Positions 1-64,000 of a stretch of 64,000 nt of DNA are shown here, piece by piece (the first letter of the stretch is position 1; every line of letters begins with the position of its first letter). A program made the translations under genes and the position numbers. Location of the stretch: assembly GCA_947625475.1 (NCBI GenBank), contig CANQOL010000004.1, positions 1-64,000 of the forward strand, read 5' to 3'. The notes under the pieces were generated by a model. The model saw nothing but the letters and a program-made list of their open reading frames with translations, was not told where the DNA came from and did no database searches. Origin of the DNA: an uncultured Acetatifactor sp. Lineage in GTDB: Bacteria > Bacillota > Clostridia > Lachnospirales > Lachnospiraceae.

Positions 1-432
1 GTGAGGGAGTATCAGGAGGAAGATCTGGGGCGCGACGAGTCGATCCGGAAAGCGATCCTGGACTGCCAGAGGGAGGGGATCTTTTCAGAGTTTGTGCGTG
101 AGCACGGAACGGAGGCGGTGAATATGCTGTACACGCAGTTCAACATGGATGACGCCCTGGATGTGCGATACGAGGAGGGCGTGGAGGACGGATATGAAAA
201 AGGCGTGTCCGCCGGAAGGGCCGAGGAAAGAGCCAATGGAGAGCGGCGGCTGATCCGTCTGATCTGTGCGAAGCTACAAAGAGGAGACTCGCCAGATCAA
301 ATCGCAGAGGATTTGTTGGCAGATCCAAAACAGATAAACCGAATCTGTTCCGCTGCCAAAACCTGCGGCTTTGATGAAAATGCTGTCTACGAAAATCTTC
401 AGGCAGGAGAAATGAATAATGACCAGGCATAA
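1..432 (+). CDS. C-terminal part of an Rpn-family (PD-(D/E)XK) nuclease, cut by the window edge
   Basis: The 143 residues resemble the helical C-terminal tail common in Rpn/PD-(D/E)XK transposase-like proteins of Lachnospiraceae, with a charged YEEG/DGYEKG stretch near residues 57-68 followed by a helix-turn-helix-like segment around 80-120. The catalytic nuclease core is not present here. The reading frame is open to base 1, so the GTG at position 1 need not be a start and the core may lie upstream. A second, shorter copy follows after a 19-bp gap. The product is probably non-functional on its own unless the upstream part is intact. Family assignment is from memory of the tail, so confidence is moderate. 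Confidence 0.5.
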   Translation: MREYQEEDLGRDESIRKAILDCQREGIFSEFVREHGTEAVNMLYTQFNMDDALDVRYEEGVEDGYEKGVSAGRAEERANGERRLIRLICAKLQRGDSPDQIAEDLLADPKQINRICSAAKTCGFDENAVYENLQAGEMNNDQA

Positions 433-451
433 CGCCTAGTTCATCCAGCGG

Positions 452-850
452 GTGAGGGAATATCAGGAGGAAAAACTGGGGCGCGACGAGTCAATCCGGA
501 AAGCGATCCTGGACTGCCAGAGGGAGGGAATCTTTGCAGAGTTTGTGCGTGAGCACGGAACGGAGGCGGTGAATATGCTGTACACGCAGTTCAACATGGA
601 TGACGCCCTGGATGTGAGATACGAGGAAGGCATGGAGGACGGAATAGCCAAAGGAGAGCTGCGGCTGCTGATCCGTCTGATCTGCGCGAAGCTGCGAAAA
701 GGAGACACGCCGGATCAAATCGCGGAGGATCTGCTGGCAGATCCAGAACAGATAAACCGGATCTGTTCCGTTGCCGAAACTTGCGGCTTTGACGAGAATA
801 CTGTGTACGAAAATCTTCAAGTAGAGGAAAAGAATAAGGACCGGGCGTAA
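452..850 (+). pseudogene. Duplicated C-terminal fragment of an Rpn-family nuclease
   Basis: This 132-residue reading frame repeats the preceding fragment almost word for word at the N-terminal end (first difference at residue 8) and again at the C-terminal end, but lacks about 11 residues in the charged middle. It begins at a GTG with no ribosome-binding site upstream, and a TAG lies in the same frame 15 bp before it, so it cannot be an extension of a longer protein. The nuclease core is missing. It is best read as a decayed tandem duplication of a gene 3' end. Confidence 0.55.
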
Positions 851-879
851 CGCCGGGTCCCGAATTTTCCTACCGCTTA

Positions 880-2718
880 TTAAAACTTCCCATTTCCCAC
901 TATCTTCTCCTTCAAATACTCCAATGTTGTGGGCGGCACCAGCTTCGAAACCTCTTCCAAGTCCCCTTCCTCTAACAGCATTCTCACCCGGCTGGCACTG
1001 ATTACTCCGCCCTCCGTTTCCTTTCGGGGAATGACACGAAACTCCACTCCGTATTTTGGCAGGATTCTCGCCATGGTCTCATTATATTGACGGGTCACTT
1101 TGTCTAAGGGCTCCTCTCCCGCAAACCGCACAGTGATCCCCAAGGCCGGCGCAATCTCCTTCCCAAACAGCTCCACATCCATGCTGGGATCCACCGTGCT
1201 CTCCTGCAGCTGGGATTTGTTGAAATATCCTTCAAAAGTCAGGCTGGAGATGATAAACTTTCCACTGGGCAGCACCGTTACATTTTTCAAATCACTGGTT
1301 CCCTTCCTCACCAGCTCTATACGGTCAGCAAAAGGGAATATGCTTCTGTCCTCCTCCACTACAAACACGTACAGCCGCTCTACACACCCTGCCGCATACT
1401 CAATCAAATACCTGTGTCCCAGGGTAAAGGGATTGCAGTTCATTACGATGCTTCCCACAGCCGGGCGGAGTTTTCGCAGCTTCTCTTTATACTCTTCCAG
1501 CTCAGGCTGATTTTGTTGCGATACCCCCCCCCCGCAATTTCCGACAATTCCATACTGGTGGACGGAAGGAAAATCCTCCGGAATACCAGAATACTCATAC
1601 TGCCGGAAGAAATCGTTCTCCACTAAATATTCATAAAATTTCCGGGCGTAGATCTGATTGCCCCGCTCGTTGATATGACCTGCATCTGCAAACACCTCAC
1701 CATAATCGTGGGGACGGTCGAACATATGCAGGCAGTCAAAATATGGAAGTTTGTCCGCCCTTAAATTCTGCAGGCAGATCAAAACAATATCCCCCTCCTT
1801 CACAGGAAGCCGTTCCAGGTTATAGAAGATATCCTGATATCTTCCCGCATAAAACTGGGACTCATTCTCCACCCTCCACTCATGCCCATTCTCATTCAGG
1901 ATCTGCTGCAGATAGCTCTCAATGGTCTTATCATAGGGGGATCCGATCCCATAAAATATACAGGTTCCCATACACCATATCGTATGCTGATAATCCCCCT
2001 CCTGGTGGGCAGTCATCCGCTTCCCCTTCTCTGTCCGAACGAGCGGATGCGGATTGTCCAACAGATCTGTTGTCCCATCCTGATTCGTTTTTGCCCCTGA
2101 GAGCGCCAGGATGGCGTATACCTCATCATTCGTGTAACCGAACTCATCAAATCGGGTTTGTAAAATGTTCTGTCCCCGTCCCCTCAGTTCGTTCCGTAAA
2201 ACAAAAACATTCTTCTTAAGATACTTTTTCTCATTTTCCGTTGCATACTCACTGTCCCTTAACACTAAACCCGGCGTCACGATAACCTTGATGTCCTTAT
2301 GACGGCAAACATAATGATATAACGGTCTCTCTACATATACATATCTGATAAACTGTGACAGCAGTTCGTCAAAGTATACCGTTTTTTCCTTCGGGAACAT
2401 AGGATTCCTGTTTGTTGTCAGCACTAAGATTTTGTCACATGTACTGATATCGTTTGGATCAATCCTATCAAACCGTACCGCACCCAGCACACAAGCCACA
2501 CTGTAGGCAACATTTGCCGGTTCCCCTGTTAACAGCTTAAACTTCGGAAATATCCTCTTATCGTATCGAAACTGTATAAATAACTCCCACAAAAAATTTG
2601 AGTCGTAGGAAACAATCAAAGGATTCTTAATTCCCCTGTCAATACAGTATTGCGGCATAGAATATCCTGCATAGAAACAATCTCTCAGTTGTATGCATTT
2701 TAATTGATCCGGCGTCAT
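880..2718 (-). CDS. SGNH-like domain fused to a CitC-like cytidylyltransferase
   Basis: This is a 612-residue protein with three parts. Residues 1-240 are unrecognised. Residues about 249-370 look like an SGNH hydrolase-type fold, with a GTC block near 251 and a DxxH block (D345, H348). Residues about 423-605 are a nucleotidyltransferase of the [citrate lyase] ligase C-terminal type, with the TLGH signature at 432-435 and ISASR at 573-577. No citrate lyase genes are nearby. As the last gene of the polysaccharide operon it more likely activates or transfers a small group onto a glycan than acts on citrate lyase. The start ATG follows GGAGG by six bases. Domain calls are firm for the C-terminus and tentative for the middle. 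Confidence 0.65.
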   Translation of the reverse strand: MTPDQLKCIQLRDCFYAGYSMPQYCIDRGIKNPLIVSYDSNFLWELFIQFRYDKRIFPKFKLLTGEPANVAYSVACVLGAVRFDRIDPNDISTCDKILVLTTNRNPMFPKEKTVYFDELLSQFIRYVYVERPLYHYVCRHKDIKVIVTPGLVLRDSEYATENEKKYLKKNVFVLRNELRGRGQNILQTRFDEFGYTNDEVYAILALSGAKTNQDGTTDLLDNPHPLVRTEKGKRMTAHQEGDYQHTIWCMGTCIFYGIGSPYDKTIESYLQQILNENGHEWRVENESQFYAGRYQDIFYNLERLPVKEGDIVLICLQNLRADKLPYFDCLHMFDRPHDYGEVFADAGHINERGNQIYARKFYEYLVENDFFRQYEYSGIPEDFPSVHQYGIVGNCGGGVSQQNQPELEEYKEKLRKLRPAVGSIVMNCNPFTLGHRYLIEYAAGCVERLYVFVVEEDRSIFPFADRIELVRKGTSDLKNVTVLPSGKFIISSLTFEGYFNKSQLQESTVDPSMDVELFGKEIAPALGITVRFAGEEPLDKVTRQYNETMARILPKYGVEFRVIPRKETEGGVISASRVRMLLEEGDLEEVSKLVPPTTLEYLKEKIVGNGKF

Positions 2719-2761
2719 AGCTGGCCTCCTGCTTTCCTATTTGGTATTATGTACTGCCACT

Positions 2762-3319
2762 TCAATGATACCCTTCCACCAACAGCGTGAGGGCACCGCT
2801 GGCTTTAGCAGCCGCCCTTCCATCCTGGGAATCCTCAAAGATCACTGTCTCTCCTACGTCCGCCTGGAAAAAGTCCATTGCCTTCAAAAAACCTTCCGGA
2901 TCCGGTTTTTTCTTTTCCACATCTTCACCTGTCAAAATAAGATCAAACACCTCTTGTGTTTTAAAGAAATCCAGAAGCTGATATGTGTTTTTCCTGGAAG
3001 CCGTTGTTACCAGCGCGATCCTCCAGCCCGTCTCCTTCAATGCATCTATCAGGCTAAAAAGACGGTCATTTTTTCTCGCCCTGTCCAAGTATTTCCCATA
3101 TAAGAGCTTTTTCGCCTCATGGATCTTACCCCATGTTTCTTCTTTCCCCGGCATCAGTTTTGACAGGAAATCAATATAATGCCTGCCGTTGCACTCCTTA
3201 CAAAAGTATTCATGATCTAACTTGCATCCAAATTCTCTCATGGCTTCATAATAGGCATGATAATTTACCTCTCTGGTATCAAACAAAGTCCCATCCAGGT
3301 CAAATATCGCTGTCATCAT
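2762..3319 (-). CDS. HAD-superfamily phosphatase
   Basis: This 185-residue protein has the full HAD motif series: DLDGT at residues 7-11 (nucleophile and acid aspartates), VTTAS near 104-108, KKKPDP near 136-141 and FEDSQDG near 160-166. Its length and helical cap resemble small-molecule phosphatases of the phosphoglycolate phosphatase type. The start overlaps the stop of the preceding nucleotidyltransferase gene (ATGATG/TGA), so translation is probably coupled. Within the cassette it would remove a phosphate from a precursor of the activated substituent, but its substrate cannot be read from sequence. Confidence 0.8.
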   Translation of the reverse strand: MMTAIFDLDGTLFDTREVNYHAYYEAMREFGCKLDHEYFCKECNGRHYIDFLSKLMPGKEETWGKIHEAKKLLYGKYLDRARKNDRLFSLIDALKETGWRIALVTTASRKNTYQLLDFFKTQEVFDLILTGEDVEKKKPDPEGFLKAMDFFQADVGETVIFEDSQDGRAAAKASGALTLLVEGYH

Positions 3320-4284
3320 ATTGTATATAGGGCGTCAATCACTTCCTGTTCTTTATCAAGGAAAACTTTCTTTGCAGATCCCGTACAGCCAAATATCATC
3401 TGGGCCCCGTTTTCCTCCAATAACCGATAGGTCGGATCGACAGCCTCCTCCTTTCTGCGGGATGTAAGCGCATAAACCCTCGCACCGTTGGAAACCAGTT
3501 GATTTACCGCGCCGGCAAATTTATCAATATTACACACATCCGGCAGGATACTGTCCAGGCTCAGAAAATAATTCCCATATTGATTCTGGATATCCAGCCA
3601 GGACTTTTCGTCTCTCCAGTCCTCATACCGGTCAACTGCCAAATAATGAAAAAGACGGCCCTGATATCCGATCAGATAGGATATCACATGGCTGATATAA
3701 AGCTGCCTGATCCCATAGCTGGCATCTGACAGCCGTTCATAGGCAAACATAAAATCCCTGGTATCCTTAAATCCGTATAATCCCACACAAATACACTCAG
3801 CGCGGATCTGCTTCTCAACAATGTCCAGGATCTGTTTCTGTTCATTCAGTATCAGGAAACTCATATATCTCAGGTTATGGATATCCCTTTTATACGCTGC
3901 AAGATCCAGGCCCGCCACAAAATTTCCGTCAGGCATTCCGTCTATGTGTATCGTGTTATTACAGTCCTTGATCAAAACACTCCCCGTCAGTCCTGTCGCT
4001 TTGATAGCCATATAGACTGTCTCTGCTGCCCCCATAGTCGCCCGGGACAACACCTGTACCTTTACTCTGTCTCCCAGACCGGGTTCCCTCCTGATCTGCT
4101 CCGTTACCGAGAACTGCCTTTCCTCATTTTCAGGTATCACCACCAAGATATCCCTGATTCTTGACAGATCAAGCCCCTCCATACATTTGCTCAACAGGAA
4201 TTTCCCGTCCGGATGCCGTTTTATGTATGCAGGGACACCGTCAATTGTCCTGCCCCCTGCACAGGGAATGATCAGTGTCCTCAT
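3316..4284 (-). CDS. Nucleotidyltransferase-like protein with a HAD-like C-terminal region
   Basis: The N-terminal half (about residues 1-220) resembles a sugar-phosphate nucleotidyltransferase fold: it starts LIIPCAGGRT and carries DCNN near residue 108 where such enzymes have a metal-binding aspartate. The usual GxGxR...PK signature is altered. The last 80 residues (VCNIDKFAGAVNQLV, then YALTSRRKE) look like part of a HAD phosphatase. It overlaps the upstream kinase gene by 4 bp (ATGA) and has a good GGAGG site. It may act on the same substrate as the neighbouring kinase and phosphatase. The altered signature could also mean a regulatory or divergent enzyme. Confidence 0.55.
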   Translation of the reverse strand: MRTLIIPCAGGRTIDGVPAYIKRHPDGKFLLSKCMEGLDLSRIRDILVVIPENEERQFSVTEQIRREPGLGDRVKVQVLSRATMGAAETVYMAIKATGLTGSVLIKDCNNTIHIDGMPDGNFVAGLDLAAYKRDIHNLRYMSFLILNEQKQILDIVEKQIRAECICVGLYGFKDTRDFMFAYERLSDASYGIRQLYISHVISYLIGYQGRLFHYLAVDRYEDWRDEKSWLDIQNQYGNYFLSLDSILPDVCNIDKFAGAVNQLVSNGARVYALTSRRKEEAVDPTYRLLEENGAQMIFGCTGSAKKVFLDKEQEVIDALYTI

Positions 4285-5129
4285 CCTTCTTCCTCCCTGC
4301 TTATGATTCCAAGTACATCCAATGTCTTTTTGTCTAAAAAATCTTTTGTGGCCTCATCCTTCACATATGGATATATCCTTGCCAGCTTTAGAAGCAGCGC
4401 ATACAAGACTTCCCTGTACTCCGTCTCACTCTGTTCCTGCAGCATATCCTTCAAAAGATCTCTGAATATTATCAATCTGATCGATGTATTTACATGCATC
4501 TTTGTATCTCTTCGGTATGACCACATGACCTGCACATCCTGCAGGAGGGTTGCAATATCCAAAATATATGAGTCAAAAAACGAATCCAAAAAATCAATAT
4601 AATACATCTCATTATTTTTGACTATGATATTTTCCAAAGTCAGATCTCCATGGCAGACACTTTGTCTGATATGCGACCAGTCATGCATTAACAGCTTGTC
4701 CTTTGCCATGTAAAACGGACCCCGTTCATCTCCGGCCGGTCCGATCAATCCATTGATCTTTTCCAGAAAAATTTTTTCCGTATCGCAGGTTCCCGCTGTC
4801 ATTTGATGTGAAAAGATCTCATCAATAATCATCCCTACCAGGCCGCGTATCTTCCCGATTTCGATCCGCTTCATATATTCAGCCAGCGTAACTCCCTGCA
4901 CATACTCCATGTCAAAATAATAATTACCGCTTATATCAACCCCCTCAGCCAACACCGATGGTGTCTTAATATGCAGGCTTGAAAATTCTTTTTGCTTCTC
5001 TGCCTGTCTTTGCAGGCGCTGATTATATTCCTGATCCCTTGCAATCTTTCGCACAAACAGCCTGTTGTCGTCTGTTTCACAAAGGAATATATGGCAGCCG
5101 GAATGTCCCCCAAGATCTGTACAAATCAT
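4281..5129 (-). CDS. Aminoglycoside/choline kinase-like phosphotransferase
   Basis: The protein of about 282 residues has the kinase catalytic loop HGDLTLENI and a following metal-binding YIDFLDS segment, which define the APH/choline kinase superfamily. An upstream KIARD may be the ATP-binding lysine strand. The chosen start is an ATG five bases after GGAGG; a TTG four codons earlier is possible but poorer. It overlaps the NTP-transferase stop. In this setting it most likely phosphorylates a small alcohol or sugar destined for glycan decoration, in the manner of LicA-type kinases, rather than acting on an antibiotic. Confidence 0.75.
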   Translation of the reverse strand: MICTDLGGHSGCHIFLCETDDNRLFVRKIARDQEYNQRLQRQAEKQKEFSSLHIKTPSVLAEGVDISGNYYFDMEYVQGVTLAEYMKRIEIGKIRGLVGMIIDEIFSHQMTAGTCDTEKIFLEKINGLIGPAGDERGPFYMAKDKLLMHDWSHIRQSVCHGDLTLENIIVKNNEMYYIDFLDSFFDSYILDIATLLQDVQVMWSYRRDTKMHVNTSIRLIIFRDLLKDMLQEQSETEYREVLYALLLKLARIYPYVKDEATKDFLDKKTLDVLGIISREEEG

Positions 5130-5130
5130 G

Positions 5131-5886
5131 TCATCCTCCAAAAGTATTTTCTTCTAACAAGTCAAACCGCTCAGATTCCTTTGCATCTTCGTACTCTTGC
5201 GGCGTCCCAAATTCCACATGTGCATCCAGCAGGCAGTCTTTCACAACACCCCTATCCCGGCAGATAATATTATACAGACCGCTTACAAACAATTCTGTGT
5301 ACGCACATTCATCCCGATATATCCTCAATGTTTCCCGAAACAGTTCTGCATTCTTAAAATAATATGCGCCGCAGATCGCATGATCACTCACTACCCTCTT
5401 CTCTACTGTGCCGATGATTTCCCCGTCCTCTGCATATTGGACATAACTGAACCTGGGTTGGTCAGCCAGGAATGTGAGCAATATACCATCCGGATCCTGT
5501 TCGATCAATTTTGAAAGATTTTTGCAGAAAAACATGTGATCACAATCATTGAACAGAACCGGGAGGCCGTCATGGATATTTCTGACCCCTTCCAGGCATG
5601 TCAGCGCCGCCCCCGGCAAAACATGAGGGATACATACAATATTGGCTTCAGGGAAAAGATTTAATATCTGTTTATCAATCTCAAATTTCTTTATGTGAGA
5701 TTCCAGAACAACAAATGTGATATCCTCTACTTCCACTGATCTTAAAACCGACATCACAGCCCAGAAAAAAAACGGTCTTCCTTTTATCATCATTAACGGT
5801 TTCGGGCATGTATACCCCTGATCCCTGAAACGGGATCCTTCACCTCCCATGGGCATGATCAGATGTATTTTTTTCATCTTACGCAT
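5131..5886 (-). CDS. Nucleotidyltransferase of capsule-type (BcbE-like)
   Basis: This 251-residue protein has a canonical nucleotide-binding signature, GGEGSRFRDQGYTCPKPLM, near residues 14-32 and a metal-binding FNDCDHMF near 112-119. It therefore belongs to the GT-A-fold nucleotidyltransferases; the arrangement recalls the BcbE-like capsule enzymes. It would join a nucleotide to a phosphorylated small molecule made by the adjacent kinase. The gene begins 8 bp after the acetyltransferase stop. An in-frame ATG three codons downstream, with AAAGGA before it, is an alternative start. Confidence 0.75.
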   Translation of the reverse strand: MRKMKKIHLIMPMGGEGSRFRDQGYTCPKPLMMIKGRPFFFWAVMSVLRSVEVEDITFVVLESHIKKFEIDKQILNLFPEANIVCIPHVLPGAALTCLEGVRNIHDGLPVLFNDCDHMFFCKNLSKLIEQDPDGILLTFLADQPRFSYVQYAEDGEIIGTVEKRVVSDHAICGAYYFKNAELFRETLRIYRDECAYTELFVSGLYNIICRDRGVVKDCLLDAHVEFGTPQEYEDAKESERFDLLEENTFGG

Positions 5887-5893
5887 TCCTTTC

Positions 5894-6652
5894 CTACTGC
5901 AACGATAAGGTTTTGATGATCTCCGTCCCTGTCAAAACCTCTGGTTCGTATTTATTCAGCCGTCCCGCTGCCACATCATTGCGGATACGGTCGATGAACT
6001 GCTCCACCGGGATATCGCCATCCATATCTTTAAAATCTGTGAAACAATAGTCCCACCATTGAAGCTCCAACATATCCTCAATTATCTTGTCTGGAAAACG
6101 CATCTTCAAAAGGCGGGCCGGAACGCCACCCCAGATAGCATAAGGAGGGACATCTTTTGTCACGACAGCCCCCGTGGCAATAATGGCACCATCCCCGATA
6201 TGGATACCAGGTTTAAGTGCAACATTCTGCCCGATCCAGACATCATTTTCTATGAAAATAGGCGGTCTTGGAGGTATCGCTTTTGCGCGAAACGAATACC
6301 CCCCCCCAGATTCTTTTGCCTTTTCAGCAAAAAGCACCGCCTTAGAATCATATGTCACACTGGAATTAGCAAAACGTTCATAGGGATGCTGAACTCCAAA
6401 AATGCGAATACCAGATGCTAAACTGGAATATCTTTTTATCCACATATCTGTTGCCAAGGCACTCCAGGAATATGAGAAACTCCCTATGAAGGCCGGAATC
6501 ACAGAACCGGTTAGGATCTCACAATACGGCTCTACTTTTGCATCTCCACAAACCCACATCGATTCCCCAATTTTAATACGTGTACTTCCGTTGCCTGTAG
6601 TAAAAACTTTTTTGTTTTTGAATAGTTCTATAGTTTTTTCTGTAATCTTCAT
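5894..6652 (-). CDS. Hexapeptide-repeat O-acetyltransferase (CatB/XAT type)
   Basis: The 252-residue protein contains left-handed beta-helix hexapeptide repeats, clearest in IGDGAIIATGAVVTKDV and the closing WGGVPARLLKMRF, typical of xenobiotic/CatB-type and NodL-type acetyltransferases. FGVQHPY in the middle corresponds to the loop that carries the catalytic histidine in this family. It probably acetylates a polysaccharide sugar in the cytoplasm. The 84-bp gap before it is the largest within the downstream half of the operon and holds a possible secondary promoter, so this gene may start a sub-operon. Confidence 0.8.
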   Translation of the reverse strand: MKITEKTIELFKNKKVFTTGNGSTRIKIGESMWVCGDAKVEPYCEILTGSVIPAFIGSFSYSWSALATDMWIKRYSSLASGIRIFGVQHPYERFANSSVTYDSKAVLFAEKAKESGGGYSFRAKAIPPRPPIFIENDVWIGQNVALKPGIHIGDGAIIATGAVVTKDVPPYAIWGGVPARLLKMRFPDKIIEDMLELQWWDYCFTDFKDMDGDIPVEQFIDRIRNDVAAGRLNKYEPEVLTGTEIIKTLSLQ

Positions 6653-6685
6653 ATAAGTTTATCTCCCCATTTATCCCGCTCTACC

Positions 6686-6715
6686 ATTGTAAATCCCGCA
6701 AAACAAGTCTCACAA
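6686..6715 (-). promoter_or_regulatory. Possible internal promoter before the decoration cassette
   Basis: On the minus strand TTGTGA (6710-6715) and TACAAT (6686-6691) are separated by 18 bp, ahead of the acetyltransferase gene. The -10 is good and the -35 is partial, so this is a tentative call. Confidence 0.35.
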
Positions 6716-6736
6716 CACCTGGATTTTTTACCTTCT

Positions 6737-8710
6737 TTATCGGCTCACCCGATTCGACACCTCTGCCAAGAACCGATGCCTCTCCCTCATCAATTCACAG
6801 AGAATCACCGTGTAGGGCTGCGTCAGGTCGTAACCTGCCTTTTCCAGCAGTTCCGGTCTCACTCCCTGCATGATCCGGTACAGCTCTCTGACCGTCTTTA
6901 CCTGGCTGTTCTCCCCATTGGGGCACTGCCACTCCTGCATCACATATCCCTTTGTATTGTTGATGATCATCTTCTTATAGTAGTCGCCGTTGAGCACTCC
7001 CAGGATCTTCCCCTGGACCTCCCCGTTCTCCTCCTTGCCTGCTTCCTCCATCACATCCCCCAGCGTCTCCAGAATCTCCTCGCACTTCTTCGTTGAGATC
7101 CAGTCCTGACGGTATAAGCGCCGCTGCAGATACACCGGCTTCTTCCAGTACACCTTCTTATGGGCCTTCATCAGACTCTCCAGCACAAAAACCTGGCCGG
7201 TCAGCAGGGAGCACTCCTGAAAGGCAAGCCCGCTTTCCTGCAGAAACTCCCTCCGGTATAACAGGTTGTGGAGATCACAGTGATAATAATCTCCCTCGGA
7301 TGCCTCCCAGCCATCATCCGTCCGGCTTTTCCCTCTGCGAAACTCACTTTTGACAACCGGTGCCGCAAACCCTCTGTCATCCGCCAGACACCCCTCACTG
7401 GCACAGATCTCCGCCTCGGATGCGGACACATACCGATACCATTCCTCCAGGGCATTTTCACTTCCATACCAGCCGCAGTGGTCCGCAAACTGCACATACT
7501 CTCCGCATGCCAGATTGATTCCCACATTCAAAGCCCTCGCGTAGCTTCCGCGGCTCATGTTATACAGCCGGATTCTCTTATCCCGGAACAGATTTTTGTG
7601 AAGAACCGCATAGGTTTCGTCCGGCGCCCCGCTGTTGATAATCAGGATCTCCAGCTCTCTCAGACTCTGGCTCCCCAGGCTCTCCAGCAGCTCCGATACA
7701 TACTCCCCCTTGTCATTGATCGGGATTACCACGGATACCCTGGGCGCCGTTCCCTTCTCTTTCGACAGTTCCTCAAAGTATGTGAACTGCTCTGTGATCC
7801 AGCCTGGCAGCTCCCTCCGGAAACTGTAGTATCCGCACCGGATCCAGGCCTCCACCAATTCAGTGGCACATGCTGTTTTCTCCTCCAGGGTCAGATATAT
7901 GTAATCCGCATACAGGAAGGGAATGCTCCATTCCAGGAACCGTCTTCTGGTCTTCTCATCCTCCCTCTCCAGAATTCCCGCCATATGCCGGATCAGCTTT
8001 GCATGCCCCTTTCCCTTATAGGTAGAAATCCGGTACACATCCTGCTGCATCATGGAACCCTCCCGATACCAGCAGTAGTGATAGAGTTTGTCCGGGATCA
8101 AAGTGATCCCCTTTGCCTTTGTATACAGTTTTGCCTGGAAGGCCTTGTCCTCCCCAAGCAGGATGCTTTCCTCCAGCCGCAGGTGTTCTCTCTCAATCAG
8201 ATCCCGGCTGGCCAGCACTCTCCACAAAAAGGGCGTGGCGGGCACACCCTCAAAGAGCAGTTCCGGCTCAAAGCTCTCATAATGACGGTAAGAAGGATTC
8301 AAAACCTGACGTAACCAGTCACCGGGGTCTGGCTCCTGCGGAAAGATCTGGGCACCGCATATAACCACCTCCGACCTTTCCCGCTCTGCCGTTTCGTAGA
8401 GTCTTCGGAACATATCGCTCTCCACGTAATCATCTGAATCCACAAAACCGACATACTTCCCCCGGGCCACATTCATTGCAGCGTTTCTGGCAGAGGGCAG
8501 TCCTCCGTTTTTCTTGTCTACAATCCGGATCCGCCGATCCTTTTTCCGGTACTTTTCCAGAACAGCCCTGCTTCCGTCTGTGGAACCGTCATTGACACAG
8601 ATGATTTCGATATGGGTCAGTGTCTGCCGCATAAGGCTTTCCAAACATCTGGGCAGATATTTTTCCACGTTATAGACAGGCACTGTGATGGATACCAATG
8701 GCTCTCTCAT
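6737..8710 (-). CDS. Bifunctional-looking glycosyltransferase with two GT2 domains
   Basis: This protein has about 657 residues. The N-terminal domain is a canonical family-2 glycosyltransferase, with VSITVPVYNVEKY, NDGSTDGS and a DSDD metal-binding motif. A second GT2-like domain starts around residue 325 (PRVSVVIPINDKGEY). Its acidic motif is replaced by FADHCGW, so the second domain may be inactive or use a different metal arrangement. The start chosen is the ATG that follows GGAGG and lies just past the upstream stop codon; 18 more codons are open upstream but overlap the previous gene. It is a cytoplasmic, membrane-associated enzyme adding sugars to the lipid-linked repeat unit. Confidence 0.85.
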   Translation of the reverse strand: MREPLVSITVPVYNVEKYLPRCLESLMRQTLTHIEIICVNDGSTDGSRAVLEKYRKKDRRIRIVDKKNGGLPSARNAAMNVARGKYVGFVDSDDYVESDMFRRLYETAERERSEVVICGAQIFPQEPDPGDWLRQVLNPSYRHYESFEPELLFEGVPATPFLWRVLASRDLIEREHLRLEESILLGEDKAFQAKLYTKAKGITLIPDKLYHYCWYREGSMMQQDVYRISTYKGKGHAKLIRHMAGILEREDEKTRRRFLEWSIPFLYADYIYLTLEEKTACATELVEAWIRCGYYSFRRELPGWITEQFTYFEELSKEKGTAPRVSVVIPINDKGEYVSELLESLGSQSLRELEILIINSGAPDETYAVLHKNLFRDKRIRLYNMSRGSYARALNVGINLACGEYVQFADHCGWYGSENALEEWYRYVSASEAEICASEGCLADDRGFAAPVVKSEFRRGKSRTDDGWEASEGDYYHCDLHNLLYRREFLQESGLAFQECSLLTGQVFVLESLMKAHKKVYWKKPVYLQRRLYRQDWISTKKCEEILETLGDVMEEAGKEENGEVQGKILGVLNGDYYKKMIINNTKGYVMQEWQCPNGENSQVKTVRELYRIMQGVRPELLEKAGYDLTQPYTVILCELMRERHRFLAEVSNRVSR

Positions 8711-8711
8711 C

Positions 8712-10511
8712 TCATTTTCCTCCCCGCAGCTTCTGAAAAGCATACCGCACGGTCTGCTTCGCACCGTTATGCCGGTAATAAAACTTCAGTTTTCCCATGA
8801 AGGAATAGCTGCGCCATTCTTCCCAGCCCTTTTCAGGCGCTGGAGAGACGGCGGCCGTCTGGCCGCTCTCCCCTGCCTCCTCAGATACTGGAACTGCGAG
8901 CTGAGTAGAAGCAAAAGCAGCCCGGTTGATTTCCTTCTGATCCCTCTCAAACTGCGTCTCTAAAGCTCCCAGGCTCCAGGAAACAAACGGGAACAAAGCC
9001 GGGACCTTTTCCGCCATATCCCACCAAAAGTTGGCGAAGGTCCCCTGGGGGTTCTCCCAGGGCAGGTTGTCTCCATAAAACAGGATCGGCTTCCACAATG
9101 CGTCCGCCTGGTAGCTTCCACGGGTCTTCCCACGGTCAAACAGACTTCCGGAGGCCGTCTGGGCTCCCAGCGTCATCAGATACCAGGGCACATAACCTAT
9201 CTGACCCTGAAGGATTTCGTTAAGAAGCTTCTCCCCGTCCCTCCCCCCGCGGATACCGGTCATGGCGCTCTGCAGCACCTGATGGGAACGGAATCGGGCA
9301 CAGTTAATCACCAAAAAAGAGGAATCCACCTTCTTATGGGTACTCTCCTCGTCATACTTTCCCAGCGGAGCCCCCACCGCCCAGAAATCATCCACGCTGC
9401 AGGTCCGGTAGAACTCACTTAAATCTCCCAGTATGAGAGTGCTCTCCTCCAGATAAAGACACTTGTTTACCTGGGGCAGAAGCTGGGACACTGCCAGCGG
9501 ATAGTATTCCCTCTGGAGATCTGTCTCCAGAAATTGCAGGCTTGTATTCTCATATTTATTCGGAAAGTATTCAAATTTCTTTTTGAGCCCCTCCTCCGTC
9601 CGGCTCCCGGTCAGAAGGTAGATTTCATACCGGCTCTCCGGCTTCTTATTCACCAGCATGGAAGTCAGAGTCACCGCCAGGGCAAACGGATTTTCCTCAT
9701 CCAAAGACAACACCAGCGGCACTGTCACCGGCTCCGACACAAAGGAAATGGGCAGCACCTTGTAGGTCAAACTCTGATCCTGCATCAGCTTCGCTATGTA
9801 CACCCCCGTCAGACGCTCGGAGATGAACAGGCGCTTCTCCGACAAATCCACCCGTCTCTCAAACTCTTCCAGGATCTCAAAGATCCACTGGCAGTAATCA
9901 AAGAATATCTCCCGGCGGAAAATGAACATGTTGCAGAAGCTGCTGATATCCCCCGCAAAATATTCCTCCGCAGTTTCCCTGTACTCCGGATGCTTTTCAT
10001 ATAAGATTTCAAAAGCAAGATCCAGGTCTTCCTTTCTGTGATTCTCCACATAATGACGGTACACATGGTTGACCTTGCCAAGATGTGTCACAAAATCGCA
10101 GCCCTGCACCAGCTTTCTGAGGGCCTCCGGGGAATAACCGATCTCCTCCAGGTAATGCTCCCCCATATTCTCAAAGGGGATCACATCGATTTCCCCCTCA
10201 TGGAGAACAAAGTGACGGCGGTAGTGCATCAGACCGATATAATCCGGATTCCCCAGCTTCTCATAGTTTTTCCAGGCCCAGTACAGGGCGGTCATCTCAT
10301 TGTAAGAGCGATTTTTCTCCGATATGTTCTCCCCTGTGTCGTCCCCGATCATGTTCTCCGTCAGCCAGCGGTATTCTTCACTTTTGGGATCCATCCGTTT
10401 CTGTGCCAGGGCACGTCCCACATGGATGGGTGTCAGAATCTCATCCTGGAAAAGCTGTGAGGGTTTGTGATAACAGATCAATAATCTAATTCCCGGTTCC
10501 TTCTCGTTCAT
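8712..10511 (-). CDS. DUF4422 protein fused to a GT8-like glycosyltransferase
   Basis: This protein has about 599 residues. The first 240 match the DUF4422 capsular-synthesis type, with YNEMTALYWAWKNY and GLMHYRRHF. From about 255 to 500 it resembles a family-8 glycosyltransferase: repeated secondary structure, YEIYLLTG, a CLYLEESTLILGDL segment in place of the usual DxD region, and FLVINCARFR. The GT8 acidic motif is weak. The start is an ATG with AAGGA upstream, 5 bp beyond the previous stop. The ragged C-terminal 100 residues are low complexity. It is presumably one of the repeat-unit transferases. Confidence 0.75.
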   Translation of the reverse strand: MNEKEPGIRLLICYHKPSQLFQDEILTPIHVGRALAQKRMDPKSEEYRWLTENMIGDDTGENISEKNRSYNEMTALYWAWKNYEKLGNPDYIGLMHYRRHFVLHEGEIDVIPFENMGEHYLEEIGYSPEALRKLVQGCDFVTHLGKVNHVYRHYVENHRKEDLDLAFEILYEKHPEYRETAEEYFAGDISSFCNMFIFRREIFFDYCQWIFEILEEFERRVDLSEKRLFISERLTGVYIAKLMQDQSLTYKVLPISFVSEPVTVPLVLSLDEENPFALAVTLTSMLVNKKPESRYEIYLLTGSRTEEGLKKKFEYFPNKYENTSLQFLETDLQREYYPLAVSQLLPQVNKCLYLEESTLILGDLSEFYRTCSVDDFWAVGAPLGKYDEESTHKKVDSSFLVINCARFRSHQVLQSAMTGIRGGRDGEKLLNEILQGQIGYVPWYLMTLGAQTASGSLFDRGKTRGSYQADALWKPILFYGDNLPWENPQGTFANFWWDMAEKVPALFPFVSWSLGALETQFERDQKEINRAAFASTQLAVPVSEEAGESGQTAAVSPAPEKGWEEWRSYSFMGKLKFYYRHNGAKQTVRYAFQKLRGGK

Positions 10512-10515
10512 GTTC

Positions 10516-12768
10516 TTATTCCTTAGCCTTTCGTCCATCCATAAGATTTTCCAATTCGTTTATCTTTCTCAGCAAATATAAAGTCGCATCATACTGTTTC
10601 TCACAAGGACTTTCTAAGGCCTCTTGCAGCCATCCTAGGGATACCTTTTTTTCTCTCTCCAAAATGGTATTTACTTTCTCATAATTCACTTCCCGAAGCA
10701 GTTCCTCATTGTCTGGAATTTCTTCCGCCTCTTTTACCATATGTTCCCTGATCTCCAACAAATTGAACAACGATTCAAACCGGGTAAGTCCCCTCCCTTT
10801 ATTGGCTATACACAAAAAATTTTTCTGATAAATCAAACCAAAACAAATTCCATGATGGGAATCGGATACTAAAAACCGGCAGCCGCGGATTAAACTCAAG
10901 AAATCTTCTATCGTTACCTGGTCCAGCACGTCGCCGCTTTTCCATATTTCTCGGCTCTTATCATAGGTCTTCATGTCCAATATCACTTTTTTCAAGATTC
11001 CCAGCTTTTCCTGCACATACTGAATCGCTCTTTCCTTCTCCGGAGTTGGATCCAGAATATAACATAAAAGATATTCCTCTTTTTCCTGCGTATGGGCAGA
11101 TGCATCCGCCAGGATATCATAATGGCCTCTTTCACAGAGAAAAACCGGATCTAACATCCGCACTGCTTCCACCCCAAAGGACTTACGGCAGGCATCCACT
11201 CCGGAGATTTCCCGGACTGACACCCAGTCAAAGTTTTTCAGAAAGGCGGAGGCCCTCACACATTCCTCTTCCGTCCCTTCAAAGGCTTCATATCCCAGCG
11301 AAGTGGCATAGGCAATCTTCTTCTTTCGATCATCTACAAAATCCAAGAAAAAAGTATATCCAACGCTTTTAATGTAGCTCGATACCCACAGCTGATCCGA
11401 CCCTGTCATGAAAGCATCACAAAACCTGTTGCATTCTCCCAACTCTTCAAACTTTCTTTCCCGGCTTATCGGAAAATATCGGCTCATGAAAGAAATATTT
11501 TCTTCCGTAATTTTTTCCCAGCCTGTTCCGTCTTTCTTGGGCAGCCGGATCAGAATAGGCAGCAGATCCATATCCTGCAGAACATTCCCCAGGGCATAAT
11601 ATGTTAATACACTTCCATAGTTAGCCGCGAACCACCAGCCCACCAAACCGACATCATATCGGTACTTTTGACCGTACCACAATGCCTTATGAAAACCATC
11701 CTTTTCCAGATGATGGAAGAAAAATTTTCTGCCCGGTTTTAACTGCATAGGTCTCACCAGCTGGCCGTTATACGGCGTTGCCGCTGTCACCGGTGCTTCC
11801 CTGCACAGCTTTAGCTTCTCTCGAATTCTCTCAAACAGATGCTCTCCTTTAGGACTGTTCAAAAGGACCAAGGACGTTCCTTTCCAGTCATTACAAGAAG
11901 GATCCCACTTATGTACCTGCCAAAAATCCCCCAAGGTAATATCCCCTACCCGGCCTAGGGACGCATAGTGACATTTCCCGCAGCATTTTCGGTTCATAAT
12001 TCCATGAAAAGCGGTATTAAAAGGCGTTTTGTTCCAGGGCAAATCCAAAACGGTTCCATCTTCAAAATAAATGACAGAAGGCGTAGACCAGCCATGCCTG
12101 GATTTATCCCTGAAATTTACCTCTTTAATTCTCCTTCCTTTGGCACTCTCCTGGACAAAAGACTGATAGGCAGACACGGAATTAGCTCCGTGGCACACCA
12201 AGTCCACCGTATACAGCTTTTCATAAGGCTTTCCCAAAAAGGTATACAAACCCGCCGTTTGGCAGGGGCAGCCAGAAAACAATACTTCCCTGCCCTCTTC
12301 CAAACATTTTTGAATTTCACTATAAACCTCTTTGGTATCACTTTGCACATACTTAGATCCGCGCATCTTAGCCAGACCGGCTTCATCCTTTGTCACCGTA
12401 TGATATACCGTCATATAATCATCAGCATACACAGCTCCACAGACACTTCCCCCCATCTCCAGAACGGACAGTGCCAAGAGAGTGAACATGCCGCCCGAAG
12501 AACTAACCATCCTCAGTGTATCCTCTGCCATGGCAGCCAGGCAGGTTTCCTTGGGAGGATGACACAATTCTTTCCATTTTTCGCCGCATTCCGGGCAGGC
12601 GCGCTCACACAAACCGCATCCTACACACTTTGTTTCATCAAACACAGGATGCAAAAAACCTTCCAGATCGTAACACATTGATATGGCACCTGCCGGGCAG
12701 GCATTATAGCAGGCCCCGCAGCCTGTACAAATATGTTTTTTGATCACTTCATGTTCTATTCTCAACAT
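10516..12768 (-). CDS. Ferredoxin/FrhB-type protein fused to a polysaccharide pyruvyltransferase
   Basis: The 750-residue protein opens with two 4Fe-4S clusters (CTGCGACYNACP from C14, then CVGCGLCERACP). A coenzyme F420 hydrogenase beta-subunit-type region follows to about 360, with CPCQTAGL and the CCGKCHYA pair. From about 378 it becomes a pyruvyltransferase domain (GWWFAANYGSVLTYYAL), with SDSHHGICFGLIYQK as the conserved histidine block. The fusion suggests that electrons or a cofactor are used on the same glycan that receives the pyruvyl ketal. It is the longest gene of the operon. The C-terminal 70 residues look like a coiled linker. Confidence 0.8.
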   Translation of the reverse strand: MLRIEHEVIKKHICTGCGACYNACPAGAISMCYDLEGFLHPVFDETKCVGCGLCERACPECGEKWKELCHPPKETCLAAMAEDTLRMVSSSGGMFTLLALSVLEMGGSVCGAVYADDYMTVYHTVTKDEAGLAKMRGSKYVQSDTKEVYSEIQKCLEEGREVLFSGCPCQTAGLYTFLGKPYEKLYTVDLVCHGANSVSAYQSFVQESAKGRRIKEVNFRDKSRHGWSTPSVIYFEDGTVLDLPWNKTPFNTAFHGIMNRKCCGKCHYASLGRVGDITLGDFWQVHKWDPSCNDWKGTSLVLLNSPKGEHLFERIREKLKLCREAPVTAATPYNGQLVRPMQLKPGRKFFFHHLEKDGFHKALWYGQKYRYDVGLVGWWFAANYGSVLTYYALGNVLQDMDLLPILIRLPKKDGTGWEKITEENISFMSRYFPISRERKFEELGECNRFCDAFMTGSDQLWVSSYIKSVGYTFFLDFVDDRKKKIAYATSLGYEAFEGTEEECVRASAFLKNFDWVSVREISGVDACRKSFGVEAVRMLDPVFLCERGHYDILADASAHTQEKEEYLLCYILDPTPEKERAIQYVQEKLGILKKVILDMKTYDKSREIWKSGDVLDQVTIEDFLSLIRGCRFLVSDSHHGICFGLIYQKNFLCIANKGRGLTRFESLFNLLEIREHMVKEAEEIPDNEELLREVNYEKVNTILEREKKVSLGWLQEALESPCEKQYDATLYLLRKINELENLMDGRKAKE

Positions 12769-12797
12769 TCTCGTTTTCCCTTCTCAATTTTTTCGAT

Positions 12798-14525
12798 TTA
12801 CTTATTGCTATTCATAAAATTGATTACTGTCTCCGAAAATGGGATATGCTCCGAAATTTCCATCAAAAAATCAGCCATATTTCTAATGGATTCATTAACA
12901 AAATATTCCTCATACTTTTCTTCTATAATCTCTTTCATTAAATTTAAAGACGCCGTAATATAACTACCGGTGGGATTATTTTTGCCTGATACAGAAAAAT
13001 CGTTGCGCAATCTTTCATAAAACTGCTTTGCCAGATCATTATCATTATATTTTTCCGAATACATTCCGTAAAAATAAATTGCCGCAATCTTGTCGACGGG
13101 CATCGGCCAATTATAAAATTGTCTCGATCTTTGATATCTAGTGAATACAAATTTTGCCATCGGAATATTTTGCGGACTAATCTGTTCCGTTAATAACATT
13201 TCGGCTATTTTTCTCATAATTTTAGGGTTTTGATTTCTAGCCGATGTAAACAATGCTATTTCGGATAAATTACTGTTTAGTTTTCTAAATTCGTCATTTT
13301 TTTCTTGTATCCGATTATAAAAGCGCCCTTCCTTATTGCTGCATATTTCTTTTAACATATCTGCTTCCGCATTATCTATTTGATAATATGAAAATAATAT
13401 TTTAGTTGCATCGGCAAATGTTATTCCGTTACTTTTTCTTTGAAATCTATTCCACCCTTTAAGCCACCTGACCGGTTCAATTCCAAAATACCTTTTTCCA
13501 AAAGCAGCCGTTTCCTGAAATTCATCTTCAGTAAATGTGTTATTTAACGCATATCCCTGACTTGCTAATTTCATAATTTCCCCGTATATTTTTTTACTTG
13601 CAGGGTTAATCTCAATATTGCCTGAAATTATTTTGTCTAATATAACAGGAGAATCCAATGTTGTAACCCATGGTTTTGATACTCCGATTGTGCCTCGGAA
13701 TAAGTCTAAAATGTTTATTGGCTTACTATCTACATTTAGCTCCTTATTCCCAACTAAATAAAAACAACTATATAATATTAAAAAATACAATGCATATAAT
13801 TTATTTAGTGTTCCAGGCAAAACCATATCCTTATTTTCGAATGCCTCTGGAGTATTTCGAATTTCCCACTCCAATGTCCAATATTTAAAAACATTTAAAA
13901 AATCATTGAGGACAGGATATGTAGTAATAAATGGATTTATAAAAAACAAAAAATCCGGCACCAATATGTCATCGTATTTCAATAAGGTATTTCCAAAAAC
14001 TATCATTTTAAACAAGTCAATCTTGTAGCCTATATAGCAGATATCATCCATACAAAAAGGAGCTGAAATCGAGAATTGACTCACTGCAATCTTATACGAT
14101 AAACTGCTATGGAAATTCCCATAATTTTTTACTGATAAATCTCCATTTCCCCTCAATATCAAATCCATTTTGTTAAAAATATCCATACAGAAATCTGTTC
14201 TGCATTTCAGGACAAAAACATCATCCGGAATCCTTAATAAACCTTTCCATATTTGCGTAGCCTGACGAGTATAACTCAGTTGCAGTAATCCATCACATGA
14301 ATCGTCAAAAGGAGGCAATTCTACCAAATAAATGTCAAGATAGATCAACTTATTTCTTAATTCAGGTATTTGATCTACTTCCCCTATCCAAGTTGATAAA
14401 ACAATTCCTTCTATTAACCCTTCCGCACGAAGCTCACATAGCCGTGCCAGCAATAATGAAAACTCAAACTCTTGCCTTATGGCTCCACACATAAGAGCCC
14501 AGACTTTTTTCCCCATGATTGCCAT
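12798..14525 (-). CDS. WavE-like polysaccharide synthesis protein
   Basis: This protein has 575 residues. Residues 1-230 recall the WavE family of LPS/capsule proteins: VLSTWIGEVDQIPE near 40, YTRQATQIWKGLL near 85, then VLKCRTDF with a conserved RxD. The C-terminal half is unrecognised and helical. The gene is visibly AT-rich compared with its GC-rich neighbours, so it was probably acquired separately. GGAGG lies 11 bases before the ATG. It starts 6 bp beyond the preceding stop and is presumably a glycosyltransferase of the repeat unit. Confidence 0.55.
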   Translation of the reverse strand: MAIMGKKVWALMCGAIRQEFEFSLLLARLCELRAEGLIEGIVLSTWIGEVDQIPELRNKLIYLDIYLVELPPFDDSCDGLLQLSYTRQATQIWKGLLRIPDDVFVLKCRTDFCMDIFNKMDLILRGNGDLSVKNYGNFHSSLSYKIAVSQFSISAPFCMDDICYIGYKIDLFKMIVFGNTLLKYDDILVPDFLFFINPFITTYPVLNDFLNVFKYWTLEWEIRNTPEAFENKDMVLPGTLNKLYALYFLILYSCFYLVGNKELNVDSKPINILDLFRGTIGVSKPWVTTLDSPVILDKIISGNIEINPASKKIYGEIMKLASQGYALNNTFTEDEFQETAAFGKRYFGIEPVRWLKGWNRFQRKSNGITFADATKILFSYYQIDNAEADMLKEICSNKEGRFYNRIQEKNDEFRKLNSNLSEIALFTSARNQNPKIMRKIAEMLLTEQISPQNIPMAKFVFTRYQRSRQFYNWPMPVDKIAAIYFYGMYSEKYNDNDLAKQFYERLRNDFSVSGKNNPTGSYITASLNLMKEIIEEKYEEYFVNESIRNMADFLMEISEHIPFSETVINFMNSNK

Positions 14526-14531
14526 ACCGGC

Positions 14532-16034
14532 TCATTCCTCCCAAATTCTGATCCATTGAAAGCACAAATAGGAATCAGCACCTTTAAAATCGGTACTCGT
14601 CAGCATAATCCACCTCAGTCCATCATTCCGTGGCACATAGGATCCATTTAAAACACACCATGTATGAGGCGAAAAACCTCTCAAAGTTTGCAATATAGGG
14701 CACCCCCCATCCTGTGTATTTTTATTCGACAGCATGATTCGTACTCCCTGTACATTCGTATTCACCTTTATTTTGATACTGAAACCGTACCGGATACCTC
14801 TCTTTAACTCCCTTTCCAGGGGCAGGAAAATTCTCTGCCAGCTTACACTAGATGGCAGCAAATATTGGGTATCCCCTATGGTTCTCCTTCCCCAGGCATC
14901 AGGATTTAAAATAATCCAGGCCTTCGCGTCTCCGGCATGGTAATCCAAAACATACCCTCTAGCCGATCGGCTTTTCTCTCTATCTGATACGGCTTGCATA
15001 TATCCGTGTGTAAACCACTTCTCAAAGAAGTCCTTCCTCTCTGGCGGTTCTTTTCTGCCTCCGGCGCTTCCTAATCCTTTTTGAACAGCACCCAAAGAAA
15101 CCGGAGTGAGCATCACTTTCTTATCCTGCACTGCTTCTCTGAACCATTCCTCAGCCCCAGAGCTTCTAAAACCTAACAGAGACGTCCCCTTCCCATCCCC
15201 CCTTTGTACCTGTGAGAAAACACCTACCACAATATCCCCGATACGCTCCATGCCGCCATAGATGCATTCATAACAGCTTTTTCGAAGGAAATGTCCCTCC
15301 ATATAGGGCGTCAGCCAGTCCCCTTTTTCTACCTCCCTATATACGTCCTTCTGGGTACGGATCCGCACAGACGGTCCTCCTCCAAGCTCTTTTGAATACA
15401 GCTTGATCTCTGTCGCCGCCTCGTCTCCAATCCTGCTTCTTATATAATCCCTCCAAAGATCCCCGGGTGCAGTTCCCTCGCACACCAGTTCCACTGTCAA
15501 AAGATTGTCCGACCTTCCTCCCAGGAAACACAATAATCCGTCAATCTGACAGGCCGTTCCAACAAAAAGAGTTTTCCCATCTTCTGTCAGACTTCTTTGT
15601 ATCTCCGGGAAAACCTCCGATGCATCTCCCTCCAAAAAGGGAATCTGACAAACCCATCCCCATTCTCTTGAAAATTTGATGCTCCGGTATGTAGCTTTGT
15701 CATAGTGATCTGTAAAAGCAGCGGCATATATGACTCCACCCTGAGAAGCAAAAGCATCCATAATGACCCACAGCGCGGCTCCTCCCACAGCGTTCCACCG
15801 GGTAAAATCTTCCGCCGCGAAACTGTACCAGACCGCCTTTCCCTTTTCAGACGGGCACAGCAACGGACATTTTTCTGCACATTTGCTGCACATATTACAG
15901 GCATTCGGGTCCACATAAGGATATGCAAAGCCTTCCACTGTCTTTTTCATATCTATAGCCTGCTCCGGGCAAGACCTCACACAGGCACCGCAGCCAGTAC
16001 ATCTTTTTCTCTCTACTGATAGGATCGAATCCAT
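14532..16034 (-). CDS. Ferredoxin/FrhB-type protein of a polysaccharide locus
   Basis: With the chosen start the protein has about 500 residues. It carries two N-terminal 4Fe-4S motifs (CTGCGACVRSCP and CNMCSKCAEKCP) and an FrhB-type domain with VGTACQIDGLL and CYECIYGG to about residue 345. The last 120 residues are beta-rich and unlike the other FrhB protein in this operon; they may bind carbohydrate, which is inference. I chose the ATG seven bases after GAGGAG; an ATG 16 codons upstream (16082) has no ribosome site. The role of such redox proteins in glycan loci is not established. Confidence 0.7.
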   Translation of the reverse strand: MDSILSVERKRCTGCGACVRSCPEQAIDMKKTVEGFAYPYVDPNACNMCSKCAEKCPLLCPSEKGKAVWYSFAAEDFTRWNAVGGAALWVIMDAFASQGGVIYAAAFTDHYDKATYRSIKFSREWGWVCQIPFLEGDASEVFPEIQRSLTEDGKTLFVGTACQIDGLLCFLGGRSDNLLTVELVCEGTAPGDLWRDYIRSRIGDEAATEIKLYSKELGGGPSVRIRTQKDVYREVEKGDWLTPYMEGHFLRKSCYECIYGGMERIGDIVVGVFSQVQRGDGKGTSLLGFRSSGAEEWFREAVQDKKVMLTPVSLGAVQKGLGSAGGRKEPPERKDFFEKWFTHGYMQAVSDREKSRSARGYVLDYHAGDAKAWIILNPDAWGRRTIGDTQYLLPSSVSWQRIFLPLERELKRGIRYGFSIKIKVNTNVQGVRIMLSNKNTQDGGCPILQTLRGFSPHTWCVLNGSYVPRNDGLRWIMLTSTDFKGADSYLCFQWIRIWEE

Positions 16035-16105
16035 TGCCATTCTCCTCGCTTCCGATTCTTCTGCTTTTTGGGGGTCAAACATTTAAAAAGCTTCATGCTC
16101 TTTCA

Positions 16106-17605
16106 TCAGTCCGGCAGATTTTCCGGATTCTTCTCCAAGTCCTGCTTCCTGACCCCCAGCTGCACTAGCCTCCATAAAACCGCATTCCCAAGCCGGGTGG
16201 CGTATCTCTTCCGGCTAAGGCGCTTATGATGCGCCTCCGGGTTGATTCCCTCCAGCCCCTTCCAGCCCTTCAGGTAATCCACCAGCCCAAGAATCCCCAG
16301 GCGCTCCCCCAGGTAATCTCCCCTGCGGTGGCATTCTGAAATCTTCCCCTTCCAAAACCTCAGGATCTCCTCCCGCCCGAAAGGCTGGCTGTACAGCTCA
16401 TTCACAAACAGGCTGTTGCGCACGTCGTAGTAGACAATCACCGGATCCTGACGTTTCTCGTAGGTCTCATGCCACACCTGGATCCCGTTCAGGATCAGCG
16501 GCTTCCCTCCCTGCCGCAGGCCATACTCCACGTCGTCGCAGTGCAGGAAAAAGGGTAAGGGACGGTTGGCTTTTATGTACTCTATGGGGTAGCAGCACAT
16601 CCACCAGCCCCCGTACTGGGCTCCCCGATTGCCGTTCATCCCGGGCAGGTTCTCCCGCAGGCCCATATCCAGGTCCCAGCCGATGTGACGGATCTCTCCC
16701 CCGTTCCAGATCTCCGCCGCCGTGTACTGGATCTGACGGCGGTCTGTGCGGAACATCCGGCCTGCCACGGCCTCCTTTCGGTACTCTTCCCTCAGGCAGG
16801 ACAGCAGGGCGCACAGCCTGGCAATGCTCTCCATTTGCAGCTCCGCATCGTCGTCCATCAGCAGCACATGGATTGCGGGGAACTCAGGAAGGCTTCTCAC
16901 CGTCTCTTCCATCCCCCGGCCAAAACCTCCGGAGCCCCCGGTGTTGGGGTTGGGATAGAGCCTTACCCGGCCTCCGTACTGCTCCGGCCAGCCATCCCCC
17001 AGCTCACGGCCGTTGTCCACCACCAGGATCCGGGAGGCATAGCCCCTCTCCCTCTCCAGCTTTTCCAGCCCGGGACATAACCTGCTTAAATTCTTCTCCA
17101 GCTGTGCCCTTCTGTGATAGGTGCAGATGACAATGGACAGGCAGATCTCCCGTCTCCCAGCCGCCCTGGCCTGCCAGGAGCTCTCCAGGATCCGGCTGTT
17201 CTCCCATGCCTCCCACTGCCAGTAGAGCATTCCTTTTGCCTTATCCTCTGGGAGGGATATCAACTTTTCCTCCGGCAAAGGCAGGCTCCAGACGGCTTCG
17301 GCCAGAAGCTCGTCGGAGGCCGTTCTGCCCCCAGCAGCGCCCGCTTCCCCCGGATTTCCCATCCGATAGATCCGAAGCCTCCCTCTTCCCTGAAGGCGGA
17401 TCTGCAGGCAGATCCCGGAAATCTCCCCGTACCTTTCCCAGGCATCCGCATCCAGCAGGTTCATGTAGGTGTCTGTGCGGATCCGGCTCCCCTCCGCAAG
17501 CTCTAAAATCCCATCCTGTGTCTGAACTGTTTCCCCGCTCTCCCGATAGTACAGCTCCCTCTCCGGGCACACCTCATCCGGCAGGGCCGTCGTCTGCAGG
17601 ATCAC
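16106..17605 (-). CDS. GlfT2-like glycosyltransferase
   Basis: This protein has 499 residues. An N-terminal beta-rich region (to about 155) is followed by a GT2-fold catalytic region with SIVICTYHRR, VVDNG, a DDDAE triad, HCDDVEYGLR and WHETY. That set resembles the galactofuranosyltransferase GlfT2 family. The start is a GTG whose last two bases overlap the recombinase stop (GTGA), with GGAGGGGG just upstream. Translation is therefore coupled to the degenerate recombinase gene. A longer frame to 17746 exists only as overlap inside that gene and lacks a plausible N-terminal sequence. Confidence 0.8.
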   Translation of the reverse strand: MILQTTALPDEVCPERELYYRESGETVQTQDGILELAEGSRIRTDTYMNLLDADAWERYGEISGICLQIRLQGRGRLRIYRMGNPGEAGAAGGRTASDELLAEAVWSLPLPEEKLISLPEDKAKGMLYWQWEAWENSRILESSWQARAAGRREICLSIVICTYHRRAQLEKNLSRLCPGLEKLERERGYASRILVVDNGRELGDGWPEQYGGRVRLYPNPNTGGSGGFGRGMEETVRSLPEFPAIHVLLMDDDAELQMESIARLCALLSCLREEYRKEAVAGRMFRTDRRQIQYTAAEIWNGGEIRHIGWDLDMGLRENLPGMNGNRGAQYGGWWMCCYPIEYIKANRPLPFFLHCDDVEYGLRQGGKPLILNGIQVWHETYEKRQDPVIVYYDVRNSLFVNELYSQPFGREEILRFWKGKISECHRRGDYLGERLGILGLVDYLKGWKGLEGINPEAHHKRLSRKRYATRLGNAVLWRLVQLGVRKQDLEKNPENLPD

Positions 17606-18825
17606 CTTACCCCCTCCGCCACCAGGCCGATCGCCTCGATCTTGCTCCGCAGGCTGGGACGGCTGCAGCTGGCGTAGGTACTCTGCACCGTGGCATTCCC
17701 CAGGATCTCTGTGATCGTCACCAGATCCACTCCGCTGCTCATACACCGGCTGATAAAGAGCTTGCGCAGGCTGCTGAAGCTGATATCCGGCAGCCCCTCG
17801 CTCTTCAGCAGGGCCCGCAGACGGTACTGCATGGTCCGGGGCTCCACCGGGGTTTCCTTCCCCGACAGGAAGAAGGTGCCTCTTTCCCCCTGAAGCCTCC
17901 CCAGGATCTCCCGCAGGAACGGGGCCAGGGGGATCACCCTCTCCCCAGGGCCTCCCTTTAAGTCGATCAGCACCAGGCCCGTGTTCTCCCCAACTGAAAT
18001 CCGCTGCAGGGTCTGGCGCACCGAGACCAGGCCCTCATCCAGGTTCACATCCTCCCACCGCAGGGCGCACAGCTCCCCGATCTTCAGTCCCCCGAAGAGG
18101 GTTAAGAGAATCCCCGCCTTGGTGGGGGTGGGATCTTTTGTCAGCGCCTGGCAGAGCCTCTCACAGAGGGTCTCATCGTACAAAAATTCACCCTTTCCCC
18201 TCTCCCGGCCCTGTTTCTGGCTCTGAACGTCCCGGCGGTCCCCATACCGGCCCTGTGTACCGCTGCCGTCCATGGCCTGTTTCTGGATACCCTGGCTGGC
18301 CGCCGCCTGACCCTGGATATCCTGGCTGGCCGCTGCCTGGCCCTGGATTCCCTGGCCGTCTGCCGCCTGTTCCTGGATATCCTGGCCGCCTGCCGCCTGT
18401 TTCCGCAGACCTCCGTCCGGCGCAGCCTGATCCTGCGCATTCCAGCCCTGTACGCTTTGCCCAGTCCACCCCTGGCCGCTCAGGCCGGCCCGGCTCTTCC
18501 CAGGCTTTTCCAGCACCACATCCAGCCCCGGGTCCGGGCAGCCGTACACCCGGGACACATACTTGGTGATCATCTTGGTCTGCACCAGGTTGTCGTAGGT
18601 GTACTGGGGCGTCAGCCCCTCCTCCAGAAGGCGCTTCTCCAGACCCTTGATCTGTTCGCCCGTGATTTCCTTCCATTTCATTTTTTCAAAGTAGGGGAGA
18701 ATATTTTTTGTGAATTTGACCGTATACTGGGCATAAGAGGTGGGCTTGACACGCTGCTTGACCCAGCCCAGCCATTCCCTGGCCGCTGTCTCAAAAGATA
18801 TGTTTTCTGCGCTTGCTCTGTCCAT
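17602..18825 (-). CDS. Tyrosine recombinase homologue lacking most catalytic residues
   Basis: The 407-residue protein has the core-binding domain (1-110) and the catalytic fold (212-407) of a tyrosine recombinase. Set against its neighbour, Arg-I becomes K248, the HxLRH block becomes S351-xx-R354-K355, the next histidine becomes N377 and the nucleophilic tyrosine becomes C387. Only K290 and R354 remain, so strand cleavage is unlikely. Residues about 143-192 are a Q/A/G-rich insert of five near-identical 10-residue units. The gene overlaps the following glycosyltransferase by GTGA. A regulatory or architectural role, alone or with the intact recombinase, is inferred. Decay is also possible, but the frame is fully open. 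Confidence 0.75.
   Translation of the reverse strand: MDRASAENISFETAAREWLGWVKQRVKPTSYAQYTVKFTKNILPYFEKMKWKEITGEQIKGLEKRLLEEGLTPQYTYDNLVQTKMITKYVSRVYGCPDPGLDVVLEKPGKSRAGLSGQGWTGQSVQGWNAQDQAAPDGGLRKQAAGGQDIQEQAADGQGIQGQAAASQDIQGQAAASQGIQKQAMDGSGTQGRYGDRRDVQSQKQGRERGKGEFLYDETLCERLCQALTKDPTPTKAGILLTLFGGLKIGELCALRWEDVNLDEGLVSVRQTLQRISVGENTGLVLIDLKGGPGERVIPLAPFLREILGRLQGERGTFFLSGKETPVEPRTMQYRLRALLKSEGLPDISFSSLRKLFISRCMSSGVDLVTITEILGNATVQSTYASCSRPSLRSKIEAIGLVAEGVR
18250..18399 (-). repeat. Five 30-bp repeats coding a Q/A-rich linker
   Basis: Five tandem 30-bp units encode ten-residue variants of QAAxxQxIQx between the two domains of the degenerate recombinase. In-frame expansion or contraction would leave the protein open. 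Confidence 0.8.
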
Positions 18826-18870
18826 GGGCTCCCCTCCGCTCTTCGGCGCCGCGATGCCTGCGGTTCTTGA

Positions 18871-18890
18871 ATTACGTCATTGACGAAAAA
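18871..18890 (-). other. Left inverted recombinase-type site
   Basis: Read on the minus strand this 20-mer matches 18 of 20 bases of the site at 20070-20089 in the opposite orientation. It lies between the two recombinase genes. The second arm present at the right site is poorly conserved here. Confidence 0.55.
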
Positions 18891-18917
18891 CCTTGCCGGA
18901 CCGAAGAAAAACAGAGC

Positions 18918-18933
18918 CCCTGACCGCGTCAGG
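18918..18933 (-). terminator. Small hairpin between the recombinase genes
   Basis: CCTGA and TCAGG arms around a five-base loop overlap the stop codon of the intact recombinase. On the minus strand a short T run follows about eight bases later. It could act as a weak attenuator. Confidence 0.25.
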
Positions 18934-19981
18934 CCGCGAAATGCAGCCGTCCCATAAACTGCTTCTTCCTCTCCAGGGAAGAATGCACATACCGGTTCAG
19001 CGTGATCTCTACCCCGGAATGCCCCAGTATCTCACTCAGGGACTTCACGTCGAACCCCATCTCCACACAGTTGGTGGCAAACATATGCCGCAGGGCGTGG
19101 AAATGGATTGACGGCAGATATGCTTTTTTGAGCAGCCCCTGGAACCGGTACTGCATCAGCCGGGGTTCCACAGGCTTTTTTGTGCCGGAGAGCACATAGG
19201 CCCCTCCCTCCCGGCTAAACTGCGCCAGCATAGGCAGAAGGCAGTCCGGAATCGGAATGATCCGCACGGATGAGATACTCTTGGGATCCGTGATTACCAG
19301 CTTTGTCCCGGTCTCCGTGTGAATGCGCTGGATCGTTCGGGAGACAGAAATCGTCCTTTGCTCCAAATCAATATCCGACCACCGCAGGCCGCACAGCTCC
19401 CCGATGCGCAGCCCGGTGAACAGGGACAAGGCCACGCCCAAGGAGGTCAGGTTCCGGTTCTCACACAGGTATTTGTGCAGACAAATCTGCTGCGGTCTCG
19501 TCAGCAGCAGGACATCCGTCCGCTGTTTCTTTGGCAGGATCACATCCCCGATGGGATTTCGGATGTTATAGCGGCTGACGGCAAATTTAATCAAGGCTTT
19601 TAAAAGGATCACGATGTCCGCCACATACCCGGCGGAGAGGCCGCTCTCCCGCTTTTCCCGGATAAATCTCTGGACGTCCGGCCCACTCAGATCCACCACT
19701 CTCACACTTCCGAAGGCCGGGAGAATGTGGGTCTTGGCCTTTCCCCTGTAGTTGGCCAGAGTGGACTCCTTTACCCTCAGCTGTACGGACTCCGTCCACT
19801 CTCCAAAAAGCGTTTCTACCGTCAGATCCGTGGTTTCATAGATCTGACTGTCGCAGAAGTATTCCATCTTGCTTTTGACTTCCTCTCTTGTCCTTCCGTA
19901 AAAATAGCAGGTTTTTCCCTGTCTTTTGTCCGTCAGCCGGCCCTCAAACCGGCCGTCCCTGCGGTGGTAAATACTTCCCAT
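18929..19981 (-). CDS. Tyrosine recombinase (intact)
   Basis: This 350-residue recombinase has all expected residues: R192 in TGLRIGEL, K234, H295 and R298 in HALRH, H321, and nucleophile Y331. The N-terminal arm (GSIYHRRDGRFEGRL) and core-binding domain (about 53-155) are typical. The start is the ATG after AGAGGG; 42 further upstream codons are open but hold the promoter region and no ribosome site. It is the first gene of the polysaccharide operon, and matching inverted sites lie on either side of it. It could therefore invert its own gene and the promoter, or use the sites for autoregulation. No phage genes or tRNA attachment target are seen. Confidence 0.85.
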   Translation of the reverse strand: MGSIYHRRDGRFEGRLTDKRQGKTCYFYGRTREEVKSKMEYFCDSQIYETTDLTVETLFGEWTESVQLRVKESTLANYRGKAKTHILPAFGSVRVVDLSGPDVQRFIREKRESGLSAGYVADIVILLKALIKFAVSRYNIRNPIGDVILPKKQRTDVLLLTRPQQICLHKYLCENRNLTSLGVALSLFTGLRIGELCGLRWSDIDLEQRTISVSRTIQRIHTETGTKLVITDPKSISSVRIIPIPDCLLPMLAQFSREGGAYVLSGTKKPVEPRLMQYRFQGLLKKAYLPSIHFHALRHMFATNCVEMGFDVKSLSEILGHSGVEITLNRYVHSSLERKKQFMGRLHFAA

Positions 19982-20051
19982 AGCGATCCCTCTTTTCCTG
20001 TTGACATTTTTGATATGCCGTGATATGCTAACAACGAGTTTTGGTATTGCT

Positions 20052-20079
20052 ATTTTAATATACAATCTGTTTTTCGCAA
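20052..20079 (-). promoter_or_regulatory. Probable promoter of the polysaccharide operon
   Basis: On the minus strand TTGCGA (20074-20079) and TAAAAT (20052-20057) are 16 bp apart, about 70 bp before the recombinase start. The -35 lies inside the palindromic site. Confidence 0.5.
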
Positions 20080-20098
20080 ATGACGTAATGAGCGAAAA
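20070..20098. other. Right palindromic recombinase-type site
   Basis: Arms TTTTCGC (20071-20077) and GCGAAAA (20092-20098) flank a 14-bp centre containing TGACGTAA, an imperfect palindrome like a tyrosine-recombinase core site. Bases 20070-20089 match 18871-18890 in inverse orientation. Confidence 0.6.
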
Positions 20099-20112
20099 TC
20101 CACGCAAAAAAA

Positions 20113-20149
20113 GAACGAAGTCCCCGCTCCTGTGGCAGAAACTTCGTTC
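20113..20149. terminator. Bidirectional intrinsic terminator
   Basis: Perfect 8-bp arms GAACGAAG and CTTCGTTC are followed by a run of seven T on the minus strand and by TATTTTTCTT on the plus strand. It separates the antiporter operon from the polysaccharide operon. Confidence 0.8.
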
Positions 20150-20212
20150 CTATTTTTCTTGTCCTTCTCCGTCAGGCCCAGGACCGGGCGGCAAAGCCGC
20201 GCCCTTTTCCCG

Positions 20213-22333
20213 CTACCCTAACCAGAGGATGTACACCAGCGTCAGCACCAGCCCCACGCAGAACAGCAGCAGGCCGAAGGAAAGACTTCTTCCGATGATC
20301 GTATTGCTCTCCCGCAGGGCCTCCCTCTTCACCGCCAGCACATGCACATAGTCCTTCTCCCCGGGATTCCTTCTCCGCCAGGTCTTGTTTGCCAGAGACT
20401 GCACCCCGTTCATCAGCTTCCCCAAAAGATAGGTCAGCCCGTTCCCCTCTGTCAGTTCATGGGGCAGGGGGCTGTCCCTGTACACAGTCTTTCTAAGGGC
20501 CACCACCGCCAGGTCCACAAAGCTGTCCGCCGCCCGGCAGACCACGCCGCACACGAAGGGAAGGAGCTTTAACAAAAGCGGCCTGTAGACCAGTTCCTCC
20601 AGATCCAGCCATTTCGGCCACAGATCCGCGTACCGGCCCTCCCGGATCAGCACCCTGCGCACCGCCAGGAAATACACCAGCGCGCCGATCCCCAGAGAGA
20701 TCCCGGCCCCCGCCAGATTTTTCAGGCTAAAGTAGCTGACGCGCTCCCCGAACTCCCCAAGGCCCATAAAGCCCTGTCCCAGGGCCGCGGCCCGGTCCAT
20801 GATCCCGTGGGGAAACAGCCCCCAGATAAGCAGCACCGCGCCGCTCCCGGCCAGGGCAAATCCGCTCTGCCTGTTTTTATAGGGCCGGCAGGCGTCGTAG
20901 GCCGCCTGTTTTTCCCCGTCCCGGTTCTTTTCCACAAAGACCGCCGCGAAAATCTTTGCCATATAGGCCGCGGTCAGGCCCCCGCTGATCAAAAACAGCC
21001 ACTCCACTGCCTTCATCAGCCAGCCTCCCCCATAGGCCGTGATGCTCTCATGGAGCAGGGTCTTGCTCACATATCCCCCAAAGAAGGGCACCCCCGCCAC
21101 CGCCAGGGCCCCCACCAGGAAACAGCCCGCCAGCAGCGGTTTTTTCCGGCCAAAGCCCCGGATCTCGTTCAGATCCAGGCTGCGGACGTTCATAAAAATC
21201 ACGCCCGCCCCCAAAAACAGCACCAGCTTGATCAGAGAGTGGTTCACCATGTGGAGCAGGGTGCCGTGGACCGCCAGGGCATTGTCCTCCCCCAGCAGGG
21301 CCTGCATGCCCACTCCCACCAGGATGAAGCCGATCTGGGACATGGAGGAACAGGCCAGGATCCGCTTTAAATCCACGGAAAACAGGGCCAGAACCGCGCC
21401 TCCCGCCATAGTCAGCACCCCCAGGGCCAGCACCAGCACTCCCCAGGGCCCGTCCCCGGCAAACAAGCCGCAGGTGACCGCCAGCACCCCGAAGATCCCC
21501 GTCTTGGTCAGGATCCCGGAGAGCAGGGCGGCAGCCGGGGCCGGCGCCGCGGGATATGCCTTGGGCAGCCACACGTGCAGAGGGAAGGAGCCCGCCTTGG
21601 CTCCAAAGCCGGTCAGCACACACACCCCCGCGGCGTAAAGCCAGGTCTTTCCCCCCTCTCCCTGTGCCAGAGAGGCAGCCACCGCCTGGGGAAGCTCCCT
21701 GATATACAGTGTGCCAAGCCTGTTCCAGAGCAGGAACAGGCCCATGAGCAGCACCATGCCGCCGAACACCGCCACGGCCAGGTAGGTGGCGGCGGCCCGC
21801 AGATCCTGCTCCCCCTCCTCCTGGGCCACCCACACATAGGAGGTGAAGGACATGATCTCGAAAAAGAGGAAGGCCGTGAACAGATCCGCCGCCAAAAACA
21901 CCCCCATGGCGGCTCCAAGGGTCAAAAGCAGGAACAGATAAAACCGGTCTTTGTCCTTATGGGGATGAATCGGGTCCTGAAAATACTCCCCGCACAGCAG
22001 CGCCGCCATCACCCACATAAAGGACGCCGCCAGCCCAAAGATCAGGCGGAAGCCGTCCAGCGTCAGATACACGCCCAGGCCGCACAGGCCCGGCAGATCC
22101 AGGGAAAGGAATTCCTCCTGAAAAAGGCCCCGGCCCCCGCCGTCAGCCAGCGCCCCAAGGGCGCCTCCGGCCAGCACCCCCCCCGCCAGCCCCGCCGTCA
22201 GCAGAAACTCACTTACGGTTACGCCCACCGCCAGGCCCTGGCGCAGCCTCTCTTTTTTCCTTCCGGCCCCGTAAACCAGGATTCCCCCCAGGAAGGGCCA
22301 AAACACCAGGATTCCAAGAATGATACCGTCCAT
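20213..22333 (-). CDS. ND5/HyfB-like proton-conducting antiporter subunit
   Basis: This is a 706-residue, many-spanning membrane protein of the NuoL/HyfB/MrpA superfamily. It carries the conserved TM glutamate in LFFEIMSFTS and the TM7 lysine in FGAKAGSFPLHVWLPKAYP, plus a second lysine-bearing helix (GILTKTG). The C-terminal extension of about 200 residues beyond the core resembles the lateral helix of ND5-type subunits. It is the last gene of the operon, with a strong GGAGG site. It should form one of the ion-conducting channels of the complex. The operon terminator lies 64 bp downstream. Confidence 0.85.
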   Translation of the reverse strand: MDGIILGILVFWPFLGGILVYGAGRKKERLRQGLAVGVTVSEFLLTAGLAGGVLAGGALGALADGGGRGLFQEEFLSLDLPGLCGLGVYLTLDGFRLIFGLAASFMWVMAALLCGEYFQDPIHPHKDKDRFYLFLLLTLGAAMGVFLAADLFTAFLFFEIMSFTSYVWVAQEEGEQDLRAAATYLAVAVFGGMVLLMGLFLLWNRLGTLYIRELPQAVAASLAQGEGGKTWLYAAGVCVLTGFGAKAGSFPLHVWLPKAYPAAPAPAAALLSGILTKTGIFGVLAVTCGLFAGDGPWGVLVLALGVLTMAGGAVLALFSVDLKRILACSSMSQIGFILVGVGMQALLGEDNALAVHGTLLHMVNHSLIKLVLFLGAGVIFMNVRSLDLNEIRGFGRKKPLLAGCFLVGALAVAGVPFFGGYVSKTLLHESITAYGGGWLMKAVEWLFLISGGLTAAYMAKIFAAVFVEKNRDGEKQAAYDACRPYKNRQSGFALAGSGAVLLIWGLFPHGIMDRAAALGQGFMGLGEFGERVSYFSLKNLAGAGISLGIGALVYFLAVRRVLIREGRYADLWPKWLDLEELVYRPLLLKLLPFVCGVVCRAADSFVDLAVVALRKTVYRDSPLPHELTEGNGLTYLLGKLMNGVQSLANKTWRRRNPGEKDYVHVLAVKREALRESNTIIGRSLSFGLLLFCVGLVLTLVYILWLG

Positions 22334-22351
22334 CTGTTACCTTCCTCCTTT

Positions 22352-23827
22352 CTAGGGCATGGGGGCCGCAATGGCCTCCAGGGCCTCCACCACCGGCCCG
22401 GAAAACAGCCCGAAGATAAACATGGCGACGACAAACAATGTCAGGGGCAGGAGCATGCGCCAGCCCGGATCCCGGATTCCCTTCAGGGTCCCGTAGTCAA
22501 AATCCCTTCCCGGGAAAAAGGCCCTGATCACAATGGTCAGCATATAGATTGCCGTCAGCAGGGCCGAAACCAGAAGAGCCGCCGCCCCTCCCAGGGCCAG
22601 AGGGCTCCCCTGCTCAAAGGCCGCCTTGGCCAGATTCCACTTGCTCACAAAGCCGCACAGCCCCGGCACGCCCATAAGGGCCAGGGCCGACACGGTAAAG
22701 CACAGGAAGACCTTCGGCATCTTCCGGCCGAAGCCGTCCAGCTGATAGATGTACTCCCTGCCGGTCTGATGAATGACGGCGCCCGCGCAGAAAAAGGAGC
22801 AGATCTTCATCACCGCGTGGAAAATCATATGGCTCAGGGCCCCCACCAGTCCCAGGGGCGTCATCAGCACCACCCCGAACAGGATGTAGGACAGATTGCT
22901 GACGGTGGACCAGGCCATGCGCCTCTTAATGTGGGTTTCCTTCAGGGCCCGGCTGCAGCCGTACACAATGGTGAAGATCACCGGCACGAAAAGGAGGGTC
23001 TGGGCCCAGGTCCCCCGCAGGAACCCCGTTCCGAAGCTGTAGTAGGTTACCCGCATCAGGGTGAAGGCTCCCGCCTTGACCACCGCCACCGCATGAAGCA
23101 GGGCCGTCACCGGGGTGGGCGCCACGCCCGCCTTGGGAAGCCAGGCGGAGAAAGGCCACATGGCCGCCTTCACGCTGAAGCCCAAAAAGCACATCACATA
23201 GGCCAGCAGCAGAAGGTCTCCCTTCTCTCCCACTCTGGCCGGATCCAGCACGCCCCCCGGCACAAAATTGGGAGTGGTCCCGTAGGTGAGAATAAAGATC
23301 ATGCCCATAAAGGCAAAGGCCGCGCCCCCCAGAGCGTAGTACAGATAGGTCCGGCTGGCCAGGACCGCCTCCCGGGTGAGGGTGTGCATGATCAGGGGCA
23401 GGGTGACCAGGGTCAACATCTCATAGAAGCAGTACATGGTCACAATATCCTCCGCCAGGGCGATCCCCAGGGTCACTCCGAAGGTGATGGTATAAAACAT
23501 AAAGAAGATTCTCTCATGGCGCTCCCCCTCCATATACTCAAAGGCATACAGAGTGGCAAGGGGCCAGAGCAGGGCCAGGATGGCCGTGAACACGCTCCCC
23601 AGCCCGTCCAGACGAAAGCTCAGGCTCAGGTTTCCCGTATAGCGGAAAAGCACAAATGCCTCCCCGGGGCGGTACAGGAGCATGGCCACGGTCAAAAGGG
23701 AGTTCAGCAGCACCACGCACTCCGTATAGACCGTCAGCTGCCTGCGGCTGCGGAAGGGAAGCAGGGGCAGCAGCCCTCCCCCCAGTATGGGAAGCAGTAC
23801 TACAATCAGCATAATTCCCGGTTTCAT
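22352..23827 (-). CDS. ND2/ND4-like antiporter subunit
   Basis: This 491-residue membrane protein is of the NuoM/N-MrpD type. It has the key glutamate in CFYEMLTLVT and the key lysine in FSVKAAMWPFSAWLPKAG, followed by AVVKAG in the next broken helix. It starts after GGGAGGTGAGG, 4 bp from the preceding stop. It is homologous to the two subunits encoded just upstream and the one downstream, so the complex contains several paralogous proton channels. Exact Mrp/Mbh equivalence cannot be assigned by eye. Confidence 0.85.
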   Translation of the reverse strand: MKPGIMLIVVLLPILGGGLLPLLPFRSRRQLTVYTECVVLLNSLLTVAMLLYRPGEAFVLFRYTGNLSLSFRLDGLGSVFTAILALLWPLATLYAFEYMEGERHERIFFMFYTITFGVTLGIALAEDIVTMYCFYEMLTLVTLPLIMHTLTREAVLASRTYLYYALGGAAFAFMGMIFILTYGTTPNFVPGGVLDPARVGEKGDLLLLAYVMCFLGFSVKAAMWPFSAWLPKAGVAPTPVTALLHAVAVVKAGAFTLMRVTYYSFGTGFLRGTWAQTLLFVPVIFTIVYGCSRALKETHIKRRMAWSTVSNLSYILFGVVLMTPLGLVGALSHMIFHAVMKICSFFCAGAVIHQTGREYIYQLDGFGRKMPKVFLCFTVSALALMGVPGLCGFVSKWNLAKAAFEQGSPLALGGAAALLVSALLTAIYMLTIVIRAFFPGRDFDYGTLKGIRDPGWRMLLPLTLFVVAMFIFGLFSGPVVEALEAIAAPMP

Positions 23828-23831
23828 ATCC

Positions 23832-25364
23832 TCACCTCCCTGCTGCCAGCGCAGCGATCCGGCCCGTCAGTTCCAGCACAGGGCCGGGGAAAAGTCCCAT
23901 GAGAACGGCCAGCAGGGCCAGGACGGCCAGGGGCGCCAGCATCCGCATATCCACCCTCTCCCCGAAGCGCTCCGGGATCCGGCTCTCCCCGGGGAAAAAT
24001 GCCTTTACGGTCACGGGAAGCAGATACCCGGCCGTCAAAAAGGCGCTGACAAGCAGCACTGCCGGCCCCAGATAGCGAAACACGCCCGTCTGGGACTCCA
24101 GGGCCCCCTGGGCCAGATACCACTTGCTCACAAACCCGCTGGCAGGCGGGATCCCGATGAGGGCCAGGGAGGCCAGGGTGTAGCTCCAGACCAGCAGGGG
24201 CTGCTTTTTGCCCAGCCCGGCCAGCTCCTCCACCCGGGTGATCCCCCACTTGGAGAGCAGGACGCCGGCCGACAGGAACAGGGCGCATTTGACCACCGCA
24301 TGGAAGACCACGTGGAGCAGGGCCCCCTCCATGGCCGTGGGCGCCAGCAGCGCCAGGCCGAACAGGATATAGGAAACCTGGCTCACGGTAGAGTAGGCCA
24401 GCCTTTTTTTCAGCACCGGCTCCCGGAAGGCCAAAAGGGAGCCCATAAACACCGTCGCCAGGGCCAGGATCATCCATGCCTCCTGAACCCAGCTGCCCCG
24501 GATCAGATCCGGGCCGGCCACATAATACACCGCCCGCAGGATGGCCAGCACACCGGACTTTACGATCACGCCGGAGAGCACCGCGGAGGCGGGGGAGGGC
24601 GCCTGGGGGTGGGCCGTGGGAAGCCACCCGTGGAGGGGAAGCATCCCCGCCTTGGCCCCAAAGCCCAGCACCGTGGCAAACATGGCCGCCAGCAGCAGCC
24701 CCCGGTTCCCCTGGGCCAGGACCGGATTCAGGCTTCCCCCCGGCTGAAATGCCAGGGTATCGCAGAAGCGGCTGAGCGTATAGATTCCAAAAAGTCCCAG
24801 ATAGGCCCCGCAGAGGGAGTAAAACAGATACTTCAGCGCCGCCATCACAGCCTCCCGGGTCCCGCTGTGAAGCACCAGCGGCACGGAGGCCAGCGTCATC
24901 AGCTCATAGAACAGGTACATGGTGAGCAGATTCCCGGCGAACTCCTGTCCCACCAGGATGGCGTACACCAGCAGATAAAAGCCGAAAAACCTCTTTTGAT
25001 CCCCCTCCTTCTCCATATAGGAAAAGGCGTAGACCGCCGCGGCCAGCCACACCAGGCTCACCACGGTCACAAAGAGCCGGCCCACGTCGTCGATCTGAAA
25101 ATAGAGGGGGATCCCGTCCACCAAAGGAAAGAGGGTCAGGCTCCCTCCCCACAGCCAGGCCCCGCCCACCGCCACAAGGGCGGAAAGCGCCAGCACCGTT
25201 CCCACCAGGGCGTGAAGCCCCCGGGTATTTTCCGGGACAAAGCCCTTTTGGTCCCCTGGGCCGGTATTTCCTCCGGCCAGATGTTCCCGGAAGGAGGCGG
25301 CCGCCAGGGCGGCTCCCGTCACAGCCGGCACAAGCACCGGCAGAAGTATCCAAGCATTTTTCAT
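23832..25364 (-). CDS. ND2/ND4-like antiporter subunit
   Basis: This membrane protein of about 510 residues has the superfamily markers LFYELMTLAS (glutamate), FGAKAGMLPLHGWLPTAHP (lysine) and VIVKSG. I chose the fifth codon of the open frame (ATGAAAAATGC), which has GGGGATT before it; an ATG 12 bases upstream has no usable ribosome site. A short hairpin with GGAGCG/CGCTCC arms lies just before the gene and resembles the end of the palindromic element upstream of mrpC. Confidence 0.82.
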   Translation of the reverse strand: MKNAWILLPVLVPAVTGAALAAASFREHLAGGNTGPGDQKGFVPENTRGLHALVGTVLALSALVAVGGAWLWGGSLTLFPLVDGIPLYFQIDDVGRLFVTVVSLVWLAAAVYAFSYMEKEGDQKRFFGFYLLVYAILVGQEFAGNLLTMYLFYELMTLASVPLVLHSGTREAVMAALKYLFYSLCGAYLGLFGIYTLSRFCDTLAFQPGGSLNPVLAQGNRGLLLAAMFATVLGFGAKAGMLPLHGWLPTAHPQAPSPASAVLSGVIVKSGVLAILRAVYYVAGPDLIRGSWVQEAWMILALATVFMGSLLAFREPVLKKRLAYSTVSQVSYILFGLALLAPTAMEGALLHVVFHAVVKCALFLSAGVLLSKWGITRVEELAGLGKKQPLLVWSYTLASLALIGIPPASGFVSKWYLAQGALESQTGVFRYLGPAVLLVSAFLTAGYLLPVTVKAFFPGESRIPERFGERVDMRMLAPLAVLALLAVLMGLFPGPVLELTGRIAALAAGR

Positions 25365-25417
25365 TTCAATCCCCATTCCGGAGCGTTTTCGCTCCCTTCC
25401 AAAGCCCGCGGGCGCTT

Positions 25418-26929
25418 TTACTCAAACATGGCAAGCCCGTCCCGGATCAGCTCTATGATGGGCTCTGAGGTCAGGCCCAGGATCAGGTTCAGCACAATCA
25501 GGCACAGCATGGCCCAGGTCTTGGCGGGCTGCTCCCAGAGGCCGATCCTGCAGAAGCCTCTCCCGGAGAAGCGCTCTCCCCGGGCCGGCGTATAAAGAGT
25601 GATCACCGTCTTCATAAAATACAGGGCGTTGAGCACCGTGCTGACCGCCAGGACAAGCAGGGCCGGCAGCATCTTGACGAAGCTCCCCTCCACCGCCGCC
25701 TGGGCAAAGAGCAGCTTGGACACAAAGCCGGAGAAGGCCGGGATGCCCACCATGGACAGAGACCCCACCGTGAAGGCCAGGCCCGCCAGCCGGTTGCGGA
25801 AGCCCGCCCCCGTCAGATCCGCGATCTGCTTGCTGTCCCCGGAGCTGTCCGTCAGCCCGGAGGCAGAGATGAAGAGCAGGGATTTGGTCGCCGCGTGGGT
25901 CAACACATGAAACACGCTGGCCACCACGCCGCTCAGGCTCCCCAGCCCGAAGCCCATGTAAATATATCCGATCTGGGCCACTGAGGAATAGGCCACCATG
26001 CGCCTGACGTTTTTCTCCTGAATGGCGCTCACGGAGCCCATGATCATGCCCGCCAGGCCGAACACAAAGAGAATGTTGAGCACGCCGCTCTCCCGCACCA
26101 CCTCAAAGCCCACCACCCGGAAGAAGATCTTCACCAGCAGGAAGATGTAGCCCTTGGAGACCAGAGAGGAAAGGATGGCCGCGGAGGAAAGGGTGGAATA
26201 CCCGTAGGCGTCCGGCAGCCAGGCGTGGAAGGGAAACAGGGCGCTCTTGATGGCCAGCCCCACGCTCATAAGGCCCAGGGCCACCAGCAGGGGCACGCGG
26301 TAGGCTCCCGCGGCATACAGAAGGCCCACCTGCTCCTTGATATTGCTCATAAGCAGATGCCCCGTCAGGTCATAGAGGAAGCAGATCCCCAGAAGCAGCA
26401 GGCCGGACCCTAAGAGGCTCATGATCATATACCGGGTGGCCGCCTCAATAGTGCGGCCGTTCTGGCGGATCATGATCAGGCCGCAGGCGGAGATGGTGTT
26501 GATCTCCACAAACACATAGGCGGTGAACAGATCGTTGGTATAGATCAGGGCCAGCAGGGAGCACAGCAGAAGATTGACCATCACATAGTACAGATTCTGC
26601 TTGCCCTCCGGAAGCTCCAGGGCCCTCTCCCGCTCTCCGCCCAGCATGCAAAGCAGCATGACCACACAGAAAAAGAGCGCCATGCCGGCCTCCAGCACGC
26701 CCACCCGGATCTCGTTGCCCCAGGGAGCAGGGAAATGTCCCATGCGGTACACATAGGGCTCTCCCGTGCCCAGCACAAAGGCAAGCACCGCCGCGGACAT
26801 GGCCCCGATCAGGGTAATCACGGCCAGATTCACCCACTTTGCCTTCTTCCCTCCCAGGACGGAAGATAGAGGGCCGGAAAAGAGGGACAGCACAATGGAA
26901 ATAAAGGGAAAATTCTGTACAAAGGCCAT
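25418..26929 (-). CDS. mrpD: MrpD-type antiporter subunit
   Basis: This 503-residue membrane protein is closest in feel to MrpD/MnhD: VFVEINTIS with the conserved glutamate, LAIKSALFPFHAWLPDAYGYS with the conserved lysine, and SLVSKGYIF with the second lysine. It directly follows the MrpC-type subunit, the standard order in Mrp operons. The ATG lies seven bases after GGAGG and overlaps the mrpC stop; a GTG one codon earlier is possible. It should form a proton or sodium path in the complex. Confidence 0.85.
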   Translation of the reverse strand: MAFVQNFPFISIVLSLFSGPLSSVLGGKKAKWVNLAVITLIGAMSAAVLAFVLGTGEPYVYRMGHFPAPWGNEIRVGVLEAGMALFFCVVMLLCMLGGERERALELPEGKQNLYYVMVNLLLCSLLALIYTNDLFTAYVFVEINTISACGLIMIRQNGRTIEAATRYMIMSLLGSGLLLLGICFLYDLTGHLLMSNIKEQVGLLYAAGAYRVPLLVALGLMSVGLAIKSALFPFHAWLPDAYGYSTLSSAAILSSLVSKGYIFLLVKIFFRVVGFEVVRESGVLNILFVFGLAGMIMGSVSAIQEKNVRRMVAYSSVAQIGYIYMGFGLGSLSGVVASVFHVLTHAATKSLLFISASGLTDSSGDSKQIADLTGAGFRNRLAGLAFTVGSLSMVGIPAFSGFVSKLLFAQAAVEGSFVKMLPALLVLAVSTVLNALYFMKTVITLYTPARGERFSGRGFCRIGLWEQPAKTWAMLCLIVLNLILGLTSEPIIELIRDGLAMFE

Positions 26930-27306
26930 CACTTCCCCTCCTTTTTCAGCAGGGTGGAAATCTCATCCAGATCCAGGGTGTGATATCTGCGGTACAGCCG
27001 GATGGTCAGCGAGAGCATCAAGGCCGTCACCGAGACGCTCACCACGATGCCCGTCAGCACCAGGCCGCTGGGAATAGGGTTCACATAGGCCGACGCGGAG
27101 GTAATCCCGTCCGTGACAATGGGCGCCTTCCTGCCCACGATATAGCCCTTCAGGGCCAGGAACAGATACGTGGAGGTATCCATGATATTCATGCCGATGA
27201 TCTTCTTGATCAGATTCTTGTGCAAAAGCAGGTTGGAAAAGCCGATGCCGAACAGCAGCATGGCCACCCCTTCCTCATAATTGCTCAGCAGGTTGGAAAG
27301 ATCCAT
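26929..27306 (-). CDS. mrpC: MrpC/NuoK-like subunit
   Basis: This is a small membrane protein of about 125 residues with three predicted helices. GVAMLLFGIGFSNLLLHKNLIKKIIGMNIMDTS matches the MnhC/NuoK pattern over its length. The chosen ATG follows GGAGATTAAC. Four more codons, or eighteen, are open upstream, but that stretch is part of a repeated palindromic element, not conserved protein. The charged tail (LDLDEISTLLKKEGK) is cytoplasmic. The subunit sits between the MrpB-type and MrpD-type genes as in classical Mrp operons. Confidence 0.85.
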   Translation of the reverse strand: MDLSNLLSNYEEGVAMLLFGIGFSNLLLHKNLIKKIIGMNIMDTSTYLFLALKGYIVGRKAPIVTDGITSASAYVNPIPSGLVLTGIVVSVSVTALMLSLTIRLYRRYHTLDLDEISTLLKKEGK

Positions 27307-27309
27307 GTT

Positions 27310-27435
27310 AATCTCCATTCCGGAACGCTTTGCGCGACGGGGCAATGAGAAGTTTCTCATCTGCCATCAGGAGAATTTGCAGCGCTCCGGCACAAATTCT
27401 CCTGTGAAAAATCAGCACATCCGTGTGATTTTTCA
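27310..27435. repeat. Palindromic intergenic element inside the antiporter operon
   Basis: Two consecutive hairpins are visible: 11-bp arms at 27369-27379 and 27393-27403, and 10-bp arms at 27405-27414 and 27426-27435. They are followed by a stretch ending CCGGAATGG just before the mrpC ribosome site. From memory, similar palindromes are dispersed in Lachnospiraceae genomes. Confidence 0.55.
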
Positions 27436-27437
27436 AT

Positions 27438-28403
27438 CTAGTAACCTCCCTTCCGGAACATCACATAAAAGGTGTACATGGTCCCGGATACCACCACGCC
27501 CACGCAGATATTCAGCACCAAAATCAGGCCGCTGCTCAGGATCGCTCCCGGCGTGCCCAGAGGAATCACGCTTTCGATGCCGTTGGCCCCGGTGTAAAAG
27601 GAATAGCTCTTGGCCAGGGCATAGCAGGCCAGGGCTGAAAAGCTCATGATCTTATAGGTTTTGGCGGTAAAAAACCGCTCCGTTTTGGCAAAGCCGAAGG
27701 CGTTCAGGTACAGGATCAGCCCCGCCCCGATGACGGCCCCGCCGGAGAATCCACCGCCGGGCCCTAAGTGCCCTCCCAGGATAATATAAATGCCGAAGAT
27801 TATGATCAGGGGCACCAGCACTCTGGCCGCCGTCTGCAGGATAATATCGTTTTTGGGCTCATAGAGACGGTCGTTCTCCTCTTCGCCCTTTTTCTTTCCC
27901 TTTCCCGGGTCCACCCGCAGCAGGATCAGCACCGTGCAGGTGGCGATAAAGAGCACATGGGATTCCCCCAGGGTGTCGAAAGCCCTGTAGTCCAGGATCA
28001 TGCCCGTCACCAGGTTTACCGCCCCGGTTTCCTCCAGGCCCTTCTCCACATAGCGCTCATACACCTCGTTGTTGACCGGCTTCTCCCCCTTCCCCTCCGT
28101 AGGAAGGTAGGATACCGCCGCCAGGAGAAGTCCCACCAGCACCACGCAGAAGACCACGCAGAAAACCCGGTAGACCTTTTGGAAGAGCCGCACCTCCGTG
28201 TTGTTTTCGATGTCATAGATGCGCTCATAGAGCTTCTCCCGGTCCTCCTCCCTCTGCTGCTGTTCCTCAATATCCTCCTGCAGGATCTGCTGGGGCTTCA
28301 TCTCCAGCTTTCCCACAAAGGGGTCGGGGCTTCCCGACAGCCAGCAGCCCAGCCGGTAGGACAGGGTCTTTTCATATTCCTGCGGGGAAAGCTTCTTACT
28401 CAT
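27438..28403 (-). CDS. mrpB: MbhE-MrpB fusion antiporter subunit
   Basis: This protein has 321 residues. A cytoplasmic N-terminal segment (1-75) is rich in E, Q and R. A helix near 80-97 and VNLVTGMILDYRAFDTLGE near 130-150 match the MbhE domain found at the end of MrpA. From about 190 the MnhB domain follows, with the motif GGHLGPGGGFSGGAVIGAGLIL. The gene overlaps the stop of the MbhD-type gene. Together with that gene it supplies what the C-terminal part of MrpA supplies in other bacteria. The acidic N-terminal extension is unusual. Confidence 0.82.
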   Translation of the reverse strand: MSKKLSPQEYEKTLSYRLGCWLSGSPDPFVGKLEMKPQQILQEDIEEQQQREEDREKLYERIYDIENNTEVRLFQKVYRVFCVVFCVVLVGLLLAAVSYLPTEGKGEKPVNNEVYERYVEKGLEETGAVNLVTGMILDYRAFDTLGESHVLFIATCTVLILLRVDPGKGKKKGEEENDRLYEPKNDIILQTAARVLVPLIIIFGIYIILGGHLGPGGGFSGGAVIGAGLILYLNAFGFAKTERFFTAKTYKIMSFSALACYALAKSYSFYTGANGIESVIPLGTPGAILSSGLILVLNICVGVVVSGTMYTFYVMFRKGGY

Positions 28404-28677
28404 CCTTCTCCTCCCCCTCCTTTTCCTCCCGGTCAGAGCCGATCATAGCCTGGATCTTCTTTAAGGTCAAAAAGAACAGCACGCTGGTGATGCCCGCTCC
28501 CACCGCCGCCTCCGTGATGGCCAGGTCCGGGGATTCCAGCAGAATCCAGATCACCGACATGACCAGGCTGTAGGACATAAAGATCAAAATCGAATTGAGC
28601 AGGTTTTTGGACAGGCTCACCGAGACGGCGCACACCACCAGAAAACCCAGCAGAAGATAGGTAAATACCTGCATCAT
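28396..28677 (-). CDS. MbhD-type (DUF4040) subunit
   Basis: This 93-residue protein has three predicted helices. The central SPDLAITEAAVGAGITSVLFFLTLKKI pattern is typical of the MbhD domain that is fused into MrpA in many bacteria and free in Mbh/Mbs complexes. The start ATG overlaps the mrpG stop and the end overlaps mrpB. The acidic tail is cytoplasmic. Its separation from an ND5-like protein makes this operon resemble Mbh-type organisation. Confidence 0.8.
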   Translation of the reverse strand: MMQVFTYLLLGFLVVCAVSVSLSKNLLNSILIFMSYSLVMSVIWILLESPDLAITEAAVGAGITSVLFFLTLKKIQAMIGSDREEKEGEEKDE

Positions 28678-29039
28678 TTCTCTCCCTCCTTCAGCTCATC
28701 CTCCAGCTCCTTTAAGGGCAGCCGCCGGTAATGTTTCTCCCCCTCCTGATCCGTGGTCACCTCCAGCCGGGCGATCAGATGGGAGGCCGTGGGCGAAGAA
28801 AACCAAAGAAACACAATCACCAGAAAGAGCTTCAGGGAGGTGAGATTGGCCCCGCTGATCAGGATCAGCCCCGCCAGGGAAAAGCCGATGCCCAGGGTGT
28901 CTCCCATGGCCGCCGCGTGCATGCGGTTGAGCACATACTTAAATCGGAAGACACCGATCATCTCCACCACGAAGATGCCCAGTCCCATCAGCAAAAGTGC
29001 GCTGCCCCCCAGAAAACGGATCCACTCAAACGCCGCCAT
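28674..29039 (-). CDS. mrpG: MrpG-type subunit
   Basis: The protein has 121 residues with three helices. GLGIFVVEMIGVFRFKYVLNRMHAAAMGDTLGIGFSL is characteristic of MnhG/PhaG subunits. The start chosen is MAAFEW, which follows AAGGAGG; fifteen more codons upstream are open but highly basic and lie within mrpF. It overlaps the end of mrpF by 14 bp and the start of the MbhD-type gene. The C-terminal 35 residues are charged and cytoplasmic. Confidence 0.82.
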   Translation of the reverse strand: MAAFEWIRFLGGSALLLMGLGIFVVEMIGVFRFKYVLNRMHAAAMGDTLGIGFSLAGLILISGANLTSLKLFLVIVFLWFSSPTASHLIARLEVTTDQEGEKHYRRLPLKELEDELKEGEK

Positions 29040-29364
29040 CCTTCTTATCCTCCTTCTCTCTCTCTTTTTTCTCCAGGTACACACCCATATATACCTTGGA
29101 CAGGACGATAACCGCCAGGAAGCTGATCATGGCGTAGATCAGGCAGATATCCACCAGATATCCCTCCTCCAGCATCAGGGCCAGTATGGCGATCATCACC
29201 ATGACCATGGTGCCCATCATGTTTACGGCCACGATCCGGTCCGCGATCCGGGGCCCTATGATGGCCCGGATCAGGCAGAGCATCAGCATCGCCGCCAAAA
29301 ACACCAGCGCCAGGGTAAACACAATATGATAGGCCTGCTCCAGGCCCGGTATCCCTCTTCCCAT
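29026..29364 (-). CDS. mrpF: MrpF-type subunit
   Basis: A protein of about 112 residues with three helices. RAIIGPRIADRIVAVNMMGTM is the signature of MnhF/PhaF. The chosen ATG lies six bases after AAGGAG; a GTG eight codons earlier lacks a ribosome site. The C-terminal end is a run of charged residues (KKEREKEDKK) in the cytoplasm. It follows mrpE by 60 bp. Confidence 0.82.
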   Translation of the reverse strand: MGRGIPGLEQAYHIVFTLALVFLAAMLMLCLIRAIIGPRIADRIVAVNMMGTMVMVMIAILALMLEEGYLVDICLIYAMISFLAVIVLSKVYMGVYLEKKEREKEDKKDGGV

Positions 29365-29424
29365 TTTCCTCTCCTTCCCGGCACTCACGGCACCCGCCTC
29401 TGTATCCGCCCCCTGGCGGCCGGC

Positions 29425-29898
29425 CTACCGGAGCTCCAGCTTCCGCAGCAGTTCCACAAACACGGAACGGTCCATGCCCTCCGCCAGGCTCTCGTCCAGG
29501 CAGTGCACCACATACTGGGAGCCCGACGGGGAATTCTCCAGGGAGACCGTGATGGTCCCCGGCGTCAGCGTGATGGCGTTGGCCAGCAGGGCCTGTCCCG
29601 CGGGAGTCTCCATGGGAGCCTCAAAGCTCACCAGGGCAGGCTGTATCTCCTCCCGCTCCGAGAGGATCAGGCGGATTACCGTAAAGTTGGCCTTTACGAT
29701 CTCCTTCACCAGCACAAAGGCATACCGCAGGAAGCCGGGAATGCTTCTGAGCACCTTCCGCTCCTTTGCCAGGCTGTAGTCCATAAACCGGCAGGTGAAG
29801 GCAAGGAGCAGGGCGGCGATTCCCAATCCGAACAGGCAGATCTCCACAGTGACCTTTCCGTTGAAAATAATCCACAGCACAAAATACAGCAAATACAT
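29425..29898 (-). CDS. mrpE: MrpE-type subunit
   Basis: This 157-residue protein has two N-terminal helices followed by a soluble domain. NAITLTPGTITVSLE is the hallmark of MnhE/PhaE, and VHCLDES near the end fits the family. It is the first gene of the operon, about 30 bp after a TATAAA -10 element. In Mrp complexes this subunit bridges the two halves of the membrane assembly. Order E-F-G-MbhD-MbhE/B-C-D is that of archaeal-type Mrp/Mbh modules. Confidence 0.85.
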   Translation of the reverse strand: MYLLYFVLWIIFNGKVTVEICLFGLGIAALLLAFTCRFMDYSLAKERKVLRSIPGFLRYAFVLVKEIVKANFTVIRLILSEREEIQPALVSFEAPMETPAGQALLANAITLTPGTITVSLENSPSGSQYVVHCLDESLAEGMDRSVFVELLRKLELR

Positions 29899-29930
29899 AC
29901 TGAGCCACCTCTCTCTTAGGTCTCATCCAT

Positions 29931-29961
29931 TTTATACCCTATTTCCCGGCTCGTCCAGCAA
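29931..29961 (-). promoter_or_regulatory. Probable promoter of the antiporter operon
   Basis: On the minus strand TATAAA (29931-29936) is preceded 19 bp upstream by TTGCTG. The -10 is strong and the -35 spacing long, so the -35 is uncertain. Confidence 0.45.
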
Positions 29962-30055
29962 AAAAATTTCCATATTTTCCCCAGGTTCCACCCAAATTCT
30001 TTCAATTTTTACCAGAAAACCCTTCCGAAAACAAAGTCCTCTCCCAAAAGAGCAC

Positions 30056-30084
30056 TTGATTCTCTCTCCCCCCTCAGTTAAAAT
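30056..30084 (+). promoter_or_regulatory. Promoter of the DUF1538-PII operon
   Basis: TTGATT (30056-30061), a 17-bp spacer and TAAAAT (30079-30084) lie 34 bp before the TTG start. An AAGGAG site follows at 30101. Confidence 0.75.
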
Positions 30085-30117
30085 AGAAGAAACAAGTAAA
30101 AAGGAGCTGTCCTTCCC

Positions 30118-31644
30118 TTGAACCGTTCCAAGCTGAGAGAAAAACTGAATGAGACGCTGAAGGCCGTCTTTCCCATCCTGGCCATCGTGCTCCTTTTGTG
30201 CTTTACCATCGCCCCCATCTCCCCCGGCATCCTGACGACCTTTTTGATGGGCGCGGCGCTCCTGATCCTGGGAATGCTCCTGTTCTCCTTCGGGGTGGAG
30301 ATGTCCATGACTCCCATGGGAGAGCGGGTGGGCACCGTTATGACCAAAAGGCGGAGCCTGACCCTCATGGTGTCGGCCAGCTTTATCCTGGGGCTGATTA
30401 TCACGGTATCCGAGCCGGACCTTCAGGTGCTGGCCCGCCAGGTCCCCTCCATCCCCAGCCCGGTCATCATCCTGACGGTGGCGGCGGGAGTGGGCGCCTT
30501 TCTGGTGGCGGCCGTGCTGCGCATGCTCTTCGGCATCCCCCTCTCCCATATGCTCATGGGCTTTTATCTGCTGGTCTTTCTCCTGACCCTTTTCGTGCAG
30601 GCGGATTTCCTGGCGGTGGCCTTTGACTCCGGAGGCGTCACCACCGGTCCCATGACGGTGCCCTTCATCATGGCCCTGGGCATAGGCATCTCCGCCATCC
30701 GAAGCGATAAGCACGCGGCGGACGACAGCTTCGGCCTGGTGTCCCTGTGCTCCGTGGGCCCCATTCTGGCGGTGCTGATCCTGGGCATGATCTACCGCCC
30801 GGACCAGACCCAGAGCGTATCCCAGACAATCCCCCACATTGACAACACCGTGGATCTGCGGAGGCTCTTCACCGGCCAGATTCCCACCTATTTAAAGGAA
30901 ATGGCCCTCTCCCTCCTGCCCATTGTGATCTTTTTTGCCCTCTTCCAGCTTCTCTCCAGAGACATGCAGAAAAAGGCCCTGATCAAGATCGGCATCGGGC
31001 TGGCCTACACCTATGGAGGGCTGGTGCTGTTTCTCACGGGGGTAAACGTGGGCTTCATGCCCGCCGGCAGCTATCTGGGCCAGACCATCGCCTCCCTGCC
31101 CTACGCCTGGGTGATCATCCCCATCGGAATGGTCATCGGCTACTTTATCGTGCGGGCGGAGCCGGCCGTGTTTGTGCTCACCAGGCAGGTGGAGGAGATG
31201 ACCTCCGGAGCGGTTTCGGCCAGGGCCATGGGGCTCTCTCTCTCCGTCGGCGTGTCCCTTTCCATCGGCATCGCCATGCTCCGGGTCCTGACGGGGATTT
31301 CCATCATGTGGTTCATCCTGCCCGGCTACGGGACCGCCCTGCTGCTGAGTCTGTTCGTGCCCAAGATCTTCACCGCCATCGCCTTTGACTCCGGCGGCGT
31401 GGCCTCCGGTCCCATGACGGCCACCTTCCTGCTGCCCTTCGCCATGGGGGCCTGCCAGGCGGCGGGAGGGAATCTGATCACCGACGCCTTCGGCGTGGTA
31501 GCCATGGTGGCCATGACGCCCCTGATCACCATCCAGGTGATGGGGCTGGTGTTCCGGCTGGGAGAGAGCCGCCGCCACAGAAACGCCCTGGAGGGAGCGC
31601 TGTCCTTAGGCTCCTTCGGGGACAGGGAGATTATAGAACTGTAA
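30118..31644 (+). CDS. DUF1538 membrane protein
   Basis: This is a 508-residue polytopic membrane protein made of two homologous halves. Each carries the DUF1538 signature AFDSGGVxxGPMT (near residues 170 and 424). The repeat implies an internally symmetric transporter or channel. It starts with TTG eleven bases after AAGGAG. It is co-transcribed with a PII-like gene, a recurring pairing for this family, so the PII protein may gate it in response to a ligand. The transported substrate is unknown. The divergent antiporter operon hints at ion physiology, which is inference. Confidence 0.85.
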   Translation: MNRSKLREKLNETLKAVFPILAIVLLLCFTIAPISPGILTTFLMGAALLILGMLLFSFGVEMSMTPMGERVGTVMTKRRSLTLMVSASFILGLIITVSEPDLQVLARQVPSIPSPVIILTVAAGVGAFLVAAVLRMLFGIPLSHMLMGFYLLVFLLTLFVQADFLAVAFDSGGVTTGPMTVPFIMALGIGISAIRSDKHAADDSFGLVSLCSVGPILAVLILGMIYRPDQTQSVSQTIPHIDNTVDLRRLFTGQIPTYLKEMALSLLPIVIFFALFQLLSRDMQKKALIKIGIGLAYTYGGLVLFLTGVNVGFMPAGSYLGQTIASLPYAWVIIPIGMVIGYFIVRAEPAVFVLTRQVEEMTSGAVSARAMGLSLSVGVSLSIGIAMLRVLTGISIMWFILPGYGTALLLSLFVPKIFTAIAFDSGGVASGPMTATFLLPFAMGACQAAGGNLITDAFGVVAMVAMTPLITIQVMGLVFRLGESRRHRNALEGALSLGSFGDREIIEL

Positions 31645-31650
31645 TTGGGC

Positions 31651-31691
31651 CCCGTTTATGCCCCGGCTGATTCCCCGGCGGCATAAGCGGG
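31651..31691 (+). other. Intergenic hairpin between the DUF1538 and PII genes
   Basis: Arms CCCGTTTATGCC and GGCATAAGCGGG pair with a single mismatch. No T run follows, so it is more likely an mRNA processing or stability element than a terminator. Confidence 0.5.
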
Positions 31692-31718
31692 CAGCCTTCA
31701 CCGATACGAGGCATTGCA

Positions 31719-32396
31719 ATGGGAAAGCTGTATCTGACAACCACCATCGTAGACCGGAAAAACGGAGAAAAATACGCCAGGCTTTACAGGGACTGCCACC
31801 TGACGGTCACCTTCATCACCTTAGGCTCCGGCACCGCATCCAGCGAAATGCTGGACTACTTAGGGCTGGAGGCCACGGAAAAGACTGTTATCTTTTCCGT
31901 CCAGGAGGAGGAGGTCTGGCTGAATCTGAAAAAGCAGCTGCGCCAAAAGCTGCACATTGACGCTCCCGGCGGGGGCGTGGCCTTCACTGTCCCCATGAGC
32001 AGTATCGGAGGAAGGAAGACCCTGCAGTTCCTGCTGGAGAAGGAGAGCTATCAAAGGGAGGAGGAATCTGTCTTGAAGGATACGGTGCATGAACTGATCA
32101 TCGTCATCGCCAACAGAGGATATATCGAGCCGGTTATGGAAGCGGCCAGAGAAGCGGGGGCCTACGGAGGCACCGTGATCCAGGCCAAGGGCACCGGCAT
32201 GGAGCAGGCGGAAAAATTCATGGGGGTCTCCCTGGCCACGGAGAAGGAAGTGATCTTCATCGTCACCCGCAGGGAGCAGAAAAACGCTATTATGCAGGCC
32301 GTCATGGAGAAGGCCGGAACGGACACCCCCGCCAAGGCCATTGTCTTCTCCCTGCCCGTCACGGACACGGCGGGGCTGCGGCTGATTGAGGACTGA
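31719..32396 (+). CDS. Double-domain PII-like signalling protein
   Basis: The 225-residue protein contains two PII-like (ferredoxin-fold) units. The first, about 1-100, has KLYLTTTIVDRKNGEKYARLYRD. The second, about 118-220, has ELIIVIANRGYIEPVMEAAREAGAYGGTVIQAKGTG, which matches the classical PII T-loop region in position. The GlnB uridylylation tyrosine is not evident. It lies 74 bp behind the DUF1538 gene and probably regulates that membrane protein by ligand-dependent binding. Which nucleotide or metabolite it senses is unknown. Confidence 0.75.
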   Translation: MGKLYLTTTIVDRKNGEKYARLYRDCHLTVTFITLGSGTASSEMLDYLGLEATEKTVIFSVQEEEVWLNLKKQLRQKLHIDAPGGGVAFTVPMSSIGGRKTLQFLLEKESYQREEESVLKDTVHELIIVIANRGYIEPVMEAAREAGAYGGTVIQAKGTGMEQAEKFMGVSLATEKEVIFIVTRREQKNAIMQAVMEKAGTDTPAKAIVFSLPVTDTAGLRLIED

Positions 32397-32436
32397 ATAG
32401 AATAGAACATTTTACTCACTTCGGGTTAAAATAGTC

Positions 32437-32465
32437 TTTACATCCCGCTCTGAATATGTTATAAA
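32437..32465 (+). promoter_or_regulatory. Promoter of the coiled-coil gene
   Basis: TTTACA (32437-32442), a 17-bp spacer and TATAAA (32460-32465) are followed by AAAGGAGG at 32480. Confidence 0.7.
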
Positions 32466-32496
32466 TATAACACCATATTTGAAAGGAGGTGTTATT

Positions 32497-33390
32497 ATGA
32501 CAAACGGTGAAAAGTTGGATCTGATGCTGGAGAAACTGACCGGCCTTGACGGAAAGGTTGACCGGCTCGAGGGGAAAGTATCTGCGCTCGACGAAAAGGT
32601 AACCGCAATTGACGGAAAGGTAACGGTACTTGACGGAAAAGTTTCTGTGCTTGAAGGGAAATTTTCTGAACTTGACGGGAAGGTAACCGCACTTGACAAA
32701 AAGGTAAATGCGCTTGACGAAAAGGTAAATGCGCTTGACGAAAAGGTAACCGCACTTGACGGAAAAGTTTTTGTGCTTGAAGAGAAATTTTCTGAACTTG
32801 ATGAAAAGGTAAACCTGCTTGATGGGAAAGTTTCTGCGCTTGAGGGAAAAGTTTCGGAACTCGGCGGAGAGGTAACCAGGCTTGGCAAAGAAGTAGCTGC
32901 GCTTGACGGAAAGGTAACCGCACTTGACGGAAAAGTTTCTGCGCTTGGCGGAGAGGTAACCGCACTTGACGGAAAAGTTTCTGCGCTTGGCGGAGAGGTA
33001 ACCGCACTTAACGGAAAATTTTCCGCGCTTGGCGGAGAGGTAACCGCACTTGACGGAAAAGTTTCTGCGCTTGACGGAAAGGTAACCGCACTTGACGGAA
33101 AAGTTTCTGCGCTTGGCGGAGAGGTAACCAGGTTCCATACAGAGATGACCGCCCTGAGGGCTGACGTAAAGGATACCCGGGAAAAAGTTACAAGAATTGA
33201 TCTGACTCTGGAAAATGAAATCCGGATCAATATTCAGAGAGTTGCCGAAGGACATCTGGATCTCTCCAGGAATCTGCATGACGCCATGATGCCCAGCAAT
33301 GAAATCGAGATGCTTTCCATCAGGGTAAGGATGCTGGAAACAGATATGCAGGGGTTGAAGGACAAAAACTCCCAGCGTGTCACTGCGTAG
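32497..33390 (+). CDS. Heptad-repeat coiled-coil protein
   Basis: The 297-residue protein is almost entirely a coiled coil from about residue 12 to 220. It is made of some thirty near-perfect heptads of the form LDGKVxA, with hydrophobic residues at positions 1 and 5. The remaining 80 residues (TRIDLTLENEIRINIQ onwards) are a more ordinary helical tail. No signal peptide or membrane segment is present, so it is probably cytoplasmic. The ATG lies seven bases after AAAGGAGGTG. It resembles small Lachnospiraceae proteins beginning MTNxEK with a short coil, here greatly expanded. Its function is unknown. Confidence 0.8.
   Translation: MTNGEKLDLMLEKLTGLDGKVDRLEGKVSALDEKVTAIDGKVTVLDGKVSVLEGKFSELDGKVTALDKKVNALDEKVNALDEKVTALDGKVFVLEEKFSELDEKVNLLDGKVSALEGKVSELGGEVTRLGKEVAALDGKVTALDGKVSALGGEVTALDGKVSALGGEVTALNGKFSALGGEVTALDGKVSALDGKVTALDGKVSALGGEVTRFHTEMTALRADVKDTREKVTRIDLTLENEIRINIQRVAEGHLDLSRNLHDAMMPSNEIEMLSIRVRMLETDMQGLKDKNSQRVTA
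32560..33130 (+). repeat. 21-bp tandem repeats coding heptads
   Basis: Consecutive units of about 21 bp such as CTTGACGGAAAAGTTTCTGCG recur through the gene, some blocks (e.g. 32925-33060) nearly identical. This should be prone to copy-number change by slippage or recombination. Confidence 0.85.
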
Positions 33391-33565
33391 AAATGCCATC
33401 GTTTCTAGAAATGCCGCCGCATCATAGTTTTCCTCCACAAAATTCCTTTTTTCTAGTATTGTCCTTTAAATCTACTGATGTGTCATTCATTTTTTGCAAT
33501 CTCCATAGAATCTTCAAAATTATACCCTATTATGATTTCAAAATTCAAAAGAAGGAGTCAGCCAT

Positions 33566-34267
33566 ATGGATATAATTTTGGAAACCACAAACCTCTGCAA
33601 AAAATTCAAAGGGCAGACAGCGGTAGACAATGTGGACATCCACATTCAAAGAAACTCTGTTTACGGGCTGCTGGGGCCAAACGGAGCAGGAAAGTCTACC
33701 ATTTTGAAGATGATTACGGGGATTCTGCGTCCCACATCCGGCCAGATTGAATTTGACGGACATCCGTGGAGCCGCAAAGATTTGAACAGCATCGGGGCTC
33801 TGATTGAGACGCCGCCGCTATACGAAAATTTGACGGCCTATGAAAATCTCAAGGCGAGAACACTCGCGCTGAATTTACCGGAAAGCCGAATCCGTGAAGT
33901 GCTCGAAACCGTGCAGCTTCCAAATATCGGCAAAAAGAAGGCGGGACAGTTTTCCCTTGGCATGAAACAGCGCCTTGGCATTGCCCTTGCATTACTGGCC
34001 CGGCCGAAGCTTTTAATTCTCGATGAGCCGACCAATGGATTGGACCCTGTCGGTATGCAGGATTTGCGTGAGCTGATCCGCTCCTTCCCGGGAAAAGAAA
34101 TTACTGTTATTCTATCCAGCCACATTCTATCCGAGGTTGAGCTGATTACAGATCACATTGGGATTCTCTCCAACGGAAAATTGGGTTATGAAGGCGAAAT
34201 CCACAAAAATATCGACTTGGAGCGCGTCTTTATGGAAGTTGCCGGCAGCACCAAAAAGGAGGGCTGA
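33566..34267 (+). CDS. Lantibiotic-immunity ABC transporter ATPase (NisF/CprA type)
   Basis: The 233-residue ATPase has Walker A GPNGAGKST near residues 38-46, the signature FSLGMKQR near 130, Walker B LLILDEP near 150 and a switch histidine in SSHILSEVE. FSLGMKQR and overall length fit the bacitracin/lantibiotic protection subfamily. It is followed directly by two related permeases and then by a two-component system, the classic CprABC/NisFEG arrangement. Energised export would remove lantibiotics or similar peptides from the membrane. The block has lower GC than its surroundings. Confidence 0.85.
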   Translation: MDIILETTNLCKKFKGQTAVDNVDIHIQRNSVYGLLGPNGAGKSTILKMITGILRPTSGQIEFDGHPWSRKDLNSIGALIETPPLYENLTAYENLKARTLALNLPESRIREVLETVQLPNIGKKKAGQFSLGMKQRLGIALALLARPKLLILDEPTNGLDPVGMQDLRELIRSFPGKEITVILSSHILSEVELITDHIGILSNGKLGYEGEIHKNIDLERVFMEVAGSTKKEG

Positions 34268-34270
34268 CGG

Positions 34271-35002
34271 ATGTTAAGAATGATTCGATCCGAACTGCTG
34301 AAAATGCGTCACACTTTTTCCCTGAAGTTAATTGTTTTTACTCCCCTGGCTACACTCCTGCTGAGTTATCTGCTAAGCGGCAGCTATGCTCAATTTTCGG
34401 CGTACAACTGGTGGTATTTCATGGTTTTACCGCTTGTGGCTGCCTTATGTTCTGCAAGCATGATTACCCGGGAGAAAAAAACCGGGATGCAGAACATCGT
34501 CTGCCTGCCGATACAGTTTCGTAAAATCTGGCTCGGAAAAACGGCCGCAATGGTGATCCTGCTTTTTGTGTCAAACATCCTGCTGTGGATTTCAACAACT
34601 GCTGCCGGCTTTGTGACAAATGCTGCGATTTCCCCGCTGGATGGACTGATGGGATGTATCCTCCTCTTTCTGACTTATTTGTGGCAGATCCCTTTTATCA
34701 TGTGGTTAGTGAATTTTATGGGCTATCTTCCATCCATCCTGGTGTCAATGGCTGCAAATGTGATTTTATCTGCTGTTGGAGCCGAGACAGAATGGTTCTT
34801 ATTTGTCCCTTATGCGATCCCGGCCCGCATTGTATGCCCATTCTTCAAAATACATGTCAACGGAATTCCACTGGAAAGCGGTTCGCCCCTTTTATCGAGG
34901 GAATATGTTCTTCCGGCACTGATTATCAGCCTGCTATTTGCACTCGCTGTTTTTCTGGGCAGTTCAAAATGGTTTTCGAGGGGAGGCCAGGCCCATGAAT
35001 GA
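34271..35002 (+). CDS. Lantibiotic-immunity ABC permease (MutE/EpiE type)
   Basis: The 243-residue permease has six predicted helices. Its opening MIRSELLKMRHTFSLKLIVFTPLA and GSYAQFSAYNWWYFMVLPL are characteristic of the MutE/EpiE immunity permeases. The gene starts 3 bp after the ATPase stop and its last 8 bp overlap the next permease. It should form the membrane channel together with that partner. Confidence 0.8.
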   Translation: MLRMIRSELLKMRHTFSLKLIVFTPLATLLLSYLLSGSYAQFSAYNWWYFMVLPLVAALCSASMITREKKTGMQNIVCLPIQFRKIWLGKTAAMVILLFVSNILLWISTTAAGFVTNAAISPLDGLMGCILLFLTYLWQIPFIMWLVNFMGYLPSILVSMAANVILSAVGAETEWFLFVPYAIPARIVCPFFKIHVNGIPLESGSPLLSREYVLPALIISLLFALAVFLGSSKWFSRGGQAHE

Positions 35003-35741
35003 ATTTGGCCGCTATCTGAAAAGCGACATTTATAAGCTGCGGCATTCCTGGTATTTTGCGGTTCATTTGCTCTTTCCTGTCCTGGGGGCCGTTCTTATGC
35101 TGCTTTATTCCCGTTTCTCGTCCAGCAATGAACTGAATAAACTGGCAGCTTTCGTCCAGATAACGGCAGCCGCATTTCCATTTGCCATCTCGATTGTCTG
35201 TCAGATGGCTGCAGAGCAGGAATTACAAGCGGGGCAATTCCAAAATATGCTCACGCTCCCAGACCGCAAAAAGACTGTTTTCTCAAAACTCGCCATCCTG
35301 CTTTTGTCGGGTTTGTTTTCCGCCGCACTCAGCACCGTTTTATTTGGGGTTCCGTTTTCCTATATTACAGGGACTAAACTTCCGGTGAAATTCTTTATCC
35401 TTATTCCCATTGTGCTTTGGGCCGGCAATATTATGATATACGGTCTGCACCTAATATTGGCTTTCCGCTTCGGGCGAAACCTCGGAATCAGCATCGGCGT
35501 AATGGGGAGCCTGCTGTCAGCCCTTCTCCAAACAGGGATCGGTACGGGACGGTGGTTTGTGATTCCCTACGGTTTAGGGATACGCTTTGCAGAAAGTGCC
35601 CTGATCTCCCTATTCCGTCTGCCGTCCGCAGGAAATCGTGAACTTCAAATAGGAATTATCTTTTGCACCGCTGCCACCTGTGGTATCATAGGCTTCGTAC
35701 CATTTTGGTTTTCCCGATACGGTGGAGCATCTTCCGATTAA
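34995..35741 (+). CDS. Lantibiotic-immunity ABC permease (MutG type)
   Basis: This 248-residue permease has about six helices. FGRYLKSDIYKLRHSWYFAVHLLFP is typical of the MutG class and homologous to its neighbour. The ATG at 34995 overlaps the MutE-type stop (ATGAATGA). A longer open frame exists upstream but lies inside the other gene. Just after its stop begins the remnant of a response regulator, so a deletion boundary lies almost at the end of this gene. Confidence 0.8.
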   Translation: MNEFGRYLKSDIYKLRHSWYFAVHLLFPVLGAVLMLLYSRFSSSNELNKLAAFVQITAAAFPFAISIVCQMAAEQELQAGQFQNMLTLPDRKKTVFSKLAILLLSGLFSAALSTVLFGVPFSYITGTKLPVKFFILIPIVLWAGNIMIYGLHLILAFRFGRNLGISIGVMGSLLSALLQTGIGTGRWFVIPYGLGIRFAESALISLFRLPSAGNRELQIGIIFCTAATCGIIGFVPFWFSRYGGASSD

Positions 35742-35743
35742 GG

Positions 35744-36096
35744 CGGATCGCTTCAAAATGGCAAAACAGGCCGCCGTTTGAGAAAAGGCTCATATACAGG
35801 GGAAGAATTCTTTTTCTATCTCCGGCATCGTGTTTCAAATCAATGCCAAGGAAGCGGAGACGCAGGGGAAAAAGCTCCCATTCACCAAAAGTGAATATGA
35901 GATCTGCGAATATCTGGCGCTCCATCGCGGGCAAACCTTTACGCGGGAACAAATTTATGAAGCTGTTTTCGGCTTTGACGGGGAAAGTGACAGTTCTGTT
36001 ATTTCCACGCATGTCAAAAATATTCGCGGAAAGCTGGCTGCGTATCATGCCGCTCCGATAGAAACAGTATGGGGGGTGGGTTATAAATGGGTGTAA
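35744..36096 (+). pseudogene. Response regulator remnant: receiver domain lost, frameshifted linker, intact DNA-binding domain
   Basis: The 88 codons from the GTG at 35830 encode a complete OmpR-type winged helix (LPFTKSEYEICEYLALHRGQ, VFGFDGESDSS, HVKNIRGKL, VWGVGYKW). Upstream there is no receiver. Residues RIASKWQNRPPFEKRLIYRG, readable from 35744 in another frame, resemble the linker that normally joins receiver and DNA-binding domains. The frame changes near 35799-35806. The gene thus lost about 120 codons and gained a frameshift. The DNA-binding part might still be made from the GTG and bind constitutively. It overlaps the kinase start. Confidence 0.65.
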
Positions 36097-37451
36097 AAAA
36101 ACTTCGTTCGGTATTTATGCGGCACGCGCTGTCCCTCGCGTCTGCTGTTTTTATCGTCATGGCTGTCAACGTGGGAGCTTACCTCTGGTGCGTGAGCCAG
36201 GGCTTCATTTATCCCCTGAACCGTGTGACCGCCGAGATAGAAACAGCAAAGGGAAACCTGCAGTCCGCAGAGCAGCTTACCGAGAAGGATATCCCGTTCC
36301 TCTGTGAGTATGCTTTATTCACAAAGGACGGGCAGTATAAAACGGGTTCCATCACACCGGAAAAAGGCGCTTCCGTCTGGAATGTCTCCATGGAAAACGG
36401 GCGGCCAAGCGACCATCCGTATCTTTATTCGGTCATAGATCGGGAAAACGACGTTTTGATTTTGAGATACCGCATGACGGCCCAATTTGAAAATCAAGTG
36501 CTGAGAAGCCTATTTCCGTCTGTGGATCTGCTTCTGATCCTCATTATCTTACTGGAAATACTGATTTCCCTGATCGCCCTCTCCTTTCTCTTTGGCAGAT
36601 ATCTTGGGAAAAAGATCGACCGCCTGCTCGTTGTCGTTCACAAAATTGAGCAGCAGGACTTAAATTTTGAAATTCAAAGGAGCAGACTATTTGAAGTTGA
36701 CCGGGCATTGGACGCGCTTGACCGCATGAGACTTGCATTGAAACAATCACTTTTCAAACAGTGGCATGACGATAAGATGCGGCAAGAGCAGCTTTCCGCT
36801 TTAGCACACGATTTGAAAACACCGCTTACCATTATCCGCGGCAATACGGAGCTGCTTTTTGAGACTCCGCTTTCCGCGAAGCAGAAAGAGTGCGCGGAAT
36901 ACATTGCGGACAGTTCCTTACAGATGCAAGACTATGTGCAGACCTTGATTGAGGCTACCAAATCGTGGGAAAGCTGCCGGCCCTGTATGCGGAAGATCCA
37001 TATGGGATCTCTGCTTCAGGAACTGAAGCGGCAAACGGATGGCCTGTGCGCGGTGAACCGTATTACCCTGTTATGGGATTGCGGGCAGTTTCCGGAATCT
37101 ATTACGGCAGATCACGATTTGCTGATAAGGATGCTCGTCAATGTGCTTTCAAACGCGGTCGAACATACCCCCCAGGGGGGAAAGGTCGCCTTTCAAATAC
37201 AGGAGCATAGCGGCGGACTTTCTTTTCTGATTACAGATACCGGGCAGGGATTCTCTGACGAGGCCTTGAAACACGCAACGGAACAATTCTTTATGGATGA
37301 TGACAGTCGAAGTTCAAGATCTCATTACGGCATCGGCCTGTATGTTGCGGCATCTATCGCCAAAAAACATAACGGAACAATCATTTTAGAAAATTCTGCT
37401 TCCGGCGGTGCGAAAGTTACCATACAAATTCCATACGGACACCCCATATGA
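36087..37451 (+). CDS. Sensor histidine kinase of the lantibiotic-immunity system
   Basis: This 454-residue kinase has helices near residues 13-36 and 146-170 flanking a 110-residue extracellular sensor. HAMP-like sequence follows, then the H-box LAHDLKTPLT (H241), N-box VNVLSNAVEHTP, DTGQGF and GIGLYVA. All catalytic boxes are intact. The ATG overlaps the response-regulator stop region. It would sense peptides at the membrane. Its partner regulator here has no receiver, so its phosphoryl group has no cognate acceptor in this window. Confidence 0.85.
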   Translation: MGVKKLRSVFMRHALSLASAVFIVMAVNVGAYLWCVSQGFIYPLNRVTAEIETAKGNLQSAEQLTEKDIPFLCEYALFTKDGQYKTGSITPEKGASVWNVSMENGRPSDHPYLYSVIDRENDVLILRYRMTAQFENQVLRSLFPSVDLLLILIILLEILISLIALSFLFGRYLGKKIDRLLVVVHKIEQQDLNFEIQRSRLFEVDRALDALDRMRLALKQSLFKQWHDDKMRQEQLSALAHDLKTPLTIIRGNTELLFETPLSAKQKECAEYIADSSLQMQDYVQTLIEATKSWESCRPCMRKIHMGSLLQELKRQTDGLCAVNRITLLWDCGQFPESITADHDLLIRMLVNVLSNAVEHTPQGGKVAFQIQEHSGGLSFLITDTGQGFSDEALKHATEQFFMDDDSRSSRSHYGIGLYVAASIAKKHNGTIILENSASGGAKVTIQIPYGHPI

Positions 37452-37551
37452 GCCCCTCCAAATCACTTTCCGAAATTTCCCGTATCCTAACGCTGCCCTC
37501 CGGTCCCGGCCCGCCGTCCGGGCAGGCTGCATGACCGGCCTGTACGCAGCC

Positions 37552-37713
37552 TTACCTTGAGCCGTCCATCGCCTCCACGATCTCAAAATATTCATCCACC
37601 TTTTTCTGCGCTTCTTCCTCGGACAGACCATAATGCGCCATGACAAGATGCAGCACAGTGCCAATCGCGTAATCCCGTGAAAACAAATCACGAATAAAAT
37701 CTAATACATCCAT
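37552..37713 (-). CDS. Small hypothetical protein
   Basis: A 53-residue acidic protein starting MDVLDFIRDLFSRDY, with a predicted helical LSEEEAQKKVDEYFEI segment. AAGGGG lies seven bases before the ATG. It lies on the aquaporin strand but downstream of that gene's terminator-like hairpin. No family is recognised. The clean ribosome site and sensible composition support translation. Confidence 0.45.
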   Translation of the reverse strand: MDVLDFIRDLFSRDYAIGTVLHLVMAHYGLSEEEAQKKVDEYFEIVEAMDGSR

Positions 37714-37771
37714 TCCGAATCCCCTTTCTGTCATCCCAGGACGCATTCCTCATAAAGCACACCGGCAGTCA

Positions 37772-37813
37772 AAACCGGCCCACCCCGGGTCTCCCCCAGA
37801 GTATGGCCGGTTT
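37772..37813 (-). terminator. Terminator after the aquaporin gene
   Basis: Nine-base arms AAACCGGCC and GGCCGGTTT enclose a 24-base loop. A short T run follows on the minus strand, 18 bp after the aquaporin stop. Confidence 0.55.
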
Positions 37814-37831
37814 CTTCAGCCCGCTGCCCTC

Positions 37832-38524
37832 TTACTTGTCACTCTCCAGATACTTGTAGACCACCGCCGCCAGGGCCGCGCCCACAAGGGGCCCCAGGAT
37901 AAACACCCACACGCAGGCGATGGGAGCGGTATTGCCGCCGATGGCCGCCACAATGGCAGGCCCGATGCTTCTGGCCGGGTTCACGCTGGTGCCGGTCAGG
38001 CCGATGCCCAGAATATGCACCAGAGTCAGCGTCAGGCCGATCACCAGGCCGCCGAAGGAGCCGTGTCCCGCCTTCTTGGAGGTCACGCCCAGGATGGTCA
38101 TCACAAAGATAAAGGTCAGCACTGCCTCCACCAGAAGGCCCGCCAGGGCGCTTCCGCCCACGCCCGCCAGTCCGTTAGAGCCAAAGCCCCCGGTCATATC
38201 CGTCACTCCCCCCAGGGAGAAGATGGCCGCCAGAAGGCCCGCCCCCGCCAGAGCGCCCAGGCACTGGGAGACCACATATCCCACAAAATCCCTGACCGTC
38301 ATGCCGCCGCTCAGGAGAACTCCCAGGGAGACCGCCGGGTTGATGTGGCAGCCGGAGATATTGCCCACACAGTAGGCCATCCCCACGATCACCAGGCCGA
38401 AGGCCAGCGCCGTGAGAATATATCCGCCGCCGTTGGCCGCGTCGCAGCCCACCAGCATGGCGGTGCCGCAGCCCATGGTGACCAGCACCAGGGTGCCGAT
38501 GAATTCCGCAATGTACTTTTTCAC
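37832..38524 (-). CDS. Aquaporin (MIP family, AqpZ-like)
   Basis: This 230-residue channel has six helices and both NPA boxes: HINPAVS near residue 63 and VNPARSIGP near 185. The remaining sequence (AEFIGTLVLVTMGCGTAM) is typical of AqpZ-like water channels. I chose a GTG start nine bases after AAGGAGG; about 100 further open codons upstream overlap the divergent promoter region and are not protein-like. It should move water, or possibly small solutes, across the membrane. It is divergent from a cation antiporter, which suggests shared osmotic control. Confidence 0.9.
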   Translation of the reverse strand: MKKYIAEFIGTLVLVTMGCGTAMLVGCDAANGGGYILTALAFGLVIVGMAYCVGNISGCHINPAVSLGVLLSGGMTVRDFVGYVVSQCLGALAGAGLLAAIFSLGGVTDMTGGFGSNGLAGVGGSALAGLLVEAVLTFIFVMTILGVTSKKAGHGSFGGLVIGLTLTLVHILGIGLTGTSVNPARSIGPAIVAAIGGNTAPIACVWVFILGPLVGAALAAVVYKYLESDK

Positions 38525-38558
38525 GATAAAAAACCTCCTTTTTCTATAAGATACTTCC

Positions 38559-38587
38559 AGTTTACCCCACATATCCCTCATTGTCAA
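38559..38587 (-). promoter_or_regulatory. Aquaporin promoter
   Basis: On the minus strand TTGACA (38582-38587), a 17-bp spacer and TAAACT (38559-38564). Its -35 lies next to that of the divergent antiporter promoter. Confidence 0.75.
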
Positions 38588-38588
38588 C

Positions 38589-38617
38589 TTGCCAAACCGT
38601 TCCTCCTGTGGTACAGT
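38589..38617 (+). promoter_or_regulatory. CPA1 antiporter promoter
   Basis: TTGCCA (38589-38594), a 17-bp spacer and TACAGT (38612-38617). It abuts the divergent aquaporin promoter. Confidence 0.65.
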
Positions 38618-38654
38618 AAAAACGAAATTTCCACCCGGTAAAGGAGGCGCTGAC

Positions 38655-39941
38655 TTGGAATTCCTTACTATATTTACAATCCTGATCCTGCTGATCACCC
38701 TGATCAGCCTGGTGAACGAGCGCACCGTGAAAATGCCAAACGAAATCGCCCTGCTGCTGTTCTCCTTCCTGATCTGCCTTGCGCTGCGCCTGGGGTACGC
38801 TCTGTTTTCCCCCCAGCTTCTGGAACGGGCCCTGGCCATGTTCCGGAATTTCCAGTTTGAGAGCTATCTGATGGACGGCGTCCTGTGCTTTATGCTCTTC
38901 GCGGGAGCGGGCCAGGTACATTTCAAGAAATTCACCGTAAACCTTAAAAATATTACCCTCCTGTCCCTGGCGGCCACCGCCCTCTCCTCCGTGCTCTTCG
39001 GCCTTCTCTTTTACGGGGTCACGCACCTGCTGGGCCTTGGGCTGGACATCTGGGTCTGCATCCTCCTTGGCTGCATCATCTCCCCCACGGACCCCATCGC
39101 GGCCACGGGGATCATGAACAAGCTGGGCCTTTCCAAGAATATCACCACCATCATCGAAAGCGAGTCTCTCTTCAACGACGGCATGGGCGTGGTCCTTTTC
39201 GCTTTCTTCAAGAGCATCGTCTCCAACATGGGCCAGGAAAACTTCCTGCTGCTGATGCTGCGGGAGGCCCTGGGCGCCGCGGCGGTGGCCCTGCTGGTTT
39301 CCGGTCTTCTGTTCCTGCTGGTGCCCCTCACCAGGAAGCCCATCAACCATGTCTTCATCAGTATCCTGACGGTGTCCGCCGCCTACCTGATCTGCGAGAT
39401 CTGCGGCTTCTCCGGCCCCATCGCCTCCGTGATCTGCGGCATGTACTTCTCCTACCACATGGAGAAGCTGGAGCGCCTGCGCCAGGTGATCGATCCGGGA
39501 GAGATCTACAACGATTTCTGGGAGGTGGTGGACGGACTGCTCAACAGCGTCCTGTTTGTGCTCATCGGCATTTCCACCCTGCGCCTGTCCTTCACGCCGG
39601 AGCTGGTCATTGCCGGCCTGTCCGCCGTGGTGTGCACCCTGCTCTCCAGGGCAGCCGGCGTGGGGGTTCCCACCGCCCTGGCGGCAAGGGGCCGTTTCCC
39701 CGGGGGCTACAATCTGTCCGAGTACGTGCTGCTGATGACCTGGAGCGCCTTAAAGGGCGGACTGTCCCTGGCCCTTGTCATCAGCACCCAGGAATTCCTG
39801 CCCCAGGAAACCTACCGGGTGCTGCTGGAGGCCGTCTACACGGCTATCTTCTTCACCGTCATCGTCCAGGGACTCACCACCAAGAAAATGTACCGCTTTA
39901 TTGAGCGCCACAAATCACTTCGCATCAGAAAAGGAGAATAG
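38655..39941 (+). CDS. CPA1-family cation/proton antiporter
   Basis: This protein of about 428 residues has some 12 helices, with the CPA1 landmarks SPTDPIAATGIMNKLGL and ESLFNDGMGVVLF that carry the ion-binding aspartates. The start is TTG eight bases after AAAGGAGG; an ATG 22 codons earlier lies in the promoter. It is followed after 3 bp by a TrkA-like protein, so antiport is probably controlled by nucleotide binding to that soluble subunit. Whether it carries Na or K cannot be told from sequence. Confidence 0.85.
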   Translation: MEFLTIFTILILLITLISLVNERTVKMPNEIALLLFSFLICLALRLGYALFSPQLLERALAMFRNFQFESYLMDGVLCFMLFAGAGQVHFKKFTVNLKNITLLSLAATALSSVLFGLLFYGVTHLLGLGLDIWVCILLGCIISPTDPIAATGIMNKLGLSKNITTIIESESLFNDGMGVVLFAFFKSIVSNMGQENFLLLMLREALGAAAVALLVSGLLFLLVPLTRKPINHVFISILTVSAAYLICEICGFSGPIASVICGMYFSYHMEKLERLRQVIDPGEIYNDFWEVVDGLLNSVLFVLIGISTLRLSFTPELVIAGLSAVVCTLLSRAAGVGVPTALAARGRFPGGYNLSEYVLLMTWSALKGGLSLALVISTQEFLPQETYRVLLEAVYTAIFFTVIVQGLTTKKMYRFIERHKSLRIRKGE

Positions 39942-39944
39942 ACC

Positions 39945-41312
39945 ATGCGTATCATCATCATCGGTTCCGGAAAAAGCTGTGAGGTTTTGGTGCAGCAGAT
40001 GGAAAAAAGCGCCCACGATATCATTGTGGTCGACAAGGACAAAAAGATCGTGGATACCCTCACCGACCGCTACAGCGTGAACGGCGTCTGCGGCAGCGGC
40101 GCCTCCCGGGAGGTTCTCCTGGCAGCCGGAGCGGACACGGCGGATCTTTTGATCAGCCTGACCCCGGTGGACGAGATCAATCTTCTGGCCTGCTCCATGG
40201 CCAAGCAGATGGGCACCCGCTATACCGCCGCCCGTCTCACCCGGGACGATTTGACCAAGGATCTGACCTATCTGCGGGAATCCTTCCACCTGGACTATGT
40301 GGTCAACCCAAAGGAAATTTTCGCCCAGGCGCTGGCCTCCCAGGTGTTCTTCAACGCCGCCAACCGGGTGGAGCCTATTTTGGGCACCCTGGCCATGCTG
40401 GCGGAGGTGGCTGTGGAAAAGGACAGCATCTTAGACCACGCAAAGCTGCATGAATTAAAGCCCCTTCTCCAGTCGGACTTCCTGATCCTGGGCGTGTTCC
40501 GGGGCGATAAGCTCCAGGTGCCCAAGGGGGATTTTGTGCTGGAGGCGGGAGATATCATCGGCATCCTGGCCCTGCCCGCGGGCATGCGCCAGATCCTGGC
40601 CAAGACCTCCCTCACCCGCAAGCCCGTGAAAAACGCCATGCTGGTGGGCGGCGGAGAGATCGGCCGGATCCTGGCAGGGCTGCTGCAGGAGCACAAGATC
40701 AAGGTGACCCTGGTGGAGAGCGACCGGAAGCGCTGCGCGGAGCTGTGCGAGGCCATGCCCAGCCTGAATGTGGTATACGGCGACGCCGCGGAGGTGGATC
40801 TGCTGGAGGAGGCAGGCATCCGCAAACAGGACGTGTGCGTGTGCACCACCGGCAGCGATGAGACCAACCTGCTGGTGTCCCTGATCGCCTGGAGCAACGG
40901 GGTAAACAATATCATCGCCCGGATCGGGTCCGACGCCTACGACCGGGTGCTGCGCAAGGTAACCATCAATATCACCATGTCTCCGGACCGGCTGCTGGCG
41001 GGACAGCTGATGGACTATATCCATTCCCTCTTAAGCGGCAAGGACGGCCGGGACGCCAGCCGCTACTATCAGCTGGGCCCCGGCATGATCCACGTGCACG
41101 ATTTCACAGTGCCCCAGGGGTTTGAGCGCTGCGGGAAGCCTCTCATGGCCGGCGGCATGCGCCTGAAAAAGGGCATTATCCTGGGCGCCATTCTCCGCCG
41201 CCGGGAGACCGTGATCCCCAAGGGCACCGACGTCCTTCAGACCGGGGACCGGGTGCTGGTCATCACGGACGGCCAGCAGACCCTTTCCTCCCTAAGCCAG
41301 ATCTTCGCATAA
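39945..41312 (+). CDS. TrkA-like RCK regulatory protein
   Basis: The 455-residue protein has two RCK-N/RCK-C units, the TrkA layout. The first Rossmann motif IIIIGSGKSCEV is altered from GxGxxG, while the second, MLVGGGEIGRIL, is canonical. C-terminal ligand domains lie near 140-225 and 370-455. No TrkH membrane partner is nearby, and its immediate upstream neighbour is a CPA1 antiporter. It may regulate that antiporter, or a TrkH encoded elsewhere. The two genes are 3 bp apart and surely co-translated. Confidence 0.85.
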   Translation: MRIIIIGSGKSCEVLVQQMEKSAHDIIVVDKDKKIVDTLTDRYSVNGVCGSGASREVLLAAGADTADLLISLTPVDEINLLACSMAKQMGTRYTAARLTRDDLTKDLTYLRESFHLDYVVNPKEIFAQALASQVFFNAANRVEPILGTLAMLAEVAVEKDSILDHAKLHELKPLLQSDFLILGVFRGDKLQVPKGDFVLEAGDIIGILALPAGMRQILAKTSLTRKPVKNAMLVGGGEIGRILAGLLQEHKIKVTLVESDRKRCAELCEAMPSLNVVYGDAAEVDLLEEAGIRKQDVCVCTTGSDETNLLVSLIAWSNGVNNIIARIGSDAYDRVLRKVTINITMSPDRLLAGQLMDYIHSLLSGKDGRDASRYYQLGPGMIHVHDFTVPQGFERCGKPLMAGGMRLKKGIILGAILRRRETVIPKGTDVLQTGDRVLVITDGQQTLSSLSQIFA

Positions 41313-41333
41313 GCAAAAGCACTCCGGGAGGCC

Positions 41334-42860
41334 CTAATCCAGCTTGAACTGGATGGGGGCCACCTCCCCGGTGAGGGGCTTCATCTCATATTCCGGGAAC
41401 TGATCGATCAGCTCCTCCAGACAGAGGGTGGTGTTGTACACGATATCGTGGGCCAGCATCACCACCTTTTTTCTGCCCAGGGTGGTGTCCCTGGCATTTT
41501 TCAGAAGCTGCTCAGGATCGGTCTTTTTCACCGCGTCCTCCAGGCTGGCGTTCCAGTCAAAGTACACAAAGCCCTTCTCGGTCATTTCCTCTATAATTTC
41601 CCGGTAAACCTCCTTGTTGTAGGAGTTGACGCTTCCCCCCGGGAAACGGAAGAGCTTCGCCTCCACCCCGGTAACCTCCTTCACCGTATCCCAGGCCGCC
41701 TGAAAATCCGCCAGATACGCCTCCACGCTCTCATAGATCTTCCCGTAATCGTGGCAGTCGCAGTGGATGCCGATGGTGTGGCCCTCCGCCACGATCCGCC
41801 GGGCCAGCTCCGGGTTTTTCCTCACATTCTCCCCCACCACAAAGAAGGTGGCCTTGATCCCCCGCTCCTTCAAAATATCCAGAACCGCCGCCGTATTCTC
41901 CGCCGAGGGGCCGTCGTCAAAGGTCAGGTACATGGTCTTGGGATGGGCATACAGATCCACCCCCCGGGCAATTCCGTCCGCGATCTGCCGGCAGTACTCC
42001 TGGGTCCCAAGCAGCTCCTCCTCCTGATCGTTGGAGAGGAAACCCGTCTCCACCAGGCAGGCGCTCATGCCGCACTCCCGCAGTACATACAGCTCGTCCG
42101 TCTCCTGAAGCCCCCTGTCCCGGGCCCCGGTACTCTCCGCTGTCTGTCCCTGGACCAGCCGGGCCAGCCTCCGGGAGTCCCCGTCTTCGTCCGCACAGTA
42201 CCAGGTTTCGATCCCTCCGGCCTGGCCCCCTTTTTCCACAGAATTCTGATGAATGCTTATGTAGAGATCCCCCTGGGCCCCAGCGGCGGTCCGGACTCTG
42301 TCCTGGGGAGAGCAGAATACATCCTCCCGCCGGGTCATCACCGTCTCGAACCCCATCTCCGTCAGCTCCTCCTCCAGAAGAAGCGCAATCTGCAGATTCA
42401 CGTCCTTTTCCTGGAGCGCATTACCGCTGCACCCCTCGTCCTCTCCCCCGTGCCCCGGATCCAGCACGATCCGAAGGGGGCCGGTCCGGGCCTCCCAGGG
42501 CCCGGCGCAAAGGTCAGGCGGCATACTTAAGGGTCTCACCAGGAGAGGGGTTTTGTCCCCCGAATCTCCCGGCTCCCCTGCCGTGTCCTCTCCGGCCGGG
42601 CTCTGGGCAGCCAAAACACTCCCCTCCAGGATCTGAGGAAGGTGAAATACGCTGGCCAGACCCAGCGCCCCTGTCAAAAGCAGGACAAATCCCGCCAGCC
42701 CCAGGGCCCCAAGCCCCAGTTTGCCGAGCGCGCTCCTTCTCCTTCTTCCTCCCACACAGCCCCAGGGCGTAAGCCTGCTGCAGCGCAGCCTGGGATCGAA
42801 GCGCCTCCTTCTTCTCCTTTTCCTCCTGCCTTCTCTGCCCCACAATGATCTTCTGTACAT
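41334..42860 (-). CDS. N-acetylmuramoyl-L-alanine amidase fused to a polysaccharide deacetylase
   Basis: This is a 508-residue cell-wall enzyme with two catalytic domains. A very basic cytoplasmic N-terminus (KRRRRRR at 14-20) and a membrane helix near 46-70 anchor it outside. Residues about 129-303 are an Amidase_3 domain with zinc ligands H137 (DPGHGG), E151 and H204 (SIHQNS) and catalytic E271 (ETGF). Residues about 308-500 are a NodB-type deacetylase with DD (315-316), HxxxH (366-370) and RFPGGS. It would cut peptide stems and deacetylate glycan strands. The fusion is unusual in my recollection. Confidence 0.85.
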   Translation of the reverse strand: MYRRSLWGREGRRKRRRRRRFDPRLRCSRLTPWGCVGGRRRRSALGKLGLGALGLAGFVLLLTGALGLASVFHLPQILEGSVLAAQSPAGEDTAGEPGDSGDKTPLLVRPLSMPPDLCAGPWEARTGPLRIVLDPGHGGEDEGCSGNALQEKDVNLQIALLLEEELTEMGFETVMTRREDVFCSPQDRVRTAAGAQGDLYISIHQNSVEKGGQAGGIETWYCADEDGDSRRLARLVQGQTAESTGARDRGLQETDELYVLRECGMSACLVETGFLSNDQEEELLGTQEYCRQIADGIARGVDLYAHPKTMYLTFDDGPSAENTAAVLDILKERGIKATFFVVGENVRKNPELARRIVAEGHTIGIHCDCHDYGKIYESVEAYLADFQAAWDTVKEVTGVEAKLFRFPGGSVNSYNKEVYREIIEEMTEKGFVYFDWNASLEDAVKKTDPEQLLKNARDTTLGRKKVVMLAHDIVYNTTLCLEELIDQFPEYEMKPLTGEVAPIQFKLD

Positions 42861-42940
42861 ATCCGCCGCCTCTTTTCCGCTCCTGCCAGGCCGCTTTCAG
42901 CCCCTGCCGGATTGGATTCCCGGCGGTCCTCTCCCCACGC

Positions 42941-42983
42941 AAAAAGCTCCTGTATCCCTGTTATCACCAGTTTATACAGGAGC
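42941..42983 (-). terminator. Terminator of the sensor-kinase operon
   Basis: Ten-base arms (42946-42955 and 42974-42983) form a perfect stem, followed on the minus strand by five T. It isolates the amidase/deacetylase gene from the operon upstream. Confidence 0.8.
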
Positions 42984-43020
42984 TCCGTCAGAATTTCATC
43001 CTTTTTGCATCACTTTGGCA

Positions 43021-43929
43021 TCATCTTGAAATTTTTAAAAACAGCTCGTTGATCCCCTCGTAGAAGCCCACCGTCACCACCGTGTTTCCCTCCTCCATGC
43101 CGGAGAAGGTATACTTTTGAAAATAGGGCGTGGTCTCCGACAGCGGATTGACAGGCTCATAGGGCTCCGGATCGGTCAGCCCCATGTACCGGCTCCACTT
43201 CTCTATGATATCGTCCGTGTCGATCTCAGACCAGCTCAGGGGCGTCCTCACATAGAACTCATAGAGCTTGCCCGTGTCCGCATCCACATAAGCGTCCAGC
43301 AGACGGTTGGCCTTGTTGGCGGTCTGCTGGCTGGTGGAGAGGCTCACCTTCCACACCAGCACGTTATTTCGGGGCTCCGGCACATCGATGGCGGAGTAGA
43401 GCACGGCGCTGTAGGCCCCGGCGGTCACCGGGCGCACCTCATCCGGCAGGATTTCCAGCTCCTTGAGGGTATCCAGCTCCCCGCTGCAGGCTTCATAGAT
43501 TTCCTCCTGGGAGATTTCTTCCTCCCCCAGCTCCTGACGGCTCACCACAAAGGCGTAATTCCCCGTAAATTCCTCATAGTCCGTCTCCTGGACGGGGACC
43601 AGGCGGGTCATGGCGCTCAGCTCGCTCTCCGGCTGGATCTGCCCCTCCAGACACCGGGAGAGGATATAGAGCTTTTCGTTGGCGTTTAAGGAGTAGCGGT
43701 AGCCCTCCATTCCCGTCTCCAGGGTTTCCTCCCGAATCTGTTCCAGGATCATCCTGTCATGGTAGCTGGAGAGGGCCTCCGGCCCCCAGACAGCCAGCCC
43801 GATCACCAGCACGGTAACGGTGACAAAAACGGGGGTCATCCACCAGCGCCCTCTCTCCTTTCCCAGGGGCCGCTTCCCCGGGCTTTCCTTTTTCAGGCCG
43901 TCAGCAGATTTCTTTTCCTGTCCGCTCAT
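43021..43929 (-). CDS. Membrane-anchored extracytoplasmic protein of a two-component operon
   Basis: This 302-residue protein has a charged cytoplasmic head (1-28), one membrane helix near 32-50 and an extracellular domain of about 250 residues. It is not recognised beyond a general similarity to accessory proteins encoded next to sensor kinases. The gene overlaps the kinase stop by 4 bp (ATGA). GGTGCAGGGGAG precedes the start. It could modulate the sensor kinase, or be its effector at the envelope. Confidence 0.6.
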   Translation of the reverse strand: MSGQEKKSADGLKKESPGKRPLGKERGRWWMTPVFVTVTVLVIGLAVWGPEALSSYHDRMILEQIREETLETGMEGYRYSLNANEKLYILSRCLEGQIQPESELSAMTRLVPVQETDYEEFTGNYAFVVSRQELGEEEISQEEIYEACSGELDTLKELEILPDEVRPVTAGAYSAVLYSAIDVPEPRNNVLVWKVSLSTSQQTANKANRLLDAYVDADTGKLYEFYVRTPLSWSEIDTDDIIEKWSRYMGLTDPEPYEPVNPLSETTPYFQKYTFSGMEEGNTVVTVGFYEGINELFLKISR

Positions 43930-45344
43930 CTCCCCTGCACCTCCTCCCTGTCAGGCAGCACAAACCAGACGCTGGTCCCTTCCCCCGGCTGGCTCTCCAG
44001 CTGAAGCTGGCTGTTGTGGAGACGCAGGATCTCCGCGCACAGGGCCAGTCCCAGGCCGGCGCCGTTTTTCTTCCGGGAGCGGGATTTGTCCACCATATAG
44101 AAGGGCTCCGTCACCTTCTTGATTTCCTCCTTTGGAATGCCGATGCCGTAATCGGTCACCTGGAAGGCGTAGCCGCCCTCCACCCGCTTTCCGTAAATTT
44201 CTACCCGGCCCCCGTTTTCCGATGCCTTGCAGGCGTTGTCCGCCAGATTCATCAGCACGGACTTGATCAGATTGCTCTCCGCATACACCGTTCCTTCCTC
44301 ATAGGAAAAGAAGAACTGATAATCCCCCTTCCCCCCGTAAATCCCCTTCAAATACTCCATCAGGGAAGCGGCGGACACCGGCTGCAGGGAAAGGCTCTCC
44401 CGCCCTGTAACAATAATATCCAGGAGCCGCAGGCTCATGGCCTCCAGGCGCTTTCCCTCCGTGTAGATATAGCTGGCGGACATAAACTGCTTTTCCTCGT
44501 CCAGCCTGCGGGACCGGAGCATGTCCGCGTAGCCGATGATGGCCGTGAGAGGCGTCTTCAGCTCATGGGCGAAGGCGGCGATAAAATCCTCCCTGGCCCG
44601 GACTTCCTCCTGGAGCTTTTCGATATTTTCCTCCAAAGCGTCAGCCATCCTGTTAAAATGCACCGTCAGGCTGCCCAGCTCGTCCCCGCTCACCTGCCTG
44701 GCACGGTAGCCGTAGTCCCCGTCCGCCATCCTGCGGGTGGCCCGGGTCAGGATCCGTATGGGCTTCGTCAGCCAGGAGGAAATAAAGAACATAATCACGG
44801 AACAGCTCACCAGCATCGCCAGCGTCACTCTCCGGTACACGGAAAAGCCCAGGGTCCGCTCCTGAAACACCTCTGTCACATCCCGCATGGTCTCCAGGTA
44901 CAGCTTCCTATCCAGGGCATTCACCAGGATCCCGGTCTGTATGTAGTAGCGATCCCCCACCGGGATGGTCTGATAGACCCGGTTGTCCTCGCCGATGCGC
45001 TGCAGCAGAGTGCTGTCCTGGGCAAAGCCCTCGCTGGCGTAGAGCACCTCCCTGGCCTCGTCGGATATCCGCAGCAGGCGCCTGCTGCCCTGGCTGCCCC
45101 GCTCCAGCTGGGAGCCGATCTCCCTCACCGCCGCATTCTGCAGCAGGTCGTACTTGGTGGGCACGTTCAAGGCCGCCGTCTCAAAGGCGAACTGCAGGAT
45201 ATTGCTCTCGTCCAGGGCCTGGTTTGTCTCCCGCTCCATGGCCGTCTCAAAGACAAAGTTCACAAACAGATACCCGCTGACGCCGAAGGCCACCGCCATA
45301 ATCAGTATGGTCCACAAAAGTAATTTATAGGAAAATTTCATCAC
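43926..45344 (-). CDS. HAMP-containing sensor histidine kinase
   Basis: The 472-residue kinase has TM1 near 8-30, an extracellular sensor region of about 135 residues, TM2 near 172-192, HAMP (192-245) and the phosphoacceptor H260 in FAHELKTPLT. MNLADNACKA (N-box), DYGIGI and GAGLGLAL complete the ATPase domain. The start is a GTG at 45344, or the ATG one codon later; both overlap the response-regulator stop. It pairs with the regulator encoded just upstream. The operon content points to envelope sensing. Confidence 0.88.
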   Translation of the reverse strand: MMKFSYKLLLWTILIMAVAFGVSGYLFVNFVFETAMERETNQALDESNILQFAFETAALNVPTKYDLLQNAAVREIGSQLERGSQGSRRLLRISDEAREVLYASEGFAQDSTLLQRIGEDNRVYQTIPVGDRYYIQTGILVNALDRKLYLETMRDVTEVFQERTLGFSVYRRVTLAMLVSCSVIMFFISSWLTKPIRILTRATRRMADGDYGYRARQVSGDELGSLTVHFNRMADALEENIEKLQEEVRAREDFIAAFAHELKTPLTAIIGYADMLRSRRLDEEKQFMSASYIYTEGKRLEAMSLRLLDIIVTGRESLSLQPVSAASLMEYLKGIYGGKGDYQFFFSYEEGTVYAESNLIKSVLMNLADNACKASENGGRVEIYGKRVEGGYAFQVTDYGIGIPKEEIKKVTEPFYMVDKSRSRKKNGAGLGLALCAEILRLHNSQLQLESQPGEGTSVWFVLPDREEVQGR

Positions 45345-46000
45345 TCATCGATCTCCAGGCGGTAGCCCACCTTGTAGACTGCCACCAGATTTTCCTCCCA
45401 GCCCATCTTCCGGCGGAGCCTCTGCACATGCAGATCCAGGGTGCGGCTGTCCGCGTAGTACTCGTCCCCCCAGACCTTCTCGTAGAGGCGCTCCCGAAAC
45501 AGGGCGATATTTTTGTTGCGCATAAAGAGCACCAGCAGCCCGTACTCCTTGTTGGTGAGCACCACCGGGCGGCCGGCCTTGGTCACCTTCCTGGCCTCCA
45601 CGTCCACCACCACGTCCCCGGCCCGCAGAAGCCGCTGGGTCTTGTTGTACCGGCGCAGGACCACCTCCACCCGGGCCATGAGCTCCACCACCTCGAAGGG
45701 CTTCACCAGGTAATCCTCCGCCCCCAGGCGCAGGCCCTTCACCCGGTCCCGGACCTCATGCCTGGCCGTGATGAAGATCACCGGGATCTTCAGGGGACGG
45801 ATATACTCCATAATATCGTAGCCGTCCACCCCGGGCAGCATCACATCCAGCAGGATCAGATCAAAATTTTCCTTTTCAATCAGATCGATGGCCTCCAGGC
45901 CGTCCTGCACCGCCCGGCACTGATACCCCGCCGCGGACAGGTTCATATCGATCAGATCGCAGATGGGCTTTTCATCGTCCACAATCAACACCTTAATCAT
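45341..46000 (-). CDS. OmpR-family response regulator
   Basis: This 219-residue regulator has acidic residues D8-D9, phosphoacceptor D52 (LLDVMLPG), K100 (LVKPF) and a winged-helix output with TNKEYGLLVLFMRN and RTLDLHVQRLRRKMG. All residues needed for phosphorylation are present. It overlaps the FG-GAP protein gene upstream by 8 bp and the kinase downstream, so it is the middle of a five-gene overlapping unit. Confidence 0.9.
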   Translation of the reverse strand: MIKVLIVDDEKPICDLIDMNLSAAGYQCRAVQDGLEAIDLIEKENFDLILLDVMLPGVDGYDIMEYIRPLKIPVIFITARHEVRDRVKGLRLGAEDYLVKPFEVVELMARVEVVLRRYNKTQRLLRAGDVVVDVEARKVTKAGRPVVLTNKEYGLLVLFMRNKNIALFRERLYEKVWGDEYYADSRTLDLHVQRLRRKMGWEENLVAVYKVGYRLEIDE

Positions 46001-47147
46001 TTGTCCACCCCCAATATTGCCGGACCCTCTCCACCAGCAGCTTCATGTTGTCCCCGGGCTGTATCGTATACTGCTTCATGAACTCCGTGTCCACGTCAAA
46101 GCCGCCGGTGCGCTGATAGTAGATGGCCAGGTTGTCCACCACCTGCATATCCCCCGCCTCGTCCGCATAGCTGTACTTGGCCAGCACCGCCAGATCCGTC
46201 AGGCCGTCCCCGTCTAGGTCCTGACGGGCTGTGCCCCGCAGAGAGTACAGGTTGTCGTACTCCCCCATGGGCTGAAAGCTCCAGACAATGGATCCCTGCT
46301 CATTCACCAGATAAATCATAAAAATGTCAAATTCCCCTATCTGCAGCACCCCGGGCACCACCTCCAGGCGGCCCAGCTTCTCAAAATTCCAGGTATAGTT
46401 CTGCTCTGAGAACACGGTAAAGCCGCTGTCCTCCAGCTCCCGCTTCGTGGTGGCGTTGTACAGCACCTCCGCGGACTGCCCGTTCTTTACGTAAGACAAA
46501 ATCATCCGGGCGCTTTTGTTCATGCTGAAGCGGTTGATCTTGTCGGAGATCCGCCAGTCCCTGTAAAAGCTGCGCTCCCCCTGGAACAGCACGTCCCCCA
46601 CCTTGTAGGGCTTCCCGGCGTACTCCCCCTCCCGGTTCTCGCACAGGGTGATCAGCACAATGTCCGTCAGGCCGTCCCCGTTGGCGTCCTGAAAGGAGAT
46701 GGCGGAAACCCCTCTGTTTGGCTGCTCCAAAGCGCCCAGCTTGCGGTTGTTGGTCTCCAGCTGATTGGTCTTGTACAAAACCTTCCCCTGGCTGTCAGCA
46801 ATGAACAGAGCCATCCGCCGGCAGGAGGTCTCCATGGCGGGGATCACCGTCACCGCTTCCTCCCCGAAGGACTCCAGCACCACCGGGAAAATCTGCCCCT
46901 CTATGGCGTTGTAGCCATAGTTCCCCAGATCCTGGCTGTACTCTATGTCATCAAAGCGCTGCTGATAAGCCTCATATTCCTCCAAAAGCGCCTCCAGCTC
47001 CCCGCTCCGGGCCGCCTTCAGCTCTCCCGGCAGCTCCGCTCCCATCCACAAAAGCGCCCCCAGCAGACCGGCCCCTAAGACAAGCCGGGCGCGCGCGCTG
47101 CCGTTCTGCCCCCGGGAACCTTTTGTTCCTCTTCGACCTTCTCTCAT
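45993..47147 (-). CDS. Secreted or membrane-anchored FG-GAP/VCBS-type protein
   Basis: This 384-residue protein has an N-terminal membrane helix near 20-38 after a basic head. Two calcium-binding FG-GAP-like loops are clear: FQDANGDGLTDIVLI near 152-166 and RQDLDGDGLTDLAVL near 309-323. Such repeats form beta-propellers that bind ligands outside the cell. It overlaps ogt by 4 bp (ATGA) and the regulator by 8 bp. It could be the extracytoplasmic input to the two-component system. The precise ligand is unknown. Confidence 0.7.
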   Translation of the reverse strand: MREGRRGTKGSRGQNGSARARLVLGAGLLGALLWMGAELPGELKAARSGELEALLEEYEAYQQRFDDIEYSQDLGNYGYNAIEGQIFPVVLESFGEEAVTVIPAMETSCRRMALFIADSQGKVLYKTNQLETNNRKLGALEQPNRGVSAISFQDANGDGLTDIVLITLCENREGEYAGKPYKVGDVLFQGERSFYRDWRISDKINRFSMNKSARMILSYVKNGQSAEVLYNATTKRELEDSGFTVFSEQNYTWNFEKLGRLEVVPGVLQIGEFDIFMIYLVNEQGSIVWSFQPMGEYDNLYSLRGTARQDLDGDGLTDLAVLAKYSYADEAGDMQVVDNLAIYYQRTGGFDVDTEFMKQYTIQPGDNMKLLVERVRQYWGWTND

Positions 47148-47668
47148 AGCTCTCCTTTAACGCCGGCCTTCCCTGTTTGGCGCCCCTCCAGCTCCAGAAG
47201 GGCGCGCTTTCTGTCCATGCCCCCCGCGTATCCCGTCAGGGAGCCGTCCGCTCCCACCACCCTGTGGCAGGGCACTATCAGGGAGATCCGATTGCGCCCC
47301 ACGGCTCCGCCCACCGCCCGGGCCGGCACCCCTGCGGACCCCCGCCTGGCGGCAAGCTCCCGGGCGATCTCCCCGTAGGTCCTAACCTGCCCGTAGGGAA
47401 TGGCCCTGAGGATTTCCCAGATCTGTCTTTGAAACTCCGTTCCCGCCAAGGAGACGGGCACCTCAAACCCGGGCTCCCTCCCGGAAAAATAGAGCTCCAG
47501 CCAGGCGCAGGCCAGCGTCAGCACAGGCGTTTCCTTCTCTTCATGCCCCTTCTCCAGCCCCTGGGGGAAATATTTCTGGCCCTCAAACCAAAGCCCGGTC
47601 AGGCAGGGCCCCTGGGCGGCCAGCAGGATCTCTCCCAGGGGAGATCTATAATGACATACACTCTGCAT
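47144..47668 (-). CDS. ogt: Methylated-DNA-protein-cysteine methyltransferase
   Basis: The 174-residue protein is a complete O6-alkylguanine-DNA alkyltransferase, with acceptor C134 in IVPCHRVVG and the conserved FQRQIWEILRAIPYGQVRTYGEIA. It repairs alkylated guanine or thymine by transferring the alkyl group to its own cysteine. The start ATG follows GGAGGGCGGAT; a longer frame is open upstream but covers the promoter. It is the first gene of an operon that otherwise encodes envelope signalling, a surprising pairing. Confidence 0.9.
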   Translation of the reverse strand: MQSVCHYRSPLGEILLAAQGPCLTGLWFEGQKYFPQGLEKGHEEKETPVLTLACAWLELYFSGREPGFEVPVSLAGTEFQRQIWEILRAIPYGQVRTYGEIARELAARRGSAGVPARAVGGAVGRNRISLIVPCHRVVGADGSLTGYAGGMDRKRALLELEGRQTGKAGVKGEL

Positions 47669-47735
47669 ATCCGCCCTCCCTTCCTGCGGACAATAACCAT
47701 GCTTTTGTAGCGTTGTGATGCTTCTCCTGTGGACA

Positions 47736-47764
47736 ATTATAACCCAGTGTGCCCCGAAAATCAA
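47736..47764 (-). promoter_or_regulatory. Promoter of the ogt-sensor operon
   Basis: On the minus strand TTGATT (47759-47764), a 17-bp spacer and a perfect TATAAT (47736-47741), about 70 bp before the ogt start. Confidence 0.8.
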
Positions 47765-47897
47765 CGGTTCCCCGGGGTTTAAAACCCTGCCCGCATCCCT
47801 CCCCTCGGAATTGTGCCTCCCTCCCCCTGAAATTGTGCCCACCCTCCCCCGGAATGCGGCAGAAAAATGCAGGCAGGTGATAATTGCGCCGGCCGCA

Positions 47898-47926
47898 TTG
47901 ACATGGGAAGACAAATCCGATACAAT
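47898..47926 (+). promoter_or_regulatory. Promoter of the SDR gene
   Basis: A perfect TTGACA (47898-47903), a 17-bp spacer and TACAAT (47921-47926), 31 bp before the start codon. Confidence 0.85.
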
Positions 47927-47956
47927 ACAGGAAACTACTTTTATCAGGAGGATGCT

Positions 47957-48715
47957 ATGAATCGATTAAAAGACAAGGTAGCCGTTATCACCGGAGGCAA
48001 TTCCGGCGTAGGAGCCGCCACCGCCAAACTGTTTGCCGCAGAGGGCGCCGCTGTGATCATCACCGCCCGCAGGGAGGCCGCCCTGGAGCAGGTGGCAGAT
48101 GAGATTACCCAGGCCGGAGGAACGGTTCTTGCCGTTTCCACCGATATTTCCAAGCCCGAGGATCCGGAGCGTCTGATGCAGACCGTTATGGACCGGTTCG
48201 GCCGGGTGGACATTCTGGTCAACAACGCCGGGATCCTGGAGGAAGGCTTAAAGCCCATCGACCGCTTCAGCGACGAGGATCTGGACCGCATTGTGGAGAC
48301 CAATCAGAAGGGAACCATGCGCTGTATGCGCGCGGCAAGCAGGAGAATGTCCGCGGGCGCCAGCATTGTCAACGTTGCCTCCGTCGCCGGCTATGAGGGC
48401 TGCGGCGGCGCCGTGTACGTCTCCACAAAGGCAGCCATCATCGGAGTCACCAAGCACACCGCTCTCCGCTTCCAGGCCCAGGGCATCCGCTGCAACGCAG
48501 TCTGCCCCGGCACCATCGTCACCCCTATGACTTCCTCCCTGAAGGCGGATCAGCTGGATCAAGACATGTTCGGAGCCATGGCCACCCACTCTAACCTCCG
48601 CACACAGCCCTGTATGGCGGAGGATGTGGCGAACATCCTTCTCTTCCTGGCCAGCGACGAGTCCCGGGCCATGACCGGTCAGATCCTGGTGACCGATTTC
48701 GGCGCAAGCCTGTAA
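47957..48715 (+). CDS. Short-chain dehydrogenase/reductase
   Basis: The 252-residue enzyme has the NAD(P)-binding GGNSGVG at residues 13-19, the NNAG motif near 88-91, a serine in VNVASVAG and the catalytic YVSTK near 152-156. It is thus a classical SDR with all catalytic residues. AGGAGG lies six bases before the ATG. It stands alone between its own promoter and a weak terminator. The substrate cannot be assigned. Confidence 0.88.
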   Translation: MNRLKDKVAVITGGNSGVGAATAKLFAAEGAAVIITARREAALEQVADEITQAGGTVLAVSTDISKPEDPERLMQTVMDRFGRVDILVNNAGILEEGLKPIDRFSDEDLDRIVETNQKGTMRCMRAASRRMSAGASIVNVASVAGYEGCGGAVYVSTKAAIIGVTKHTALRFQAQGIRCNAVCPGTIVTPMTSSLKADQLDQDMFGAMATHSNLRTQPCMAEDVANILLFLASDESRAMTGQILVTDFGASL

Positions 48716-48720
48716 CAATT

Positions 48721-48746
48721 TCCCCCTGTATTCCGGGGAGGTTTTT
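48721..48746 (+). terminator. Weak terminator after the SDR gene
   Basis: A short TCCCC/GGGGA stem with a nine-base loop is followed by GG and five T. Confidence 0.4.
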
Positions 48747-48760
48747 GTAAAAAATGTCCT

Positions 48761-48789
48761 TTGACAGAGGGTATTCCCTTTTGTAAAAT
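48761..48789 (+). promoter_or_regulatory. Promoter upstream of the MATE gene
   Basis: A perfect TTGACA (48761-48766), a 17-bp spacer and TAAAAT (48784-48789). Transcription should begin about five bases before the terminator hairpin described next. Confidence 0.8.
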
Positions 48790-48800
48790 GATCCTGTAAA

Positions 48801-48852
48801 GCGTGTGGCACCCGGTGCGTAAATCCAGCACCGGAGGCCACGCGCTTTTTTT
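48801..48852 (+). terminator. Strong intrinsic terminator in the MATE leader
   Basis: A nine-pair outer stem (one G-T), a two-base bulge on each side and a perfect seven-pair inner stem enclose a nine-base loop, followed by seven T at 48846-48852. It lies between the promoter and the start at 48912. Confidence 0.85.
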
Positions 48853-48911
48853 GCGGCGGAAAATGCCCTGAAAGAGGCACCCGCCCATTTAGGAAAAGGA
48901 GCTGACAAAAA

Positions 48912-50351
48912 ATGGAAATGAAAACCGAAACAAAAATCCACCGGTCCCTGGAGACATCCCTGGAAACGGAACCCGTGGGAAAACTCATGGGCCGCTACGC
49001 CGTGCCCTGTATCATCTCTCTCTTGGTGGGAGCCCTCTACAATATTGTAGACCAGATCTTTATCGCCAACGCGGATTATCTGGGCTCCTACGGGAACGCC
49101 GCCAACACGGTAGTGTTCCCCCTTACGGTAATCGCCCTGGCCGTGGCGGTTATGATCGGGGACGGCTGCTGCGCCTTTGTGAGCCTGAGCCTGGGAAAGG
49201 GGGAACCGGAAAACGCCAGAAAGAGCGTGGGAGGATGCGTGGTTCTGACCCTTGTGTGCAGCCTGATCCTCTGCGCCCTCTACCTGATTCTTGCAGGGCC
49301 CATCCTCACCCTGTTCGGAGGCACTGTCAGCCGGGAGACCTTCCAATACTCCAGGGAATATTTTTTCTATATCTCCCTGGGCATCCCCTTTTACATGTTC
49401 GGGCAGGCATTAAACCCCATCATCCGGGCGGACGGCTCTCCCAAGTTTGCCATGCTTTCCACCCTGGCCGGAGCCGTGATCAATATCCTTCTGGATCCCC
49501 TGTTCATCTTCCGCTTCCGGTGGGGCATGACGGGCGCCGCCGTGGCCACAGTGGCCGGGCAGGCGGTGACGGCGGCCCTGGCCCTGTGGTATCTGCTGCA
49601 CATGAGGCTGGTGCGGCCGGCGGGAAATGATTTCCGTCCCTGCCGCCGGATCCTTGGCAGGACCCTCACTTTGGGCATTACCAGCTTCCTGTCCCAGATC
49701 TCTCTGGTGGCAGCCATGGCCGCCATCAACAACATGATCCGGGTCTGCGGCGCCCGGGATCCCATTTTCTCCCTGGAGCAGTACGCCCAGATCCCCATGG
49801 CGGTGGTGGGCATCGTAATGAAATTCTTCCAGATCGTGATCTCCGTCGTGGTAGGCATGGCGGCGGGCTGCATCCCCATCGCCGGCTACAATATGGGCGC
49901 GGGACGCAGGGACAGGGTAAAGGGCCTGTTCCTGCGGCTGCTGGCGGCGGAGGCGGCCGTGGGAGCCGGCGCCCTTCTCATCGCCGAGCTGTGCCCGGAC
50001 CGGCTGATCCGGCTCTTCGGCGCGGCAAACGAGAGCTCCTACTACACCGGCTTCGCCATCCGGGCCTTCCGGATCTATCTGTGCATGCTGCCCCTTGCCT
50101 GTGTGAACAAAGCCTGCTTCATCTTCCTGCAGGCCATGGGCCGGGCGGCCGCCTCCACCGCCCTCTCTATGGTGCGGGAGATCGCATTCGGCGTGGGCTT
50201 CGCCCTCCTGCTCCCGGTTTTCTGGGGGCTGGACGGAGTGCTGTACTCCATGCCCCTGTCGGATTTCCTCACCTTTGGGATCTCTGTGTGTCTGATCCTT
50301 CAGACCTGCCGGGCTCTGGGGGCCGCTTCCCCCCGTCTGCGCGTCTCTTAG
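48912..50351 (+). CDS. MATE-family multidrug exporter
   Basis: This is a 479-residue, 12-helix transporter. VGALYNIVDQIFIA and FGQALNPIIRADGSPKFAML are classical for the MepA-like MATE branch. It should exchange cations for drugs or metabolites. GGAAAAGGAGCTGAC precedes the ATG. The leader contains a promoter and then a terminator hairpin, so expression probably needs readthrough. The last 83 bp overlap the end of the convergent surface-protein gene. Confidence 0.88.
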   Translation: MEMKTETKIHRSLETSLETEPVGKLMGRYAVPCIISLLVGALYNIVDQIFIANADYLGSYGNAANTVVFPLTVIALAVAVMIGDGCCAFVSLSLGKGEPENARKSVGGCVVLTLVCSLILCALYLILAGPILTLFGGTVSRETFQYSREYFFYISLGIPFYMFGQALNPIIRADGSPKFAMLSTLAGAVINILLDPLFIFRFRWGMTGAAVATVAGQAVTAALALWYLLHMRLVRPAGNDFRPCRRILGRTLTLGITSFLSQISLVAAMAAINNMIRVCGARDPIFSLEQYAQIPMAVVGIVMKFFQIVISVVVGMAAGCIPIAGYNMGAGRRDRVKGLFLRLLAAEAAVGAGALLIAELCPDRLIRLFGAANESSYYTGFAIRAFRIYLCMLPLACVNKACFIFLQAMGRAAASTALSMVREIAFGVGFALLLPVFWGLDGVLYSMPLSDFLTFGISVCLILQTCRALGAASPRLRVS

Positions 50352-53300
50352 TCTTCCCTTTCCCGCGCCGGATTTTCCTGACGCAGACAATGCACAGGAG
50401 CACCGCCAGCCCGGCGCCCGCCGCCGCAGCAGCCGGGATCACCCAGGAGGCGCCCTCCGCCGGCTGGATGCAGAAGGTGCCGGAGGGCCCCGTCATTGTA
50501 AGGCAAAGATAGCTGCCGTTGACGGTGCTCTCCCTCTGCACCCACCAGCCCTCCTGCTCCTGCCAGACCTGGGCCCGGCCGCCGCCGCGGTTCAGCAGAC
50601 GTATGGGGACGGGCTCCGTCCCGGCCAGCTGGGCGCCGGTCAGGGTCACCTGCCAGACCGTCCCCTCCGGGGCTTCCTCAGGCGGGGACATCTCCCCGGG
50701 GGCCACCTCAAGGAGCACATCCTCCGTAAACTGTCCCTCCGCCAGGGCCAGGGCAAGCTCTCCCTCCTGCTCCCGGCTGGCCGTCAGGGTAATCCAGGGG
50801 CTGTAGACCGCCTCCAGCGTCACATCCGAATGGATCCCCTGGGGATCAAATTCCGGCCAGACGCCGTAACAGCCCTCCTGTTCCGGAACCTCCGGCAGCT
50901 CCAGCCGGCTCAGATCCTCCCCGAACCGGAAGGGAATCCGGGCCACCGTCTCCCCCTGTGCCCGCAGAGTCAGTGCAAAGGAGAGGAATTCCGCCGGCGC
51001 CTGCTCCTGCGCCTGAAGCGCCTCAAAGGGGGCGGGCTCCGCTATCCCCCCGTAGCTGACGCCGTCGATCCCCGCCAGCCCCATGTCCAGGAACAGATTG
51101 TCCTGTATGTCGCCCCGGGCCAGATCCGCGTCTCCGGCAATGCTTCCCACATACTCCGTCCCGCTTACAATTTGGGCGATAGAACGGCAGCCGGTCCCCT
51201 GGCGGAGCCATCCGGCAATCCCGCCCACATACTCGCTGCCCTGCAGACTGCACTTGGCCCAGCACTCCCGGACGGCGGCGTCGGCATACCCGGCGATCCC
51301 GCCTACATAGCTGACACCGGTTACGCCTCCGTAGTTCTCACAGTCGATGGCAGTCCCCAGATCCATCCGGCCCGCCGCGCCTCCTACACAGTCCCGCTTG
51401 CCGATAATTTCCCCGCGGTTGACGCAGCCCTGCAGAATGGCCTTCAGCTCATAGGTGCTGCCGAAGGTCATGGGGGAAGCGTCGTCCTCCGGATCCAGGC
51501 TGTACTCCACAGCCACCGCCCCGGCGATGCCTCCCACGTTCCGATCTCCCTCCACCGCTCCGGTGTTGACGCAGTCCTGCGCCTTTCCCATGCGGGTGCC
51601 TTCAATATCTTCCTCCGAAACATCTCCGAACAGCTCCGCCGGCTGATCCCCCGTCTGCACGTGATCCATCATATCCAGCATCAGATTCAGGATTTTCGTG
51701 ATCTGCAGGCTGATGGCCCCCAGATCGTCCGAAAGGGCGGATCCGGCGCTGTCCGCGCTGGCCTGAAGCCCCTTCAGGTTTTCCGACAGATCTGTCAGAG
51801 ATACATAAAGTCCGTCCCCCGCATCCCGGGCCTCCCGGCCCAGGGGCGTAAACTGCACATTCCCGTCCCGGGCCAGCTGCCGGGAGACATTCCCCAGGAT
51901 TGCGGAGGCATTCCCCAGCTCTCCGGCCGCCTGGGTGCCGGACTTAGCGGCGTCGGAAAATTCCCCCGCAGCCTGGCCCAGGGTATCGGAGGCGGACGCG
52001 GCGGCGGCCAGGGTATTCTCCAGCTGCCCCATGGCGGCGGTCATATGCTGGGAAGCCGCTTCCAGGCTCTCCAGCCCGCCCTTCATACTCTCCAGGGCGG
52101 CCTGGATCTGGGGCCAGCTGATCTGTGTATTGTCAGAGACGGTTCCTATGGCCGATCCAATCTCTCCCAGCGCTTCCCCCGCCTCCCCCATGGCCCCTCC
52201 CAGGTCTGAGAGGGACTGGGTAATCTGCTCCAGCTCCGGGAGGTCTCCCTGCCCGCTCCATGCTTCCTTCAAAGCCTTCAGGGCACTGTCCGCCTCTCCC
52301 AGGGCGCCGCCCGCTTGTCTGAGGGCCTCCCCCAGACGGCGGTTCGCCTCCTTCACTGCCTCCTGGTCCCGGACGGCCACGGCCTGCTGCAGATCCTGCA
52401 GAGCGCCGTTCATCTCCCCGGCGGCCTGGGACAGGGCGCTTCCCGCCGCCCGAAGGCTGGCCAGGGCATCCCGGGCCTTGGTCACGGCATCCTCCGCCAG
52501 ATCCCCGCCGGCCTCAAGCGTATCCAGCGCCCGGCTAAGCCCGTCTCCCAGGGACTGGAGGTTCATCCCCGCCCTGGAAAACGCATCCAGCGCCGGGCCC
52601 ATGCCCTCCAGCGCGGCGGTGACGGCAGAAAAGAGTGTGTTCAGTTCCCCCAGGCTGCCGTCGGCGGCGGAGGTCACCTGATCCAGCAGGACCTTTGTGT
52701 GATTTCTGGCCGTGTCGGCATCATTCCCGATGGCGGTGAGCCTGGCGGAGATATCCGTCCGTCCGGCATCCGTGCGCTCCAGGGCCCGGTCAATCATGGT
52801 ATTCAGCGTATTCAGCTCCTGCCGCAGGCGGCCTAAGGTATCCCCGTCCGTATTCAGCACAATATCCGGCTCCGCCTGCCCCACGATGCCTCCCACGTCC
52901 TTGCGGCCGCAGACGGCGCCCTGGTTGGAGCAGTCCCGCATATACCCTGCCTGGCGGCCCGCCACGCCGCCCAGATTGTATCCCACATGCTGATAGCCCA
53001 CTGCTCCCCGGTTGACACAGCCCTGCACAATCCCCTCGGAATAGCCCGCAATGCCCCCGGTATCGGTGTGACTGCCCACTATCTCCTCGGCCTGTGTCTG
53101 CGCCTCCTCTCCCGGCAGGGACAGCTGGTCCAGAGCGCTCTCGCCTGCCGCCCCGGCAAACTCATCCGGGCTGGAGGTATTGACTGCGGCGCCGTTTTCA
53201 CAATTCAGGACAAGGCCCAGGCTGCGCCCCACGATGCCGCCGGTCCCGTTTTCCCCGGACACGGTGCCCTCCGCCAGGCAGTCCGCCACCTCTCCCTGGG

Positions 53301-53802
53301 CCTCATTGAGACCCACAATGCCTCCCACGGAGGACTTGCCCGCCACGGTTCCCCGGAAGGTACAGCCCTCAACGACTCCCGCGCTGCATCCCGCGATACC
53401 GCCCACGCTGTCCGCGCTGCCCCCGGGCGCCACCCTGCCGGACACATGCAGATCCTGCACCCTCGCCCCCTCCTGAAGGAAGCGGAACAGGCCCACACAG
53501 GATCCGTCCTCCGTGAGCTTTAACCCGGAAATCGTATGGCCCTCTCCCAGAAAGGTCCCCCCGAAGGAGGGGATGGGCGCAAAGTCACTGCCGGTCAGAT
53601 TCAGGTCCGCCGTAAGGACCACTGTCCTTCCCTGAGACCAGGTGTCCAGAGAGCAGCTTTGGGAAAGCGCCAGCAGATCCTCCACAGAGGAAATATTCAC
53701 CCGCTCCCCCTCTTCGTCCTCCTTCGCCCCGGCGGGCAGCATCACCCCCGCCAGAAGGCACAGGGACAGGAAAATTGCGAAAAACCGCTTCCCTCTACGC
53801 AT
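50269..53802 (-). CDS. Giant surface protein with GLUG repeats and a helical insert
   Basis: This protein has about 1,177 residues. A signal peptide (RRGKRFFAIFLSLCLLAGVMLP) is followed by about 280 residues of GLUG-like beta-helix repeats (VGGIAG, VGGIVG, TGGIVG, GGVAG). About 420 residues of alanine-rich coiled helix come next (roughly 320-740). Further GLUG repeats run to about 920, then a beta-rich region, and a C-terminal helix (WVIPAAAAAGAGLAVLLCIVCV) with a basic tail. The helical part recalls the extracellular region of YhgE/Pip-like and EsaA-like proteins. Its start overlaps the RND transporter stop by 8 bp, so the two proteins probably work together in export across or within the envelope. 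Confidence 0.7.
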   Translation of the reverse strand: MRRGKRFFAIFLSLCLLAGVMLPAGAKEDEEGERVNISSVEDLLALSQSCSLDTWSQGRTVVLTADLNLTGSDFAPIPSFGGTFLGEGHTISGLKLTEDGSCVGLFRFLQEGARVQDLHVSGRVAPGGSADSVGGIAGCSAGVVEGCTFRGTVAGKSSVGGIVGLNEAQGEVADCLAEGTVSGENGTGGIVGRSLGLVLNCENGAAVNTSSPDEFAGAAGESALDQLSLPGEEAQTQAEEIVGSHTDTGGIAGYSEGIVQGCVNRGAVGYQHVGYNLGGVAGRQAGYMRDCSNQGAVCGRKDVGGIVGQAEPDIVLNTDGDTLGRLRQELNTLNTMIDRALERTDAGRTDISARLTAIGNDADTARNHTKVLLDQVTSAADGSLGELNTLFSAVTAALEGMGPALDAFSRAGMNLQSLGDGLSRALDTLEAGGDLAEDAVTKARDALASLRAAGSALSQAAGEMNGALQDLQQAVAVRDQEAVKEANRRLGEALRQAGGALGEADSALKALKEAWSGQGDLPELEQITQSLSDLGGAMGEAGEALGEIGSAIGTVSDNTQISWPQIQAALESMKGGLESLEAASQHMTAAMGQLENTLAAAASASDTLGQAAGEFSDAAKSGTQAAGELGNASAILGNVSRQLARDGNVQFTPLGREARDAGDGLYVSLTDLSENLKGLQASADSAGSALSDDLGAISLQITKILNLMLDMMDHVQTGDQPAELFGDVSEEDIEGTRMGKAQDCVNTGAVEGDRNVGGIAGAVAVEYSLDPEDDASPMTFGSTYELKAILQGCVNRGEIIGKRDCVGGAAGRMDLGTAIDCENYGGVTGVSYVGGIAGYADAAVRECWAKCSLQGSEYVGGIAGWLRQGTGCRSIAQIVSGTEYVGSIAGDADLARGDIQDNLFLDMGLAGIDGVSYGGIAEPAPFEALQAQEQAPAEFLSFALTLRAQGETVARIPFRFGEDLSRLELPEVPEQEGCYGVWPEFDPQGIHSDVTLEAVYSPWITLTASREQEGELALALAEGQFTEDVLLEVAPGEMSPPEEAPEGTVWQVTLTGAQLAGTEPVPIRLLNRGGGRAQVWQEQEGWWVQRESTVNGSYLCLTMTGPSGTFCIQPAEGASWVIPAAAAAGAGLAVLLCIVCVRKIRRGKGKTKRRADGGKRPPEPGRSEGSDTQRSQR

Positions 53803-56254
53803 CCTGACCGCCTCCTTCCTCCCCATTTTCCTCCGGTTCCTTCAGACTGCCCGCCGCCACCGCGGCATTCAGGCTCCCCCGCAGGATCCCGCTGAAATTG
53901 CCGTCTACCATACCGGAGATATATCCCCTCACATGGCCCTCCAGACGCATAATGCCGGTCCTGTTTTGAATGGGCAGAGGGCTCTTTAAGGTAAAGGCGG
54001 TTTTTTCAATGATAGTATCCCCCAGCAGCAGGATCTGGGGCAGCACCGCCATCACCAGGAAAATGGAAATCAGCGTCCCGCGGCCCAGACACACCCCGAT
54101 GGAGGAGATGGCCGGACTGGAGGATAAGAACCCGATCAAAATACCTGCGGAGGCCAGAATGGTGCCGGAGGTGACGATGGTGGGGAATGCCTCGTTGAGG
54201 GACTCCACCACCGCCTCCTTCAGAGGCATGACCTTCTTCAGCTCCGTATACCGGCTGGCAATGACAATGGCATAGTCGATGTTGGCGCCCATCTGGATGG
54301 AGCTGACCACCAGATAGCTGAGGAAAAAGAGCTTTTCATCCATCAGGTAGGGGAAGGAGAAATTGATCCACACGCTCCCCTGAATCACAAGGATCAGCAG
54401 CACCGGCAGGCCGGCGGACTGGAAGGTAAACATCAGGACCACCACCACAAACACAATGGTCAGGATACTGATCAGCAGGTTGTCGTTCACAAAGGAAGCG
54501 GAGAGGTCAAAATCACTGGTGGAATTCCCCACCAGCAGATAATCGTCATAGTACCGCCCGGCGGTCTCATGCAGGGTATCCAGGAAATCGAAGGTCTCCT
54601 GACTCTCCTCCGGCAGCGCCAGCTGAAGGACCAGCCGGCTGTAGTCAGTCCCCTTTAATTGAAGCTGGGCATCGGACAGCTGGCCGTACAGATCGTTGAT
54701 CTCGTCCGTCATCTCCTGGTCCAGAGTGACATACCCTTCCTCCATCTGGTCGTGGACAAACAGGAACATATCCAGCAGGGGCACGCGATAGCTGTCCACG
54801 CCGCTCACCAGCTGTCCGTAGGTTTCCTGATTGACGGCGTAGGCCGAATAGAGCAGCCTTGCGGCCTCAATATCCAAATCCGTCAGCTCGGCAAACTGCC
54901 GGGGCGTCAGCCGGTCCGTAAGCACATACCCGTCCTTTGCCTCCACGTTGGCCAGCCCCAGCACCGATTCCACCTGGGGCATAGCCGCCAGATCCCGGAG
55001 CAGGCGTTCCTCCCTGTCGTAATCTCCCGCCTCCACCAGCATGGCCAGGGTATTCTGGGCCCCAAAGGTGCCGTTGACCTTTTCCTGGGCAATCTGGCTG
55101 TCATTTTTGGTGAAGGTGGAAAGCCCGGTCTGTCCGTAGGCGTAGGGACAGCGGTTGGAGAAAACAAACCCGCCGATCAGCGCCAGCACAAACAGCGGGG
55201 GAAGCACAAACCGCAGCTTCACCACCAGGCGGCCCCAGCCGCTGATCTTCGGCACAAAGCTGCGATGGTGGGTCCGGTCGATCAGGCGGCTGAAGCTCAT
55301 GAGCAGCCCCGGCATAAAGGTGAACACCGACAGCAGACTGAGCACAATGGCCTTCATCAGCACAATCCCCAGATCCTTGCCGATGCCGAACCGCATAAAG
55401 CACATGGCCCCCAGGCCGGAGAGCGTGGTAAGAGAGCTTCCGGAAATCTCCGGGATGGCCTTGCTCAGGGCGGTCACCACAGCCTCCCTTGCCTCCATCC
55501 GCTCCCGTTCCTCCGTGTACCGGTGGCAGAGAATAATGGCATAGTCGATGGCCAGCGCCAGCTGCAGGACCACCGCCACCGAGTTTGACACAAAGGAAAT
55601 CTCCCCCAGCAGGAAGTTGGTTCCCTTGTTCAGCAGCGCCGCCAGCCCAAAGGTAAGAATCAGCACCGGGATCTCCATGTAGGTCTGGGAGGTGAACAGC
55701 AGCACCAGCAGGATAATGACCACGGCCACCACCATAACCACCTGCATCTCCGCGTCCAGGCTGGCCGAATCGGAGGCCCCCGTATCGCCGGTCACATACA
55801 CGTCATACCCCTTGAGGGCCTCCTTTATCCGCTCCAGCGCCTCCAGGCTCACCGAATCCTGGGCCGTTCCCTCGTAGGTGACGGTAAACAGGGACGCCCC
55901 GGTCTGATAGTGCTCCGGGGTGTTGTCAAACTCCACGGACTTTACCCCCTCCAGGGCCTCCAGCCGGCCGGCCAGCTCCTGCGCCCTGGCGTAAGAAATA
56001 TTGTCCACTAAAATACGGTTGGTTCCAAAGGTGACGAACTCCTCCTCCATGGCGGTGAGACCCCTGCGGGTCTCCGTCTCCGCCGGAAGGTAACTGGTCA
56101 GATCGTCGTTCACCTTCACCCAGCCGCTGGCAAACACACAAAATACAGCCAGCCCTATGTACAGCAGATAGAATGCCTTTCGCTTATCCACGATAAAGGC
56201 GGAAATCTGCTCCATAGGGCTGCGCTTTTCGCCGCTTTTTTCCTCTTCCTCCAT
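53795..56254 (-). CDS. RND/MMPL-type transporter
   Basis: This protein of about 819 residues has two homologous halves, each with six helices and an extracellular loop region (the MMPL plan). The first half has the intramembrane LALAIDYAIILCHRY segment and the second has MGANIDYAIVIASRY. The aspartates of those segments fit the proton-relay position. The start is the ATG eighteen codons into the open frame, after AAGGAAG. It should export lipids, peptides or other hydrophobic compounds. Its stop overlaps the start of the GLUG-repeat surface protein. Confidence 0.85.
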   Translation of the reverse strand: MEEEEKSGEKRSPMEQISAFIVDKRKAFYLLYIGLAVFCVFASGWVKVNDDLTSYLPAETETRRGLTAMEEEFVTFGTNRILVDNISYARAQELAGRLEALEGVKSVEFDNTPEHYQTGASLFTVTYEGTAQDSVSLEALERIKEALKGYDVYVTGDTGASDSASLDAEMQVVMVVAVVIILLVLLFTSQTYMEIPVLILTFGLAALLNKGTNFLLGEISFVSNSVAVVLQLALAIDYAIILCHRYTEERERMEAREAVVTALSKAIPEISGSSLTTLSGLGAMCFMRFGIGKDLGIVLMKAIVLSLLSVFTFMPGLLMSFSRLIDRTHHRSFVPKISGWGRLVVKLRFVLPPLFVLALIGGFVFSNRCPYAYGQTGLSTFTKNDSQIAQEKVNGTFGAQNTLAMLVEAGDYDREERLLRDLAAMPQVESVLGLANVEAKDGYVLTDRLTPRQFAELTDLDIEAARLLYSAYAVNQETYGQLVSGVDSYRVPLLDMFLFVHDQMEEGYVTLDQEMTDEINDLYGQLSDAQLQLKGTDYSRLVLQLALPEESQETFDFLDTLHETAGRYYDDYLLVGNSTSDFDLSASFVNDNLLISILTIVFVVVVLMFTFQSAGLPVLLILVIQGSVWINFSFPYLMDEKLFFLSYLVVSSIQMGANIDYAIVIASRYTELKKVMPLKEAVVESLNEAFPTIVTSGTILASAGILIGFLSSSPAISSIGVCLGRGTLISIFLVMAVLPQILLLGDTIIEKTAFTLKSPLPIQNRTGIMRLEGHVRGYISGMVDGNFSGILRGSLNAAVAAGSLKEPEENGEEGGGQDA

Positions 56255-56377
56255 TATAAAAACACTTCCTTCCCCGTTTTCAGTATATGCCGGGGCCCGG
56301 CCGCGCAATCAGCCAGGTTCCTGCCGGTACACTGAGCCGAACTGTCAGCGCCGGCTATCGGTCGGTCGCTGCCCTTA

Positions 56378-56406
56378 AGTATAACACCCTTCCCCCAAAT
56401 AATCCA
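56378..56406 (-). promoter_or_regulatory. Promoter of the RND-surface protein operon
   Basis: On the minus strand TATACT (56378-56383) with a 17-bp spacer to a weak TGGATT -35 (56401-56406). A weak -35 next to repeats suggests an activator. Confidence 0.55.
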
Positions 56407-56409
56407 GAT

Positions 56410-56457
56410 AAATTTCCGCCGGGGCACTGGGACGCAAATTTCCGCCGGGGCACTGGG
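56410..56457. repeat. Pair of 22-bp direct repeats between divergent promoters
   Basis: Two identical copies (56410-56431 and 56436-56457) are spaced 26 bp apart, adjacent to the -35 of the leftward promoter and 21 bp from the rightward one. They probably bind a regulator. Confidence 0.7.
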
Positions 56458-56477
56458 GCCAGGCGGCAATCCGCATA

Positions 56478-56506
56478 TTGATTTTGCCTTCCGGAAAGGA
56501 TACAAT
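56478..56506 (+). promoter_or_regulatory. Promoter of the M42 peptidase gene
   Basis: TTGATT (56478-56483), a 17-bp spacer and TACAAT (56501-56506), 31 bp before the start. Confidence 0.8.
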
Positions 56507-56536
56507 AAAATCAGAGCCCGGAAAGGAGGACTTCCC

Positions 56537-57616
56537 ATGAGCAAAAAGAAAAAGTATTCCAAAAAATATGTGAATTATATTCTGGAGCAGACAGCCGCTC
56601 TTTTGGCCATCCCCAGCCCCACAGGCTACACCGGGGAGGCGGTGGGGTATCTGTGCGAAGAGTACCGCCGGCTGGGGTATGAGCCGGTCCAGACCGTGAA
56701 GGGGGGCCTGCTGGTGGATCTGGGCGGCCCGGACACCGGGGAGGGGCTGCTGCTGGAGGCCCACACGGACACCCTGGGGGCCATGGTGGCCTCTGTGAAG
56801 GGGAACGGGCGCCTTGCCCTCACCCCCCTGGGAGGCCTGGAGCCCAACAATACGGAGGCGGAGAACTGCCTGGTAATCACCCGGGACGGGAAGCGCTACG
56901 AGGGCACCTTCCAGCTGGCCAACGCCTCCGTCCATGTGAACGGCGGCTACGGCTCGGCCAAGCGTTCCTTTGACGGGATGGAGCTGGTGCTGGACGAGGA
57001 TGTGGAGAACCCAAAGGACGTGGAGAAGCTGGGAATTTCTGTGGGAGATATCGTGGCCTTTGACCCCCGCACCCGCTTCACACAGTCCGGCTACCTGAAG
57101 AGCCGTTTTCTGGACGACAAGCTCAGCGTGGGGATTCTCCTGGGCTATGCCAGGTGGCTGAAGGAGGAAAATGTGACCCTCACCCGACGGGTATACCAGC
57201 ACATTACCGTCTACGAGGAGGTGGGACACGGGGCCTGCGGCACGGTGCCGAAGGGAGTCTCCGAAGTCCTTTCCGTGGACATGGGCTGCGTGGGGGAGGG
57301 CCTTGGCTGTACGGAGCGCCAGGTGTCCATCTGTGCCAAGGACAGCGGGGGGCCCTATAACTATGAGGTGGTGGGGGCTCTGATTGCCGCCGCCAGGGAG
57401 GCGGATCTGTCCTATGCGGTGGACGTTTATCCCCACTACGGATCCGATGCGGAGGCCGCCCTGGGCGCCGGGTACGATGTGAAGCACGGCCTGATCGGGG
57501 CGGGGGTCTACGCCTCCCACGGCTATGAGAGAAGCCACCGGGACGGAGTGAAGAACACCTTTGAGCTGCTGCGCCAGTACATCGGGCACGGGGCGGTCAC
57601 CCAGGAGCAGGAATAA
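56537..57616 (+). CDS. M42-family metallo-aminopeptidase
   Basis: The 359-residue enzyme has the M42 metal and catalytic residues in order: H76 and D78 (EAHTDT), D193 (FLDDKLS), E227-E228 (YEEVGHG), D248 (VDMG) and H328 (ASHGYERSH). Such enzymes trim peptides in the cytoplasm as large oligomers. AAAGGAGG lies six bases before the ATG. It is convergent with rarA and divergent from the RND operon. Confidence 0.88.
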   Translation: MSKKKKYSKKYVNYILEQTAALLAIPSPTGYTGEAVGYLCEEYRRLGYEPVQTVKGGLLVDLGGPDTGEGLLLEAHTDTLGAMVASVKGNGRLALTPLGGLEPNNTEAENCLVITRDGKRYEGTFQLANASVHVNGGYGSAKRSFDGMELVLDEDVENPKDVEKLGISVGDIVAFDPRTRFTQSGYLKSRFLDDKLSVGILLGYARWLKEENVTLTRRVYQHITVYEEVGHGACGTVPKGVSEVLSVDMGCVGEGLGCTERQVSICAKDSGGPYNYEVVGALIAAAREADLSYAVDVYPHYGSDAEAALGAGYDVKHGLIGAGVYASHGYERSHRDGVKNTFELLRQYIGHGAVTQEQE

Positions 57617-57633
57617 GCCCCCGGCGGGCAGGG

Positions 57634-57723
57634 CACTTACGGGTGGAGCACTTACGGGCAGGATACTTACGGACGGGGCACTTACGGGCGGGGCAGTTAC
57701 GGGCGGGGCAGTTACGGGCGGGC
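57634..57723. repeat. Six 15-bp tandem repeats
   Basis: Units of the form CACTTACGGGCGGGG recur six times between the M42 stop and the 3' end of rarA. The last unit runs into rarA coding sequence. Confidence 0.85.
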
Positions 57724-59061
57724 CTCCGGTTCGTCCCCCAGGCCCTTCCAGGCCCGGATCCGCTCCAGGCGCTCCTTTACCGCAGCCTCCGCCCCCTCCC
57801 CGGTGGGCAGGTAATATCTTCGATTCAGGAGCTCATCCGGCAGGCAGTGCATCCGGGTGAGCTTTTCTGCTGTGTCGTGGGCGTACTGGTAGCCCTCCCC
57901 GTAGTGGAGATCCTTCATAAGCCCTGTGGGGGCGTTCCGAATCTGCAGGGGCACGGGCTGGGCCGGCAGCTCCCGGATATCCTTCTGGCTGGCAAGGCAG
58001 CCCATGTACAGGGCGTTGGACTTGGGGGCCATGGACAGATACACCACCGCGTGGGCCAGATGCACGTCGCACTCCGGCATCCCCAGAAAATGACATGCCT
58101 GATAGACGGACACCGCCAGGGGCAGGGCCTGGGAGTCCGCCATGCCCACGTCCTCGCTGGCAAAGCGGATCAGCCGCCTGGCGATATACAGGGGCTCCTC
58201 CCCGCCGTCCAGCATCCGGTTCATCCAGTAGAGGGCCGCGTCCGGGTCGCTGTTGCGCATGGATTTGTGGAGGGCGGAAATCAGATTGTAATGCTCCTCC
58301 CCCTTCTTGTCGTAGAGCAGGGACCTTCGGTTGATACACTGCTCCAGCACCCGCTCGTCCACCGTGACGGTGCCCTCCGAATCCAGCTCCCCGTTTAACA
58401 CCGCCATCTCCAGCGTGTTCAGGGCCGTGCGGGCGTCCCCGTTGGCAAAGGCCGCTATGGCCCGGATCTGGTCCCGGCCGATCACAATGCTCTGCCCGCC
58501 GTAGCCCTTTGGGCTTTTCAGGGCGTGGAGCAGGAGCCTTTCCAGATCCTCCTCCTCCAGGGCCCTGAGCACAAAGACCTTGCACCGGGACAGAAGGGCG
58601 GAGTTGATCTCAAAGGAGGGATTCTCCGTGGTGGCCCCCACCAGGATAATGCTTCCCTTCTCCACATAGGGCAGAAAGGCGTCCTGCTGAGCCTTGTTGA
58701 AGCGGTGGATCTCATCCACAAACAGAAGGGTGCGCATCCCCATCCGGCGGTTTTCCTCTGCCTGGGCCATCACCTCCCGCACCTCCTTGATCCCGCTGCT
58801 CACGGCGGAAAACTCCACAAAGACGCACTGGGTATGGGCGGCGATGATCCGGGCCAGAGTGGTCTTGCCCACCCCCGGCGGCCCCCAGAAGATCATGGAG
58901 GAAATCTGATCCCTCTCAATGAGCTGGCGCAGGATCTTCCCCGGGCCTACCAGGTGCTGCTGGCCCACATATTCCTCCAGGCTCTCCGGCCGCAGCCGGC
59001 TGGCCAGAGGCGCGTAGGCCTTTGCTTCCTCCTGCCCGTCAAACAAACTCATCTGGTACAT
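57712..59061 (-). CDS. rarA: RarA/MgsA AAA ATPase (replication-associated recombination)
   Basis: This 449-residue ATPase has Walker [10 protein letters not shown] at residues 60-68, Walker [11 protein letters not shown] near 112-121 and a sensor region [15 protein letters not shown] that is classical for RarA/WRNIP1. The C-terminal half contains the family's tetramerisation region ([17 protein letters not shown]). It acts at stalled replication forks. It follows the vWA gene by 17 bp and is probably in the same transcript. Its 3' end touches the 15-bp repeats. Confidence 0.9.
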
Positions 59062-59078
59062 AGCTTTCCCTCCGCCTC

Positions 59079-60266
59079 CTACTTTTTCCGCTTTTCAAAC
59101 TCTTTTTGGAACTCCCGGAGATCCTGTCCCTTCAGCACCCGCTCCAGAAGCTGGGGCAGCATCTGGGGATTGCAGGCAAAGCAGGGGATTCCCAGCCCGG
59201 CCACCTTCTGGGCCATCTGGGCATCATAATAGGGGCGCCCCCTGTCGGAGAGGGCCAGCAGGCATATGACCGTCACCCCGCTTCCCTTCAGATCCTCCAG
59301 CCGCCGCAGCAGGGCCGCCCGGTTGCCGCCCTCCTCCAGGTCTGAGATCAGAAAGAACAGGGTCTTTTTGGGATTCTCGATCAAGGTCTGGCAGTAGGCC
59401 ACGGACTGATTGATATCCGTGCCGCCCCCCAGCTGGAAGCCGAAGAGCAGATCCACCGGGTCCTCGCATTTTTCCGTCAGATCCACAAAGGACGTGTCAA
59501 AGGCCACGATGTGGGTGGTCAGGGAGCTCATGCTGGCCAGGATGCAGCTGACCACGGAGGAATAGATCACCGACTCGCCCATGGAGCCGCTCTGATCCAC
59601 GTCCATGATCACATTCCACTTGTTGGCGGCGGTGGTGCTGGTCCGGTCAAAGAAATAAAAATGCTCCGGCACAATGGTCCCCAGCTGGGGATCATAGTGC
59701 TTCAGGTTCCGGGAGATGGTGGTCTTGTAGTCCAGGGCCGCCGCGGAGGGAATGGGGGAGTGCTGCCTGCGGTTTACGGCCGCCGTCACCGCCCGGCGCA
59801 GCTCCTGCTCCAGAAGACGGTTGATATCCTCCACGATTTTGCGGATGAAACGGCGCACGCTCTCCTTGGACCGCTTGGGGATCTGCTCCTTGAGCATCAA
59901 AATGGTGGAGGCCAGGCTCAGGTCCGGCTCCAGATCCTCCAACAGCTCCGGCTCAAAGAGAAGCTGCTTTAAGCCGCAGCGGTTCATGGCGTCCCCCTGG
60001 ATCACCGTCACCAGCTCCTTGTCAAAGAGGGAGCGCACGTCCCCCAGCCAGCGGCTGATCTGAGGGCTGGAGGGCCCCTTCCCGGCTCCGCCCCCGCTTC
60101 CGAAGCCGCCTTGCTCGGTCCGATTGTAGATGGCCGCCAGGGCCTGGTCCATCAGATCCAGCTCCCCGGCCAGGGGCTGCGCGCCCATGGCCTCCATCCG
60201 GCTCTGGCTCTCCTGTCCCAGGATCAGCCGCCAGCGCTGCATTTTCTCCTTTACATCCTCTGCCAT
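59079..60266 (-). CDS. von Willebrand A domain protein (CoxE-like)
   Basis: This protein of about 395 residues has a helical N-terminus and a C-terminal vWA domain with the MIDAS motif DQSGSMGES (D224, S226, S228) and later GGGTDIN and SDLEEGG. The start is the ATG seven bases after GAGG; ten more open codons upstream overlap the DUF5682 gene. With the MoxR-type ATPase upstream it forms the usual ATPase-vWA pair, which assembles or remodels target proteins. Confidence 0.85.
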   Translation of the reverse strand: MAEDVKEKMQRWRLILGQESQSRMEAMGAQPLAGELDLMDQALAAIYNRTEQGGFGSGGGAGKGPSSPQISRWLGDVRSLFDKELVTVIQGDAMNRCGLKQLLFEPELLEDLEPDLSLASTILMLKEQIPKRSKESVRRFIRKIVEDINRLLEQELRRAVTAAVNRRQHSPIPSAAALDYKTTISRNLKHYDPQLGTIVPEHFYFFDRTSTTAANKWNVIMDVDQSGSMGESVIYSSVVSCILASMSSLTTHIVAFDTSFVDLTEKCEDPVDLLFGFQLGGGTDINQSVAYCQTLIENPKKTLFFLISDLEEGGNRAALLRRLEDLKGSGVTVICLLALSDRGRPYYDAQMAQKVAGLGIPCFACNPQMLPQLLERVLKGQDLREFQKEFEKRKK

Positions 60267-60279
60267 ACGCACCTCGTCT

Positions 60280-62571
60280 TTACAGATCAAAGTCAAAATC
60301 CCCCAGGCTCTCCACCAGCTTCTGTTCCTCTCCCTTTAAGGAGGCGTTCAGCTGCTCGCTGACCTGCTGACCGTTCAGCCCCCATAGCTCCCCCAGATTC
60401 TCCGCGATCTCGTCCTTCTCCAGGGAGGAAAAGTCCGCGAAGGCCCGGCGCAGGAACACCAGGGCCCGCTTAAACTCTTCCCCGTCCAGGGAGGCCAGAT
60501 AGGCGTCCAGCTGCTCCCACAGGGACAGCCTGGCAATCAGGGCGTAGCGGTTTTTCCCGGCAAGCCCCTCAAACCAGCCGGCCCCCAGCTGGGCGGGCAC
60601 TCCCCGCGACAGGCGGCGCAGCACCTGCAGACGCAGGCTCTCCTCGTCCATGGCCCCCCTCTCCAGCAGAATGGCCGCCGCGAAGCCGGACAGCCGGGTG
60701 TTTAGATCGTCCCGCCGGGCGGTTTCCTCCAGGGCGCCCAGCCACAGCTCCTGCTCCAGAAATTCGTGGGCCAGCTGGACCCGGTTCAGCTTCTCCATGG
60801 CCTCCGCGATCCCCTGGGAGGCCGCCTCATCGCACACGCAGGCCCCGGGCAGAATCAGGCAGGCCCGGAGAAAGAGCTGCTGCAGAATGGGGGTCAGGGG
60901 TGCCGCCTCCAGGTTCCGGATGCTGCCGTAGCGGATCACGGCGGAGAGCCGGGAGGCCGTCTGGGCCAGTTCCTCCAGGGAGGCCGCGTCCACCGCCATG
61001 GCCTGGAGGGCCCCGGTGGCATAGTGAAGCGCCGCCTCCATGCCGCAGGTGAAGGCGTCCTCTATGACCTGGGCGACCCCACTGATGCTGCCTGCGCTCT
61101 CCGCCTGCTCCTTCAGCAGGAAGGAAGCCGCCTGGGCCACCGTATCTCCCTTCAGGGCGGATTCCACCAGCTGGATCTCCGCCTCCGGGCTCCACCGGAG
61201 GACCCAGTGCTCCGCCCAGGTGGCATTGTCCTGACTGACCTGCTGCAGGGAGGCAAAGCAGATCCCCAGCACTCTCAGCTGATGGAGGAAAAAGGACCGG
61301 TACAGATCCAGGAAGGCCGCCTTCCGGGAGGAAACGTTCCGGTTTTCCCTCAGATCCAGGGCCAGGTCCTGGGCGGCGATATCCCGGTATTTCTCCAGCT
61401 TCCACTCTCCCAGCTGCCGGTAAAAATCCTCCTGAATGCTGGTGCGGCTCACCCCCTGGGGCAGGGCCCCGATGCGGGTGCCGATCTCCACATCCGCCCT
61501 GGCCAGGGCCAGAGACGCCGGATTGCCTCCGCCCATGCAGGTCACCGCGGCGTCCCGCAGATCCCGCAGGGCCGGCTGGACGCCGCCCCGCAGCTTTGCC
61601 AGAGAGCCGGCCAGCCGCAGGGCCTCGATTACCTCCGCGGAGGAAACCCCCATACCCTGCTGTCTCTGAAAGGCGGCCATCCGGGTCAGATACGCCGATG
61701 CGGCGTAGGAGGGCTCTCCCCTCCTCAGCCCCTCCCAGATCAGCTGATAGTAGGCCGGCGCCTTATTGCCCGCCCCGTAGCCGGAGCGGGTGGAGAGCCG
61801 GTAGTCCGAGTAGGGCATCAGCGTGTGGCTGGCCTGGGCCCGGGGCAGCAGGGCGAACTCCCGGTCCGACATGGGCGGCGCCTGGGGATCCAGCAGGCCC
61901 TGCACATGGTAGGCCCCGGTGACCACCACAATCTCCCCGGGGTCAAAGCCCTCCGCCAGGGCCGAGCGGATCTGCCGGCGCATATAGGCCTCCCGCACCA
62001 GAATCTCCGGCCAGTCTTCCTCCTGCCCCGCGGACAGCTCCCGGAGGCTCTCCCCAAAGAGATTGGCCCCTTGGTGATAGCTCTGGGCCCGGTTTGTCTG
62101 CTCCAGGGTCCTCTCCCAGAAGGTTTCGTGGCCATCCTCCCCCGCCTGCTCATCCAGCAGGGCGTAGACGTTCAGACGCTCCTCCTCCCCCCTTTCGGAG
62201 GCGGGGCCTTCCTCCCGGCCCAGCCTTTGGCGGGCGATGCCAAGGAATACCTCCGAGGGCAGATCCATAAAGCGGCACGCCGCCCCCCTCTCCCGGCACC
62301 AGAGGATGGCCTGGTACTCCGGAGAATACTCTGCGAAGGGGTACAGAATCGTCTCCACCGGGGTCTCCTTGGTGTAGGCCAGGATGGCGATGGGGGGCTT
62401 TGTCTCCGGCCGGGTGATAGGCTCCAGCACGTCGCCCAAATCGCTGGGCCCCTCTATGAGCACCAGCCGGGGACGCTTTTCCTCCAGATAGGTGCGCAGA
62501 TAGAAGGCCCCCGCCGGGGACAGGTGCCTGATTCCAAAAATATGGGGCCGGCGTGTATTTGCGTTTGTCAT
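60280..62571 (-). CDS. DUF5682 family protein
   Basis: The 763-residue protein has an N-terminal domain with FGIRHLSPAGAFYL, LVLIEGPSDLGDVL and TGAYHVQGLL, a pattern shared with ChaN/TraB-like and erythromycin-esterase-like folds. The remaining 500 residues are mostly helical. I recall this family (DUF5682) recurring between MoxR and vWA genes. No membrane segment is present. It may be a target or effector handled by that ATPase-vWA pair; the enzymatic activity is unknown. Confidence 0.75.
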   Translation of the reverse strand: MTNANTRRPHIFGIRHLSPAGAFYLRTYLEEKRPRLVLIEGPSDLGDVLEPITRPETKPPIAILAYTKETPVETILYPFAEYSPEYQAILWCRERGAACRFMDLPSEVFLGIARQRLGREEGPASERGEEERLNVYALLDEQAGEDGHETFWERTLEQTNRAQSYHQGANLFGESLRELSAGQEEDWPEILVREAYMRRQIRSALAEGFDPGEIVVVTGAYHVQGLLDPQAPPMSDREFALLPRAQASHTLMPYSDYRLSTRSGYGAGNKAPAYYQLIWEGLRRGEPSYAASAYLTRMAAFQRQQGMGVSSAEVIEALRLAGSLAKLRGGVQPALRDLRDAAVTCMGGGNPASLALARADVEIGTRIGALPQGVSRTSIQEDFYRQLGEWKLEKYRDIAAQDLALDLRENRNVSSRKAAFLDLYRSFFLHQLRVLGICFASLQQVSQDNATWAEHWVLRWSPEAEIQLVESALKGDTVAQAASFLLKEQAESAGSISGVAQVIEDAFTCGMEAALHYATGALQAMAVDAASLEELAQTASRLSAVIRYGSIRNLEAAPLTPILQQLFLRACLILPGACVCDEAASQGIAEAMEKLNRVQLAHEFLEQELWLGALEETARRDDLNTRLSGFAAAILLERGAMDEESLRLQVLRRLSRGVPAQLGAGWFEGLAGKNRYALIARLSLWEQLDAYLASLDGEEFKRALVFLRRAFADFSSLEKDEIAENLGELWGLNGQQVSEQLNASLKGEEQKLVESLGDFDFDL

Positions 62572-62578
62572 GGTCCTT

Positions 62579-63670
62579 TTACCTGTCCTCAGTCAAATCC
62601 CGGCAGGCCCGGTACAGGCCCATCCACTTCAGACCTCTCTTTTTCATCACGTTCTCCAGGTACTCCTTCCAGGCCACGCCGTCCTTGTCCTCCTCCTTGA
62701 TCACCGCCCCCTGCAGGCCCGCCGCCAGATCCTCGTCGGAGACCTTTCCGCTGCCGAAGCTCCCGGCCAGGGCCATGCTGTTGCAGAGCAGAGAGATGGC
62801 CTCCGCCGTGGAGAGGACGCCGGAGGTGGTCTTCAGCTTCTGGGTCCGGTCCAGGGTCTGGCCCTCCCGCAGCTCCCGGAAAATGGTGCACACCTTCTCC
62901 ACCGTCTCCTGGGGAGGCAGAGAGGCGTTCAGGTCCAGGCCCTGGGAGAGCTGGGCCACCCGGGTGTTCACGATCTCCATCTCCGCCTCCAGGGTGGCCG
63001 GGGCAGGCAGCACCACAATGTTAAACCGCCGCTTTAAGGCCGCCGACATCTCGTTGACGCCCTTGTCCCGGGTGTTGGCGGTGGCGATGACCGAGAAGCC
63101 CTTCCGGGCCGCCACCTCCTCCCCCAGCTCCGGCACGGAGATGCGCTTTTCGCTCAGCAGGGAGATCAGGGCGTCCTGCACCTCCGAGGCGCAGCGGGAG
63201 ATTTCCTCCACCCGGGCGATGGTGCCCGTCTCCATGGCCCGGAACACGGGGCTCTTCAGCATGGCCTCCTGGGAGGGCCCGTTTGCGATGAGCATGGCAT
63301 AGTTCCAGGAGTAGCGGATCTGTTCCTCCGTGGTGCCTGCCGTCCCCTGGACCACCTTGGTGGAATCCCCGTTGATGGCCGCGGTCAAATGCTCCGAGAG
63401 CCAGCTCTTGGCGGTTCCGGGCTCCCCGATGAGCAGCAGGGCCCGGTCCGTCACCAGGGTGGCGATGGCGATCTCCACCAGCCTCTCCTGGCCGATATAC
63501 TTGGGGGTGATCTCCACGCCCCCCGCCCGTCCGCCGCAGATATAGGTGCGCACGGACTTGGGGGACATGCGCCAGCCTGTGGGCACCGGATCCCTCTCCG
63601 CCGCGATCAGCGCGTCGATTTCCTTCTGAAACAGCTGCTCCGCCGGCAGCCGCAGGATATTCTGCTCCAT
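62579..63670 (-). CDS. MoxR-type AAA ATPase
   Basis: The 363-residue ATPase has Walker A GEPGTAKSW at residues 82-90, VEEISRC in the Walker B position, a sensor segment FSVIATANTRDKGVN and arginine-bearing SAALKRRFN. These are MoxR/RavA features. It precedes the DUF5682 and vWA genes by 7 bp, so the three should be made together. It would use ATP to remodel a partner with help from the vWA protein. Confidence 0.88.
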   Translation of the reverse strand: MEQNILRLPAEQLFQKEIDALIAAERDPVPTGWRMSPKSVRTYICGGRAGGVEITPKYIGQERLVEIAIATLVTDRALLLIGEPGTAKSWLSEHLTAAINGDSTKVVQGTAGTTEEQIRYSWNYAMLIANGPSQEAMLKSPVFRAMETGTIARVEEISRCASEVQDALISLLSEKRISVPELGEEVAARKGFSVIATANTRDKGVNEMSAALKRRFNIVVLPAPATLEAEMEIVNTRVAQLSQGLDLNASLPPQETVEKVCTIFRELREGQTLDRTQKLKTTSGVLSTAEAISLLCNSMALAGSFGSGKVSDEDLAAGLQGAVIKEEDKDGVAWKEYLENVMKKRGLKWMGLYRACRDLTEDR

Positions 63671-63741
63671 AGCTTCCTCCTTCTAAGGGGCCCTCCGGCC
63701 CTGCTTTGCCCCGCCTCCTTTGGGCGGGTCCTTGGGTCCGC

Positions 63742-63999
63742 TTAAGTCATGCCGTCCAGAAAGGCCAGCATCCGGTCCCTGTTCCAGTTGGTCACGGAAA
63801 GGCGTCCCTTGTCCGCCAGCTCCACCACCCGCAGCATCTCCTTTTTCCGGTCTGCGGCGGGGCCGGGCAGAGCGGAGGCGTAGTTCATCAGGGTCCACAT
63901 GGGCACGCTCCCGCTGTGGCGGGAGAAGGTCCACAGGGCAAGATTCTCGCATCTCTGACAGCCGCATTTTTTCAGCGCCCCCAGATAAAAGAGAGGTGC
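63742..63999 (-). CDS. C-terminal end of an unknown protein, cut by the window edge
   Basis: A frame open to the right edge encodes 85 residues ending in NRDRMLAFLDGMT and stops at 63742. It contains a cysteine cluster (KKCGCQRCENLAL). It is better protein-like than the overlapping frame that starts at 63967. It lies about 70 bp before the MoxR-type ATPase gene on the same strand. In operons of this kind a SWIM zinc-finger protein is sometimes adjacent, but the fragment shows no clear SWIM motif. Confidence 0.5.
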   Translation of the reverse strand, partial: APLFYLGALKKCGCQRCENLALWTFSRHSGSVPMWTLMNYASALPGPAADRKKEMLRVVELADKGRLSVTNWNRDRMLAFLDGMT

Positions 64000-64000
64000 G

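Follow-up and report, generated by a model that had tools for sequence, protein, structure and literature searches.

A putative self-encoded promoter inversion cassette at the heads of surface-glycan operons in an uncultured Acetatifactor

Gene content of the locus

The window analysed here, a stretch of 64,000 nucleotides, is the beginning of contig CANQOL010000004.1 (hereafter C4) in the assembly of an uncultured Acetatifactor sp. (GCA_947625475.1). It contained a 1.2 kb segment in which a single gene, that of a tyrosine recombinase termed A, was encoded. The segment lay at the head of a glycan operon whose first gene, termed B, was a paralogue of A. The features of the locus were as follows.

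880..17746, minus strand: glycan operon, putatively controlled by the switch (Pfam and ORF map; extent judged from strand and spacing)
17602..18825, minus strand: B, tyrosine-recombinase paralogue and first gene of the operon (alignment, dN/dS and tree)
18864..18891, minus strand: putative operon-side recombination site, made up of a weak outer arm (TTCTTGA side), the core ATTACGTCATT and the inner arm GACGAAAAAC (inverted-repeat search and alignment)
18929..19981, minus strand: recombinase A, a tyrosine recombinase of 350 aa inside the segment (Pfam and catalytic residues)
20001..20029, plus strand: outward promoter, TTGACA-17-TATGCT, 10/12, with TG before the -10 (consensus match)
20052..20079, minus strand: weak promoter-like match for A, TTGCGA-16-TAAAAT, 9/12
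20069..20098, minus strand: putative distal recombination site, TTTTCGCTCAT-TACGTC-ATTTGCGAAAA, near-palindromic
20111..20151, both strands: predicted bidirectional hairpin terminator immediately beyond the distal site, with a run of T on each strand

The reading frame of A started with an ATG at 19981 and ended with a stop codon at 18929. It encoded a Phage_integrase domain (E 1.7e-24) and also a SAM-like domain (Pfam), and alignment revealed that the catalytic residues R-K-H-R-H-H-Y were all kept. The closest solved relative of A by sequence was the integrase (Int) of Tn1549. Genes of the glycan operon encoded a galactofuranosyltransferase-like protein, GT2 enzymes, a pyruvyl transferase, FrhB-type proteins, a DUF4422 protein, a hexapeptide transferase, a nucleotidyl transferase, a phosphotransferase, a HAD protein and a cytidylyltransferase-like protein. 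The upstream neighbour of the locus was an unrelated Mrp-antiporter/NADH-dehydrogenase-like cluster (Pfam).

Recombination sites

A repeat search followed by alignment placed an inverted repeat at 18871-18891 and 20069-20089, with 19 of 21 positions complementary and 1,177 nt between the two copies (ATTACGTCATTGACGAAAAAC at 18871-18891 against ATTACGTCATTTGCGAAAAAC, the reverse complement of 20069-20089). First-order Markov shuffles of both intergenic stretches (n = 60) gave at most 15 of 21. An earlier note on this DNA, made from the letters and their open reading frames, had described an inverted match of 18 in 20 bases around an intact tyrosine recombinase gene, with a right-hand site that was itself a palindrome. 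All three observations held up: the match was slightly longer than reported, the gene was a full ORF with the complete RKHRHHY set, and the right-hand site was a near-palindrome about its TACGTC centre.

When A and B were searched against their own genome (3.09 Mb in 78 contigs), the paralogues were found to be mostly paired, and eight complete loci could be read, namely that of the window and those on contigs C15, C21, C35, C48, C50, C6 and C1. Outside these eight, A-type genes without a B neighbour were present at C4:108643 and C9:266. The former (C4:108643-109746, L037), on the same contig as the window, was flanked by a 25-bp inverted repeat with one mismatch and had a perfect outward promoter.

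Inverted repeats bracketed A at all eight loci and spanned 1.21-1.44 kb end to end. Seven loci shared TTTGCGAAA, or a closely similar sequence, as their inner arm, and C50 carried a 28-bp repeat of its own. The arms of the distal site in the window were those of C15, C21 and C35, with centres that differed (TACGTC in the window, TTCACC in C15, TTCGCC in C21 and TTCGAC in C35), and the cores of C48, C6, C1 and C50 were different again, that of C1 with one mismatch. The core was therefore private to each locus and common to both sites within it, and the arms were conserved between loci. Conserved arms around a centre that agrees only within a locus are what the crossover sites of tyrosine recombinases require, and private cores of this kind should prevent recombination between loci. 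In a pattern search of the genome, arms like those of the window matched four positions and no others, each of them at an A gene, and with this four-locus arm pattern no orphan site lacking a recombinase was found.

The operons downstream of B on C6, C1, C48 and C50, and on C53 (part of a ninth locus, described below), were glycan operons too, encoding glycosyltransferases, pyruvyl transferase, NeuB, GHMP kinase and nucleotidyl transferases. The genome holds at least eight surface-sugar clusters, each headed by a segment of about 1.2 kb with its own recombinase gene and outward promoter, and each can probably be switched on and off.

Orientation of the segments

A was co-directional with B and the operon at six of the eight loci, and divergent from B at C6 and C1. 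The B-side arm just outside the core was TTTCGTTTAA in C48, where A is co-directional, and likewise in the divergent C6 and C1. Since the outer arms of C6 and C1 were unchanged while A was reversed, the stretch between the cores appears to have flipped with its surroundings kept.

The ninth locus was split between contigs C53 (19,234 bp, with B) and C55 (18,813 bp), the terminal bases of both being TCCGCCATTTACGAAA, with which a site ends; the joining piece of ~1.2 kb was missing. A repeat so short should not alone break an assembly at both ends, and a mixture of orientations, as judged from contig ends rather than from reads, would break contigs exactly where the ends of the segment diverge. 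The smallest contig among those sampled was 2.8 kb, so that a 1.2-kb piece may simply have dropped out of the assembly. No genome was found with the window locus itself reversed, the best A within the genus being only 48% identical. Its paralogues suggest that the window locus inverts, and their orientations might instead record an older rearrangement.

These observations bear on the possibility that nothing inverts and that the sites merely serve as operators, to which A (and B) would bind in autoregulation. A's own weak promoter is indeed overlapped by the distal inner arm, and A may for this reason regulate itself besides inverting the segment. Binding alone, however, does not need cores that are private to each locus within conserved arms; two loci were reversed with an unchanged outer arm, contigs broke exactly at the site, and A is catalytically intact by its residues. 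Autoregulation alone, put forward earlier as the alternative to inversion, is disfavoured by the occurrence of loci in both orientations, and we regard it as very improbable.

Promoters and terminators

The best-scoring promoter was directed outward, antisense to A, at all nine loci scored in this genome, including the locus without B at C4:108643. At every locus, a near-consensus promoter of this direction lay between the start codon of A and the distal site, and that of the window pointed out of the segment. The window sequence, TTGACA-17-TATGCT, recurred at C15, C21 and C35, with TTGACA-17-TATACT at C48, TTGTCA-17-TATACT at C6 and TTGCAA-17-TATACT at C1, and in an alignment of seven loci both hexamers stood out as conserved islands. 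In the window, the match in the direction of A did not reach the 95% shuffle level, and its -35 overlapped the inner arm of the distal site.

The predicted terminator at 20111-20151 folded with -27 and -17 kcal/mol (z -4.4 and -3.6; terminator scan, both strands folded). Seven of the eight loci had a terminator on the side opposite B, whichever way A pointed, the scan detecting none at the distal end of C6; on the B side, none was detected at the eight loci scanned. In the window, a hairpin at 18919-18933 was considered as a possible terminator separating A from B and rejected, being no more stable than shuffled sequences. The predicted outward promoter thus faced the terminator in the window, and at C6 and C1 it was directed at B and the operon. 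In the orientation as assembled, the terminator would stop the outward transcript and insulate the locus from the upstream operon. Judged from this placement, the assembled state of the window operon is probably OFF, and inversion would turn it ON. As no terminator separates A from B, the OFF state may be leaky through the weak promoter of A.

Relatives of A

Relatives of A were examined in 80 cases from named genomes, together with loci from the genus and the order. The sources included Ruminococcus flavefaciens, Butyricicoccus pullicaecorum, Blautia glucerasea, Eisenbergiella porci and many uncultured Clostridia. A flanking inverted repeat, counted at a score of ≥17 (shuffle maxima ~10-17), was present in 66 relatives. 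The outward promoter outscored the match in the direction of A in 63 of these 66, a set that includes near-identical copies and does not amount to 66 independent cases. Scores above the 95% shuffle level were reached by the outward promoter in 53 relatives, often as a perfect TTGACA-17-TATAAT, and by the A direction in five. On the promoter side, the neighbouring gene was directed away from the segment in 29 relatives and faced it in 32, a distribution that would be expected if both orientations are captured in assemblies. Sampled neighbours encoded Wzz, a sugar transferase, a GT8 glycosyltransferase, BspA-type and InlB-repeat surface proteins and GHKL kinases; no B-type neighbour was found beside the relatives surveyed. 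Longer inverted repeats, of 55-174 bp, occurred in relatives L091, L043, L110, L138 and L155, and those of L138 and L155 contained the site twice.

The polarity deduced above is opposite to that of the earlier note, in which the best leftward promoter, at 20052-20079, served the operon; on that reading it would drive A, B and the glycan genes, the locus would be ON as assembled and inversion would strip the operon of its promoter. That match does exist (9/12); A, B and the operon are co-directional with no terminator separating A from B, and six of the eight loci are in the orientation of the assembled window. The match is not, however, the best in the segment, a position held by the outward promoter (10/12) on the opposite strand, and it scored lower than the outward promoter at all nine loci scored in the genome and in nearly all repeat-flanked relatives. 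The earlier polarity would also leave a strong promoter facing a terminator with no gene to drive. We consider it unlikely and retain the reading in which the outward promoter serves the operon. The broader proposal of the note, a self-encoded inversion switch heading a surface-glycan operon, gained support from the eight paralogous loci, two of them reversed, and from dozens of relatives; B as a dead recombinase, the multi-locus set and the locus-specific cores had all gone unnoticed.

B, a catalytically dead paralogue

B headed the operon at all nine loci, giving nine open copies (the eight loci and C53). In the window B, alignment with the catalytic residues of A revealed H replaced by S, RH by RK, LGH by LGN and Tyr by Cys, and the first Arg was Lys. 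The active site was lost in all nine copies: the H of HxxR was S or N, the following H was K, R, N, D or G, LGH was LGN and the nucleophilic Tyr was Cys (Phe in C53), while A kept every residue. Pairwise dN/dS was 0.13-0.43 for B against 0.09-0.25 for A, indicating that B is under purifying selection and is not decaying. A predicted model of the C50 B, built from an alignment that also held A-type sequences, had a mean pLDDT of 80.8 and a pTM of 0.58, and matched the DNA-bound Tn1549 Int (E 7e-14, TM-score 0.75). The B proteins of the window, C15, C21 and C35 had a Gln/Gly/Ala-rich linker of variable length, in which GGQGIQGQAA-like units were repeated, between their two domains; this linker was absent from the remaining B proteins.

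Whether B is a relic without function and without part in switching can be judged from these data. Catalytic residues are missing from every copy, as would be expected of a relic, but nine open copies of one clade at nine operon heads, their dN/dS values and the recombinase-like predicted fold all speak for a retained function, and we find the relic reading rather improbable.

In phylogenetic analysis, the nine B sequences formed one clade (support 100) and seven of the eight A sequences another (98). The A and B trees split alike, into {C48, C6, C1} and {window, C15, C21, C35}. At C50, where B belonged to the common clade, the A lineage was a different one and the site, of 28 bp, wholly different, as though A and its sites had been replaced together. 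The B genes of the window and of C35 (L033:6852-8057) differed little (dS 0.17) and the corresponding A genes far more (dS 1.02), which suggests that B was exchanged or converted between these two loci.

The trees also weigh on the view that the segment is a minimal mobile unit of the Tn916/Tn1549 type, a recombinase gene with terminal repeats, and not a resident switch. Elements of this type have short variable sequences at their ends, and Tn1549 Int is the nearest to A among solved structures. In the present loci, however, the variable centre was identical at both ends of each locus, the outer arms beyond it were conserved, every copy stood at the same place beside B, and nothing but A was encoded in the 1.2 kb. 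Together with the matching split of the A and B trees at seven loci, this marks the segments as old residents. A mobile unit is therefore an extremely improbable explanation, and the loci are treated below as resident switches.

No other B was found in ~1,200 distinct genomes by profile searches of the genus, family, order and class; these comprised 1,301 genome-searches with overlap, in most of which the best few candidates per genome were scored, so that a diverged B could escape. Copies from the genome itself scored >460 bits and the next matches ~300 bits or lower, the latter being A-type where checked. Such matches were rejected as B, those checked being catalytically intact with the exception of the L195 protein (RRHRHHH).

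Proposed mechanism

The anatomy of the locus, the private cores, the orientations of the paralogues, the placement of promoters and terminators and the lost active site of B can all be read from the sequence, and they suggest that A catalyses the inversion. The segment is likely a self-contained invertible promoter cassette, composed of A, two sites and an outward promoter that would control the glycan operon. In the proposed mechanism, A would recombine the two inverted sites, with strand exchange in the locus-private centre of ~6 bp. In the assembled orientation, the outward promoter would fire into the bidirectional terminator and the operon would be OFF, receiving at most weak read-through from A's promoter. 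After inversion, the outward promoter would face the operon, and B and ~17 kb of glycan genes would be transcribed (ON). The promoter of A would move along with A, which would be expressible in both states and switching thus reversible.

B would be made mainly in the ON state and, by binding arms of the same type, either by itself or in tetramers mixed with A, would hold the switch, whether by stabilising ON in cis or by keeping sister loci OFF in trans. Holding the switch is the likeliest role for B because it is both the first gene transcribed when ON and a dead homologue of the flipping enzyme; this step is the least certain of the mechanism, and we advance it tentatively. By extension, B may be a dedicated inversion regulator that locks the chosen glycan on and the others off, through occupancy of the arms at its own and sister loci or poisoning of mixed tetramers with A. 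A search of the open-access literature found no relevant paper on the regulation of inversion by dead tyrosine recombinases, and we know of no inversion system with exclusion by a pseudo-recombinase among surface sugars.

Comparison with known systems

Invertible promoters of surface loci are, as a general kind, well known. Hin, the serine recombinase of the flagellar phase switch of Salmonella, can be expressed in both states. Its gene lies inside the segment that it inverts (PMC5903667). The present loci resemble this switch in that recombinase and promoter are both inside the invertible segment and the recombinase would be expressible in both states. They differ in that A is a tyrosine recombinase (Phage_integrase) and not a serine enzyme, in having private sites at many loci, and in an operon promoter that points away from the recombinase gene.

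Detailed knowledge of multi-locus capsule switching comes from Bacteroides. As in the genome studied here, several surface-polysaccharide operons per genome lie behind invertible promoters, with regulatory genes at the operon head. In Bacteroides, however, a single master serine recombinase, Mpi, acts from outside on many small segments (PMC5903667), whereas at eight loci here each segment encloses a tyrosine recombinase of its own, A. The operon heads differ as well: where Bacteroides has UpxY/UpxZ, the first gene here is the dead recombinase B, and genes for glycosyltransferases come after it. As an operon-head gene that acts by repression on the other capsule loci (PMC7315117), UpxZ would be a functional parallel to the proposed B, with an unrelated mechanism.

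Most characterised recombinases are encoded near the switch but outside it, the exceptions being Hin and the fimbrial segment of Providencia stuartii (PMC5903667). The latter encloses its recombinase gene, as does the segment described here, but represents a single fimbrial locus (PMC5903667). RecV of C. difficile is likewise a case of inversion by a tyrosine recombinase in Clostridia, but acts in trans on several switches (PMC5903667). Among solved structures, the integrases of Tn1549/Tn916 come closest to A in sequence and to the B model in fold; the sites here differ in being inverted and in enclosing only A and promoters, and transposition functions are absent. In a 2025 survey, inverton group 139 comprised 33 invertons, 32 of them from Clostridia, was linked to invertase group 35 and had a tyrosine-type recombinase nearby in nearly all cases (PMC11892184). 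Group 139 and invertase group 35 may be the present class, and they differ from it, as far as the main text of the survey goes, in that neither an outward promoter beside an in-segment recombinase nor a dead paralogue is mentioned (PMC11892184).

Relative to the literature compared, the combination of an in-segment recombinase with an outward promoter, private cores at many loci and a dead paralogue in each operon has not been described. It would constitute an independent version of multi-locus surface switching, probably of the Lachnospiraceae, in which each switch has an enzyme and a crossover sequence of its own. Dozens of Clostridia have such an outward promoter next to a recombinase flanked by repeats, which offers a simple way of telling ON from OFF in an assembly, and the dead paralogue heading every operon provides a testable case of control over inversion by a pseudo-enzyme.
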